Source of the DNA: Phyto melanocephala
Lineage: Eukaryota > Arthropoda > Insecta > Diptera > Rhinophoridae
DNA length: 64,000 nt
NCBI GenBank assembly: GCA_941918925.1
Contig: OW799233.1
Span: forward strand, 144,772,223-144,836,222
Reading direction: 5' to 3'
In this document: positions 1 to 64,000 of the stretch, piece after piece
Layout of the letters: every line of letters starts with the position of its first letter
Numbering within the stretch: the first letter of the stretch is position 1
Translations under genes and position numbers: made by a program
Notes under the pieces: generated by a model
Database searches by the model: none
What the model saw: the letters and a program-made list of their open reading frames with translations, nothing else
What the model was told of the DNA's origin: nothing

Positions 1-363
1 GAACGATTATGTTGATCAAAAGAATTACAAAGTGCACAAAATGCATTTTGATTTGAACGCCCATTTTAATAAAAAATCTGAATAACTATAACGCGTTGCT
101 CATTTGCGTATCTTTCCACGGATCAAATTGAGTAAGTTTGAGATTGAGAAATGTCAAGTGAAATGGAACTAGGTGTAGTTCGCCTTCAACATGGGCCCTT
201 AAAATTTAACCACCCTCTACAAAGAAAATGATACATATTTTATTATAAAGATATTATTCCATAGCGATTAACAAAATAATAAATATTGTGCTTTAAATGT
301 ACACAAAATTGGTGGTGGGTATAAAAGATTCGGCACAGCCGAATATAGTGCTCCTACTTGTTT
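1..363 (+). mobile_element. HINE-A copy 1, 3' part (runs in from the left edge)
   Basis: This is the 3' third of the HINE-A family. It starts inside the mariner relic (to about 217) and continues to the shared terminus: GGTGGTGGGTATAAAAGA, the hairpin ATTCGGC-ACA-GCCGAAT, and CTTGTTT. The same order recurs at 7.1-7.47, 14.8-15.17, 26.7-27.08 and 61.8-62.14 kb. The 5' remainder lies outside the window or is lost. Confidence 0.85.
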
Positions 364-1605
364 TTATTTTATTTCATCACATATTTTGTCACATTATGGG
401 ACCAGACAAGTGACTCGAATTCAGCTAGTGTAAAAGCAATGCAAAAATAGATGTAAATCGTACCCTTAAAATAGACAAATATATTTAACCATAGAAATGA
501 AATATATGTTTTCTTTCACTGTGGCAATGATAAGGTACTTCTACATAGTATAGTATACAAAACAGTCGCTGCTATCAATACCAAACATAGTGTTCCCTTT
601 TTAAGACAGCCTTAGTATAACAAACAAGGTACAGAGTTATTGCTATTTGTATAATTTTTTTTATAATGTATAATATATTTTTTTTTGTTTTTTGCTGCAA
701 CATACTTTCGCAAAAAGTAAAAGGATTTAAAAATTGTATATGGCGCAAAATACTACAGAGAAAAACAACAAAAAAAACAGAAAATTTTTACAAGTAATTA
801 GAGGAATTTTTGTACAAACAATAATGTTTCTAAAAAATATAAAAAAGGTATAAATGTTGTGGTAAAAACCTTTTTTAAACACATGTTCAAAAGAAAGAAG
901 ATATCTTTCTAAACATTTAGGGAATAAAAACTTTTCGAAAAATATTGAAGCAATTAAACAACTTAATTTACAATCTTCTTATGCTCAAAAACAATTTTCA
1001 AATTAAAAATAAATTCCATTAATTGTTCCTTATACCTTAAAACCCGTGACATATTATTTATTACTCTTTATCTTTGTATGAATTTGAAAAATGTAATCAT
1101 TTTGTTGGCAAATAAATTCAGGGATTTTATACTTTATTTTCAATTTTAACTACCTTTTACAGTTGTCACCTATCAAGTCCTGTGGTCACCATAAATTAAT
1201 ATTTAATTAAAATGTAAGTTTACACTTATTTCAGCTCATTTCAGCTTATTTTTGTTGTCTTTTATTTACTTCTTCATTCAGGTCACAATCACTGGTTTTA
1301 ATGTTCATTACAAAAATTGAACGTTTTATGTAACAAAAAGAACCGTCAGTTGCCAGCATAATAGAATATTGTAAACAACATATTACAGCAGAGTTTGACA
1401 TTTTCGAGTGACAAGTAAATGGTAAAAGTTGTTAATATAAGTAATATAATTAAAAGAGTTTCTGTGAATTAGATTGTTTTTGTTGTAAAATTAATAAAAT
1501 TTAATAAATAGTATGCTACAGAATATTTCTTAAACGTTATGCAAAATATCAAATAAAGCGATTTGAGTTTTTAAATTTTCCCCTCTTTTTAACACACTTA
1601 TACTC
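364..1605. other. Unannotated AT-rich stretch
   Basis: I see poly-A and poly-T runs only, with no ORF, RNA or repeat that I can recognise. Confidence 0.5.
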
Positions 1606-1848
1606 GTTAAATTTTAAAGGCCGATGTTGAATGTGAACCACACCTAAACGTCAATTTTTTTTCTGAATTTCGTTTGAGATTTCTCAATTTCAGACTAATT
1701 CAATTTGAACCATGGAAAGGCACATAATCAACTAATGCGTTAAAGTTATTCAAGTTTATTATAAAATTGGGCGTTCAAAATACATTTCGTGCACTTCATA
1801 ATTCTTTTGGTGAACATAATTGTTCAAATTCATCAACAATCGGGGGGA
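1606..1848 (+). mobile_element. Diverged fragment of the HINE-A mariner relic
   Basis: The terminus GTTAAATTTTAAAGG, the block GATGTTGAATGTGAACCACA and the later block GGGCGTTCAAAATACATTT follow the order of the mariner relic in HINE-A read from the reverse strand. Many substitutions break its reading frame. No HINE terminus is visible next to it, so it is either a trimmed HINE-A or a solo mariner remnant. Confidence 0.65.
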
Positions 1849-1879
1849 AAGTCGTGAAAAATATTCCTTTTTATATATA

Positions 1880-1945
1880 TATATTGGTATACTGGTTAGA
1901 GCAAACGTGGCAACAAATCCCAGCTTAGCCAATTTTTTTTTTATA
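1880..1945 (-). repeat. HINE-B/tRNA-like fragment
   Basis: The reverse complement matches the HINE-B segment GGCTCAGCTGGGATTCGATG followed by CTAACCAGTAT. Read forward it has TGGTTAGAGC, which resembles a tRNA A box, and AAATCCCAGC, which resembles the end of a B box. It could be a tRNA-derived SINE scrap or a HINE-B piece. Confidence 0.5.
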
Positions 1946-2244
1946 TATATTTTTTTATTAGAGTATCACTTACCCTTTCAGTTCCAGTTAGAACGACTAA
2001 ATGTCATTGTACACATAAGACATTGTGAAACATAGCTTAGTAACTTTTCAAGTGACAACAAGAAATCATAATATGGAAAATGGAGAGCATTTTTGGAATA
2101 TATAGGAAAATCTAATTACCATTTCTACGAAATTTACCTTAAAATTACCCTAAAATCGATTGAAACAGGTCTACCCATTTTAACAGTTAGTGATTACATC
2201 AAAGTGTACACATCTTTTTATATACATATGTATATAGAGGAAAA

Positions 2245-2407
2245 ATGTTTCTCAAATCAAGCAATATTTAATACAAGGCATGCTACGAATTTAAGAATAG
2301 CTAGATGTCGATTGGAAACAACAAAACAGAGAGTAGAATACATAGGTAGTTTTGAATTTAATAATCTTCCACATAATCTAAGAAATATTGATAAAATTTT
2401 AATTTAA
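2245..2407 (+). pseudogene. LINE reverse transcriptase C-terminal remnant
   Basis: An open frame of about 50 codons ends NLPHNLRNIDKILI*. Residues TRH...LRIARCR...YIGSFEFNNLPHNLRN fit the spaced T-R / R-x-R / Y-x-G / N-x-LP pattern that closes many jockey- and CR1-type reverse transcriptases just before their stop codon. The better preserved LINE at 3.9 kb ends with the comparable LWNNLP. An A/T-rich tail follows the stop. The frame upstream of about 2245 does not look RT-like, so this is a short 5'-truncated scrap. Identification rests on this pattern alone. Confidence 0.4.
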
Positions 2408-2583
2408 AAAAAAAAATTAAAAAATTATTTATTAGAAAATTTAGAACTGCTGCTTACGTAAAATATTTTAGTATTTATCATATATCTCATATTTCAAATA
2501 ACTTTATTTAAATTAAATAAATAAATTAACTATATTTTTGGGTTTTTTTTAATTGTTAAACTTGTATATAGAAATATATTTTT

Positions 2584-3607
2584 AAAAAAAAAAATATATG
2601 AGGAGCCGCAGAACAAAAGGTGCTTTTTCGCTCCTTTCAAATTTCTGGGAAATCGAGATTTATTTTTTTCGCCCCTTTAAAAAACTGCATGAACATTAAA
2701 ATGCTTACAAGATTTTTACTTATCTACAGATGCATCTAACTATCGTAAGTCACCCGATTAAATGTTAAGAATGTTTGATATAATTCCATTTTTATTTCGG
2801 AAAAAGCACCTTTTGCAAAAAAGAAAGCAAAAAAGCACATTTTGTTAGGAATAAAGTAAAAACACCTTTCGATAAAAAAAAGTAGAAAAGCACGTTTTGA
2901 TAATAGACGGAAAAAGTACATTTTGTAATGCGAATACACATATATGACGATAAAATTTTGACTGAATGTTGTTAAACCTGATCTAATAAAAAAAATAATA
3001 AAAAATATTAAGCTAAGTATATTATTTTTGTCGTTTTATTGAATAAAATTGAAACTTAAACATTTCTTTCTTAGCCATAAATTAAAAACATATGAAATTT
3101 GTTAAATAGTTAAACTCTTGTTCCAACATCTTCTTCTAGGCAAGAACATCCAACATTTTCGTCTATTGAATCCTCCATACCTTTATCCTGGATATACAAA
3201 ATGTCCTTGTACCAAAATAATGACTGATTTTCACTCCAGTCTTTACCAAACTGTTTTATTAAAAGACTTTCTACAAAGACTTTAACATCTGATTAATTTT
3301 ACTTTAACTGTAGTTTGGTTTGATCATTGAAGCAAAAAGTGAAACTACACAAAGATTATTGAAAAAGAACCTTTTGTTAAAAAATAAACAAAAAAGCACC
3401 TTTTGATAAAAAATAATCAAAAAAGCACCTTTTGTTAAGCATAAATTTTTTAGAACCCATTTACTTTGTAAAAAAAATAATAATGCAAACTTGATTGTTT
3501 CTACAAGATTTCAACCTAAATATTATAAAAATACCAAAAAACCAATTTTTCGCTAAATGCGAAAAAGCACCTTTTGTTCTGCGGCTCCTCATATATTTTT
3601 TTTTTTT
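2584..3607. mobile_element. Fold-back element with repeated terminal motif (about 1.0 kb)
   Basis: The left end, an A11 run then TATATGAGGAGCCGCAGAAC and AAAAGGTGCTTTTTCGC, is mirrored at the right end by GCGAAAAAGCACCTTTTG, TTCTGCGGCTCCTCATATA and a T12 run, giving arms of about 48 bp. Inside both arms the motif AAAAAGCACCTTTTG recurs with drift: about five times between 2800 and 2925, and three times between 3360 and 3440, at about 28-30 bp spacing. No coding frame is evident. I cannot name the family. Confidence 0.8.
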
Positions 3608-3915
3608 GCCAACTCGCCTCAATAATGTCCAAGCGACGCTGAGGCACAAATTATTGTATCAATAAAATTTATATGAATAAAATATGTATTTAATTATCAT
3701 TTTATTAATTTTAACCTTCGCAAAAATATACTTTCGCGTTATGCTAAGAGAATTTTCCCAGCTATTGTTGTGACCTAATGACAATTTGTGACATTTCATA
3801 ATATGCTTACTTGGGACAAAGTGATATTATTTAGGTAAAAATACTAATTATTTTATTATTATTATTATTATGTCATTGGATGTTACTATTAAACATTAAT
3901 AAATTAATAAATAAA
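3608..3915. other. Spacer with (TTA)n
   Basis: Nothing recognisable except a short (TTA/ATT)n run at about 3848-3870 and an AATAAATAAATAA stretch just before the LINE. That stretch may be a tail of another LINE insertion. Confidence 0.4.
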
Positions 3916-5439
3916 TAATTGCAGAAGATACTTGAAAGAATTTTATATAAGCAAATGATTTCATATATAAATATTAACAACATGCTTTATAGTAAACAAT
4001 CTGGTTTCCGCGAGAGTCATAGCTGCGTAACTGCCCTTGTTGAAGTAGGTGAACACATACGACAGGGATTGGAGGATGGATATATAAATTTCTTAGTACT
4101 TCTGGACCACTCCAAGGCATTTGATACTGTAGACCATACCACATTAATTAATAAATTAAAACATTTTTTCAGATTTTCTGCAACATCAACTAACCTTATT
4201 TCATCATACCTGTCAAATCGAACACAGTCGGTCTTTGTAAACAATGTTTGGTCTGATAAGCTTACACTTAAAAGGGGAGTGCCTCAGGGCTCCATTTTAG
4301 GTCCGCTTTTATTTTCTATTTATGTAAATGACTTGCCAAAAATACTTTCAAAGTGTAACATCCATCTTTATGCAGATGACATACAACTTACTTTAAGTAT
4401 CCCAGCTAGACACATTGCCATTGGTATCTCACATTTAAATCACGAATTAAATCAAATTTATCTCTGGGCTAGTGCAAATGGCCTCTGTTTGAACCCTAAA
4501 AAGTCTAAATGTATTGTAATCTGCAAAAAACGTATAGGTCCGTTTATTTCTGGGGATATCGTTTTAAATGGTGAGAAAATTGAAATCGTTAATAGAGCGA
4601 AAAATCTGGGTATAATTTTTAATAACCATTTAACTTGGACAGATCATGTAAATTCATTGGTTGGTCAGTCGTATATTAAATTACGATCGCTCTGGTCTAC
4701 ACAATACTTTACACCCATCAGAATTAGAATCTTGCTTGCCAAGTCATACTTGGTTCCTTCCTTGTTATATGGGTGTGAATTATTTGCTAACTGCGACTCT
4801 GTTAGTCGAAGAAAACTAAATGTTTTATTTCGCAATATTATACGGTATGTGTATGGATTGAGAAGATCTGATCATGTTTCCTCTGTTTCTAAAAACCTTT
4901 ATGGGGTCAGTTTCGATAGCCTACTCAAAATACGCACTTTGGTATTTTTACATAAGAGAATACATACTAAAACTCCCAAATACATATTTGAAAATTTACG
5001 TTTTTTTCAATCGCCACGAAATCGGAATATTATAATACCTCGACATCAATGCCTAGTTTCAGAATGGCAATTTTATGTACATGCCGCTAGACTTTGGAAT
5101 AATCTTCCACTATGTCAACAATTAAATGGCAACGCTAGTAGTTTCAAAAAATTTGTAGTTAATTCTTTTAAATAAAAATGTGTGCAATCTTCTAATATAC
5201 ATATATGTTTCTTATTATTATTATTATTTATTGTTATTATTATTTTTTTTTTTTTTTTTCTCTTTAGCTATATGTTTAATTTATTTTCTATTATTAACTT
5301 TTAATTCGAATTGAATAATTGCAAATGTTTTTGTTTTTTTTATGTTTAACGCATTCCGTTTCTGTACTATAAATATAAGATAATAAGTCTTGTTGTACAG
5401 AAAATAACCTATTAAATAAATAAATAAATAAATAAATAA
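3916..5439 (+). mobile_element. 5'-truncated non-LTR retrotransposon with (TAAA)n tail
   Basis: An open reverse transcriptase frame (3919-5175) is followed by about 240 bp of 3' UTR and a tail of six TAAA units ending near 5440. The 5' UTR, any ORF1 and the endonuclease domain are missing, as expected from 5' truncation during target-primed reverse transcription. A related UTR plus (TAAA)n tail recurs at 7.47-7.67 kb. Confidence 0.85.
3919..5175 (+). CDS. LINE reverse transcriptase (partial, N-terminally truncated)
   Basis: The frame is open for 418 codons to TAA. Visible reverse transcriptase blocks, numbered from the first codon, are: SGFRESHSC (28-36) and motif A LLDHSKAFDTVDH (61-73) with catalytic D63. 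SYLSNRTQSV (96-105) is followed by motif B RGVPQGSILGP (119-129), then catalytic YADD (151-154) with its second and third aspartates. A LNPKKSKC block and a thumb region ending LWNNLP come after. The first codon is TTG, so the apparent start is a truncation point, not a real initiator; the usual protein adds an AP endonuclease and the first RT residues. No RNase H follows. The enzyme would copy its own RNA at a nicked target, but this copy lacks its endonuclease and is probably dead despite an intact frame. The clade (jockey or CR1 type) is inferred from motifs only. Confidence 0.85.
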   Translation: MQKILERILYKQMISYININNMLYSKQSGFRESHSCVTALVEVGEHIRQGLEDGYINFLVLLDHSKAFDTVDHTTLINKLKHFFRFSATSTNLISSYLSNRTQSVFVNNVWSDKLTLKRGVPQGSILGPLLFSIYVNDLPKILSKCNIHLYADDIQLTLSIPARHIAIGISHLNHELNQIYLWASANGLCLNPKKSKCIVICKKRIGPFISGDIVLNGEKIEIVNRAKNLGIIFNNHLTWTDHVNSLVGQSYIKLRSLWSTQYFTPIRIRILLAKSYLVPSLLYGCELFANCDSVSRRKLNVLFRNIIRYVYGLRRSDHVSSVSKNLYGVSFDSLLKIRTLVFLHKRIHTKTPKYIFENLRFFQSPRNRNIIIPRHQCLVSEWQFYVHAARLWNNLPLCQQLNGNASSFKKFVVNSFK

Positions 5440-6369
5440 AGATCTATTAGGAGCATAGAATCATTAATATTTAGTGAAAAGGATACGATGTCTCATAAGT
5501 TAGTATTCTTTGCTTAAAGAAATTGCTAAAGATATTTTGCATGATGCTTCAATCATTTTTAAGCACATAATTATAAATAAATTATTTCGTTTTTAAGCAG
5601 TCATTTAGAATAAATGCTTTTGCACTTTTGATTTAGAAGTATTGAAAATTAAAATTTCTTTGCACTGCTTCAAATTTGCTTGCTTAAAATGGCTGGGATT
5701 TATTGCGCTCCACGAAGAACTTATTTAAACTTGCAAGAATGGAATATTATTCTCAGGAATTTTCTGTATAAAAACAAAAGATTCAAATAACTTTTTATAC
5801 CAAAAAAAAATCTATCAATAAAAATTAAGAAGAAATACAAAATTTTTGATATATTTTTTTACAAAATAGAATTGTTTAAACTATTAAAGTATTACTCTTT
5901 TCAACTGATATTTTTTTCGAGAATTTAAAAAAAATTGTATTTACTTAAATACAAAAAGAAGAAACATATTTAAATTCAATTAGTCAATCAATATTCTTTA
6001 TTGAATTTTCCTCAAATCACATGATAAAAGTCAAGTCACTTAGTTAAGTAACAACACATACTTATAGCCTAACACTTTGGTAATCACTCTTGATTACTGA
6101 ATTCCGAATTAATAATTAATTAGTAAAAGTAAAAATGAAAACACATTTATAACATACACACTAAAATGATCAAAGTGACAATAACATGTTAATCACAAAA
6201 ACATAAAAGGACTTACCTAAGGGTATTCTCAATGTGTAAGAAATCAAGCTTAATACAAAAAAAAAACTTATTAAAATTTACTAGTGGCAATAAAATCATA
6301 TAAGCGATAGAAATTTAATATGGTAATTATTGAACTTTAAGAAAACATAACAACAAGAAACTTTGTTTC
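5440..6369. other. Unannotated AT-rich stretch
   Basis: No ORF or repeat that I can name. The stretch ends where HINE-A copy 2 begins. Confidence 0.5.
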
Positions 6370-7468
6370 GCCATGTTATATACCGTGAATGTAATTTAAA
6401 AGCTCATAAAACCGCCAAAATAAGAGGTATGATGATCAAATTTGCTACGTATATCCTCCTAATCAATGTTATTGTTGTGCCGAAAAGTTTAGGTGACACA
6501 CCCACTTTAACGACTACCTCCCATATAACGGTTTATCTTAAATTCATGTAATTTCTCTATTGACAAAGTTTTTGGGAAAATAAAGGACTATATTGAAATA
6601 TCTAAGTTGTATTTATTAGCAGAAACTTTATTGACACAGCTACTTTAACACACTTTCATTGAAAGACGTCATTTACAAAAGCATTTTAGTAGCATATCGA
6701 AGTTATAAAGGGTGGTTAAATTTTAAGGACCGATGTTGTATTTATATAAAACACAAATTATTTAGGATATTATTATTTCTTTTTATAATGATAATATTTG
6801 TATGGTTCAATTATGTATTTAACAAAATATTGGCCAAATGGCCCCCCCATCCTTGGCGCCACTCCTCTATCTGATGGTCCAAAATTTTCAATGACAATAT
6901 TGATGCTCAATTGTTGGGCATGATGATGAGTCGAGGTTCACTGCTCTTTTGCCACACTATCGCAAAAAACAGCAATAGTTCCCATTCAACGAACTAAGAA
7001 GGCATTCACAGATTTTCTAACATTTTATACAGACCTGTTTTGCAGAAATTTAAATATTTTTTACAATTCTCCCGATTGTGGACTAATTTGAACGATTATG
7101 TTGATCAAAAGAATTACGAAGTGCACAAAATGCATTTTGATTTGAACGCCCATTTTTATAAAAAACTTGAATAACTTTAAAGCGTTGCTCATTTGCGTAT
7201 CTTTCCACGGATCAAATTGAATAAGTTTGAGAGTGAGAAATGTCAAATGAAATGCAGAAAACAAATTTAAAGACTAGGTGTAGTTCACCTTCAACATGGG
7301 CCCTTAAAATTTAACCACCCTCTACAAAGAAAGTGATACATATTTTATTATAAAGAGATTATTCTATAGCGATTAACAAAATAATAAATATTGTGCTTTA
7401 AATGTACACAAAATTGGTGGTGGGTATAAAAGATTCGGCACAGCCGAATATAGTGCTCTTACTTGTTT
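6370..7468 (+). mobile_element. HINE-A copy 2, 5'-truncated
   Basis: It begins inside a ~288-bp module (GTTATATACCGTGAATG, then ...AAAACCGCC and ATGATGATCAAATTTGCTAC). It continues through the TIR-bounded mariner relic (6708-7322) to the terminal hairpin ATTCGGCACAGCCGAAT and CTTGTTT. The 5' palindrome, the (GTCY)n stretch and the first part are absent. Confidence 0.9.
6708..7322 (-). pseudogene. Mariner relic inside HINE-A copy 2
   Basis: Inverted termini AAGGGTGGTTAAATTTTAAG and CTTAAAATTTAACCACCCTC are each flanked by TA. Read on the minus strand near 7240-7050, the frame gives ERYANEQR...VIQVFYKN...ALRNSFDQHNRSNS, an N-terminal mariner helix-turn-helix of the kind seen intact at the start of the 38.2-kb mariner (KRYTNEQR...VKLFYQNG). 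Everything after the first ~110 codons, including the catalytic domain, is gone. Confidence 0.75.
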
Positions 7469-7633
7469 ACTTTAAATTACTCTAATCTAAAACTCTATTT
7501 TAATCTTTTTTTGCACAACGTATTTTTTTATGTATACCATTAGTTAAACATCCAGTAAAATGTATATAATTTAAACGACTAGTACTGTCTTTTATAAGAT
7601 ATCTATCTTGTTGTGCTAGTTTATAACTAATTT

Positions 7634-7665
<32 letters not shown>

Positions 7666-7668
7666 AAA
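7469..7668 (+). mobile_element. LINE 3' UTR with (TAAA)n tail
   Basis: The order resembles the UTR of the 3.9-kb LINE: ATAAGAT, then a CTTGTTGT block, then TAAATAAATAAATAAATAAA. It is a heavily 5'-truncated copy placed directly after the HINE-A terminus. Confidence 0.5.
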
Positions 7669-8212
7669 TAATATGGCTTAGGCGATATTCGTGAAAAATC
7701 GGTAAAGTTATATGCAAAAATTTATTTTAAAAATATATATTCCAAAAAATTATAAACGAAAATTAAATTTTTTCAGCTTCTAGACAACTGAGAGAGTCTA
7801 TAAAATATAAAAAAATATATAAAAAGAATTAAATTCATATTGGCCGCCACTAAAAAACGGCGGTCAATAAATTTATATATGGATCAAATCTAGTATATTA
7901 AAATGTAACTTCTTGAACCCCCTTAATATATGTATCAAATGAATGGGCTTGACCAGTAGAATAAAGTAAATTATTAAAAAATTTAAAATCCAAGATGGCG
8001 GATCAAATTTCTTTAACCCCATCTATATGGGTATTAAATTAAAGGGCTTGACAAGTAGAATACAGTTAACTTCGTAAAACTTCGAAATCAATCAGAAATA
8101 ATAAGGAAAAAAGGCATAAAACAAAAAATATATGTCAAGCTACGATATAAGAATATATCTATGTACATGACGGTGGAGGGTACTATCAGATTCGGCACGA
8201 CCGAATTTTGAA
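7669..8212 (+). mobile_element. Third HINE-like family, 3' part
   Basis: The end is built like the HINE-A and HINE-B ends: GGAGGGTACTATCAG followed by the hairpin ATTCGGCACGACCGAAT. The interior differs and holds two drifted copies of a block with GGGCTTGACCAGTAGAATA (near 7947 and 8046). The 5' end is not identified. Confidence 0.45.
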
Positions 8213-8339
8213 TTTGAATTTAATATTTGTATATATTTGAAGTTTTAATTAAAAAAATTTCAAATTATGTATTATTATTATTATGTTGCTTGAATGTATT
8301 CTAAAACTCTATAAGTGTGCCTCTGCGGCTGAGGTAATG

Positions 8340-8836
8340 CTCATGTGGACTCAGGTACGAGTAGGCATAACTAGGAATGAGGCCGCTGACGAATACGCTA
8401 GGTGGGGATCTACAATTGCATTCTATGTACCGAACCCAGAATTGCCTTGATGGATCTTTCAGTGGTTTAACTCTATAAACCTGTGGAGGTGGATGGAGGA
8501 AACCACTTGTAGACAGTCTCGTATGGGAACTCTTTGTAGGGATGCAATAAAATTATTCGGTTTTAATTTGGTTTAATAATAAATAAATAAATAAAAAACT
8601 ACTGGCTGGATATTTGCGTTTTTTACAGTACATGGAATTTCAAATATAAGATGTGAAAAGTAGATTATGATCTTTGTAGAATGTGGCTGGAGGATGCTGA
8701 GAAAACAGCGCATAAAATATGCGAATGTCCAGCACTAGTGAGCGGAATATTGAGGATCATGAGCAAGCAAAAATTAAATGTGAATGATATGGAAGACCTC
8801 AGTCTGAAGGAAATGCTGGCTATTACAAAGGACTGA
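8340..8836 (+). pseudogene. LINE RNase H and zinc-knuckle remnant
   Basis: One frame (8340-8447) reads LMWTQVRVGITRNEAADEYA then RWGS. This matches the end of the RNase H domain found in I-, LOA- and R1-type LINEs (W-x-x-x-H-x-GI-x-GNE-x-AD-x-x-AR-x-GS). A TGA at 8448 and a TAA near 8572 break it. After a short (TAAA)n-like insertion, 8675-8836 reads CRMWLEDAEKTAHKICEC then PAL, which fits the C-x2-C-x-n-H-x-n-C tail that follows RNase H in those LINEs, with the second cysteine replaced by tryptophan. It is clearly a dead fragment and belongs to a different LINE clade from the 3.9-kb element, which has no RNase H. Confidence 0.7.
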
Positions 8837-9171
8837 GCGATGGTGATTGTCGACAATTACCAGTCAGCAGTTTGAAATTGTTATTCAAGTCTAGAGCAAG
8901 CGCCGGTTTTTAACGCAAAATTCCGTAAAAAAAAGAGGTATTAATCGGTAGTTTCAAAACCACTTAGGAGCAAAAAGAGTCGAAAATAGAAATGGAAGAA
9001 TAGTAGTCTGCTTAAATACTCCTCTTCAAACACATGATATATAATCTATACCTAAAAACCAATTATATTTAATAATTTAAGCAATGTAAGCAAAGTATTA
9101 AACAATTCTAAAATTAACATCCAATAATTGTTTTAGAAGAGAGATTATATAAACAATTTTGAAATTAGCTT
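8837..9171. other. Unannotated spacer
   Basis: Possibly 3' UTR of the preceding LINE remnant. Nothing else recognised. Confidence 0.4.
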
Positions 9172-9865
9172 TTTATACCCTTCACCTGTGTTGCACAAGG
9201 GTATATATAGCTTTGTCATTCCGTTTGTAATTTCTACAATTTTCATTTTCGAACCCATAAAGTATATATTTTCTGAAAGCTTATGAATAGAGGAGTCGAT
9301 TAAGTCCTGACCGTCTGTCCGTCTGTCCATGTGTTAGTTGAAATCAACTTTTAGAAGCAATTATATGTTCCTCAGCTCTGTATATGATATCAATCTCTTG
9401 GAAATATCCAGGAATGAATCGTTATTGAAATTCAGTACAATCGCCCCATAACTTTCTGAGATATGAGCAAAAAACCACGACCACCTCGTTTTTTTACACA
9501 ATTACAACAACAACATACATACATACATACATATATTTAAAAAACATACAAAAAAAAATTACAAAAAAAATATATTGAAAATAAAAAAAAAAAATAACAA
9601 AAAAAAATTAAAACATATTAAAAAAAATTTAAAAAAATTTAAAAAAAAAATATGAAATATAAATAATATATTAAATAAAATAAAATAAAATTTTTTTGGC
9701 TCAGCTGGGATTCGATGCCACATTTATTCTAACCAGTATATACATAAATATGTACGTATTTTATATGAGATGAATGGTGATACAAACAATTGTTATTGCA
9801 TGACTACACGTTGTGAAGGGTATATAAGATTCGGCACGGCCGAATATAGCACTGTTACTTGTTTT
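9172..9865 (+). mobile_element. HINE-B copy 1 (complete, about 0.69 kb)
   Basis: The 5' end TATACCCTTCACCTGTG pairs with CACAAGGGTATATA. The shared core TTTGTCATTCCGTTTGTAA and CCCATAAAGTATATAT follows, then (GTCY)n at about 9309-9330 and a long A-rich stretch. GGCTCAGCTGGGATTCGATG comes next, and the 3' end is GGGTATATAAGATTCGGC-ACG-GCCGAAT...CTTGTTT. The two proto-microsatellites (TA-rich and GTCY) are the known signature of mini-me/DINE-1-like elements in flies. Confidence 0.85.
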
Positions 9866-10725
9866 AATTTTTTTTTTTAGTTTGTTTTAATTTTTATTTT
9901 TTGTATACCTTAAACACTATTTATTAGACTATATATAGTTGTTACAGAAATATTTCATTCATGTGGGGCTTTGTTGATTGTCGACAAAAATTGCTCGTAC
10001 AAAGTTTCAACTGCATTTCGTTTACAGTTTTTTATATACGACATCAATTTTTTTTTTTTGCATGGGGGATACCATGCCCCCTACTAAAGTCCTACTTATT
10101 ATAAAAGTGACTCGTACAAAGTTTCAAATGACTAGCTGCTATAGTTATATATAAAGTGTGTTTGAAGGAAAAATTTAGCCGCAACATTTTTGTGATAATT
10201 TTTAAACATTAAAGCCAAAATTTTTTAAAATTATTAAAGTCAATCGAATTTTTTTTTAAATGTGTTATTTCAATTTTAACTTATCCTCCTCTATAGAAAA
10301 ACTTAAAAAATCTCAAATACTCTTTACATGTGTGCATGTAAACAGTAAAAAAAAATTATGAGTTTTTTATAGTAAAAAAATGATTTGGAAATATTTTAAA
10401 AAAATACTTAAATCTTCTACAATATACATATAATCAAAAACAAAAGAGATCTTTTAAAATTCGTTATTAAAAAAATATAGTTATATTCATTCAACTCGTA
10501 TCTTAAAAAATAAAACTTTTCAGGATAGACAAAAAAACCGGTTCATCTTTTTATACTTCAGTGTTTGGTTAAAAGTTTAAATGCAATTATTAAGTAATTG
10601 ATTGTATTTATGTGTATTAGTAGTAATAATATACTTATCTTTTTTAGTTAAAGCATCGTTTGATATGACAAAGTCAAAACCGTATTTTTTAAGATACGAG
10701 GTTGAGGAAGTAAGGCACCGATATG
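9866..10725. other. Unannotated AT-rich stretch
   Basis: No gene or repeat recognised. Confidence 0.5.
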
Positions 10726-10727
10726 TA

Positions 10728-11641
10728 CACAGAAAAAAATAAATATTAATTTCAATTACGAAATTAATACTATTAATTAAAAAAATTTTTAATTTTGCTC
10801 CAATCATCAAAATGATACTATTAATTAAATAAAAATTAATAGTTGTCAATTAAAACAGTATTAAAAAATTAATTAAAATTTTCCTAATTTTTAAAAATGA
10901 TTTTAATTAATTGAATCATGCCCATAATTGAAATTTTCGATTTATATAAACAAAGAAGTTATTGAATAAGTAATTTCTTTTATTAAAACTGTTTTAAATA
11001 CAAATACCCAAAGAGAAAAAATTAATTTTTTTATTATTTTGGCATAACGTATATTTTAATTACTTTTGATTACTTATACACTAATAATTTTATATAAGAT
11101 GTAGAATTCCACAAGTACACATACTATGCCAAGTCAAACGCCGGATTTCTGAAAATAATTGGTAGCATCAATAACCTAGACATAATGGAATATTTACCGG
11201 TAAAAAAGCTTCATCAGAGTGTAGACTACTACTGACTTACCTATTAAAATGGGAATCTTGAGCAATATATCAGAATACAAGATATATTGGCTTTGGACAC
11301 ATATAGAATTAAACTTAAGCAATTTATTATATTTAAAACAAGATATATTTATTATGTGTATGCACCTACCAGAACTATCTCTTGTAGATTGTCCACTATT
11401 TTTTATTATTCTGCTCCTTAGATAACAAATATGTAATTCATCATTCGAAAGCAAATTTTCAAAAAATGTCATTTTAAATAAAATTTTTTATTTTTTCAAC
11501 TGACAGAAATCTCAATGTTTTTTGAAAATATTTTATATCAATTAAAAAAATTAATTAAATTAAATAAAATTTTAATTAGAATTTAAAAACAAGCCCAAAA
11601 ATCAATTAATTAAAAAAATTTAAGTAATATTTTTTTCTGTG
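10728..11641. mobile_element. TA-flanked MITE (914 bp)
   Basis: The 14-bp inverted termini CACAGAAAAAAATA are exact at both ends and each is flanked by TA (10726-10727 and 11642-11643). The outer ~120-150 bp on each side are AATTAATT-rich; the middle is more complex but has no coding signal. A diverged relative of the left part (CCAATCATTAAAATGATAC) occurs at 61.0-61.26 kb. The TA duplication suggests the Tc1/mariner superfamily. Confidence 0.7.
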
Positions 11642-11643
11642 TA

Positions 11644-13019
11644 GTTTACATAAAAAAAGTTATCATTTTGGGTTGTCATAGCGTATACTTGTTACCAAAT
11701 ATAAAAAGTTAATCATTCGCAGGCATTGAATAATTTTTGAATTAAACAGATTAAAATTAAATAATTTTCTGAAACAGATCATACCTTAATGTCACAAAAA
11801 ATATTAACTAAAGTCAGATACCAAAACTAAAATTAGTTAGTGAATATTTTTTTAAGGGATTATTCGGCAATCTATTGGAGGTGTTTCCTGAAGAGCGCAT
11901 CTATTCTCAAATTTTTTATTATTAATTGTTAATATTAAATGTGTAAAGAATCTAATTCGTCATTTGAGTAATATATCCACCACAATGGATACCTTAAAAT
12001 TAATACCTTTAAAAAAATTATACATAGACCACTTTCATAATTAACACTAAACGAATTAAATTTATCGTTGAAATAACAACCATAAATAAATGGTTAATTT
12101 TTAATATGAGCGTTCTCGCTCAACCGACAAATTTGACTTTAGAACATACGGCGTTGTCCATGAAACCCACAGCATCCTAAGCTACACACTACAGTGTTGG
12201 TTTGTTGGTTATTTATTATATTATTCCTTCCCTACTTATCATACTTAAAATTAAACTATTTAAACTTTGTGTTTCACTTAACAACTACATTCTAGCACAC
12301 TTTTCAGTGATGTTTTTTTAGTATGTGTCTCTAAGTATGATGTTCTTTCGTCATTTTTGCATTATCATTAAGTTGTGTAGTAAGTAGTACAATGAACCAA
12401 AAAATTCCAACACAGTATGCATAAATAAAATTATAATGTTTATATATGCAATAAGTAAAATATGAGACATTACATTCAAATAAGGAAAGCCATAAATATG
12501 TTTATAATAGTTTTTCAAGTTATTGTTTTTTTTAAATGAGATAAATCATTTATTATAATACGCTTTTTTAAATATATTTTAAATTTTTTTTGTTTTTTTT
12601 ATAATTTTTTTAATAAATTATTTTTATTTACTTAATTCACCACTATTTTGCAAAAACTTTTAATTCTGCACTGACTACTCTAAAATGTATACAAAGTCCA
12701 AAATATCTATGGTTTTAACAGGATTTTTTTGTTTTAAATATATTTCAAGTTTGGGGAATCTCAGCATTATAACTTTTTATTTTTAAGTGTTAGGCAGCAG
12801 CCTACTTAGTTGTTTTTTGAAATCTGCACTGAAAAAATACCTAAAAATTTAGTATTAAAATGAAATCACAAGTTTTTAATTAAAATACTTGTAGTAGTGT
12901 TAAAATGCCAAAAAATTCAAGAAAAATTTTGTTTGAAGAAAAATTAAACTGAAAATTAAAAAATTTTATTTTCTTACCTATTCTATAAAAAAAATTAATA
13001 TTCGATTTTTATTTAATTA
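11644..13019. other. Unannotated AT-rich stretch
   Basis: No gene recognised. Confidence 0.5.
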
Positions 13020-13021
13020 TA

Positions 13022-13235
13022 CACAGAGAAAGCAATAACGGTTGTGAGTATCACAATTGCTGTTAAACGTTTATTTTAGTTGTGCTTATAGAATTTTACG
13101 GTTGTATCTACAGATTTTTGTTTCGAAATATAAATATGTAGTCAGCACTAATTAATTATGATTTTTGCAATTAAAATTGTATGCTGAAATTTTATAGAAC
13201 TAAATCATTCGATTAGCAATCAATTTTTCTGGGTG
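13022..13235. mobile_element. Possible small TA-flanked MITE
   Basis: TA-CACAGAGAAAGCAATA on the left and TTGATTTTTCTGGGTG-like sequence with TA on the right give an imperfect inverted terminus. The left end resembles the 10.7-kb MITE terminus. Confidence 0.3.
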
Positions 13236-13748
13236 TAAGAGTGTCATATTTGTTTCTTAACCGTTCTTAAATGTTCATGCTTGCTTTGGTAAAACCTCGG
13301 TTGACACTATGAACTTTATATATACTGTATTCGCAAGGTGTTCTAAAATTAAATCTTTTGATATAATAACATAAAAAATATAAATTTTTGAAATGACCCT
13401 TTAAAGCCAAGTGCGATATATCAAATTTTGATTGTCAATTTTATTATATTTTTGATAATAGATCTTTTAAACGAATAACGAAGGACCGGCGTATAATTAT
13501 TACAGACGGTTCGGCTTAGCAGATTCTTAAACGTTCGCCGCTTTTACTTGAAAAGGTATGACAACATTAAAAACATACATACACAGTAGTATAACTTGGG
13601 AACAACAATATTTTTTTTAAACTATTGACAAATTCTAGAACATTATAATATGCCATGTTAAGACACCTTGTGAACACAGCAATAATTTAAAAAAAAATTA
13701 TATATTTATATTTTTAAATTTATTTGTTACACTATTTTTTTATGATTA
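13236..13748. other. Unannotated AT-rich stretch
   Basis: Nothing recognised. Confidence 0.4.
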
Positions 13749-15173
13749 TTATACCCGCCACCAAAAAAATGGTGGGGGTATATTCATTTTGTCATTCCGT
13801 TTGTAACACATCAAAATATCCATTTTAGACCCCATAAAGTATATATATTCTGAATCAGGATTTGATTTGATGACAATCTAGCTATGTCCGTCCGTCTGTC
13901 CGTCTGTCCGTCTGTTGAAAGCACGATAGAGGTCGCACCGAAAAAGCTAGGGGGCTCAAATTTTGCCAGAATCTTTCTTATAGACAAGGTTTGTTTGGTA
14001 TTGAAAATGGGCTAAATCGGAATATTAGGAAGAGAGTTATAGCTCGAAAAGCAAGAGTAGGTCGAAAAAACCGTGTCCTTCGAACATCGAATAAAATGGA
14101 ATTGTGTCCAAACGCATTAACGTAGACTCATGAAACTCCGAATATATATTTCCTGAGTAAAAACAATATTTTTCAAAATTTCAAAAATTGCTGTCCCAAA
14201 AAGTTTGGGTGACACTCCCACTTTAACGCCTACCTCCCATAACGGTTTATCTTAAATTCATGTCATTTCTCTATTGACAAAGTTTTTGGGAAAATAAATG
14301 ACTATATTGAAATGTCTTAGTTGTATTTATTAGCAGAAACTTTATTAACACGCCTACTTTAACGCTCACTTTCATTGAAAGACTACATTTACAAAAACAT
14401 TTTAGTAGCATATCGAAGTTATAAAGGGTGGTTAAATTTTAAGGACCGATGTTGAATTTAAATAAAATACAAATTATTTAGGATATTATTATTATTTATT
14501 TTTATAATTATAATATTTGTATGGTTCAATTATGTATTTAACAAAATATCGGCCAAATGAACCCCCCCCCTTGGTGCCACTCCTCTATATGATGGTTCAA
14601 AGTTTCAATGACAATATTGATGCTCAATTGTTGGGCATGATGATGAGGCGACGTTGACTGCTCTTTTGTTACACTATCGCAAAAACCAGCAGTGGTTCCC
14701 ATTCAACGAACTAATAAGGCATTCACAGATTTTCTAACATTTTGTATGACCTGTTTTGCAGAAATTTAAATATTTTTTACAATTCTCCCGATTGTGAACG
14801 ATTATGTTGATCAACAGAATTACGAAGTGCACAAAATGCATTTTGATTTGAACGCCCATTTTTTAAAAAACCTGAATAACTTTAAAGCGTTGCTCACTTG
14901 CGTATCTTTCCACGGATCAAATTGAGTAAGTTTGAGATTGAGAAATGTGAAGTGAAATGCAGAAAACAAATTTAAAGACTAGGTGTGGTTCACCTTCAAC
15001 ATGGGCCCTTAAAATTTAACCACCCTCTACAAAGAAAGTGATACATATTTTATTATAAAGAGATTATTCTATAGCGATTAACAAAATAATAAATATTGTG
15101 CTTTAAATGTACACAAAATTGGTGGTGGGTATAAAAGATTCGGCACAGCCGAATATAGTGCTCTTACTTGTTT
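13749..15173 (+). mobile_element. HINE-A copy 3 (both ends, internally deleted, about 1.4 kb)
   Basis: It opens with the palindrome ATACCCGCCACC-A7-TGGTGGGGGTAT and carries the CATTCCGTTTGTAACAC core, TATATATTCTGAATCAG and (GTCY)n at 13887-13916. Near 14193 it jumps to a late part of the ~288-bp module, so the region holding TTAGGAGAGGAGTTATCGAT in other copies is missing. The mariner relic (14424-15027) and the normal 3' hairpin end follow. Confidence 0.92.
14424..15027 (-). pseudogene. Mariner relic inside HINE-A copy 3
   Basis: It is TA-flanked, with AAGGGTGG...CCACCCTC termini. The minus strand carries the same helix-turn-helix remnant as in copy 2. A poly-C run near 14564 is longer here than in other copies. 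Confidence 0.75.
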
Positions 15174-15307
15174 TTTTTTTTTTTTGAAACATATAGTTTA
15201 ATTGAGAAAATAAATAATTGTTATATTTTTTTTAACTTATATGTTTGCTCTAGAATATTAAAAGATTTGTACTCTTAATTTTCTTACGAAGGATAATTAA
15301 ACTGTAA

Positions 15308-15343
<36 letters not shown>

Positions 15344-17130
15344 AGTAAATAAAGTAATTGTATTGCAATAAAAAAAATTTAATAATTTTGTTAATTTTAT
15401 TATTAAGAAACAAATTATGTTTGTGTATTGTACGCTGAGATATAAGCAAAAGAACAAGATTGCCTCTGTTTTCTGCACAAGTAAAGTAGATAAAATGTAC
15501 ACCAATAGCAACATTTACAAAAGTTTGGGATCTTAAAAGATATCGAGGAAAAAGCCTTTAGAAGAAAATGTCAATTAAAAGTTAAAATGATCGATTCCCC
15601 AAATAATTTTTTGTGCAAATGTGCAACATATAAGAGTAAGTTATGGTCTTGAAATGGTTTGTATTGAAAAGTAACAAAATATTATAAATTGTTTAAATGT
15701 GGAGAAAAAACAAGCACATCTTAAGTATGTCATGATAAAATGTATTATATAATATATTTTCTTCTTTTTATCTACATATTTAATTAAATATGATCTTTTC
15801 ATATTAACTGTGTAAAGCATATATAATAGTACGTTTACACCTGCGCGAAATCTAGAGGATTTGAAATAATATCTTAATCTACATCGTTCACGGTATTGTT
15901 TAAGACAATTTTTGTGATTTCGTTTTCAAAACAGTATGTTTATTTATAAGGCAGTGTAAGAGACTCTCAGTACTCTGCTCATCCAAAGCTCAAAATCCGT
16001 ATTAAAATATGTTTCTGCAATTGCAACACCCTTATAAATTATGATTGCATTTTTCTTTCTGCAGCATAGTATTTTTTAACAAAAAAGTGATAAAAACCAC
16101 AGTTGCATCACGAAGTAGATTTTGCCAGATTTTTGTATGGGAAATCTTGTAAAAATTAATCAAACTTGGTCAAAATTTGATAATTTTTCTTAAAAAACTA
16201 TTGAAAAAATTGTTCTTTTTATTAAGATCTGGAAGAAATCAAAACAATTATATTCCTTTTAAATTATAAATTATCTTTTTATTTATAATTTTTTACTGAA
16301 GACAGTCTGCTGTTCACTCTATTCATACAAATACATACATAACTTTATTTTGATTATGATATCACCCTTTTTATTATACACAATATACTGCAGTACAATT
16401 TAAAATACATCTTAGTCTATTGGTAGTTGAGTACAAGTCTTTGTAAAAATTCTTCAAATTTATAATCATACTTAGAAAGGTGTACACAAACACAAACTCA
16501 GCGCCGTTTTATATAAAAGCAAAGACAACGTCATTAGCGTTGAAAGGTGGCTGACGCAATTTCTGTTATGAATGTCATTTGACATTGTTGAAAGCAATAA
16601 ATCCTGCAGCTAACAAGTAAAATACAGATATTTATCATATAAGTAAACAAGAGCATACGAGCATGCTGATGGTTATACGTGTATTCGAATATGATCAGAT
16701 AAGGGAAGTTTGTGCTATTAGCTTTGAGGATTTGTATGAAATTATTTATTCTTTAATGAATTTAAAACAATACAAAGAAATCGTTAAGGAAATGCATAAT
16801 TCAATATTATTTATTTTGTGGATTTTGTTAAAACAAAAGTTACAAAACAGTTATTATTTGACATGAAATACAATCGGAAACAGCTGGTAATTGATAACAA
16901 ATAAAACAGATGGTTTTACTTATTGAAGCTTTATTCTTTTGATATTCGTCTACCACAAACTATTGCCTTTCTATCTAGCCAAATATTTAGCTAGTAACTT
17001 TTCAAACTAGTCATTTAAGTAGTTTTAGCCAGACTATAGCATTGACTATAAATAAACAATCTCAGCAAATACGCAAAATTAAAGAGTAAATTAATCTTAT
17101 TAAAAATCAATTTAATTAAATAGTATGTTG
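15174..17130. other. Unannotated stretch with a (TAAA)n run
   Basis: A run of (AAAT)n at about 15307-15345 may be the tail of a short LINE insertion. No other feature recognised; ORFs here have no family resemblance. Confidence 0.4.
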
Positions 17131-17200
17131 AAGCAACGGTAAGAGTGTGAAAGTTCAACACTAACATATCCTGGCTCAAATACCAGCTGAGAAAAGAAAT
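17131..17200 (+). repeat. tRNA-like (SINE) fragment
   Basis: CGGTAAGAGTG (17137-17147) resembles a tRNA/SINE A box. GGCTCAAATACC (17173-17184) resembles the B box GGTTCAAATCC at a tRNA-like distance, followed by AGCTGAG as in the HINE-B/1.9-kb motif. It lacks an acceptor stem, so it is not a functional tRNA. Confidence 0.35.
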
Positions 17201-17851
17201 ATTTTATAGCGTTTTATGCATTATTTTCTGCGTAAAATGCATAATAAATTTTCAGCACACTCACTTACTACTCTCTTACAATAACTAGAATTTAGACTAG
17301 TATAAAAAGTATTTATACAGATGAACTACTTGGGGTCCTATGACAATTTAATGTTAAATCGATAGTTTGATACATGAAAAAAAGGACAAATATATAACTA
17401 GTCTAAAGCTAGAACTTAAAACATCTCAAGACTTGTTTCCTGCTAAAATTTATATTTTTTTCGATTTTTCGTATCTGCATCCAGAAAACAGAAAATTTGC
17501 ATTCATTGCAATCGAATGGTTTAGTTACTGCAATCGAACTTTTCATTTGTGATTCTAAAATTTATATTGCAAGAATCATAATTTATTAGTTTATATTCCG
17601 CAACGAAATTCTATAGATATAACCGCAAAATTCTACTATCACAGCTAAGCTATGCAATTGGCAACAATTCCGGTAATAATGTAATGTACATACATTACAT
17701 TACATAAATTACATGGCAGGTTTTCCCGGCGGACTAGTTAGTAGTAGGCTTTTCCGTAAGAGTCACTAGTCTGATACACTACAATGGCCTAATGATATTT
17801 GTTAATATTCTCTGTTAATAAAATCACAATAAAATTTGTAGCTGTATTACA
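17201..17851. other. Unannotated stretch with a small palindrome
   Basis: TTTTATGCATTATTTT is mirrored by GTAAAATGCATAATAAA around 17210-17250. The rest is featureless to me. Confidence 0.4.
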
Positions 17852-17859
17852 TCTATATA

Positions 17860-18782
17860 AAGGGTGTTTTTTTAAGCCCGATAGAACTTGAAATTGTAAA
17901 AAATAACACAAAAAATTAAATTGTAATCAAAATTTTTTTTTTATTCGAAAGATCAATGCGTGACATTAACATTTGAAAATGATTTCGGGCATATGGGCAC
18001 CGCGGCTGTTCTTGACGAAGCGCATTCTAGACGTCCAATTTTGGGCCACTTTTTCGAGCACTGCTGGCCGTATGTCACGAATAACACGAACAATGCTGGC
18101 CTCCAAGGCGTCAATTGTTGCTGGTTTATCAGCATAAACCAGTGACTTCACGTAGCCCCACAGGAAATAATCGAGAGGTGTCAAATCGCACGACCTTGGA
18201 GGCAAATTGACAGGTCCATTTCTCGAAATCAACTTATCGCCAAATTTTGATTTCAATAAGTCGATGGTTGCGTTCGCCGTATGGCACGTAGCGCCATCCT
18301 GTTGAAACCACATCTCCTCCGGATCAATGTCATCCATATTTTCAAACAAAAAATCATTGATCATGGTGCGGTAACGATCTCCATTGACCGTAACGCGAGC
18401 TCCGGCCTCATTTTTGAAGAAATAAGGTCCGATGATGCCATCAGCGTGAAAACCGCACCAAACGGTGCATTTTTCTGGATGTAATGGAGTCTGTAGGGTC
18501 TCTTGTGGATTGGTCTCGCTCCATATGCGGCAATTTTGCTTATTAACAAACCCGTTAAGCCAAAAATGCGCCTCATCGCTGAACACAATTTTGCGATAAA
18601 ACAACGGACGTCCAGAATGCGCTTCGTCAAGAACAGCCGCGGTGCCCATATGCCCGAAATCATTTTCAAATGTTAATGTCACGTATTGATCTTTCGAATA
18701 AAAAAAAAATTTTGATTACAATTTAATTTTTTGTGTTATTTTTTACAATTTCAAGTTCTATCGGGCTTAAAAAAACACCCTT
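17860..18782 (-). mobile_element. DD41D mariner with inverted-duplicated tail (923 bp)
   Basis: TA flanks (17858-17859 and 18783-18784) enclose termini AAGGGTGTTTTTTTAAGCCC. The inverted repeats are about 180 bp long (17860-18039 and 18604-18782), not the usual ~30 bp, and differ at only a few positions. Because the left arm contains the genuine C-terminal codons and 3' UTR, the right arm is an inverted copy of the element's own 3' end that replaced its 5' half. The spacing DD41D matches the rosa-type mariners known from Ceratitis (family knowledge). Confidence 0.85.
17966..18613 (-). pseudogene. DD41D mariner transposase, catalytic part only
   Basis: The open frame spans 18682-17966 (238 codons), but residues 1-23 are antisense of the protein's own C-terminus, so the real transposase begins near codon 25 (GRPLFYRKIVFSDEAHFW). 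The catalytic triad is present: D36 in FSDEAHF, D129 in WFQQDGATCHTA and D171 in CDLTPLDYFLWG. There are 92 residues between the first two (as in Mos1) and 41 between the last two. The C-terminus SRGAHMPEIIFKC is complete. The N-terminal helix-turn-helix DNA-binding domain, about 150 residues in mariners, is missing, so the product could not bind termini in the usual way. The intact frame and the nearly identical arms point to a recent rearrangement. Confidence 0.85.
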
Positions 18783-18797
18783 TATATAAAAGTGAAA

Positions 18798-18800
<3 letters not shown>

Positions 18801-18825
<25 letters not shown>
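18801..18825. repeat. (GT)n microsatellite
   Basis: About twelve GT units lie just inside the Helitron 5' end. Confidence 0.9.
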
Positions 18826-18828
<3 letters not shown>

Positions 18829-18917
18829 CTATAGACTCTGAAACTGTAAAACCGATCGGGCTCAAACTTTGGTAAGTTGTTGTACACATACCGGGGAGTG
18901 TTTATGGATGAAAAAAA

Positions 18918-19560
18918 GTGGGCGGGGCCACGCCCATAAAAAATTAGTTATCAGTTTTAGCTACTTGCACTTGACCGATTTTTCTGAAACTTTGCACACA
19001 TATCGAGCTGTCATGACTAAATAATTTCGTGATAAGAAAAGTGGGCGGGGCCACGCCCCTAAAAAAGTTTTAACTTTAAGGTACTTGCACTGGACCGATT
19101 TTTCTGAAACTTTGCACACATATTAAGCTGTCATGACTTTATAACTTCGTGATTAAAAAAGTGGGCGGGGCCACGCCCATAAAAAAAGGCTATAATTTTA
19201 AGGTACTTGCATCAGACCGATTTTTCTGAAACTTTGCACACATATTGAGCTGTCATGACTAAATAATTTCAAGATTAGAAAAGTGGGCAGTGCCACGCCC
19301 ATAAAAAAAAGGTATCATTTTGAGGTACTTGCATTGGACCGATTCTTCTGAAACTTTGCACACATATTGAGCTATTATGACTTTACAATTTCGTGATTAG
19401 ATAAGTGGGCAAGGCCACGCCCATAAAAACAATTTTAATTTTGGGATACTTGCACTGGTCCGATTCTTCTGAAACTTTGCACACATATTGAGCTGTTATG
19501 ACTTTACAATTTCGTGACTAGAAAAGTGGGAAATGCCACGCCCATAAAAAATTATAATTT
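18918..19560 (+). repeat. Six-unit ~122-bp minisatellite in the Helitron
   Basis: Units begin GTGGGCGGGGCCACGCCC (18918, 19040, 19161) and drift to GTGGGCAGTG, GTGGGCAAGG and GTGGGAAATG (19283, 19405, 19527). Each also carries GACCGATT(T/C)TTCTGAAAC and TTTGCACACATAT. The GGGCG...CGCCC block forms a hairpin in the first units and is eroded in the later ones. Confidence 0.92.
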
Positions 19561-19615
19561 TTAGGTTTTTGCACTTGATATTCAATTAAAATTCAGAATG
19601 CATTTCGATTCATTA

Positions 19616-19648
19616 AGGGGCGTAGCAACGCGCGCCGGGTTTGGCTAG
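19616..19648 (+). terminator. Helitron 3' terminus (hairpin and CTAG)
   Basis: GGCG...CGCC can pair across AGCAACGCG a few bases before the final CTAG. This is the transposition terminator characteristic of Helitrons. Confidence 0.7.
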
Positions 19649-19718
19649 TTGTAAATAAATGAAGATGAAGCGGCGACTCAAAAATTGAGAACCTCGGAAA
19701 CCCTATTGTATTGTAAGA

Positions 19719-21109
19719 GGTTCCACATAAAGCCCCCCAATAAAATAACGCCCAGGTAACAACCCCCAATGTAATAAACCCAAAAAATTAGGAAATATCA
19801 CCCAAGAACAGTCAGTGAAATAACATCGAGAAATAAATTAAATAAACCCCAAAGCGAAAACGAAAAACCCCCAATAAAATAAACCCCATGAGCACCAAAA
19901 ATGAAATTATGCCCAAAATTCATAAAAAAAATCAATTTCACTAAGTCAATATGGACCAACAGCAAAATCGCAAAATTATTGAAATGAATCGTCTGGAAGC
20001 CCGCAGGCGTCTTCTTCATAATAAGGATATATGCAACTTCGCAATAGTAAATTTTTTTTTCGTAAAGGAACATACAAAGCTCGTTTAATAGTGACTACTT
20101 TTGGCTTTGTAAATGGACTAAGTCAAGTGCCGTTATTTTCCCTTATACGATAGAAGCTATTTCAGATCAGCTACCAACGAGTTATCCTAAAACTTTACGA
20201 ATGGCTTGAAAATCCAACTCATGGGAGACGTTATTATACGTTATGTAGTTAGAATGATGTAAAGAAGGCAGTAATTTTCTGTAAAGGTGATGTAAGGAAG
20301 TATGGACAAAGAATTGTTTAATATTTTCAATATATTTCTTTTGAAACCCAACTACCAAAAAAACTATTTTCATGTACATACAAAAATAATAAACTTAATA
20401 CATTACAAGTAATGAGCGTTAAAAAAAATTGTTGCTCATGAATTCAAGATGGAGAAAATATACGTTGTATGTATAAACGCTGACAGTTGGTTACATTTTG
20501 TTATTATGTACCTCCTCACTGCTTGCCAGATGTGGAACCAACAACCGATTACTTTTGATTAAGGGAAAACTATCATTATTGCCGTCCGTAGACTAGTTTC
20601 TTAGTCTGTCACGAAGGTCGCATCATCCAAATCCAAAGCGTTATTATTTATGTATTTGAAAAAATGCTCGTAGCATTTTGTTGATTTTCTATTCGTCAAT
20701 ATGAACACAAATGGAAATATCTGTAAACATTCGAAAGATATTGTAATATATTCACAGGCTAAAAGTTTTCTTGTAAAAGCCCTATTTTTATATAATTTAT
20801 TTACAAGCAAATACACCCCCAAAAATTAAAACCCCCGAATACAAAATAAAGAAACACCCAAATTATACACGCTATGAAACAAGCCCCGAATTTTAAAAAT
20901 TTGTTGGGTGTTATTTCATTGAAGATTATTTCATAATTTGAAAACCCCAAATGAGAAATGAAATAATTTCCAAAAAAAATGGAAAACAGCCCAAAAAAAT
21001 TGGGAGTTATTTCATATGAAATAACACCCAAAAATGTATGAAAAAAATTTGGAGAATATTTCACTTCTCGTTTGGGCGTTATTTCATTGGGGGGGCTTTT
21101 CGTGGAGCC
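19719..21109. mobile_element. Fold-back element with exact 8-bp TSD (1.39 kb)
   Basis: TTGTAAGA occurs directly outside both ends (19711-19718 and 21110-21117). The left end GGTTCCACATAAAGCCCCCC, then AATAAAATAACGCCCA, is mirrored by the right end, whose reverse complement is GGCTCCACGAAAAGCCCCCC, then AATGAAATAACGCCCA. Both arms are filled with drifted C-run/AATAA units over about 200-300 bp. The unique middle (about 19951-20800) contains a coding-like start, MDQQQNRKIIEMNRLEARRR, that soon degenerates. The 8-bp TSD fits hAT, P or some fold-back families; I cannot choose. Confidence 0.85.
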
Positions 21110-21117
21110 TTGTAAGA

Positions 21118-24100
21118 AGATTATGTTTCTATAGTTATTGTTTAAATTTTTCCTATCAAGTTTGTTTTCTAAAAATAAAATTTATACAATCCAAGTCAAA
21201 TATTTTATAATTTTACATTATACTTGCTTATTTTCTGAACAGCAAATATGTGAAATTATGCAATTTAGAGTGGGAAAAAAGTCACAGTGTGATCTTAAAA
21301 TTAAATAATTTTTTCGTTAAGTTGTTTTCTTTATTTTATGTTTTTCTTTAGATTATCCTCCTGTTCTTATTAAAATAAAAATATCTTTCGTTCGTAATTT
21401 GAAAATAAAAATAAAACCAAATTTCAAAAACTGTTGTTTTGAAAATAAATTAATGAACGTAATTCTTTTTATATTTTAAAGGAACCAGAGGTGTGTAAAT
21501 AACACAGAGAGAATAAATAAGGCATAGTTTCACAACAAAATAAAATCCAGAATTAAAAAATATTAGTATTTAAATCAGCGATCAATTATTTTAATACAAA
21601 GAGCATATCGTCGATATTAAAACAATAGATTGTCACCCTCTGTAGCAATAATTTGCTGCTTAGTTCATTATCATCACCAGCATGGCATCGTTAGGGATTT
21701 GCATTAAACCAGCAGACCACACTTAATTCGCATTGCCTTAGATATTAAACGTGTTGAACAAAGTGTTAACAAAACACCAAGCATATCTACCATAAGGCAT
21801 TGTGCTTAGCTAGATTGGCTCGTTCCTCGCTATGGCGGCCTTTATTCACATTTGAGTTGCCATTTTTACAGGAACCTTAACCTGCAGATCAACGACAACG
21901 TCTAAATCTGTAGTTATTTATTTGGAATTTCAACACTTGTCCAGAAATGAAATCAACTTTATTAAAAATATGACCATGATTCTTGAAGCTCATTTTCGTT
22001 TGGATGACTTTATTAATAAACACAACTGTACGTTCTGATGTTCTGAACATCAAAGTGCTATTCTTTAACACCAATTGCACCCTATTGGGTGTACAGTAAG
22101 TATGGTGTGGTATTACTTCTGAAAATATTATTAGGTCTTACCTCATTGAATAGAAGATAAAAGTACTGTTACCGTGGAGAGCAATTTTGGTTTATGATAG
22201 AACATTAATTGCATCCTGACCTAAAACGGACCTGAGGTAAGGTTTCACCTATATGTAGCTACTACCCACATTTTTTGAGACACAGTGGCACTTTAAGCCA
22301 GATTTTAGAAGAGTGAAAAATTTAAAGAAATTTAGAAATTAATTGCTTGGCGCATTTTTCGGATTTATCAGCACTCGGCTACGTTTTCTTTTATTTGTGT
22401 AATTTGATGGATGGAGGATTTCGCAAGAAGTGTGATACAATCTTTAACTAATGGTCAACATTGCTTTAGAAATTCGAGCACTACAATCACAAATTTTAAA
22501 ACTCTGGTATTGTGAAATCTAAAACAGTTGTCATTTAATTGACATTTTTTGCCATAGATAGTGTTAAAAAAATATATTTTGTGTATTTTACAAACTTAGA
22601 ATATATAAATGCGAAAAATTAAGTAAATTTTTAAACGCCATTGTGACTTTCGGCTCTTCCAATGTCACCAAATATTTATTGACTAGGTTCATATTGCATT
22701 CACAAGAGCTTGCATAATTGTGCATAATTGTGTTGTATTTTCTAAATATTTAGTAGTAAAAATAATTACAAAAATGAACTTAGTTGTGATAATTTTTCTT
22801 TTTTTTTTATTGAAAATATTTTACGCACTATATTTGCAAAAATATCTGCATACATTATTCGTTTATATATATTTAGAAAAGTGTTTTTAAAAATAATAAA
22901 ATTATTTTCGTACAGAACATATGCATGTGTATGTTTAATGAGTACAAATATATTCAATTTTATTGCCACGAAAACGGCCAGCAAAGTTTTTCAACTGTTT
23001 ACATTAAAGGAAACATTTTAATGTTTTTTACTTCTTCTTTTATATTTCGGTTTCTATCGTGTTTGTATATAAACTTATTAGTCATTGATTCTGTGACACC
23101 ATTAAAATATATGAAATATAATTTTTTAAATTTTCATGTCCTCTTAGCAATTCGTCTTTAATTACCGCATATGGTAACTCAGTTATCAAAGTATCAAAGT
23201 TTATCATTTTATCAATTTTGCGTGCAGATAGTTCAGAAAGTCAAAACAAAAGACAGTTGGCCAAAAGTTGTGAAAGATAGTGTTTTGTTTTAAAGATTAT
23301 CTACTTTATTTACTACTTTCGAAAAAAACAGTTTGTAAGGACGAGAAAAAATTTTTTTTTATAACTATAGATTTAATAAGAAAAAAGACGCTGAATTAAA
23401 ACTTTATTTTTTATATTTTTGTTTGGAATACAAAATAGAAATATTATAGCGATTTTTTTTAATTTTTAGGGATTTTGCATTTAAGTTTCCTGGTTCTTGA
23501 TGATGATTATAAAAAATGGTGAGTGTAAATGAAAGGTGCTGCATGCTAGCACATAAATAGTTCGTAAATAGTGTTATTAACGTAAAACAAATATAATTTA
23601 CAAACGCAACAAAAAAACAATTAAGAAAGTATTAAAAACACTATACGTTAATATCTTAAGGCATATTGTGATAAAAGCATTACATTTAAATATTCCTTTT
23701 GTCTAATCGCGAATTTAGGGGGAGAGAACAAAAATATTTCATCAGCCCCACACCAGCCCTCACACCTTACACGATAGATTTTTTTAATTTATCCAATAGT
23801 TTACATTTTGGATGCGTTAAAATTTGTAGACATTAAATTTCTCTACTTCTAAATTCACTCTTCTAATGTTATACAAAATTTATAAAAAAAATTAGATGAA
23901 ATTAAAATCAGTTATCTTCTCTGCTTGTCACCCGACTTCAGCTCGAAATGTAACATTTGAAAGCTATTTTATTTACAAAGTACAATTGCTAAAATTGGTT
24001 TAGTATTTTGAAGACAAAATATTTCTTGTAACCCATACGCAATCGAACAATTATGAAAAAATAGTTATTCGCTCACTCACATATCGGAAAAACAATAGGA

Positions 24101-25406
24101 TACTATTTATATATGTGCAAGTTGTTTTTGTAAAAAAAAAGTTGAAATTGAACCACCAAAATAATATGTGTTTCTTAACAAGAGGGCACACACAAAAATC
24201 AAATTTCTGGTCTCTGGTATTGCTCACTAAAAATAATCACTTAATAAAACTAGTACTTCAAAACTAAAATAACATAGTATTAGTGAGGAGGAAAGGATTT
24301 TACTTAATACAAAAATAAAAAAATGTCTGCTATAAAATTTATGCGGGAATGGATATGCCAATAGAGTTTTAATTTGTTCAGTAAAATTTAATGATTTTTA
24401 ACGTTTTCAAAGTAAAAACTTTCAAACGTCGAATTTTACTATTGGATTCATTTGACATTATTTTGCTATAGAATTATCTTTTGCTACCATTTCTCTCAAG
24501 AAAAGCTTTCAAGTTTGTCTGGAGAAGAGCTTTGTATTATGCTTCATTTATTTCTAAAAGAGAAAATGCCAACTCCACCACCGAAATTTCTTTCGGAAAA
24601 GTAACATGATTTCTTATGTAAATCTGTACTGTACGAGTTACATCCATATGGACCGTTTAAGTTTAACTGTTAAAATATTTAGTCAAAAGTGCAGGGGGAC
24701 ATAAAAGCAATATCTGAGTGTACTTAAATAAATAAAGTGCTCTTAATTTTATAACTAATTTCAACTGTTTTTGATTGCAATGAAAGAACTCCAAGTTTAT
24801 GTAAAGGAAATAAGCCAACGTTTATAAAAGGTATATATGTAACATTATTTATCTAGTCCGATGAAATTGCGTAATACATGTTGTGGTTTTGTACCTGTAC
24901 CGCAAAATGCAAGTATATTGCGCATAAATGTGCTACATACTGTTAATAATTAATTGTGATAAAATCAATATTTATGCATTTATTTCATTTATAGCTTATT
25001 TTATTCCCAGTACTTATACCTAACTTTTATATTAAGAAGGTAAAATATTTCTTATTTTAAGTTTTTAGGAGTTTTTAAAGTCCAAAAAAAATTTTTTTCA
25101 TTAAAAGTATTTTTTTTCGCCACCAATTTCTGAATAACTCCGAAACAGTTAAAAATGGAGATTGACTTAAAGGTAATTTTATCTCGCATTTCTTGGTTTT
25201 GTAATTATTCAAATCGAACAAGCCGTTAAGGAGTTTGCAAACGGAATGACAAACTAATATACACACATTTACACTTTCTTATAAAACCATTGTATTTTTG
25301 TTATTGTTGCTGTCGAAACTAACAAAATTCCTGTTTAATATGATGATATAACAATTTTTTCTTAAAGATCTACTAAATACTTTGTGGCTGCATTGCGTTG
25401 TTTTTT
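21118..25406. other. 4.3 kb without a recognisable gene
   Basis: This is the largest unannotated block. About 21640-22100 is less A/T-rich and could hold an old unique sequence or exon, but no splice-consistent frame convinced me. Near 25240 GTTTGCAAACGGAATGACAA resembles the HINE core on the minus strand and may be an old fragment. The rest is A/T-rich with no signal. Confidence 0.45.
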
Positions 25407-27084
25407 TTATACCCGCCACCAAAAAAATGGTGGGGGTATATTCATTTTGTCATTCCGTTTGTAACACATCGAATATCCATTTTAGACCCCATCAAGTATA
25501 TATATTCTGAATCAGGGTTTGACTTGATGACGATCTAGCTATGTCCGTCCATCTGTCCGTCTGTTGAAAGCATGAAAGAGTTCGCACCGAAAAAGCTAAG
25601 GGGCTCAAATTTTGCCAGAATCTTTCTTATAGACAAGGTTTGTTTGGTATTGAAAATGGGCTAAATCGGAATATTAGGAAGAGAGGTATAGCTCGAAAAG
25701 CAAGAGTAGGTCGAAAAAACCGTGTCCTTCAAACATCGAATAAAATGGAATTGTGTCCAAACGCACTAACGTAGACTCATGAAACTTCAAATATATATTT
25801 CCTGAAAAAAAAAACAATATTGTTCCTTGAAAATTATCTAAATCCATGCATTAGGAGAGGAGTTATCGATCAAAATGTACGAAAATTTATACCGCACAGT
25901 GTATTTTTCGGTATATTTACAAACAAAAACGTCATAAAAGCAACAAAATTCGATGTACGACTCTGAAATTTTGCACACTTTGCGTTTTGGTGAGACGCTT
26001 TTTTGTAACGGAAAATCGATGTGCCACGCCTACTTTTACTTCAACCTCCCATATAACGTTTTACCTAAAATTCATATAATTTCTCAATTAATAAACATTT
26101 TGGAATAATAAAAAGCTATATTGAAACAACTTAGTTGTACTCATTCGCAAAAATAATTTTGACACGCCTACTATAACGCCCACTTTTCACGTTATCTACC
26201 GTTAATGAAATTTAAAAGCTCATAAAACCACCAAAATTAGAGGTATAATGATCAAATTTGCTACGTATATCCTTCTAATCAATGTAATTGTTGCGCCAAA
26301 AAGTTTAAGTGACACGCCCACTTTAACGCCTACCTCCCATATAACGGTTAATCTTAAATTCATGTAATTTCTCTATTGACAAAGTTTTTGGGAAAATAAA
26401 GGACTATATTGAAATATCTAAGTTGTATTTATTAGCAGAAACTTTATTGACACGCCTACTTTAATGCCCACTTTCATTGAAAGACTACATTTACAAAAGC
26501 ATTTTAGTAGCATATCGAAGTAATAAGGGGTGGTTAAATTTTAAGAGACGATGTTGTTTTTAAATAAAACACAAATTATTTAAGAAATTATTATCATTTC
26601 TTTTTATAATGATTATATTTCTATGGTTCAATTATGTATTTAACAAAATATCGGCCAAATCGCCCCCCCATATTTTTTACAATTCTCCCGATTGTGGACG
26701 AATTTGAACGATTATGTTGATCAAAAGAACTACGAAGTGCACAAAATGCATTTTGATTTGAACGCCTATTTTTATAAAAAACCTGAATAACTTTAAAGCG
26801 TTGCTTATTTGCGTATCTTTCCACGGATCAAATTGAGTAAGTTTGAGATTGAGAAATGTCAAGTGAAATGCAGAAAACAAATTTAAAGACTAGGCGTAGT
26901 TCACCTTCAACATGGGCCCTTAAAGTTTAACCACCCTCTACAAAGAAATATGTGTCACATTTTATTATAAAGAGGTTATTCCATAACGATTAACAAAATA
27001 ATAAATATTGTGCTTTAAATGTACACAAAATTGGTGGTGGGAATAAAAGATTCGGCACAGCCGAATATAGTGCTCTTATTTGTT
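25407..27084 (+). mobile_element. HINE-A copy 4 (both ends, about 1.68 kb)
   Basis: It has the 5' palindrome, (GTCY)n at about 25544-25563 and GCATTAGGAGAGGAGTTATC. About one and a half ~288-bp modules follow, then a shortened mariner relic (26526-26938) and the 3' hairpin end. Inside the relic the ~170 bp after a CCCCCCC run (26665) are deleted relative to copies 2, 3 and 5. Confidence 0.92.
26526..26938 (-). pseudogene. Mariner relic inside HINE-A copy 4
   Basis: On the minus strand ERYANKQRFKVIQVFYKN leads into ALRSSFDQHNRSNSSTIGRI. This is the clearest view of the captured mariner helix-turn-helix. Here the frame is open from about 26824 to 26621 because the internal deletion removed a stop. 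The last ~18 codons are read-through into the relic's other end and are not transposase. Confidence 0.78.
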
Positions 27085-29553
27085 TTATATGGAGTTTGAC
27101 AGCAGCTCCCATGAAATAGTGGACAGAATGCTGGGCTTAAATAATTAGCTTCGTAAGATCTTTTAAATCTTTGTGTTAATTTTAGATATAATTTAAATTG
27201 ACATGAGGCTATTGTACTGCACCGCAGTGAATATCATAATACAACTTAATGTTTCGACTATCCTTTATCATTTACTGATCTTACATATTTGTTGTATTTC
27301 TATAATCGTTTAGTTTGTAATAAATGGTTGAGGTTAAAACTTTAATTGTGGTATTCAAAATAACGAACATAATTACTGCCTTGTTAGGATTATTTTTTCC
27401 AAAATGTGTAGACATAAACATCATCTGTTTTTAGCATGTTGCAGATCAGAACGTTAAAACAATTTAATAGTCTTCAATTTTATTGCTTTTTGATTAGAAT
27501 ACCAAAAACTATTCTTGAAAAAATTTCTAAATCAAAGGCTTTTAATACACTTAAATAAATTCAGTTTCTTCTAATGTTATTAAGAACTTCAATAGAATTT
27601 TAAATTAAAAAAAAAATATTTCTACGTGTTCATATACCCTAGTGGAGTTGACTATATCAACAAATTGAATTTGTTTTTTTTTTAAGATACTTTTTTCTTT
27701 TTTTGTATTAGGATAAAGTTGACTTTATCCATAAAACGTGCGCTCCATTGAACTTTTTTATTTGGCCGCACCAATATCAAACTCACCAAGTAAATCACGG
27801 TAATTGTTTGGCATCGTAAAGGTTTTTTCTATTTTTATTTTTGTATGCTTTTATACAAACACCTAAAAATAAAGCATATGAAATAAAGATAGAATATGTG
27901 AACATAAATGTATATATGTAGTTTAAAAGAATGAATTCTTAGTTGAAACTTAACGCAAAGCATTAAACTTAACGTAGGGCATTTTGTTAATGTATCAATA
28001 TAACTTTTTAAATTAATAAATCTGAAAAGAGTTTTAAAGTGTAACGATTCAATAGTTAGTAGACATAAGTGCCAATCTTCTCAAAATAATTTTAATATAG
28101 TTCACGACTAGAGGCGAACATCGATACCAGAGTGAAGATTTTATTTTTTTTTTTCAAAAAATAAGTCCTTAAACTTAGTTACCTAACACATGTCACATGC
28201 CTTTTAAAATTTTATTATATTTTACCTGTGTCAACTTGACGCAACATCAATTAGAGAACAACGTTTTATAGAAAATTTCCCTTAAAAATAACTCACTTAT
28301 TTCTTTAGGAAAAACTTGTTCCGGAGAAAAAATTTTTTATGAGATTTTTCTGCAGCACGATTTTTTCATTTTAGCATCAAATCAAAGCCGAGAGATACTT
28401 ATTTAAATTAATCAACGGTCAAATAGTCAAATACTTGCTTAAATAAGCGATAATTAATTTTCTAATGCTACGAGATGTTTCTTACTCCAAATAACAACAA
28501 TATTATTATTGAAATTTGTTATAACTAAATAAAAATTTATTCAAGTTAGAAGTTTTCCAAACAAGCTTATTTCTCAATATCTCTCAAAAAGAATGGCGTC
28601 AAACTGCCCGTATTAAAAAGTTGTTCCGTCTAGAAATTTGTTTAAAAACCCAGCAAAAAATTAGAGATTACCATAAGAACAACTTGCCACATAATGACTT
28701 ACTTTTGATGTTGCTAAAATTTATTTGTCGATTACCAAACACATTACATTAAATAATTAAAATAGCAAGCGGTAGTTGAATGTATTACTTGAGTTATAAA
28801 AGAAGGCCTTACAAATTGTTCAAATGAAATTAGTTTTTAAAACAAAAACATACACATTTTTGAACTCTCCGCTTAATTATTTTTGATTAAAAAGTAATGA
28901 GTTACATTTTTGCAACTAATTTATTTTACTAATTTTTTTATTTTAATGTGTGCAACAAATATTTAAAGTTTTAGTAAAAAGATGCATATAAAATACATTT
29001 AATTAACATTAGTGATAAAAAAACAAGAAATTTGATTTTTTTCATTACAAACTTTTTAAAAATTTGTGGCGTTTTTAAATGTCAAACTGTACTTAAAAAA
29101 ATAGTGGCGAACATTTTTTTTTTACAATCACCTTGCAAAGTTAATACGCCTTGTACCTATATAAAGAACTTTGTCAACCAAAAAATTTAAATGAAATTTT
29201 GGTTTTATCGCTTGAAAAGTAATGAGATTGCAAACAATTTCTCTCTTAAGCCAATTAAAGTAACTCAAAAATATTCCAACTCGATTACCTTTTGAATATA
29301 ATTTTATAAAATGTAATCGAGTTGCTTTTGCATGTTTTTTAAATAAGAAATTAAACAAAAAAAAATTATGAGAGTAAAAAATAAAGAAGTTATACAGTTA
29401 TTTCTTATGAAAAAATATTGAAAAAAAATTCTTTTAAGTGCAAAACATTAGTTTTGAAGTGTTCATCGACATAAACAGACGTGTGTGTGTTAAATAAAAT
29501 AGAAAAGACAATAGTATAAAAATGTCGCGTAAGTTGCTATATTAAAATCATAA
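27085..29553. other. Unannotated AT-rich stretch
   Basis: No gene or repeat that I can name. A short mirror, GGATAAAGTTGACTTTATCC, lies near 27711. Confidence 0.45.
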
Positions 29554-29898
29554 GAAAAAGTTAAAAATAATTTAAAAAAAAGTATTTTGACAAGAAAGCC
29601 CTCTAAATCAAATGTGACAACATTTAGACACAAAGCGACTATGAATTACAAGACAACAATGAACGTTTTCTTTTGTAAGTATAGTTTTAAATAAAATTAA
29701 AAGCTATTGTGGCTTCCTTTTTATATTTACTTAGTATTTCACTTTTTTAGTGACAAGATCAACTGAGATATCTACTGAACTAGACTTTGTAGTAGAATTG
29801 CGAAAGCTATTAAGTGCCAATGTTTGCTTAAACATCTTAAGCAAACTTGTTTAAAGCGTAAGAAGGAAATCTTGGACGAGTCGGAAAGCTCTGAATAA
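29554..29898 (+). CDS. Candidate small spliced gene or gene remnant
   Basis: An open stretch from 29554 (in-frame ATG at 29641) reads ...SNVTTFRHKATMNYKTTMNVFF up to a strong donor GTAAGTATAG (29675). A 76-bp intron with a pyrimidine-rich end, CACTTTTTTAG (to 29750), is of normal fly length. Spliced, the ATG frame gives 45 codons ending ...LLSANVCLNILSKLV* at 29854. A second frame, open 29779-29898, ends CLKRKKEILDESESSE*, which looks more protein-like but does not join this splice phase. So the locus may be mis-modelled, frameshifted or fortuitous. There is also an ATG followed by GTAAGT at 29522. No family recognised. Confidence 0.25.
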
Positions 29899-30839
29899 AA
29901 TGTAAATATTTTTTACATCATATAAAATGATTTTAAAGTATTTACAAATAACAAAAGCCAATAAGTTAATGAATTATTTTATTAATGTCTGTATAACTTT
30001 TTTTAATAAAAAATTTAAATGTTGGATAAATAACTTGTGCTTAAATTTAATAAAAACAAAGAGAAAAAACTAATCGTAAAACTTAAAAAATAATTACTTA
30101 CTGAAATAAAATTATAATAGGCTATATTATTTAAATTTGGAAGTACTCCTTATGTTTTAAAAAAGAACTATTTACATTACAAATTAGAGAAGTACTACCT
30201 TATTGAAATAAAGAAGTACTTCCTAAAATAAAAAAATCACACATTACTAGATATATAAACTAATCAATTATTAAGAACTAATTATTTAAGTCTCACGCCT
30301 TGTTAAAATAATTAAGTTGGTAATCCAGTTGGGAAGTGATTCTCTTAAAAATGCTTAATTCCACACTCGATTACCTTTTTAAACATTTTTTGCTGGGAAA
30401 CGTAGCTTTGTTTATAAAGTAAACATCGAAATGCAACGTAGTAGTCTTTACCAGACAAAATATATTAGACAACTTTGTTAAGTCAATGTACGTATGTATA
30501 TATGTAAGTAGGAATTTTGAATTCGAATAAGATTTTGAAAATAAAGGCATTTAAAAAAAATGACACCAATGTAATGTACAGCTTTCCTATCTTGACCCGC
30601 AGATCATTATTAAAAAGTCTTACAAAATTTTTTTCCGAATTTAAATGATAACGTTTAAAATTATAATGACCAATTTAGACTTATTAATAGTCTTAAAATT
30701 TACTGTGAAATGTTTTTTCCTCACAATTGTAAAAAAATTATTAAAGCAAAAAATGAGCTAGTTAATCTAGCGTTAGGGCTACAAATGAGCCCTGACATAA
30801 TTTTTCATCTAATGGAATATCACAAAAGGAATTTATACA
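29899..30839. other. Unannotated AT-rich stretch
   Basis: Nothing recognised. Confidence 0.45.
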
Positions 30840-31230
30840 ATTTTTTTTTACGAATATCTCTAGAAGCATATTATAGCTACAGATAGTCACAAACGTGCCG
30901 ATATATATTATCCTAGGGCTGAAAATTTTAAATTCTTTTGGTGAAAATATTGAAAAAAAGTGGTAGAAGTATTTATTTGCTCATATCTCAGAAAGTTCTC
31001 GATCTATTATGCTGATTTTCGATACTAATTTACTTACAAATACTTTTGATACACACGGGCAGACGGACATTGTTCAGTCAACTTCCCTTGACATTGGTTA
31101 GATTAGGTTTGGTACAACAGACAACTTGGGTCCATCGTATAGATCCCATTAAGATACCTGAACATAATAGAAATTTCACACGAAATGACATACCTTTATT
31201 TTACACTGTCTTGTTAAGGGTGTAAAAAAT
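30840..31230 (-). mobile_element. Diverged HINE-B-like fragment
   Basis: Reading left to right, TTGCTCATATCTCAGAAAGT, then GGGCAGACGGACAT, then AAGGGTGTAAAAAA follow the HINE-B order reversed (TTTCTGAGATATGAGC, GTCY repeat, 5' palindrome). Divergence is high. Confidence 0.5.
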
Positions 31231-31857
31231 AAGTTTTTATTATAAATTAAAAATTTCTTCTTCAACAAATAAATATTTTTCTATCAAAATTTCTGGTACC
31301 AAAGGGGGCAAGAGTCATTGCATGTGTGTAAATACTGTATATAGTGTATTACGAGTAATTATATAGAGACTTCAACTGGACACTGTCTATGTTTTGGTTT
31401 CAAAAATTTCCAGATTTTTATGGATTTGGAGTTGTGTCAAGATGTAACTAAATTTTTTTAAATAAATAAAATATGTTAGCTTCCAAAGAACTTATTTAGG
31501 ATTTTTAAAAAAAGAAGAACTCGTTGTTTTAAAAATATTTAAAAAATCTAATAAATTTAATATCATTGACTTTACTTCATATATGGCGCTAAGCCTATGC
31601 AATGACCTTAATAGGACAACTGCAGATTATTAACATATATCTGCAGCTTTACAAAATTCGATCAGAAAAAATTTCAATAGGGTTAAGTCCCTAAGTCTTA
31701 GCAATCAGCTAAACTTACAATTTCATGCTAGTACTAAAATGTTCAAATAATAAAGTTAGATCATTTGTTCCTGCTATTCAATTATATAAAATTCTATGGT
31801 GAATAATTAACAACTTTTTATAAACAAATATATAAGTAAAAACCATTTTTGAAAAAA
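31231..31857. other. Unannotated spacer
   Basis: A/T-rich; nothing recognised. Confidence 0.4.
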
Positions 31858-32003
31858 AAACAAGTAAGAGCACTATATTCGGCTGTGCCGAATCTTTTAT
31901 ACCCACCACCAATTTTGTGTACATTTAAAGCACAATATTTATTATTTTGTTAATCGCTATGGAATAATCTCTTTATAATAAAATATGTATCACTTTCTTT
32001 GTA

Positions 32004-32606
32004 GAGGGTGGTTAAATTTTAAGGGCCCATGTTGAAAGTGAACTACACCTAATCTTTAAATTTGTTTTCTGCATTTCATTTGACATTTCTCAATCTCAAA
32101 CTTATTCAATTTGATCCGCGGAAAGATAAGCAAATGAGCAACGCTTTAAAGTTATTCAGGTTTTTTATAAAAATGGGCGTTCAAATCAAAATGCATTTTG
32201 TGCACTTCGTAATTGTTTTGATCAACATAATCGTTTAAATTCGTCCACAATCGGGAGATTGGTAAAAAATATTTAAATTTCTGCAAAACAGTTCTGTATA
32301 AAATGTTAGAAAATCTGTGAATGCCTTCTTAGTTCGTTGAATGGGAACCACTGCTGGTTTTTGCGATAGTGTGGCAAAATAGCAGTCAACCTCGCCTAAT
32401 CATCATGCCCAACAATTGAGCATCAACATTGTCATTGAAAATTTGGAGCATCAGATAGAGGAGTGGCGCCAAAAATGGGGGGGCCAATTGGCCGATATTT
32501 TGTTAAATACATAATTGAACCATACAAATATTATAATTGCAAAAAGAAATACTAATAATATCCTAAATAATTTGTCAACATCGGTCCTTAAAATTTAACC
32601 ACCCTT
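32004..32606 (+). pseudogene. Mariner relic inside HINE-A copy 5
   Basis: It has GAGGGTGG...CCACCCTT termini with TA at 32002-32003 and 32607-32608. The plus strand holds the helix-turn-helix remnant and, further on, codons resembling the second DNA-binding half (CDSVAK...HHHAQQLSI, near 32360-32420), interrupted by stops. The DDD domain is absent. Confidence 0.78.
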
Positions 32607-34138
32607 TATAACTTCGATATGCTACTGAAATGCTTTTATAAATGTAGTTTTTCAATGAAAGTGGGCGTAAAGTAGGCGTGTCAATAAAGTTTCTGTTAAC
32701 AAATTAAAGTTAAATATTTCAATATAGTCCTTTATTTTCCCAAAAACTTTGTAAATAGAGAAATTACATGAATTTAAGATAAACCGTTATATGGGAGGTA
32801 GGCGTTAAAGTGGGCGTGTCACCTAAACTTTTTGGCACAACAATAACATTGATTAGAAGGAAAAACGTAGCACATTTGATCATCATACCTCTAATTTTGG
32901 CGGTTTTATGAGCTTCTAAATTTCATTAACGGTAGATTACGTGAAAAGTGGGCGTTATAGTAGGCGTGTCAAAGTTATTTTTGCGAATGAGTACAACTTA
33001 GGTGTTTCAATATAACCCTTTATTATTCCAAAGTCATTAGTAGTAGAGAAATTATATGAATTTTAGGTAAAACGTTATATGAGAGGTGGGCGTAAAAGTG
33101 GGCGTGGCAACTTAATTTTCTACCACAGTAATGACATTGCCTAGGGTGATATTTGTAGCAAATTTTATCATCATACCTCTAATTTTGGCGGTTTTATGAG
33201 CTTTTAAATTTCATTAACGGTAAATAACGTGAAAAGTGGGCGTTATAGTAGGCGTGTCAAAGTTATTTTTGCGAATGAGTACAACTTAGGAGTTTCAATA
33301 TAGCCCTTTGTTATTCCAAAATCTTTATTAATAGAGAAATTATATGAATTTTGAGTAAAACGTTATATGGGAGGTGGGCGTAAAAGTGGGCGTGGCACCT
33401 TAATTTTCTGGCACAGTAATGACAATGCCCAGGGGGATATACGTAGCAAATTTTATCATCATACCTCTAATTTTGGCGGTTTTATAAGCTTTTAAATTTC
33501 AATAACGGTGGATAACGTGAAAAGTGGGCGTTATAGTAGGCGTGTCAAAGTTATTTTTGCGAATAAGTACAACTTAGGAGTTTCAATATAGCCCTTTATA
33601 ATTCCAAAATCTTTATTAATAGAGAAATTATATGAATTTTGAGTAAAACGTTATATAGGAGGTGGGCTTAAAAGTGGGCGTGGCACATTGATTTTCCGTT
33701 ACAAAAAAGCGGCTCACCAAAAAGCAAAGTGTGCAAAATTTCAGAGTCGTACATCCAATTTTGTTGCTTTTATGACGTTTTTGTTTTTAAATATACCGAA
33801 AAATACACTGTGCGGTATAAATTTTCGTACATTTTGATCGATAACTCCTCTCCTAATGCATAGATTTAGATAATTTTTGGGGAAAAATATTTTTTTTACT
33901 CGAGAAACATATATTCGAAGTTTCATGAGTCTACGTTAATGCGTTTGGACACAATTCCATTTTATTCGATGTTTGAAGGACACGGTTTTTTCGACCTACT
34001 CTTGCTTTTCGAGCTATAACTCTCTTCCTAATATTCCGATTTAGCCCATTTTCAATACCAAACAAACCTTATCTATAAGAAAGATTCTGGCAAAATTTGA
34101 GCCCCCTAGCTTTTTCGGTGCGACCTCTATCGTGCTTT

Positions 34139-34203
34139 CAACAGACGGACAGACGGACAGACGGACAGACGGACAGACGGACAGACGGACAGACGGACGG
34201 ACA
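34139..34203. repeat. (GACGGACA)n = (GTCY)n array
   Basis: Seven to eight 8-bp units, longer than in most other copies. An identical-looking array is at 45497-45560. Confidence 0.9.
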
Positions 34204-34341
34204 TAGCTAGATCGTCATCAAATCAAACCGTGATTCAGAATATATATACTTTATGGGGTCTAAAATGGATATTTCGATGTGTTACAAACGGAATGACAAA
34301 ATGAATATACCCCCACCATTTTTTTGGTGGCGGGTATAATA

Positions 34342-35038
34342 ATTATTAAAAGCAGATAAAGAATTGGTGGAACTTTGATCTTATAGTAAGCTTTAAAAAC
34401 CACTTCTTTAATAATTGAGTTATACACTAAAAAAATAATTTTCACTAATTTTACTTAACTACTACAATAAAAACTTTTCCCTGCAAATAATGTTACATTC
34501 CGAGATCAACTGATAACAGCATTTTTCAGGATTATCTGGTCATAGACCATGTTATTAAAGCTAACGACAATTACAATTTTATTACAATTTTTTATATTGC
34601 TAGCACGAACCATATAGTAGTTCCTTTGAGTCTTCAAAACATCATGATCAGTTTGATCATTTATAAATAATTTTAAAAATTCCAGATATGTTTCAAAAGC
34701 TTTTTAGAAAATAGAATACATCAGATAATAAAACAGCAAATTCTTTACTTTCTCTGCTCCACGAATATTTTAAATTACTAGTAAGTGAGTTTTTATACTA
34801 TATGCACACTTCAAAGTATTTGTGTGGATGTTGATGTGGGCAAAGTTTAAAGTTGCAAACTTTGATTTTATAACCATAACTTATGTACAAAAATTATAGG
34901 TATTTTTTTCGTCGGCTTGCTGTGGAGGACCAACAAGGTTTCGCTGTTCTGACATTCTCCATATAGAACAGTGTTTCTTAGAATTTTTGTATTTGTATTT
35001 CAGAATAAAAAAAAAATTGGTCATTTATTTATATATTT
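34342..35038. other. Unannotated spacer between two HINE-A copies
   Basis: Nothing recognised. Confidence 0.4.
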
Positions 35039-36332
35039 TTATACCCGCCACCAAGAAAATGGTTGGGGTATATTCATTTTGTCATTCCGTTTGTAACACA
35101 TCGAAATATCCATCTTAGACCCCATAAAGTATATATATTCTGAATCAGGGTTTGATTTGATGACGATCTAGCTATGTCCGTCCGTCTGTCCATCTGTCCG
35201 TCTGTCTGTCTGTCCGTCTGTTAAAAGCACGATAGAGGTCGCACCGAAAAAGCTAGGGGCCTTAAATTTTGCCAGAATCTTTCTTATAGACAAGGTTTGT
35301 TTGGTGTTGAAAATGGGCTAAATCGGAATATTAGGCAGAGAGTTATAGCTCGAAGAGTAAGTGTAGGTCGAAAAAACCGTGTCCCTCGAACATCGAATAA
35401 AATGGAATTGTGTCCAAACGCATTAACGTAGACTCATGAAACTTCGAATATATATTTCCTGAGTAAAAACAATATCTTTCTTTTAAATATATCTAAATCT
35501 ATGCATTAGGAGAGGAGTTATCGATCAAAATGTACGAAAATTTATACCGCACAGTGTATTTTTTGGTATATTTAAAAACAAAAACCTCATAAAAGCAACA
35601 AAATTGGATGTACGACTCTGAAATTTTGCACACTTTGCTTTTTGGTGAGACGCTTTTTAGTAACGGAAAATCAATGTGCCACGCTCACTTTTACGCCTAC
35701 CTCCCATATAACGTTTTACCCAAAATTCATATAATTTCTCTATTAATATAGATTTTGGAATAATAAAGCACTATATTGAAACATCTAAGTTGTACCCATT
35801 TGCAAAACTAACTTTGACACGCCTACTATAACGCCCACTTTTCACGTTATCTATCGTAAATGAAATTTAAAAACTCATAAGACCGCCAAAATTAAAGGTA
35901 TGATGATCAAATTTGCTACGTATATCCTTCTAGGCAATGTCATTACTGTGCCAGAAGATAAAGGTACCACGCCCACTTTTACGCCCACCTCCCATACAAC
36001 GTTTTACCTAAAATTCATATAATTTCTTTATTTACGGAGATTTTGGAATTATAAAAGGCCATATTGAAACACCTAAGTTGTACTCATTCGCAAAAACAAC
36101 TTTGACACGCCTACTATAACGCCCACTTTTCACGTTATCTACCGTTAATGAAATTTAAAAGCTCATAAAACTGGTAAACTTAGAAGTATGATGATCAAAT
36201 TTGCTAGGTATATCCTTCTACGCAATGTCTTTACTGTGCCAGAAAATAAAGGTATCACGCCCACTTTTACGCCCACCTCCCATATAACGTTTTACCCAAA
36301 ATTCATATAATTTCTCTATTAATATAGATTTT
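35039..36332 (+). mobile_element. HINE-A copy 6, 3'-truncated
   Basis: It runs from the 5' palindrome (one mismatch, ACCAAGAAAATGGTTGG) and (GTCY)n through two full ~288-bp modules. It stops in the third at TATTAATATAGATTTTG, exactly where transposase codons begin. Confidence 0.9.
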
Positions 36333-36528
36333 GATAGCTTAGACGTAGAGAATATGTGGTTTCAACAGGATGGCACCACTTGCAAGAGAAATAATGGATC
36401 TTTCGAAAGATAGGTTCGAAAATTGCCTTATTTCTCTTAGAGAACAGGTGAACTGGCCACTAAGAATATGCAAATTGAAACCTATAGACTATATATTTAT
36501 TTATTTTCTCCTTGCACAAGAAGACTAA
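36333..36528 (+). pseudogene. DD41D-type mariner transposase fragment
   Basis: The first frame reads DSLDVENMWFQQDGTTCK (second catalytic D in QQDG). After a one-base frameshift near 36386, the second frame reads through VNWPLRICKLKPIDYIFIYF to TAA. This matches the region around D129 and D171 of the 18-kb element, with the CDLTPLD block changed to CKLKPID. Nothing upstream of the LDVEN codons remains. Confidence 0.75.
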
Positions 36529-38155
36529 GTCTTATAGTTATAGCGCAGGTATTTTAAATTGCACACGCAATTATTTGTTATTTTTTTTACCCAAAGTTTA
36601 CAGCAATAATCCCACAAGCGTTTAATTGCTTAAAAAACATTATCGAGCAGATGTGAACCATTGTCAGTTTATTAAAAAATTTATAAAAATTTGAGTAAAA
36701 GATTAAGAGCCTACGGAGTCTGAAGGGGGCGATAACTGACGGACCTTTCCGTAATAAACTGAAATAGAAATATTTTTTATATCTCAAAAAAAACCTTTTT
36801 TTTAATAAAATTAAAATGATACCTCAATTAAAAAATTTAATTTTTTATATAAAAATTTGGTAAGATTCACTTGGCTTAGCTTAAAAATAAGAGCATTAAT
36901 TGGCATGTTGCGCGCTAAAAAGCAATAAAAATCTTCTGATAAAACTACAAGCTTATTTCAGTTAAAATCTCGACAAGGTCAAGAATCTTTCAATATATTT
37001 TCTAAGGTATTTTCAATTCGAATTTCTCACGTATTTGATAAAATTACCGCCTTAAAGATCACGCGTCTAACATGTCTAAATGCACGATACTGACGAAGGT
37101 AGTGTTTCAAAGTCTAGTGCTTTTTTTTACTTGTTCTACATGTCGCTTCATCAGACAATAAGCTTGATTAGTTCTTATCTCCATGTGAAATGTTATTGCA
37201 CTAGTAAGTCTGCAAAATATTAGTCTACCTATAGCACAATCGTCGCCTTACTTACAGCAAGTATTTTCCAGTTTCTAGCGTATTTTCCAGTTTCCATTGC
37301 ATAAATTTAAGTTTTTCAGTTTATTTTAAAACCGTTAAAACAATTTAACATTTTCCAAGGTGATGAATGGTATTGAAAAATTATCCCATTTTAGAAAACA
37401 TGTCAGCTACTTTATTTTCGGCTATGCCGTGATGGCCTGGTATTTATTTTATCTCTAGATATTCACAATTCGCATGCGAGTTTATCACATTCAACTTTTT
37501 ATTTATTATGGTTCTGATAACTAATTGGCTACTACAAAAATTAACTCTTTTATATGACTAATTTCATGACGATCGGAGCTTATTTTTACATTATTTTTGA
37601 AAAATTTTTACATATAAAAAATAAAATGATCAAATGTTATCTTTAGCATCGCTGATTAAAAACTTCTTATGAACATAGTGTTTATTATTAGTTTTTCATA
37701 AATACAGGAAAATTTACCATTTTTATAAAATCAGACTTAAAGATAATTTTTTATTACAAAATCTATGTAATTTCTTTCCAATACAGCCCATGCTCCATAT
37801 ACTTTACTCCCGAAGGTGCTTATTCGATTTAAATGTTTTTTTTTCTTGTCTATAATCACATGAATGCAATTTTTTTGTTTGTGTATGTGTTCAAAACAGA
37901 GCTAAACATTTGTTGTGGTTTTTATAAATGAATAAAGTGTAAAGTTCTATTTGCATACACACATTAAAATTATATGAAAAAAAAATTGTAGAAAAACATT
38001 CAGTTTCATACAGTTTAAAGTTTCTGAATGATGTCTACATACTTGAGCCAAGTAGAAGGCTTACATTTGTATGCATATAGAGTACTTAAATAGTACATAT
38101 ATTTAAATAAACTGTTAAAATGGTGTATGTACGTATATGTGCTAGGAAAAATATG
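36529..38155. other. Unannotated AT-rich stretch
   Basis: No gene or repeat recognised. Confidence 0.45.
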
Positions 38156-38157
38156 TA

Positions 38158-39027
38158 TCGGGTGTCCCAACTAGAACGCAATTTTTAAATTTGGCGCCAT
38201 TCGAAGTGTCATTGTTTGACACTTGAACAATTGTTATTGTTTGCTAGTATAAGGTACGAGGTTAGTAAAAATGAAGCGCTACACGAATGAACAACGCATT
38301 CTTATTGTGAAATTGTTTTACCAAAATGGTGAAAGTTTTGCGGCTACAGTTCGCAAATTGCGATCAATTTGGGGTCACATTTCCATCTTGATGGCTTCGT
38401 CAATAGGCAGAATTGTCGCATTTGGGGTGAGGAGAATCCTCGAGTGATTCACGAGAAGCAAATTTTTTTTTATCAAAATGAGGCAGGTCAAGCGCAAACA
38501 GTCAATGGTGTTCGGTATCGTGAAATGATAACCAGTTTTTTCTTGCCTAGAATTGAAGAAATGAATGTGGAGGGCATGTAGTTTCAACAAGATGGCGCCA
38601 CATGTCGTACAGCCAGAGAAACAATTCAATTGCTGCATCACTCATTTCCCGGTCGTGTTATTTCGCGTTTTGGAGACCAGAATTGGCCGCCTAGATAGTG
38701 TGATTTAACACCTTCAGATTTTTTTCTTTGGGGTTTTTTGAAGTCGATGGTTTACGCGAATAAGCCGACGACGACTCAAGCCTTAAAAGAAGAAATTGGA
38801 CGCTGCATTAATGAAATACCGCAGCATTTATGCAAAAAGGTCATTGAAAATTTCATTAAAAGATCGCGTGTGTGCCAGCAATGCCGCGGCGGCCATCTGC
38901 ACGATATATTGTTCCATACAAAACCTCATTCTGTCTGCTTTACGATACAATAAAGTTTCACGATTTTTTTTTAAATATCTGTGTTTTATTTAAAATTTAA
39001 AAATTGCGTTCTAGTTGGGACACCCAT
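38158..39027 (+). mobile_element. Second DD41D mariner (870 bp, deleted)
   Basis: TA lies on both sides. The inverted termini share GGGTGTCCCAACTAGAACGC and then AATTTTTAAATTT, at least 33 bp. The interior is a transposase with deletions; a full element would be about 1.3 kb. Confidence 0.9.
38271..38953 (+). pseudogene. DD41D mariner transposase with two deletions and two stops
   Basis: ATG at 38271 opens KRYTNEQRILIVKLFYQNGE then SFAATVRKLRSI (helix-turn-helix). A deletion near 38370 shifts the frame and removes most of the DNA-binding region plus the first catalytic aspartate, resuming at HFHLDGFVNRQNCRIWGEEN. A second deletion near 38460 drops the block before NEAGQAQTVNGVRYREM. The second catalytic D survives in FQQDGATCRTA and the third in CDLTPSDFFLWG, 41 residues apart. 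Stops sit at 38579 (before FQQDG) and 38697 (before CDLTP). The C-terminus RGGHLHDILF is retained. It is a dead copy but its termini are intact, so it could have been moved in trans. Confidence 0.88.
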
Positions 39028-39029
39028 TA

Positions 39030-40347
39030 TATGAATGCATGTCTAAAAACACTGTGTACTATAGACTATACTTTACAAACATTTTAGTTTTTCAGCAAAG
39101 TATGAATAGGTTCATACACGCAGACGTTAAAGTGTGTATATGTGTGTGTGAACGATACTTTGGTACTGAACTATTAATGAGGTTATAAATTTTAAGTATA
39201 TTGATTTTGAATTTATTACAAAAGTTTGACTTTATTCAAACAAAACCATTAAAATAAGAAGAATACCTGAGGGATCTCGTTTCTTTTTTTTCAATATTCC
39301 TAGAAAAGTAATATTAAAACTAAGGATAATTTAAATATTTTTTTGTACAAAACATTTATAAATATATATATTATGTAATTTTAAAAAGTTTTAATATTCT
39401 ATTATACTATTTACTTTTTATTTGGCATCGAAAAAACAAAAAATAATTTTTTTTTTTTTGATATTTTTAACTTTGATTTTGTTACAAAAAAAGTTAGTCA
39501 AGTATTGTAGTATAAGTCATGCAGTGACATAAAACTTTAAGCTTAAAAAGGTAATACTGAGAAATGTTTTCACCTTCTATTTAGTTAGATATATCTATAT
39601 CAATACTAATTCTATAGTTTAGTCAAATTGGTATTTAAAGCTTACAGAATCAACTAAATATTTGAAGTTCGAATATTTTCCAAATAAAAAAAACACTACT
39701 TATATTACAAGATAAGTAAAAATGGTGCAAATGTAATCTTTAACTAGATATTTTTTTGTACATGAGTATGTCACTGTACTCTTCCTAAAAGGCTGTGACA
39801 TTTGTTATGTAATTTAATACGTGTATTCAATAAAAATGATATATTTTTACACTTCCTTAATATAAGCGCTGCTGTAAAGACGTAGTCCTGTTATTAATTT
39901 TTAGAAGATTTCGAGTCCTAATTTTTAAGCTAAAGTGCAAACAGAATATAAACTATTTTAATTTCAGGTTGATATGAAGGCACATATATTCTTTAGGTAA
40001 TCGGAGTCAAAAAAGAATTTGTTTGTTTATGTGTTTTTATATATGAAGTTCAAAATTATAAATAAATCAGAGAACAGAGAGAGAATTGTTTTTTTCTATG
40101 GACTTTCACAGCTGACGTTTAAATTTTTCTTAAATTTGCCTCGTTTATTATTGTCACGAAGCCAACACATACGAACTGCTAATTATGTCTAAAATTTCGG
40201 CTTTTTTTTAGTCATTTTTATAGTTTTTGGATGCAATATTATAAGTAATTATTTCATCAATATCCATTTTTTATTTGGCTTTTGTTTACATGTTGCAGCT
40301 GATAATGTGCTCATATTTCCAATCAAAGATGTACTTATTTAAAACGA
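39030..40347. other. Unannotated AT-rich stretch
   Basis: Nothing recognised. Confidence 0.45.
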
Positions 40348-42762
40348 AACAAGTAAGAGCACTATATTCGGCTGTGCCGAATCTTTTATACCCACCACCA
40401 ATTTTGTGTTATATTTATTATTTTGTTAATCGCTATGGAATAATCTCTTTATAATAAAATATGTATCACTTTCTTTGTAGAGGATGGTTAAATTTTAAGG
40501 GTCCATGTTGAAGGTGAACTATACCAAGTTTTTAAGTTTGTTTTCTGCATTTCACTTGACATTTCTCAATCTCAAACTTACTCAATTTGATCCGTGGAAA
40601 GATACGAAAATGAGGAACGCTTTAAAGTTATTCAGGTTTTTTATAAAAATGGGCGTTCAAATCAAAATGCATTTTGTGCACTTCATAATTGTAACTGTAA
40701 CAAATATTTAAATTTCTGCAAAACAGGTCTGTATAAAATGTTAGAAAATCTGTGAATGCCTTCTTAGTTCGTTGAATGGAAACCATTGCTGTTTTTTGCG
40801 ATAGTGTGGCAAAATAGCAGTGAATCTCGACTCATCATCATGCCCAACAATTGAGCATCAACATTGTCATTAAAAATTTGGACCATCAGATAGAGGAGTG
40901 GTGCCAAGGATGGGGGGGGGGGGGCATATGGCCGATATTTTGTTAAATACATAATTGAACCATACAAATATTATAATTGCAAAAAGAAATAATAATAATA
41001 TTCTAAAAAATTTGTGTTTTATTTAAATTCAACATCGGTCCTTAAAATTAAACCACCTTTTATAACTTCGATATGCTGCTAGAATGCTTTTGTAAATGTA
41101 GTCTTTCAATTAAAATGGGCGTTAAAGTAGGCGTGTCAATAAAGTTTCTGCTAATAAATACAACTTAGATCTTTCAATATAGTCCTTTATTATTCCAAAA
41201 CCTTTATTAATAGAGAAATTATATGAATTGTAGGTAAAACGTTATATGGGAGGTGGGCGTAAAAGTAGGCGTGGTACCTTAATTTTCTGGCACAGTAATG
41301 ACACTGCCTAGGGGGATATACGTAGCAAATTTTATCATCATACCTCTAATTTTGGCGGTTTCATGAGCTTTTAAATTTCATTAACGGTAGATAACGTGAA
41401 AAGTGGGCGTTATTGTAAGCGTGTCAAAGTTATTTTTGCGAATGAGTACAACTTAGGTGTTTCAATATAGCCTTTTATTATTCCAAAATCTATATTAATA
41501 GAGAAATTATGTGAATTTTAGGTAAAACGTTATATGGGAGGTGGGCGTAAAAGTAGGCGTGGCACCTTAATTTTCTGACACAGTAATGACTTGCCTAGGG
41601 GGATATACGTAGCAAATTTTATCATCATATGTCTAATTTTGGCGGTTTTATGAGCTTTTAAATTTCATTAACGGTAGATAACGTGAAAAGTGGGCGTTAT
41701 GGTAGGCGTGTCAAAGTTATTTTTGCAAATGAGCACAACTTAGGTGTTTCAATATAGCCCTTTATTATTCCAAAATCTTTATTAATAGAGAAATTGTATG
41801 AATTTTAGGTAAAACGTTATATGGGAGGTGGGCGTAAAAATGGGCGTAGCACCTTTATTTTCTGGGACAGTAATGATATTGCCTAGGGGGATAGACGTAG
41901 CAAATTTTGTCATCATACCTGTAATTTTGGCGGTTTTATGAGCTTTTAAATTTCATTAACGATAGATAACGTGAAAAGTGGGCGTTATGGTAGGCGTGTC
42001 AAAGTAATTTTTGCGAATGAGCACAACTCAGGTGTTTCAATATAGCCCTCTATTATTCCAAAATCTTTATTAATAGAGAAATTATATGAATTTTAGGTAA
42101 AACGTTATATGGGAGGTGGGCTTAAAAGTGGGCGTGGCACATTGATTTTCCGTTACAAAAAAGCGTCTCACCAAAAAGCAGAGTGTGCGAAATTTCAGAG
42201 TCGTACATCCAATTTTATTGCTTTTATGACGTTTTTGTTTTTAAATATACCGAAAAATACACTGTGCGGTATAAATTTTCGTACATTTTGATCGATAACT
42301 CCTCTCCTAATGCATAGATTTAGACAATTTTCGACGAAAAATTTTTTTTTTACTCAGGAAATATATATTCGAAGTCTCATGAGTCTACGTTAATGCGTTT
42401 GGACACAATTCCATTTTATTCGATGTTCGAAGGACACGGTTTTTTTGACCTACTCTTGCTTTTCGACCTATAACTCTCTTCCTAATATTCCGATTTAGCC
42501 CATTTTCAATACCAAACAAACCTTGTCTATAAGAAAAGTTCTGGCAAAAGTTGAGCCCCCTAACTTTTTCGGTGCGACCTCTATCGTGCTTTCAACAGAC
42601 GGACAGACGGACAGACGGACGGACATAGCTAGATCGTCATCAAATCGAACCCTGATTCAGAATATATATACTTTATGGGGTCTAAAATGGATATTTCGAT
42701 GTGTTACAAACGGAATGACAAAATGAATATACCCCCACCATTTTTTTGGTGGCTGGTATAAA
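40348..42762 (-). mobile_element. HINE-A copy 7 (complete, 2.4 kb)
   Basis: It has the 3' hairpin end, mariner relic (40480-41060) and four modules. The CATCATACCTCTAATTTTGG landmark falls at about 41335, 41622 and 41910, so the period is ~288 bp. A short (GTCY)n and the 5' palindrome (GGTGGCTGGTAT, one change) follow. A poly-G run of about 12 lies near 40912. Confidence 0.95.
40480..41060 (+). pseudogene. Mariner relic inside HINE-A copy 7
   Basis: Termini are GAGGATGG and CCACCTTT next to TA, so both are slightly eroded. A deletion near 40690 removes the end of the helix-turn-helix block. Confidence 0.72.
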
Positions 42763-43214
42763 AACTATCGAAGAGTTCGTTACGTACGTCGAACTATGGG
42801 CGGAGCACTGATAGTATACGCAAAGAAAAAATATGGTTGTGATAACCATAATCGAAGAGCAACATACTATGATTGAATTGTATGATTATGGTTAAAACAT
42901 ATAATGGTTACCAGTTATCATTATTATGTTTAATTAAGGTATCATTCAATAAACATACATATGACACAATTAAAATCGACAATCTTTGCTTTTTTACGGC
43001 AAATTATTGTCTTTTGCACACATATTGATTGTACTTACCAATTTAATTGCAATTTTTGTACCAATATTTTTTTACATTTTCTCATTTATTAGTAAATTTT
43101 CATTAACTTTTCAAAATTTTTGTTATTTTTTTTTTTTTTTTTGCCATCTTAAACTTTTAAGATAATAAAAATTTATTCAACAAGAAGAAGAATAGTTGAA
43201 ATCAAATTATTATT

Positions 43215-45699
43215 AAACAAGTAAGAGCACTATATTCGGCTGTGCCGAATCTTTTATACCCACCACCAATTTTGTGTACATTTAAAGCACAATATTTATT
43301 ATTTTGTTAATCGCTATGGAATAATCTCTTTATAATAAAATATGTATCACTTTCTTTGTAGAGGGTGGTTAAATTTTAAGGGCCCATGTTGAAAGTGAAC
43401 TACACCTAATCTTTAAATTTGTTTTCTGCATTTCATTTGACATTTCTCAATCTCAAACTTATTCAATTTGATCCGCGGAAAGATAAGCAAATGAGCAACG
43501 CTTTAAAGTTATTCAGGTTTTTTATAAAAATGGGCGTTCAAATCAAAATGCATTTTGTGCACTTCGTAATTGTTTTGATCAACATAATCGTTTAAATTCG
43601 TCCACAATCGGGAGATTGGTAAAAAATATTTAAATTTCTGCAAAACAGTTCTGTATAAAATGTTAGAAAATCTGTGAATGCCTTCTTAGTTCGTTGAATG
43701 GGAACCACTGCTGGTTTTTGCGATAGTGTGGCAAAATAGCAGTCAACCTCGCCTAATCATCATGCCCAACAATTGAGCATCAACATTGTCATTGAAAATT
43801 TGGAGCATCAGATAGAGGAGTGGCGCCAAAAATGGGGGGGCCAATTGGCCGATATTTTGTTAAATACATAATTGAACCATACAAATATTATAATTGCAAA
43901 AAGAAATACTAATAATATCCTAAATAATTTGTCAACATCGGTCCTTAAAATTTAACCACCCTTTATAACTTCGATATGCTACTGAAATGCTTTTATAAAT
44001 GTAGTTTTTCAATGAAAGTGGGCGTAAAGTAGGCGTGTCAATAAAGTTTCTGTTAACAAATTAAAGTTAAATATTTCAATATAGTCCTTTATTTTCCCAA
44101 AAACTTTGTAAATAGAGAAATTACATGAATTTAAGATAAACCGTTATATGGGAGGTAGGCGTTAAAGTGGGCGTGTCACCTAAACTTTTTGGCACAACAA
44201 TAACATTGATTAGAAGGAAAAACGTAGCACATTTGATCATCATACCTCTAATTTTGGCGGTTTTATGAGCTTCTAAATTTCATTAACGGTAGATTACGTG
44301 AAAAGTGGGCGTTATAGTAGGCGTGTCAAAGTTATTTTTGCGAATGAGTACAACTTAGGTGTTTCAATATAACCCTTTATTATTCCAAAGTCATTAGTAG
44401 TAGAGAAATTATATGAATTTTAGGTAAAACGTTATATGAGAGGTGGGCGTAAAAGTGGGCGTGGCAACTTAATTTTCTACCACAGTAATGACATTGCCTA
44501 GGGTGATATTTGTAGCAAATTTTATCATCATACCTCTAATTTTGGCGGTTTTATGAGCTTTTAAATTTCATTAACGGTAAATAACGTGAAAAGTGGGCGT
44601 TATAGTAGGCGTGTCAAAGTTATTTTTGCGAATGAGTACAACTTAGGAGTTTCAATATAGCCCTTTGTTATTCCAAAATCTTTATTAATAGAGAAATTAT
44701 ATGAATTTTGAGTAAAACGTTATATGGGAGGTGGGCGTAAAAGTGGGCGTGGCACCTTAATTTTCTGGCACAGTAATGACAATGCCCAGGGGGATATACG
44801 TAGCAAATTTTATCATCATACCTCTAATTTTGGCGGTTTTATAAGCTTTTAAATTTCAATAACGGTGGATAACGTGAAAAGTGGGCGTTATAGTAGGCGT
44901 GTCAAAGTTATTTTTGCGAATAAGTACAACTTAGGAGTTTCAATATAGCCCTTTATAATTCCAAAATCTTTATTAATAGAGAAATTATATGAATTTTGAG
45001 TAAAACGTTATATAGGAGGTGGGCTTAAAAGTGGGCGTGGCACATTGATTTTCCGTTACAAAAAAGCGGCTCACCAAAAAGCAAAGTGTGCAAAATTTCA
45101 GAGTCGTACATCCAATTTTGTTGCTTTTATGACGTTTTTGTTTTTAAATATACCGAAAAATACACTGTGCGGTATAAATTTTCGTACATTTTGATCGATA
45201 ACTCCTCTCCTAATGCATAGATTTAGATAATTTTTGGGGAAAAATATTTTTTTTACTCGAGAAACATATATTCGAAGTTTCATGAGTCTACGTTAATGCG
45301 TTTGGACACAATTCCATTTTATTCGATGTTTGAAGGACACGGTTTTTTCGACCTACTCTTGCTTTTCGAGCTATAACTCTCTTCCTAATATTCCGATTTA
45401 GCCCATTTTCAATACCAAACAAACCTTATCTATAAGAAAGATTCTGGCAAAATTTGAGCCCCCTAGCTTTTTCGGTGCGACCTCTATCGTGCTTTCAACA
45501 GACGGACAGACGGACAGACGGACAGACGGACAGACGGACAGACGGACAGACGGACGGACATAGCTAGATCGTCATCAAATCAAACCGTGATTCAGAATAT
45601 ATATACTTTATGGGGTCTAAAATGGATATTTCGATGTGTTACAAACGGAATGACAAAATGAATATACCCCCACCATTTTTTTGGTGGCGGGTATAAAAA
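43215..45699 (-). mobile_element. HINE-A copy 8 (complete), twin of copy 5
   Basis: Same length and order as copy 5 with no indel across about 2.48 kb, including the long (GACGGACA)n array and the poly-G run. The flanks differ from those of copy 5, so this is a separate insertion. It sits inside the 42.8-kb MITE. Confidence 0.95.
43361..43963 (+). pseudogene. Mariner relic inside HINE-A copy 8
   Basis: Same as the relic in copy 5, shifted by 11,357 bases, including its TA flanks and stops. Confidence 0.78.
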
Positions 45700-45954
45700 A
45701 ATTGTAGCTCGATACTGTTGTCTCACCTGTTATTTAATGATTATTTGCAATTTTTAATTCTTTTGAATATAATGTTATTTTTGTCAAATTTCTTTTAAAA
45801 TCGTTCTTTATTTAAACGATAAACATTTTAAAAATTTTTACGAAAAGTAAACATTAAATGATACAATTCTAACAAATGTTTAATTATCGTGTTTTCGACA
45901 ACTAAATATTGTTAAAGAGAATGATCATGTCGTAACCATGGTTTTTCTTTGCAT

Positions 45955-47155
45955 GTACGCATTTTCTTGAACAAAAAAATATTTTATATCTGACGAAAAT
46001 AAATTGTAACCAAAACTTTGTCCTTCGTTTTAAAATAATTATTATGTTGGCAATTTTATGCAAGTTAGTTCGTTGTTAACTTACGTTATCATGCAATTTT
46101 ATCAGTTTTTTATTTTTTGCTATAACCTATACGTTACCAATATAGTAAGTACAGCTTAGTATATTTTTAGAATTTTATGTAAAATGTACCTAAATAATTG
46201 TCGCTACTTACTAGAAAAAGGTAAAATATTTTAAGTAAGGATCGCAGAAACGCAAGCCAGTTGGTCATGCTAGCGACGATATGTACTAGGTTTCCTTTAA
46301 TGTTTTCGGGAACAACTAATCAACACTTAACCAGTACAAGAAAGAAGAATTTAAGTTATATATGTACTCGATATCACAGCAAATTTTAAATGATGATCTA
46401 CACTGACACAAAAAAATCATCTACTATCGACGATTTTTCCGAATCTTGGATTACAAGGCCAGATTTCTGACAACAGAACAACGACTAGAACTTTTTATAT
46501 CATGCTCTTACCATAAGTTGGCAGTTAAAAGGGCAACCATTTTAGCTAGTGAATAAAAATTTCTAGTAAAAGGCTTGCCAATAGAGATTTCCGAGCTTTG
46601 ACCGGTGAAGGCGGCCGCATGGTTGGAGCTTCTTCTGTCTAGTTGTCTGCTATTTGTTTAGTTTGTTTTGGCAAATCGCAATGGTTAGACATTGTGTTCA
46701 ACAACACTCGCAAATGATTAAATTGTTTTATGAAATTGTAGCCAAAATATTCTTACCTCTTATTATATCTATCGCAATTATTATTATTCTTTATTTTTTT
46801 ATACAAAATTCAAAAAAAATTATTATCTATTACATTAAGATTAATTCGCACGAAGCCAATTTGCTGGTCTGCAGGATATAAATTAAAATTTTTTACATTG
46901 ATAAAATAAAATTAAACTAGATTCTTCATAAAAATAAAACAGAAAGAACAAAATATCTAGCTTTACATCTATTACTTACATTCTTATTGGGTTTTGTAAA
47001 AATTATTTGCTGTATTGTGGACAATTTTGTGTCAACTGGCTTAGTAAACAATTAACCAACGCCCGTGCAATGACGAAACGCATGATCTGCCAAAAATTGC
47101 AACAATGTCTTTCTCGGCCTTTCACAGACCACAACTTCAACTTAATAAATTGAAA
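45955..47155. other. Unannotated AT-rich stretch
   Basis: No gene recognised. A lone GCGGCCGC occurs near 46611 in otherwise A/T-rich DNA. The last ~100 bases may be eroded transposase. Confidence 0.4.
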
Positions 47156-47239
47156 GATATTGACTTTAACAATATTTGGTTTCAGCAGGACGATACTACT
47201 TGCCGAACAGCTTATGTCTCATTGGACACGCAAAAGTAA
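47156..47239 (+). pseudogene. Mariner transposase scrap around the second catalytic D
   Basis: The codons DIDFNNIWFQQDDTTCRTAY then VSLDTQK* parallel the MWFQQDGATC(H/R)TA block of the 18- and 38-kb mariners. Only this core is recognisable. Confidence 0.6.
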
Positions 47240-48605
47240 TCTGAAGAGTAGTGTTAAAAAGTAGTGCGAACTTTTCACAAATTCCTGGTCTATGCAGAAT
47301 TAATTTTTAAAACTAATTGATTTGACAGCACTATCCAAAATAAAATAAATATGGCCGTCACATCCAATCGCGCCAATTAAATGATCTGTTAATACTAATG
47401 ACCTCTAAAATTTCTAATATACGAGTATCCTTACAGCTTTGCACCATTTCTAAAAAAATCTAAAAATTTGATTTGATATCAAGTACAGTTTCTATTATTG
47501 TAGTAACCAACTAAAAAAAAATAAAAAAGAAAACATTCAAATAGAATGCATGTATTCTGTAACTATAAAAATAAAATATTCCAACATTACAAAATGGTTA
47601 CAATTTTATAACTGTTTTACCCTAATTTGCAAATTTTGAAAAACTTTTTTCTGTGATTCTTTTAGACTTTTTTTATTTCCTTCTATCCGCAGTTTGCTAA
47701 GAAAATAGTTATCCCAAAAGGAGACGAAATTTAAGTGCTTCTTATAGTAACAATAACTATGGTAAGTTAGTTTTACTTTTTTTTTACTCGTTTAAAAGAT
47801 TATCGTAGAAACAAAAAATAATACTTTTTTTGTAGAACTCAAGTATGTGGCTGCTTTAAAATAAAACCTTACTAAACACGCAAAAAAAATTAAGAAAAGA
47901 AACGAAAAAACATACACACTCCCACACTTTCGATAATGTTCAACGCCCAGACCCAATACTTTCATACATTTATGAAGAGAGAACGATTGAATGTACTTAT
48001 GTACGAGTGTGTCAAATAATACAAAATAACATTATGTTGTAAAATTTTATAGTACTTACTGGTTTGGCATTAAACGAACTATGAGTACAATTACTGCTGA
48101 ATGAATGGTTGACATTTTTCTCCCCAATCTAATGTATTTTCAGATAAAATGCAGAAAAATGTAAAAAAAGATTAAGAAAACTTAACTAAAAGTACTTATT
48201 GGTATTGAAAAACAAAAAATTTGCAAACAAAGTAAAAGGCACTTTTGTGTATTAGGTCTGTTAGAGAAAAATTTTAGCTCTGAAGCCCAAGGAAAACTTA
48301 AAATACAACAGAAGTGACGAAATATTAAAAGTGAATATCTCTAAGCATATTTAGGAAAAAACGTTCATCTTAACTACACACATACACTATACATGCCTAT
48401 AAGTCGAAGACTTAATATCAAAAAGGCGTACCTCGCTTTTTACTACTTAAAAAAACGAAATGCGTTAGGGCTTTTTTATGTAGCTATAAGTCCGTTAACT
48501 TAAATCAAAGTTCACCAAATTTATTAGGAACCATGTGTTTGTATGTGGACTACCAGTACACGCTTAAAACGCTATTTTGTTAACAATCGCGATATGCCCT
48601 CTACA
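47240..48605. other. Unannotated AT-rich stretch
   Basis: Nothing recognised. Confidence 0.45.
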
Positions 48606-49494
48606 TACCCTCCACGAAAAAAAATTGTGCAGTTATATTAATTTTGTCATTCCGTTTGTAACACATGAAAATATCCATTTAAGACCTCATCAAGTAAATA
48701 TTTTCTGAATCGAGGTTTAATTTGATGTCGATCTATATATGTCCGTCTGTCTGTCCGTCTGTGGAAAGCACTATAGAGGTCGGACCAGAATAAGAAACAC
48801 ATTTGTTATTGAAAATGGGCTAAGTCTAAACATTTGGAATAGATTTATAGCTCGTAATACAAGAGTACGACAAAAAAAACATATTCTTCTAATATCGAAT
48901 AAAATCCAATTGTGTCCAAACATATTAACGTAGAGCCATGAAATTTCGAATGCATGGGTAAAAAATTCTTAAATTTATGAGTTAGAAAAGCAGTTAAAGA
49001 TCAAAATGTACGACAATTTATACCGGTATATTCAAAATTTAAAACGTAAAAAAACTGACTGACTGTATGATTCTGAAATTCTGCAAACAATGCTTTTTAA
49101 TTGAAGACTTTTTATTAACGTAAAATAAATGTGACACGATCTTTTACGAACACTTCTCATATAACGCTTTATCTCAAACTCATATAATTTTTTATGAATA
49201 AAGATTTTGAAAGAATAAAGGACTATTTATCGAAATATCTAAATTATATTTATTAGCAGAAACTATTTTGACACGCCTACTTCAACGCCCACTTTCATTG
49301 AAAAACAAAATTTACGAATATATTTTAATAGCGTATCGAAGTTGCACAAAGAAAGTGATATTCATTTTAGTATAAAGAGATTATTGCATAGCGATTACTG
49401 TTATTAACAAAGCAATAAATTTTGTGTTATAAAAGTACATCACATTGGTGGTGGGTATAAAAAATTCCGCACAGCCGAATGTAGTGCTCTTACT
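48606..49494 (+). mobile_element. HINE-A copy 9, old and internally deleted
   Basis: Both ends are visible: CCTCCACG-A8-TTGTGCAG in place of the palindrome, the TTTGTCATTCCGTTTGTAAC core, (GTCY)n at 48741-48762, and the 3' end GGTGGTGGGTATAAAAAATTC...CTCTTACTT. Most of the mariner relic is gone. It is strongly diverged from the others. Confidence 0.85.
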
Positions 49495-52400
49495 TAATAT
49501 ATAAAAAATATAAAGTTTAAGTTATCTAATTTAAAAATTTTCTTTGTTATAATTAAAGAATAAATATTTTTGTTATATTTAGCAATCGTTATGTATATCG
49601 AGTACTTGGATTAAGTTGATAAGGTTGATAAGGACCACGTGGGGCTGGGAGCACTATTGTAGTGTAGTCACCCTACCCTACTCTAGAAAAAAACTCAGTT
49701 TTAAGTTCAAAACCATCCTATTTCATAAAAAAGCATTATTATCTTAAAACCCGGAAGATAAGTCGTACAGTATGTCATACGCAAAACTTTAGCTCTAAAA
49801 AGCCATTATGGTATCGATTCAGATAATTATACTCACTATAGACGTTTGATCATAACGACTCCAAATATTAAAAGTCCATGTATAATTCCTTAAATTTATA
49901 CCATTAGTCAAACTAATCACCCTTCAATAAGAATAGTTGGCTGTAAAAGCATTCGACATCCTATATAAACAGTTTCAAAATCAATAGCCATACCAATTGC
50001 ATTTAATGTTAAAATAAAACACTTCGCTCTATCCAATATTGTTAATTTTTTCTGTACTCTGATTATTCGATGACTAATTGGCCGCACAATGGAAGACAAT
50101 TAAATATCGAACTCTTAGTTTGTGCCTTACATAAGCTCCAAATGGAAACAAGTTAAACCATTAATCAATTTTTCCTTACGAAGTAACGGAAATGATCTTG
50201 GAGGTATTACCGAAAAAAAATTATCATCTAGTCACTTTCTACACATCATTTTTTTGCGTAATTTCTACGAGTACTTCAATATTAAAATTTAGACTACTTT
50301 CAGTAACATTTACTGCTTAGAAACAGAGAGTTTTTTACAAAAAATAGTATCGCACGCATGTGTCCGTCGTGGCACTGGCCCTTCATCATATTTCTGCAAT
50401 AAAATCCTATTTATCGTCAGCCACTACATATTTTGTGACATGGCTAGAAAGAATGAAAATCGCGTCGAACGTAGCGTAGACCACATAGTGCAGTGTCACA
50501 CATGTGTGTCCGAAGTGGCAGTCAATGTGTTAATAAAGAGCAAGCATATTACATAGGTTATAAAAAATTAGTAAAACACTGTATTTTAAACACTTATTCC
50601 AGTAATCTAATCCAGTTATCTTGTTTTAGAGAAGAGTGCCTCAAAAAAGCGATTTAATTCTAACTTTTTTTACCGCTGACTAAGGCTATGTGGAAAATGC
50701 AGAAATGATCCATAGCCTTAATGCTAATGTCGTCTGAACCAATTTTGAAACAAAAAAATAGAAACCTTAAAGAAAGCTTTAGTATGACAGGATCAGCCGC
50801 TGCAGACACATGAAAAAAGTCGAATTATGTAATGAGTAGAAATAACTGCTTTTATAATAAAGCCATTGTAATGCAAAATTAATTAAATAACTTCACCTTA
50901 TTTTTTTTTTTTTTTTGTTAATTCTCTAAATATTACTTGTATCTGAATAACCTGTTAAAAAAAATTATGTTTCCATATCCTAGCAGTTTGATATTTTTAC
51001 ACCACATTTCCTTTTTAACAGCAAAATGTTTAGTTTACCTAAATTTACATTTAAATTAAATCATTAAATCTTAGAAAAGTTTTACTTAGTATCTTATCGT
51101 AACCAACTATTGCAGTACTTCAACACTGTTTTTTATAAAGTAGCAGAACTCTTTCTGTTTCTTGCATTTTCCTCTGGAAATAAGAAATACTTCTACCAGC
51201 TTTCTGATAACAATTAAAAGGGCTGTAATTAACACCATAATGATGTTAATCAAAAATAAAACCGAAGGTAGTCTATTTTCATAATCCTTCTTTTTGTTTT
51301 CAGTTTTGACTTTTGCAAACCCTTTAGTCTGTGTCTATTAGATGTCTGGGTTTATTAGATTTAGATTCTCGTTTTTGACTTTGACTTTTCTCCTGAGAAA
51401 CAAAAAATATATATCATGTCTTGAAAACCACTTCCTTAGAAAGCAACTTAAACACAACAGCAGGCTTTAGAATCTACAACTTATTCTCCTTTGTAAATAT
51501 CAGGAAACATTTGCATGGAAAAATATATCGAGAATCTTGTTACTGACTGTACGGTAACTAAGTTGTTTAAGGGTGAGTTGACAATAAAAAATTTAATGCT
51601 TGTTATCAAGGCATATTTATTTATCAGGTAGTCTTGATTCGTCAGCTGATTTTTTTTTTTCTTCACTTATTTTAAATTTCAGATGTCAAAGTCCATACAT
51701 ATAAAACAATTTTCTCTCTTCTCTTATTTATTTAAAATGTCAAACTTTATATATAAAAAATATAAACAAAAAAGTTCTCTCCGAACTGCAATTACCTGAT
51801 GAATAAATATGCCTTGGCTTGTTATATATATATATATCAAAATAATTAAACAATGAAAATAAACTTAAATTTATTAAAACCAATAAATATAAAAGATATT
51901 TTTATAAATCCGTTATTATTTTCACAGTAGGCTTGTCTAGACGTTTTCATTTGTCTATGTACATGTAAATAAAGGCGGCTGCTCGCTTAGAAAAACATCA
52001 CAATTATTATTAATTGGGCATTTAAAAAATTCAAGTGTTACAGGAAATATATTTCATACTTTTTAAGAAAAAAATATATAAATATTAAAGCAAAGGAACA
52101 AGTTCTGTTAAATAATGTATTTAAATAAAAAAACAGTTTTTAAAAAAAATATATAATATATCCCTACCTTAAATCAAAAGATTAACTACTCTTCTTGATT
52201 ATGAAAATTTACTCTCTCTTATTTCTTTATTATTTAAATATAGTTGTGTTTAACATTTTCTATTGAACCTTATTTTGTATTAATGTTACCATCAATATAA
52301 TGGTATAACAAACGTTTTGAGTCATTGGGATTTCACTTAGAGTTAAGTGGTCTTAGGAGAACTGTGGCAGATGCAGTTTAACATAATAAAAAAAAAACAA

Positions 52401-52592
52401 AAGCAATAGCAAATATAAAAATTATAATATGCAAAATAAGTGTATCAAAATAATGTGAAACACATTAAGTTTCATTATACTCGTATATTGTATGTATATT
52501 AGTAAATGTAACAGTCAACAAGACCCTTCTATACAAGACTGCTTTGGATGATCTAACATCAAAAATATATTAAAAACATTGTCTGTGAACTA
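49495..52592. other. 3.1 kb without a recognisable gene
   Basis: About 50350-50520 is less A/T-rich and contains two related blocks (TGTCCGTCGTGGCACTGGC and TGTCCGAAGTGGCAGTCAA), possibly an old duplication. Nothing else stands out. Confidence 0.4.
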
Positions 52593-52760
52593 TACACTCA
52601 AAGAAAATATATGGTGATAAGAAGGTATGATTGTGGATGAAACATATAATAATTACAAGTTATCATTGATAAGTTCATTTAATGTAACATGCAATTAACA
52701 CACTATGACTAAGAATTAAAAATATAAAATTTGAGCTTTTTATTAAAACACTTTTTGGTT
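52593..52760 (+). repeat. Left part of the 42.8-kb MITE family
   Basis: TATACACTCAAAGAAAATAT, then AAACATATAATAATTAC and AGTTATCATT, match the order at 42.82-42.96 kb. No right end found. Confidence 0.5.
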
Positions 52761-53048
52761 CAACAAAATTAAATGTCAACGCAAGTTTAAAAGGGCATAT
52801 TGGAACTCAACGATTTCCAACTTATGTCTGTGGTCAGAAACTTAGTAGCCACACATTCAATATGAAATCCGCAAATGCAGACATTCCTAGATAGGTCAAA
52901 CTTTGCGAAAACCATCAGATGACATAGCAAAACAAGCGATAATGGGCAGCCGCCTTACCGTAGAACTACAAAACTATTGATATTCGGCGCACTTGATACT
53001 TACTTCCTTGTAAAACTTTCGATACTATCGAATTCTTAGAAGAATTCT

Positions 53049-53202
53049 AAACTACTTATTAATCCATTATTGATTAACTGCCGTATTCATTACAAATATT
53101 TTAAGGATTATTAAGGGCTTATTTGACAACTTTCTGTAAATATACCTTAAAAATATTTTTATGAATACGGCAGTTAATCAATAATGGTTTAATAAGTAGT
53201 TT
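53049..53202. mobile_element. Palindromic MITE (154 bp)
   Basis: The left arm AAACTACTTATTAATCCATT, then ATTGATTAACTGCCGTATTC, pairs with the right arm over about 60 bp, giving a near-perfect stem with a short loop. No coding. Confidence 0.8.
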
Positions 53203-55454
53203 CATATCGTGATGTTACAAGTCAGAGGACAAACTCTTTTACATAAATGAAACTACTGTTTATTAACAATGTATCGTAGCTTTCAGTGACAAAGAAATCT
53301 AAATAAAAGAAGGAAAAAAAAACGAAAAAACTATTTTTAATAAACAACACACAGATCATTTATTAAACCTTGAGTTTGACAATGTTACTGAAACGGGTTA
53401 TAGTTTATATTGACCTCGCTCCCACTTTGATGAAAAATATTTTCCGATAAGTAGTATTGATATCGGAAAAAAAATTATCGATAGTATTTAAAAAAAACTA
53501 TCGACTGTATTATCGATTGTTTTGCAGATCTGCCGTATAGGCTGACCAGCGCATACCTGAAAGCATCAAATAGCAATTCTGACGTTAAAGTTAAACTTCA
53601 ACTGACAAAATAAAATTTCGAGAAGTAGATAGGAAATATTGGAAGCATCTTGCCCAGCGGTAAAAATTTTAAAAGGACCTATTTAGATTCATTTAGCGGA
53701 CACAAGGATTCATGTACCCATTACATACTTATTTACTTGTACACGATATAGGGGAAATGTTTTCACACTTGCTACTAAAAACGGATCTTCTGATGAAGGC
53801 TTCTTTGAAAGTTTTTATGTGAAGGCCTTTTAAAAGGCTTTGTGATTTTTCAATTGTAACTAAACTTCTGCTTTTTTAATTATCAAAACGTTTTATAGAT
53901 TACTTTTAGACATTTTTTCTTTTCTTTTATTTTTTTATTTCTTTCTATTTTATATGATTTTAGTTACAGTCTCAAAACTAGTATGTATACCCTTCTTTTA
54001 GAAGAATGACTATGAGATCTTTTAAAGGATATTTAGGGGGCTCTCTAAAAGGATGAGATTGGAAATCTAAAAAAATGTGAACTCCGCAAGGCCTAAAATG
54101 TAAAGCCAGTTTGACTTTTATTGCTGGGTGTGAATATACACACATATTGATGGTCACAGGTAGAAAGACCATAACCCGTATTTTTGTATGAAATTGAGTT
54201 TTTTAATGATTTCAATATATTTCACTATAATACACCTTAACATAATACACCTGATATCAAAAATAACAGTTTTATGAACCATTTTGCAAAAGAACTAGCA
54301 TTATGTTAATATAGTTTATATTACGTGTTAACCTCCTTCTGTAAAGTTACAATTATTTGAGTTATGCTTGCGAGCAACGCTATATGTAAAAAAATATAAA
54401 AAATGAAAATTTCACCCACTAACTTGTAAGGTTATAGGTAAAAATCATTTGGAAAACATTCTTTTTAATATATATAAAAATTTTTAAGCTTTCTAATAAT
54501 TTTTAGACACGCTAAAGACACCAAATTATGAACCGTGGTCTCAAAAATAATTTCAGAGAAAAACTTATAAATCGAATTGAAACTGGCTGAGATATAGGCA
54601 CCAGAAACAACTGCTTCGGCGTTTATCATTAATTTTGCTTACAAAAATCGATTTTTTAAGTGAGAGAGAGAGAGAGAGAGCCAATATGGGCAGATGAAAG
54701 GGCTTAATTAGAAAAATACCAGAGCAAAAACTAGGTAATGGCTTCCTCTTACAAAACAACATACTTTTCAATGGCTATTACATATCGTCTGTCTTACCAA
54801 GAAGTATTTTAGTAATGGCTTGATATAAAATTTAATACGTACTTATTTCAGACATTCAGACATTTGCTTACTTACACACATAATTCAGTTTCTTGTTCCG
54901 AAATTTGCTAGAAACCATTCAAATACATAAATTTTTACAATTCTCATTTAGTTTAACACGCTTAGGGTATAAGTCATAATTATTTTGAATACAGCGGCAA
55001 AGCAGTTTATTAAAAAAAAGTGGTGACTTATAGATTTTCACTGATTGCTAAATTTCAAATTAATGTATTGAATTTTTTTCTTTAGAAGAACGGAACAACT
55101 TCCATAATAGTAAAGGGTTATTGAAATTAAGTACTTCTATATTGCTATAAAAGTAAGAACTTATTTAAGTTCCTATTTATAAGCGACCGTAAGCGAGGGT
55201 GGTAAGTACTTGCATCCAATGACATTGCCGTGTTAAAATAATGGGTTTAGATGCCCAAATGTAAGTAGTGACGAACTGCTTTCTAGTACTTTTAACTCCT
55301 TATTTTGTAGTGTGTTATTTTGCTGGGACAGTATGTACAAATTCAAAATCAAAAATGGCGTCGGAAATAATAAAGATTATATCATATGATGTGAAATCTG
55401 ATATCAAAGATAAGCTACGATATGGCCATTATAAATATGTACATGATGGTGAAG
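53203..55454. other. Unannotated stretch with (AG)n
   Basis: Several ATCGATA/TATCGAT pairs lie at 53450-53520, and there is an (AG)n run at 54660-54680. No gene recognised. Confidence 0.4.
54660..54681. repeat. (AG)n microsatellite
   Basis: About ten AG units. Confidence 0.9.
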
Positions 55455-55864
55455 AGTGTTTTTCTTTATTTTTCACATGTCAGTTTTTAAAACTAATAAA
55501 TATTTATTCAACAAGAAGCAGAACAGTTGCTAACAAATTATTATTAAAAAAATCATAGCTTGATTGCTCTGTAATCATAATTGTATTTGACCTAACATTG
55601 AATTTAAAATGCTTTTTAAGATATTATTCTTGCGAAAACATCATACTATTTGTCTCATAACGGTTTTGTAAATAATATTATTTGTAAAGAACAACCATCA
55701 TGAAAAGCAAACACTGAATAATGATATTCAAACAAACGCTTGATAATCGCGACGTAATCAATGATAAAATAGATTTAAAATAATTGTTACTTGCTTTCGA
55801 TGACCAAATATTGTGATGAATAATAAAATAATTAAAATGTTTCTATGAAATTTCTTTACGTGTA
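55455..55864 (+). repeat. Right part of the 42.8-kb MITE family (uninterrupted)
   Basis: TTATTCAACAAGAAGCAGAA then ATTATTATTAAAAAAATC matches the two flanks of HINE-A copy 8 joined together. Further on, AAAAGCAAACACTGAATAAT and TGACCAAATATTGTGATG parallel 45.84-45.92 kb. Confidence 0.6.
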
Positions 55865-56486
55865 CTAAGGATTTTAAAGAAAATATTGTACATCTAATAT
55901 ACTTCAGCAAGGTGTATCAGCTGTTTAGCTCTTTCTCATTATTTATAAACTTATTGCTTTTGTTTTTAATCATAAATGTGTATTGAAAATCTTACCAAAA
56001 TTTTTTTTTTTTAATTTTGTAAGCAGAAGAGACTTCATTTGCTTATGTGTATATGGAAATATATGGATAATAATAGCCGGTTTAACGATGCCTAAAGAAA
56101 ACCTAAGCGAAAGAACGCTAGTCACTCACTTTAGAATAAATATGGGTGTATCTATTTTGAATATTTTCATTCGCTTGTACCGTACATATTTATGTCAATT
56201 TTTATTTCGTAATAATTATTATGTATTAAACACTAAAAAAAATATTTGTAAAAATACATACATATATCGCTATTTCAATTAGTGAATAATTTATAAAAAT
56301 GCAAAGAAGAGAAAAAGAACTAAAACAAATAAAAACTTTAAATTTTCTAAAAGTGTATGTGTCTGTTAAATATTTTTTTTAAAATTTTTAATTTTCAAAA
56401 AAAAAAAGGTTAAGAAATAGTATAAAAATATATTTGTTTAGTAAAAAAGTATAATTAAACAAATATTTTACTAAGAGAGCAAAGAA
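55865..56486. other. Unannotated AT-rich stretch
   Basis: A 99-codon frame here has no family resemblance or coding bias that I can see. Confidence 0.4.
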
Positions 56487-56650
56487 AAAACAAGTAAGAG
56501 CAAAATATTTCCTTTATATATTCTTTTATACCCACCACCGATTTTGTGTACATTTAAAGCACATAAATTTATTATTTTGTTAATCGCTATGTTGAAAATG
56601 AACTACACCTAGTCATTAAATTTGTTTTCTGCATTTCTTTCTGCTTTAAA
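56487..56650 (-). mobile_element. HINE-A copy 10, 3' end fragment
   Basis: AACAAGTAAGAGCA, an eroded hairpin, TATACCCACCACCGATTTTG, then the start of the mariner relic (GTTGAAAATGAACTACACC). Confidence 0.85.
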
Positions 56651-57680
56651 GCTTTCTTACTATAGTAATATGATGCCAAATGTGCCTTTCTTGCAAACAC
56701 TCTTTGATATATATTTCGGTATTTATAGAGCTCTCATTAACAAATGTTTATCTTATTTTGCCGCAAATGCATAAAGCTTGCCACACCAAGAAATGTTGTC
56801 TTTTATTTTGGTTTATATATATGTATATCAAAATTACATATATTTTTAAAAATCGATAATATTTGATTTTTATTAAAGCTTGAAATCAAAAATAAAATAA
56901 AAGTAAATAAAAATCAAATATTATCAATTAAAAAAAAGATTAAGAAATTTCGACAATATATTTTTAAAAATCTATATCAAGTTAATTTATTTTAAAATCT
57001 AATCAATAAAAACCAATTCTAACAAACCAACAAAATATTTCTAGATGTATAATGTTATTATTAAGAAAAAGTATATTAAAAACAAGTTTCTTATCTTTAA
57101 CATTTCCTCGAATATCAGCAACATAAAAAATTTTACCAGGAAACAGCAAGGAACACCAAGAACTGTTTAGAAACTTTTGTCTACTTCTTCAACATTTCCT
57201 CGAATATCGACAACATTAAAAATTTAACCAGCAAGCAAATCTGCCATTAAATAAGTTTTGTCGTCGATTCTACATCATGAAATTTTTTGTAGCATTCTTG
57301 TCGGAAAGTTGTTGGACTTTCTATGCTTCCAAAAATGCAGTGGCTTTAACTTTTCGCACGAAATAGTTACAGCTCTGAGCAAACCGGGCTGCTTTCTAAC
57401 TGATGTGTTTGAATCTCTTTCAGTATTCTTTAAATTTTCTTAGTGTTCCCAATATAGTATAGACCTTTCCTTCTTCCGATCACGGTTCGTTATCAATCGT
57501 CAAATTCTGCAGCTACTGCTCAATAAAATTAAAAATAGTTTTATGGTAGACTTCTCATTCTTTGTCCAATTTTTTGTATGACAAATTTAATAAATGGTAC
57601 ATGCTAAATGTACCTATTTTTCGTCACAGATTTTGATCAAACTCGTAAAAAATAAACTGGATGACATATTTAAAAAAAAA
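56651..57680. other. Unannotated stretch with a short duplication
   Basis: AACATTTCCTCGAATATC occurs at about 57100 and again at 57189, each followed by similar sequence (88-bp spacing). 57190-57590 is less A/T-rich, and its minus strand could be an old degenerate coding sequence, but I cannot assign it. Confidence 0.35.
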
Positions 57681-57969
57681 AAACAAGTAAGAGCATTATA
57701 TTCGTCTGTGCCAATAAATTCAATTTGGATATTTCAATAAATAGTTCCTTATTACTCCAAAAACTTTGTCCATAGAGAAATTATATGAGGTTGAGATAAA
57801 GCATTATATGGGCGTAAGACAGACGGATGGACATAGCTAGATCGTCATAACATGCAACCCCGATTCAGAATATATATACTCTATGGGGTCTTAAATGGAT
57901 ATTTCGATGTGTTACAAACGGAATGACAAAAGGAATATATCCCCACCATTTTTTTGGTGGCGGGTATAA
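57681..57969 (-). mobile_element. HINE-A copy 11, 289-bp miniature
   Basis: It keeps both termini (AACAAGTAAGAGCA at left, GGTGGCGGGTAT at right), a piece of one module and the AAAGTATATATT/TTCCGTTTGTAAC core. It has lost the mariner relic and nearly all (GTCY)n. Confidence 0.9.
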
Positions 57970-58494
57970 AAAAATAGATAAAAAAGTTTAAATATTGCTT
58001 TTGAAAAAATTTGAAGGGCAAAAATGAGTTAAAATTTTTTCGATCTCACTCCTTACAGAAACCGATTTTGGAAATTATTTTTAATTTTTTCTTTTTACCT
58101 CAAATAATATAGAAAGTTTCCTGTTAAAAAAAAAATAGATCTGTATAAATCTTTAGTTCAAAAATTTAAGATTTGATATTGAAGTTCTTTTATTTTCCTT
58201 TTATGTTCTCAAAAAATTAAGAAATTTTAAAAAATTTCGCCAAAAAAATATTTTTTAAAAATTTTAGGTGTTCTGGTCAGGAATTTCTTAACTCCAAACA
58301 CTAACCTTTTATTACAAGATACGCCGCAAAGTTAGTAAATAAATTGATTGCAAAAACAAATTGATAAAAACAAAATCTACCTTCCGTATGCATAGCAATT
58401 TTTAAAGTTCTATAAATTAAATATGCATAGAAAATAAGTTAAATAAATCCTCCATAAAAAGTATATAAATAATAAAAGGAAGATGTACAATTAT
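57970..58494. other. Unannotated AT-rich stretch
   Basis: Nothing recognised. Confidence 0.4.
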
Positions 58495-58884
58495 AATGGG
58501 CCAATTCAAAGTAGACTCTCATATTGTACTATGTCATATAATTCATATTAATGTGACTAGTGACTTTGAACACCTTTTGTTAACAAATTATGTATTTAAT
58601 ACAAGAAAGAAGACAAAGAGATGACGCTGTTAAAAATTGTATGTATACAGGAAAGAAGAAAATAGAAAATATTCTCTCTGAGAGGTGAGTAGCGAAGAAA
58701 TTCTCTCTGAGAGACAGTATGGTTAAAAGTATAACATAAACAATTTCTTATACATAGGAAACAAATGTGTAAAGTCTTATTATTTTTTTGTATGGAAATT
58801 ACTAACAAAAATTTTATGCGTGCATAAAATAATATGAAATAGTACAAATAGTACTGATATGCAACCACTTTGAATTGGCCCAAT
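58495..58884. mobile_element. MITE with GGGCCAATTCAAAGT termini (390 bp)
   Basis: AATGGGCCAATTCAAAGTAG on the left is mirrored by CCACTTTGAATTGGCCCAAT on the right, about 18 bp. The interior has two copies of ATTCTCTCTGAGAG (about 58670 and 58701). No target duplication is obvious. Confidence 0.65.
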
Positions 58885-60185
58885 GTGTTTACATTTTAAT
58901 GTGACAGTCTGTGTATACCATATTTATACCGTACAGGTCAGTAGCAAAATTAAAAAAAAAAAATTTGTTTCTCATTTTTAAACTAAAACAACTTTCAATG
59001 TCTGTTTCTGAAGGATGCACCAATACACACAAGTGTACAAACTTGGTCGTGTTTTCTTGTGTTTATTTTATATATTTTTTTTTTTGTATTATTATATGTA
59101 CAAAAAGGTGTTGTAGTGTTGATAATGGTAAAGTTTGTTCAACTGTATAAAGAACAAATTTAAAAAAAGACAAACAATTTTCGTAATTAAAATAAACATT
59201 CATAACTAATGTATAACAAAGTATAAATGATTACAATTTTGTAGTTAAACTTTGAAATATGTACGTATTTATACGACTATTAGTATTTGTAATTTGAAAG
59301 TTTTTTTTTATTCTTTTAAAATTGTCCTTCAGAAATATGCTTACGCAAGAATTTAAATTTAATAAAATTTGTTTAGAAAACATACTTAATAATTTAAATA
59401 TTGTAACTTAAATGCTACGATTAATGTTACAGAAACATCCTGATAATGATGATTTTATAAAATGTTAAAGAAAATCTTGATTATCTATAAAAAAAAAATT
59501 AGTCAATATATAAAAAAATTAAACAGTCCATGTACGTATGTATGGCATCACGTAAGAAGGGCTGAAGCAATTTGGCTGATATTGATATTGCCTACTAGTC
59601 ACTTTTTATTTTTTCGAAGCATGAGAAACGTTTAGGAGAAACTTTTAGAACTAAGTTTTAAACACACTGCTTTCTTTTCAATTCTCATATATCTTAATAA
59701 GATAAAAGAGCTTATAATCTTACTAATTCATATAATAAATATAAAGGGTTTGGGTATTAATAAATTAAGATTTTTGATACTCAATAGCGTAAAAACATCT
59801 GATGGGAACTAAGTGAAATTTAATACACAGACTGATAAAAACCTATATTCCTAGAAGACGTTGTCAGCACACGCTGGTAAAATATAATAATAAACCTTAA
59901 AAACAAATATGAGCATTTTAAAACAAACACTACAAGAGAGTTTTATCTTTAGTATCTAAAAAATGCCGATAATAAATACTTAAACATTTTAAAATTCAAA
60001 GGGTTCACACAAAAATGCTATTTTTCTTGCAAAAATACTTATATTCACAGATGACACGGTCTACTGTGCATACATGTCACACTGAACTTAATACTGTGCG
60101 TTCGTTTAGAAATTCTCTTAGTTTTATGTTGCAATTATTGTTCACAAAGACTAAAATACTAAACTTATCAAAATATTCGATATTG
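58885..60185. other. Unannotated AT-rich stretch
   Basis: Nothing recognised. Confidence 0.4.
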
Positions 60186-60188
60186 TTA

Positions 60189-60742
60189 TACCATAGACAG
60201 ACGACAGGGTTAGTTTGCGTTAGAGTCTCACTAATGCAAATTAAAATTTTGCTGTGACAGACGACAGTTTTTGCATTTAGTAAAAATTGTAAATGCACTA
60301 GCAATCACAAATCTGAACATGTTGCTACTAGTTGGGATGACAGAAGGACACTTTGAAATAAGGGAAAGGGAATAGGTGAAATTCGTAGGTTATAATTCAT
60401 TTGTAGGTATGTATATCGTATTTTTTTAAAGGACCGTAACAGCACTTTTTGGGCGAGTGACGTGCTTACGATGGACAATACCAGTATTAAGGAAAGCTTA
60501 CACATAAACAGAAAAAAATATGTAAAAAAGTTTAACATATCAAATCTTTTTTAATTTTAAATTTTTGATTTTTTAATTTTTTGATTGATTGTTGACCGTG
60601 TTGCCATATTGAAATTGCTAAATGCAGTATAAATTTAATATGATTTAGTGCATTTACGTGAAATCTAATAATGGGGATAATTCATAAGTTAATTTGAATT
60701 AATACTTTTAATGCAAATTAACGCTGTCATCTGTCTATGGTA
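60189..60742. mobile_element. TTA-flanked MITE (554 bp)
   Basis: TACCATAGACAGACGACAGG on the left and CTGTCATCTGTCTATGGTA on the right form about 35-bp inverted ends, directly flanked by TTA on both sides (60186-60188, 60743-60745). Inner inverted blocks (GTAAATGCACTA) add a second stem. A 3-bp TWA duplication is typical of PIF/Harbinger elements, but the superfamily is only inferred. Confidence 0.7.
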
Positions 60743-60745
60743 TTA

Positions 60746-61500
60746 CGTGAATTCCTTTTATAAACGTTGGTTTATTTTCTTAATTATACATTGATTCATT
60801 TTCTTGCAAGCACAAATAATTAGCACTCTTAGAATTAAGTTTTAAAAATTTATTTCACATTTATATCACAATGGTTTGTTTATGTTTTCACTATTATTTA
60901 ACTTCAACTCGATATTTATTTACGTGTATCTTATTTACAACCACTTACTGTATTATCCTTTTATATATATATATAAAATTTGTCAATTGCAGAACAAGTT
61001 ATTTTACATAACGTCCTTATATTAATTAAAACGATAAAATTATAATTTTATTTAATCTTAATCCAATCATTAAAATGATACCTTTAAGAATATTAATTGA
61101 AATAGTATTTAAAAAAAGGAATTGAAATTTTTGTTTTTTTTTATAATTTTAATTACTTTAGTTGCTATTATTATAGTTAAAAATTTTGGTAAATTTAAAT
61201 AATTTTTTTATTAAATCAGTTATTCAAATAACTGAAATTGTTAAATAAAAAAAAAATTTCCAATATGTAAATTTTAAATATTTATTTATCTTTATCAAAA
61301 AAGTAAAACATTCATTTATTTATTATATTTGGTTAAGTACCTAAGTATGTACAATAAAGTGGTTCACTACCCCCTAGGAGTAAAGATAATGTAAAAACAA
61401 TTTCAAAAATTATTTTTATTCCATGACTACAAATACCGCTATTTTAGTATTTTGTTTACTGTTTCGCCATTTTTAGTCCGATCATAACAATAACAGTAAA
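60746..61500. other. AT-rich stretch with a relative of the 10.7-kb MITE
   Basis: 61020-61260 shares CCAATCATTAAAATGATAC and AATTAATT-rich context with the left part of the 10.7-kb MITE. The remainder is featureless. Confidence 0.4.
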
Positions 61501-62138
61501 TATCGGCCAAATGCCCCCCCATCCTTGGCGCCACTCCTCTATCTGATGGCCCAAATTTTCAATGACAATGTTGATGCTCAATTGTTGGGCATGATGATGA
61601 GTCGGGGTTGACTGCTCTTTTGCCACACTATCGCAAAAACCAGCAGTGGTTCCCATTTAACGAACTAAGAATGCATTCACAGATTCTCTAACATTTTATA
61701 CAGACCTGTTTTGTAGAAACTTAAATATCTTTTACAATTCTCCCGATTGTGGAAAATTTGAACGATTATGTTGATCAAAAGAATTACGAAGTGCACAAAA
61801 TGCATTTTGATTTGAACGCCCATTTTTATAAAAAACCTGAATAACTTTAAAGCGTTGCTCATTTGCGTATCTTTCCACGGATCGAATTGAGTAAGTTTGA
61901 GATTGAGAAATGTCAAGTGAAATGCAGAAAACTAATTTAAAGTCTAGGTGTAGTTCACCTTCAACATGGGCCCTTAAAATTTCACCATCCTCTATAAAGA
62001 AAGTGATACATATTTTATTGAAAAAAGATTATTCCATAGCGATTAACAAAATAATAAATATTGTGCTTTAACTGTTCACAAAATTGGTGGTGGGTATAAA
62101 AGATTCGGCACAGCCGAATATAGTGCTCTTACTTGTTT
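61501..62138 (+). mobile_element. HINE-A copy 12, 5'-truncated
   Basis: It starts inside the mariner relic (TATCGGCCAAATGCCCCCCC) and runs to the 3' hairpin and CTTGTTT. The relic ends near 61992. Its minus strand keeps CDSVAKEQSTPTHHHAQQLS without stops, the best view of the second helix-turn-helix part of the captured mariner. Confidence 0.92.
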
Positions 62139-62139
62139 A

Positions 62140-62844
62140 TTATACCCTTCACCTGTGGTGCACAAGGGTATATATAGCTTTGTCATTCCGTTTGTAATTT
62201 CTACAATTTTCATTTCCGACCCCATAAAGTATATATTTTCTGAAAGCTTATGAATAGAGGAGTCGATTAAGCCCTGACCGTCTGTTCGTCTATCCGTCGA
62301 TCCGTCTGTCCGTCTGCCCGTCTGTTCGTGTGTTGGTTGAAATCAACTTTTAGAAGCAACTGTATGTTCCTCAGATCTGTATATGGTATCAATCCAGGAA
62401 TGAATCGCTATTGAAATTCAGCACAATCGCCCCATAACTTTCTGAGATATGAAGAAAAAACCACGACCACCTCGTTTTTTTCACAATTACAACAACAACA
62501 TACATACATGTAAAAAACATGCCAAACAAAAAAAATTACAAACAAAAAAAAAATTAAAAATAAGAAAAAAATAATAAAAAAAAACTACAAAAAAAATTTA
62601 AAAAAAAATTTAAAAAAATTTTTTTAAAAAATTTAAAAAATATATAAAAAAAAATAATAAAATATAAATAATATATTAAATAAAATAAAATTTTTTTGGC
62701 TCAGCTGGGATTCGATGCCACATTTATTCGAACGTGTACGTATGCACGTATTTTATATGGGATGAATGGTGATACAAGCAATTGTTATTGCATGACTACA
62801 CGTTGTGAAGGGTATATAAGATTCGGCACGGCCGAATATAGCAA
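62140..62844 (+). mobile_element. HINE-B copy 2, inserted at the 3' end of HINE-A copy 12
   Basis: It starts TTATACCCTTCACCTGTGG immediately after the HINE-A CTTGTTTA end, has (GTCY)n at about 62278-62325, an A-rich interior and GGCTCAGCTGGGATTCGATG. It ends in GATTCGGCACGGCCGAATAT, with the last ~15 bases (GCACTG...CTTGTTT) missing. Confidence 0.9.
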
Positions 62845-63041
62845 ACATCAAAAAAATTTTTGATTTTAAAATTAATTTAAAATTAATATTTGTAATTAAT
62901 AATATTAATTTTTAATTAAAATTCGTATATATTTTTCCTATAATACAATTAAAAATTTTGCAAACATTACCTTATAAAAATTTAACTGTGCCATATTCAG
63001 TCAAAATGAAACCAAAAAAAAAATTCATAAAATTCAAATAT
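62845..63041. other. AATTAATT-rich spacer
   Basis: Low-complexity A/T sequence resembling MITE interiors. Confidence 0.4.
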
Positions 63042-64000
63042 GGGTAATACTATGTTCACACAGGCGCCTTAATTGTCAATTTATAATATTATCGCAATTA
63101 AATGCCTTATTGAGCTCAATTTACCATACTAAAAATTATTTTTAAATTGAGCAATATATACTTAATTGTTTCACTTATTGTCTAAAACTCGAAATACAAC
63201 TCTTGAGAAGTATGTTCAGTGAGAAGAAAATTCTATAGGTGTCATTTCTAATGTCAAACAAATAAATATACAAAAAATAAAAATTAAGAAAATGAAAAAT
63301 TTTTGAAGAAAATTAAAAAAAATGTTTAAATAAATTCAAATACATACATATAAGTATATATATGTATAAATATAATTATAAATGTATTTTATCAACAGGA
63401 AAAACACTGAAAAAAAGGCATTATTTGATTTATAAATAATGGAGTAATATAAATTGAGTATGTCTGAACACTTATTTTAATTGCTCAATCAACACTAAAT
63501 TGAAACATTTAAAATATCTGTCTGAACAGGGTATAATACTATGTTCACATGCGCGCCTTAATTGTCAATTTATGATATTCTTGCAATTAAAGGCCTTTAT
63601 TGAGCTCAATTTACCATACTAAAAATTACTTATAAATTGAGCAATATATACTTTATTGTTTCACTTATTGTCCAAAACTCGAAATACAACTCTTGAGAAG
63701 TATGTTCAGTGAGAAGAAAATTCTATAGGTGACATTTCTAATGTCAAAGAAATACAAAAAACAAAAAGTAAGAAAAAAAGCAAATGTTTAAATAAATTCA
63801 AATACATATGTATATATAATTGAAAATATATTTTATTAACAGAAAAAAAAGCTGAAGAGAAAGAGACTGGCAGGACTGAGGCCAGTGAAGCTGCATTATT
63901 TGATTTGATATAAGAACAATGAATTTTTACAGCTTTTAATTGCTAATGGAGTAAGATAAATTGAGTATGTGTGAACACTTATTTTAATTGCTCAATCAAC
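63042..64000. repeat. Tandem duplication of a ~487-bp unit, cut by the window end
   Basis: Unit 1 (63042-63528) and unit 2 (63529-64000) both begin GGGTA(TA)ATACTATGTTCACA and share GAGCTCAATTTACCATAC and AACTCTTGAGAAGTATGTTC. TAATTGCTCAATCAAC comes near the end. Unit 2 breaks off where unit 1 has ACTAAATTG. Each unit starts TGTTCACACA and ends TGTCTGAACA, an inverted pair, so the unit is probably a MITE. Unit 2 has an extra ~50 bp near 63870 (GAGACTGGCAGGACTGAGGC). Confidence 0.88.

Follow-up and report, generated by a model that had tools for sequence, protein, structure and literature searches.

That transposons nested inside other transposons can move with their carrier has long been known in general. 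The carrier examined here resembles the HINE or DINE-1 elements, which are non-autonomous Helentrons, as these are described in PMC4067079, in its subTIRs, 3' palindrome, tandem repeats (in some copies), lack of coding capacity and, apparently, T-rich flanks. In the accessible part of that description no carried transposon with intact ends is mentioned, whereas the HINE-A family reported here carries one. The same source describes a CR1-type endonuclease in Helentrons, which is likewise a case of a Helentron gaining sequence from another class of transposon, perhaps by insertion; however, that endonuclease is thought to be functional, while the present cargo, a miniature inverted-repeat element (MITE), is dead. 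The Helitron Hel-2, found in a baculovirus insertion with the transposon TE-LNCR nested between its non-autonomous ends (PMC4344730, as far as its accessible text goes), is similar in arrangement but represents a single insertion, whereas thousands of junctions, empty sites, free copies and full-length relatives can be found here in one genome. For Calliphora vicina, of which 600 kb have been surveyed, DINE-1-like elements of up to ~820 bp and nested insertions are reported, with no carried mariner in the part of the account available (PMC3630058).

The cargo has its closest described counterpart in the rosa mariners and MITEs of aphids, which, in the available portion of PMC5490172, have a DD41D triad and a terminal inverted repeat (TIR) of ~30 bp starting AAGGGTG, both as seen here. 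The aphid MITEs are 349-578 bp long and arose by internal deletion, like the MITE described below, but their TIR differs after the first seven bases, and here one MITE copy lies inside a Helentron derivative. A literature search by title and abstract, with most subscription papers outside its scope, found no report of a HINE that had multiplied a mariner MITE within it. It is known in principle that one transposon can carry another, and what is new here is the scale and the resolution at which this can be followed.

The analysis began from 64,000 nucleotides of the fly Phyto melanocephala, which we refer to as the window. The HINE-A copy at 31853-34342 of the window is a 2.49-kb DINE-1-like Helentron derivative on the minus strand, with its 5' end at 34342, its 3' end at ~31853 and internal repeats offset by ~288 bp. 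According to the structural rules in the accessible text of PMC4067079, a HINE has a subTIR near its 5' end, the inverse of this some tens of bases from its 3' end and a palindrome 8-35 nt from the 3' end. The copy at 31853-34342 has the subTIR TTATACCCGCCACCA at its 5' end, the inverse TGGTGGTGGGTATAA upstream of the 3' hairpin, and the hairpin itself, ATTCGGCACAGCCGAAT, followed by ~16 nt to the end at ACTTG. The opposite direction, in which the hairpin at the 5' end is taken as the 3' end, was rejected by the same rules. T's occur at most of the window HINE ends that we listed and are absent at the old copy at 49.5 kb. Since these rules make the minus strand the HINE sense strand, the mariner block discussed below, which reads on the plus strand and lies ~150 bp from the HINE 3' end, is antisense to its carrier, as an initial reading of the window from its sequence alone (the sequence-only reading) had proposed.

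There are 13 HINE 3' ends in the window, and in nine of these the sequence reaches the position at which the block is found. Eight of the nine carry the block and one, the copy at 48605-49495, is empty, so the claim that every HINE-A copy retaining its 3' half has the block holds for eight copies and fails for the ninth. Six of the eight blocks have both ends. Besides that at 32004-32606, these are the plus-strand blocks at 43361-43963, in the HINE at 43215-45699, and at 40480-41060, in the HINE at ~40341-42768, and the minus-strand blocks at 26526-26938, which has a further internal deletion (HINE ~25404-27086), at 14424-15027 (HINE ~13738-15179) and at 6708-7322 (HINE 3' end ~7468). The other two, both on the minus strand, are cut off at the right: the block at 61491-61992 lies in a HINE-A 3' part reaching to ~62141, and that at 2-217 is cut by the window edge and lies in a 3' part reaching to ~369. 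The remaining four 3' ends consist of a truncated end at 56482-56640 on the plus strand, fused to 52 bp from the block interior, an end at 57.7 kb deleted across the site, and two from another HINE family. This second family, at 9199-9872 and 62166-62841, has copies that are 82.6% alike, a similar 3' hairpin and a different core, and is without the block. The window also contains a LINE reverse transcriptase frame at 3919-5175, for which the best named matches among 120 listed are from Haematobia irritans, the first at 55%.

The 20-nt block terminus, AGGGTGGTTAAATTTTAAGG, has 14 matches in the window at three or fewer mismatches, forming six facing pairs and two single ends, and none in 100 shuffled sequences. 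Measured from 20-mer to 20-mer the six paired blocks are 411-613 bp long, and TA lies one base beyond both 20-mer ends in all six, in agreement with the ~400-615 bp block with inverted termini and TA on both sides that had been noticed from the sequence. In the block at 32004-32606 the TA dinucleotides lie at 32002-32003 and 32607-32608, directly flanking it. Its TIRs, at 32004-32035 on the plus strand and 32575-32606 on the minus strand, are perfect over 20 bp and match at 29 of 31 bases, and both TIRs are perfect in four of the six paired copies.

The interior of the block retains two pieces of a transposase on the plus strand. That at 32136-32264 matches the first helix-turn-helix of the transposase P0120 (residues 7-49, 63% identical; tblastn E=1.3e-15 in the window) and that at 32407-32511 matches the C-terminus (residues 328-361, 51%; E=5.5e-4). 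P0120 has 41 residues between its last two catalytic aspartates. Through stops and frame changes, residues 1-101 of this protein are matched in the 61.9-kb copy and residues 325-361 in the 32-kb copy, so that the block matches ~100 N-terminal and ~30 C-terminal residues and lacks the catalytic part that would lie between the two. When the copies were read as a composite, the N-terminal piece scored 27.5 bits against Pfam DUF4817, for which the cut-off is 22.6, and many DD41D-type proteins among those listed also have DUF4817 in their precomputed domain annotation. A DD41D profile made from 92 of 120 listed proteins, those of 345-380 residues, scored 29.1 bits at the N-terminus and 10.8 bits at the C-terminus of the block consensus, with neither score reached in any of 500 dinucleotide shuffles (best 9.7). 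A protein search with the broken reading of the block returned 66 candidates, none at E<=0.001, and a search of the PDB with the N-terminal piece returned nothing up to E=1. Judged by homology, the block is a DD41D (rosa-type) mariner derivative, as the sequence-only reading had recognised. That reading had also noted the N-terminal helix-turn-helix, which is borne out by the DUF4817 and P0120 matches, but a C-terminal end is kept as well. In the HINE copies that could be scored the helix-turn-helix is a relic and no working gene, with its ATG altered and its reading broken by frame shifts and stops.

If the block entered an existing HINE, sites without it should resemble an occupied copy from which the block and one TA have been subtracted. 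The sequence predicted in this way is CTTTGTATAACTTCG, and the related minus-strand HINE without the block, at 49495-48605, reads CTTTGTGCAACTTCG. Around 49343-49346 this site has CTTTG-TG-CAACTTCG where CTTTG-TA-TAACTTCG was predicted; it is thus a decayed version, with TG for TA and C for T. The host genome of 740 Mb, in which the sequence-only reading had proposed that a single-TA site be sought, contains 5,451 matches to a 26-mer of the predicted site at three or fewer mismatches, against none for a reversed control. The 100 matches listed are all exact single-TA joins with no footprint, and in 29 of 30 loci fetched the site is bordered directly on both sides by 30 bp or more of HINE sequence. 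Searched with the same tolerance for mismatches, the genome has 12,651 matches to the occupied left junction and 10,422 to the occupied right junction, again with none for the reversed controls. These counts are of short junctions and not complete elements, are lower bounds since copies beyond three mismatches are missed, and do not tell which of the two HINE forms has been the more successful. Exact scans of viral contigs for the TIR and the HINE ends gave no matches, and a scan of bacterial and archaeal contigs for the TIR gave one 23-bp match that had no longer similarity and was taken as chance.

The mariner derivative also exists outside HINEs. A fragment at 1606-1865 on the plus strand of the window is 79.6% identical to the block, has kept the ATG and is without HINE flanks. 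A genome search with this fragment gave 2,972 candidates, of which 40 were scored and 30 fetched, one being the query itself; the free loci are the best hits to one fragment and not a random sample. Of the 29 left without the query, 26 are free of HINE matches in the 40 bp next to each end, two show HINE matches of just 19 or 24 bp, and one, L064, has HINE body on one side. Both arms are present in 23 of the 30 fetched loci, and 20 of these 23 are 581-627 bp long. Among the 17 that reach both TIRs, TA is found on both sides in ten (L064 included), on one side only in six and on neither in one. The free copies are thus short, retain both ends, share an internal deletion (see below) and are dispersed on their own, as would be expected of a MITE. 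The locus L064, at ~989-1769, has a free-type left end in unrelated DNA and a HINE-type right end, which indicates that free and carried copies can recombine. The majority sequence of the free copies is 69% identical to P0120 over 49 residues of the N-terminal helix-turn-helix and retains a 52-codon open reading from the ATG, so that before its capture the MITE may have coded for a DNA-binding segment by itself.

Decayed full-length DD41D relatives came to light when the genome was searched with P0120. In two of these, L072 and L076, the two parts of the MITE lie ~670-690 bp apart within elements of ~1.28-1.29 kb. Of six relatives in which the catalytic positions were checked, L072 has the triad D, D, D, and in the other five one or two of these residues are gone. 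With TA duplication, a TIR of ~28-32 bp, an N-terminal helix-turn-helix and a triad that is deleted from the block and present in L072, the family has the features of rosa-type DD41D mariners. Using a strict motif, the deletion junction was detected in six of 29 free loci, 11 of 20 carried loci and four window copies, and in none of 12 full-length relatives, which indicates that free and carried blocks share one deletion; the source of a few bases right at the join is uncertain. The host genome also holds many DD41D genes of another family, ~53% identical to P0120, with frames of ~364 codons without stops. Elsewhere in the window a DD41D element at 17854-18788 has an inverted 183-bp duplication of its end (98.9%) and looks young, its frame being 96% identical to P0031, and another DD41D deletion derivative at 38160-39025 has perfect 33-bp inverted ends of different sequence.

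For comparison with the free blocks a further 20 carried loci were chosen at points along the list of exact matches to the junction; they come from its first 100 entries, which lie in the first 19 Mb of contig C1, and are not a random sample. The right TIR is present in 16 of these, and 15 of the 16 have HINE body directly after the block, L086 being the exception. A first tree placed nine carried rows and 17 free rows on opposite sides of one branch (100/100, with a bootstrap that had not settled); it omitted six of the 23 two-armed free copies, in which the right end falls short of the TIR or a long insert is present, and counted L064 as free. This locus was left out of later trees as one-sided and recombinant, leaving 16 free rows. 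The second tree, from which the four of 20 carried loci without a right TIR (L083, L089, L097 and L099) were left out, again placed 18 carried and 16 free rows on opposite sides of one branch (100/99). In the third, 12 hand-chosen carried rows, with L087, L095 and L098 omitted because part of the block is replaced by another repeat, formed one clade (100/100, the bootstrap again not settled) among 16 free and three full-length rows. With the full-length relatives as outgroup, where the midpoint root also falls, the free copies arise star-like from the base and the carried copies are nested and branch stepwise.

The start codon also differs between the two groups. At the ATG position the carried copies have GTG or GCG in all 11 scored of the 20 sampled loci, in all seven scored in the window and in all eight of the near-identical loci L002-L009, while ATG is present in 16 of 19 scored among the 29 free loci (15 of 18 without L064), the others having ATT, ATA or ACG and none GTG or GCG; the position could not be scored in nine of the 20 carried and ten of the 29 free loci. 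Block and HINE-flank divergence are also correlated among the window copies, with r=0.90 over 15 pairs and 0.82 over the 10 pairs left without the near-identical copy.

Evidence for movement of the block with the HINE comes from young copies. The HINEs at 31853-34342 and 43215-45699 are 99.96% identical over 2485 bp, their blocks are 100% identical, and the flanks beyond the HINE differ. Since the two copies stop being identical where the HINE ends, the block was moved along with its carrier. A search of the genome with the block gave 2,912 first-look candidates. Among the 40 that were scored, 30 reached the full score over 603 bp, and these 30 include the 32-kb and 43-kb copies of the window itself. 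The loci L002-L009 were fetched without the HINE 5' end, and their HINE parts within the sequence obtained are 99.3-100% identical. Together with the two window copies they have no mutual similarity in the ~1.36 kb beyond the HINE 3' end, and therefore represent separate insertions. The 20 sampled carried loci fall into several subfamilies, and two of these (L083 with L097, and L089 with L099) have spread although shared deletions had removed the right mariner end. The HINE evidently did not need that end to spread, as would be expected if the cargo is passive. In L087, L095 and L098 a palindromic repeat of ~145 bp stands in place of part of the MITE (GGCCGAATTACGGCA...TGCCGTAATTCGGCC), a third repeat layer in the same element.

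We consider it highly probable that a DD41D transposon gave rise to a MITE, that the MITE inserted once into a HINE, and that it was then amplified with the HINE. A DD41D (rosa-type) mariner of ~1.28 kb would have lost ~670 internal bp, including the catalytic core, to leave a MITE of ~617 bp, which would have spread at TA sites, probably with a transposase from elsewhere. One copy would then have entered a TA ~150 bp from the HINE 3' end in antisense orientation. The HINE, with both ends kept, would have stayed mobile, presumably by rolling-circle replication through an autonomous Helentron, as HINE structure by itself suggests, and would have spread to over ten thousand sites with the MITE inside it as cargo, splitting into subfamilies. 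Slightly against this history stand the decayed state of the one empty site in the window and the missing TA at one or both ends of seven of the 17 free copies. We infer that the cargo was passive, and the enzymes that would have moved each stage are assigned on the same footing. It is unlikely that the MITE was more than a passenger, with its mariner ends or an altered HINE transcription or silencing helping the block-carrying lineage to replace the block-less one as the form of the young, identical copies.

Four other histories would give a similar arrangement. TA is the target of mariners and HINEs offered it in thousands of places, so the MITE could have inserted many times independently at a preferred TA in different HINE copies; however, the carried copies examined share orientation, position and, where scored, a changed ATG, they form one branch in three trees, and their divergence follows that of the HINE flanks, which makes repeated insertion extremely improbable. 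It is just as hard to credit that the block has from old been integral to the HINE and that block-less copies have lost it. Occupied junctions do outnumber empty ones at the same mismatch limit, but no footprint is seen in the 100 empty sites listed, all of them exact joins at a single TA, the block exists free of the HINE, and it has full-length relatives. Spread of the block by a DD41D transposase acting on the embedded ends, rather than by the HINE, is suggested by the perfect TIRs of four of the six paired window copies and by the open DD41D frames of the other family in the host. This would not account for a near-identity of the 32-kb and 43-kb copies that covers the whole HINE and ends where the HINE ends, nor for the unrelated 3' flanks of L002-L009; it is contradicted for young copies and has, in our view, only the slightest chance of being correct.

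The order of deletion and capture requires separate consideration, since the sequence-only reading held that the catalytic half was lost after insertion. A mariner could have entered the HINE whole and lost its catalytic part there, with free copies escaping later, and the single deletion junction common to the block and the free copies allows either to be the source. In the tree with the full-length outgroup, however, the free copies lie at the base with the carried ones nested, and the ATG is mostly kept in the free copies and not in the scored carried ones, so this order of events is very unlikely. The existence of free copies of ~600 bp with the same structure outside HINEs argues that the catalytic part was lost before the insertion. 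The central claim of that reading, one insertion multiplied with the HINE, is upheld by the single clade of sampled carried blocks and by near-identical HINE copies at unrelated sites, and the tests it proposed, on single-TA sites and on mariner profiles, turned out in its favour. Its order of events was wrong; as a whole it is partly supported.

On the reading we prefer, of a MITE captured once and amplified with its carrier, one genome shows the stages of the process, from decayed full-length relatives and their deletion derivative, through a target still empty and a copy captured in it, to an amplified chimera with subfamilies. For annotation this is a warning that Helentron-type elements can produce mariner-like copy numbers in such genomes. 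For the HINE itself it means that ~600 bp of foreign cargo near the 3' end is tolerated with mobility kept, and the family provides a countable system for asking whether such a cargo helps, harms or is neutral.
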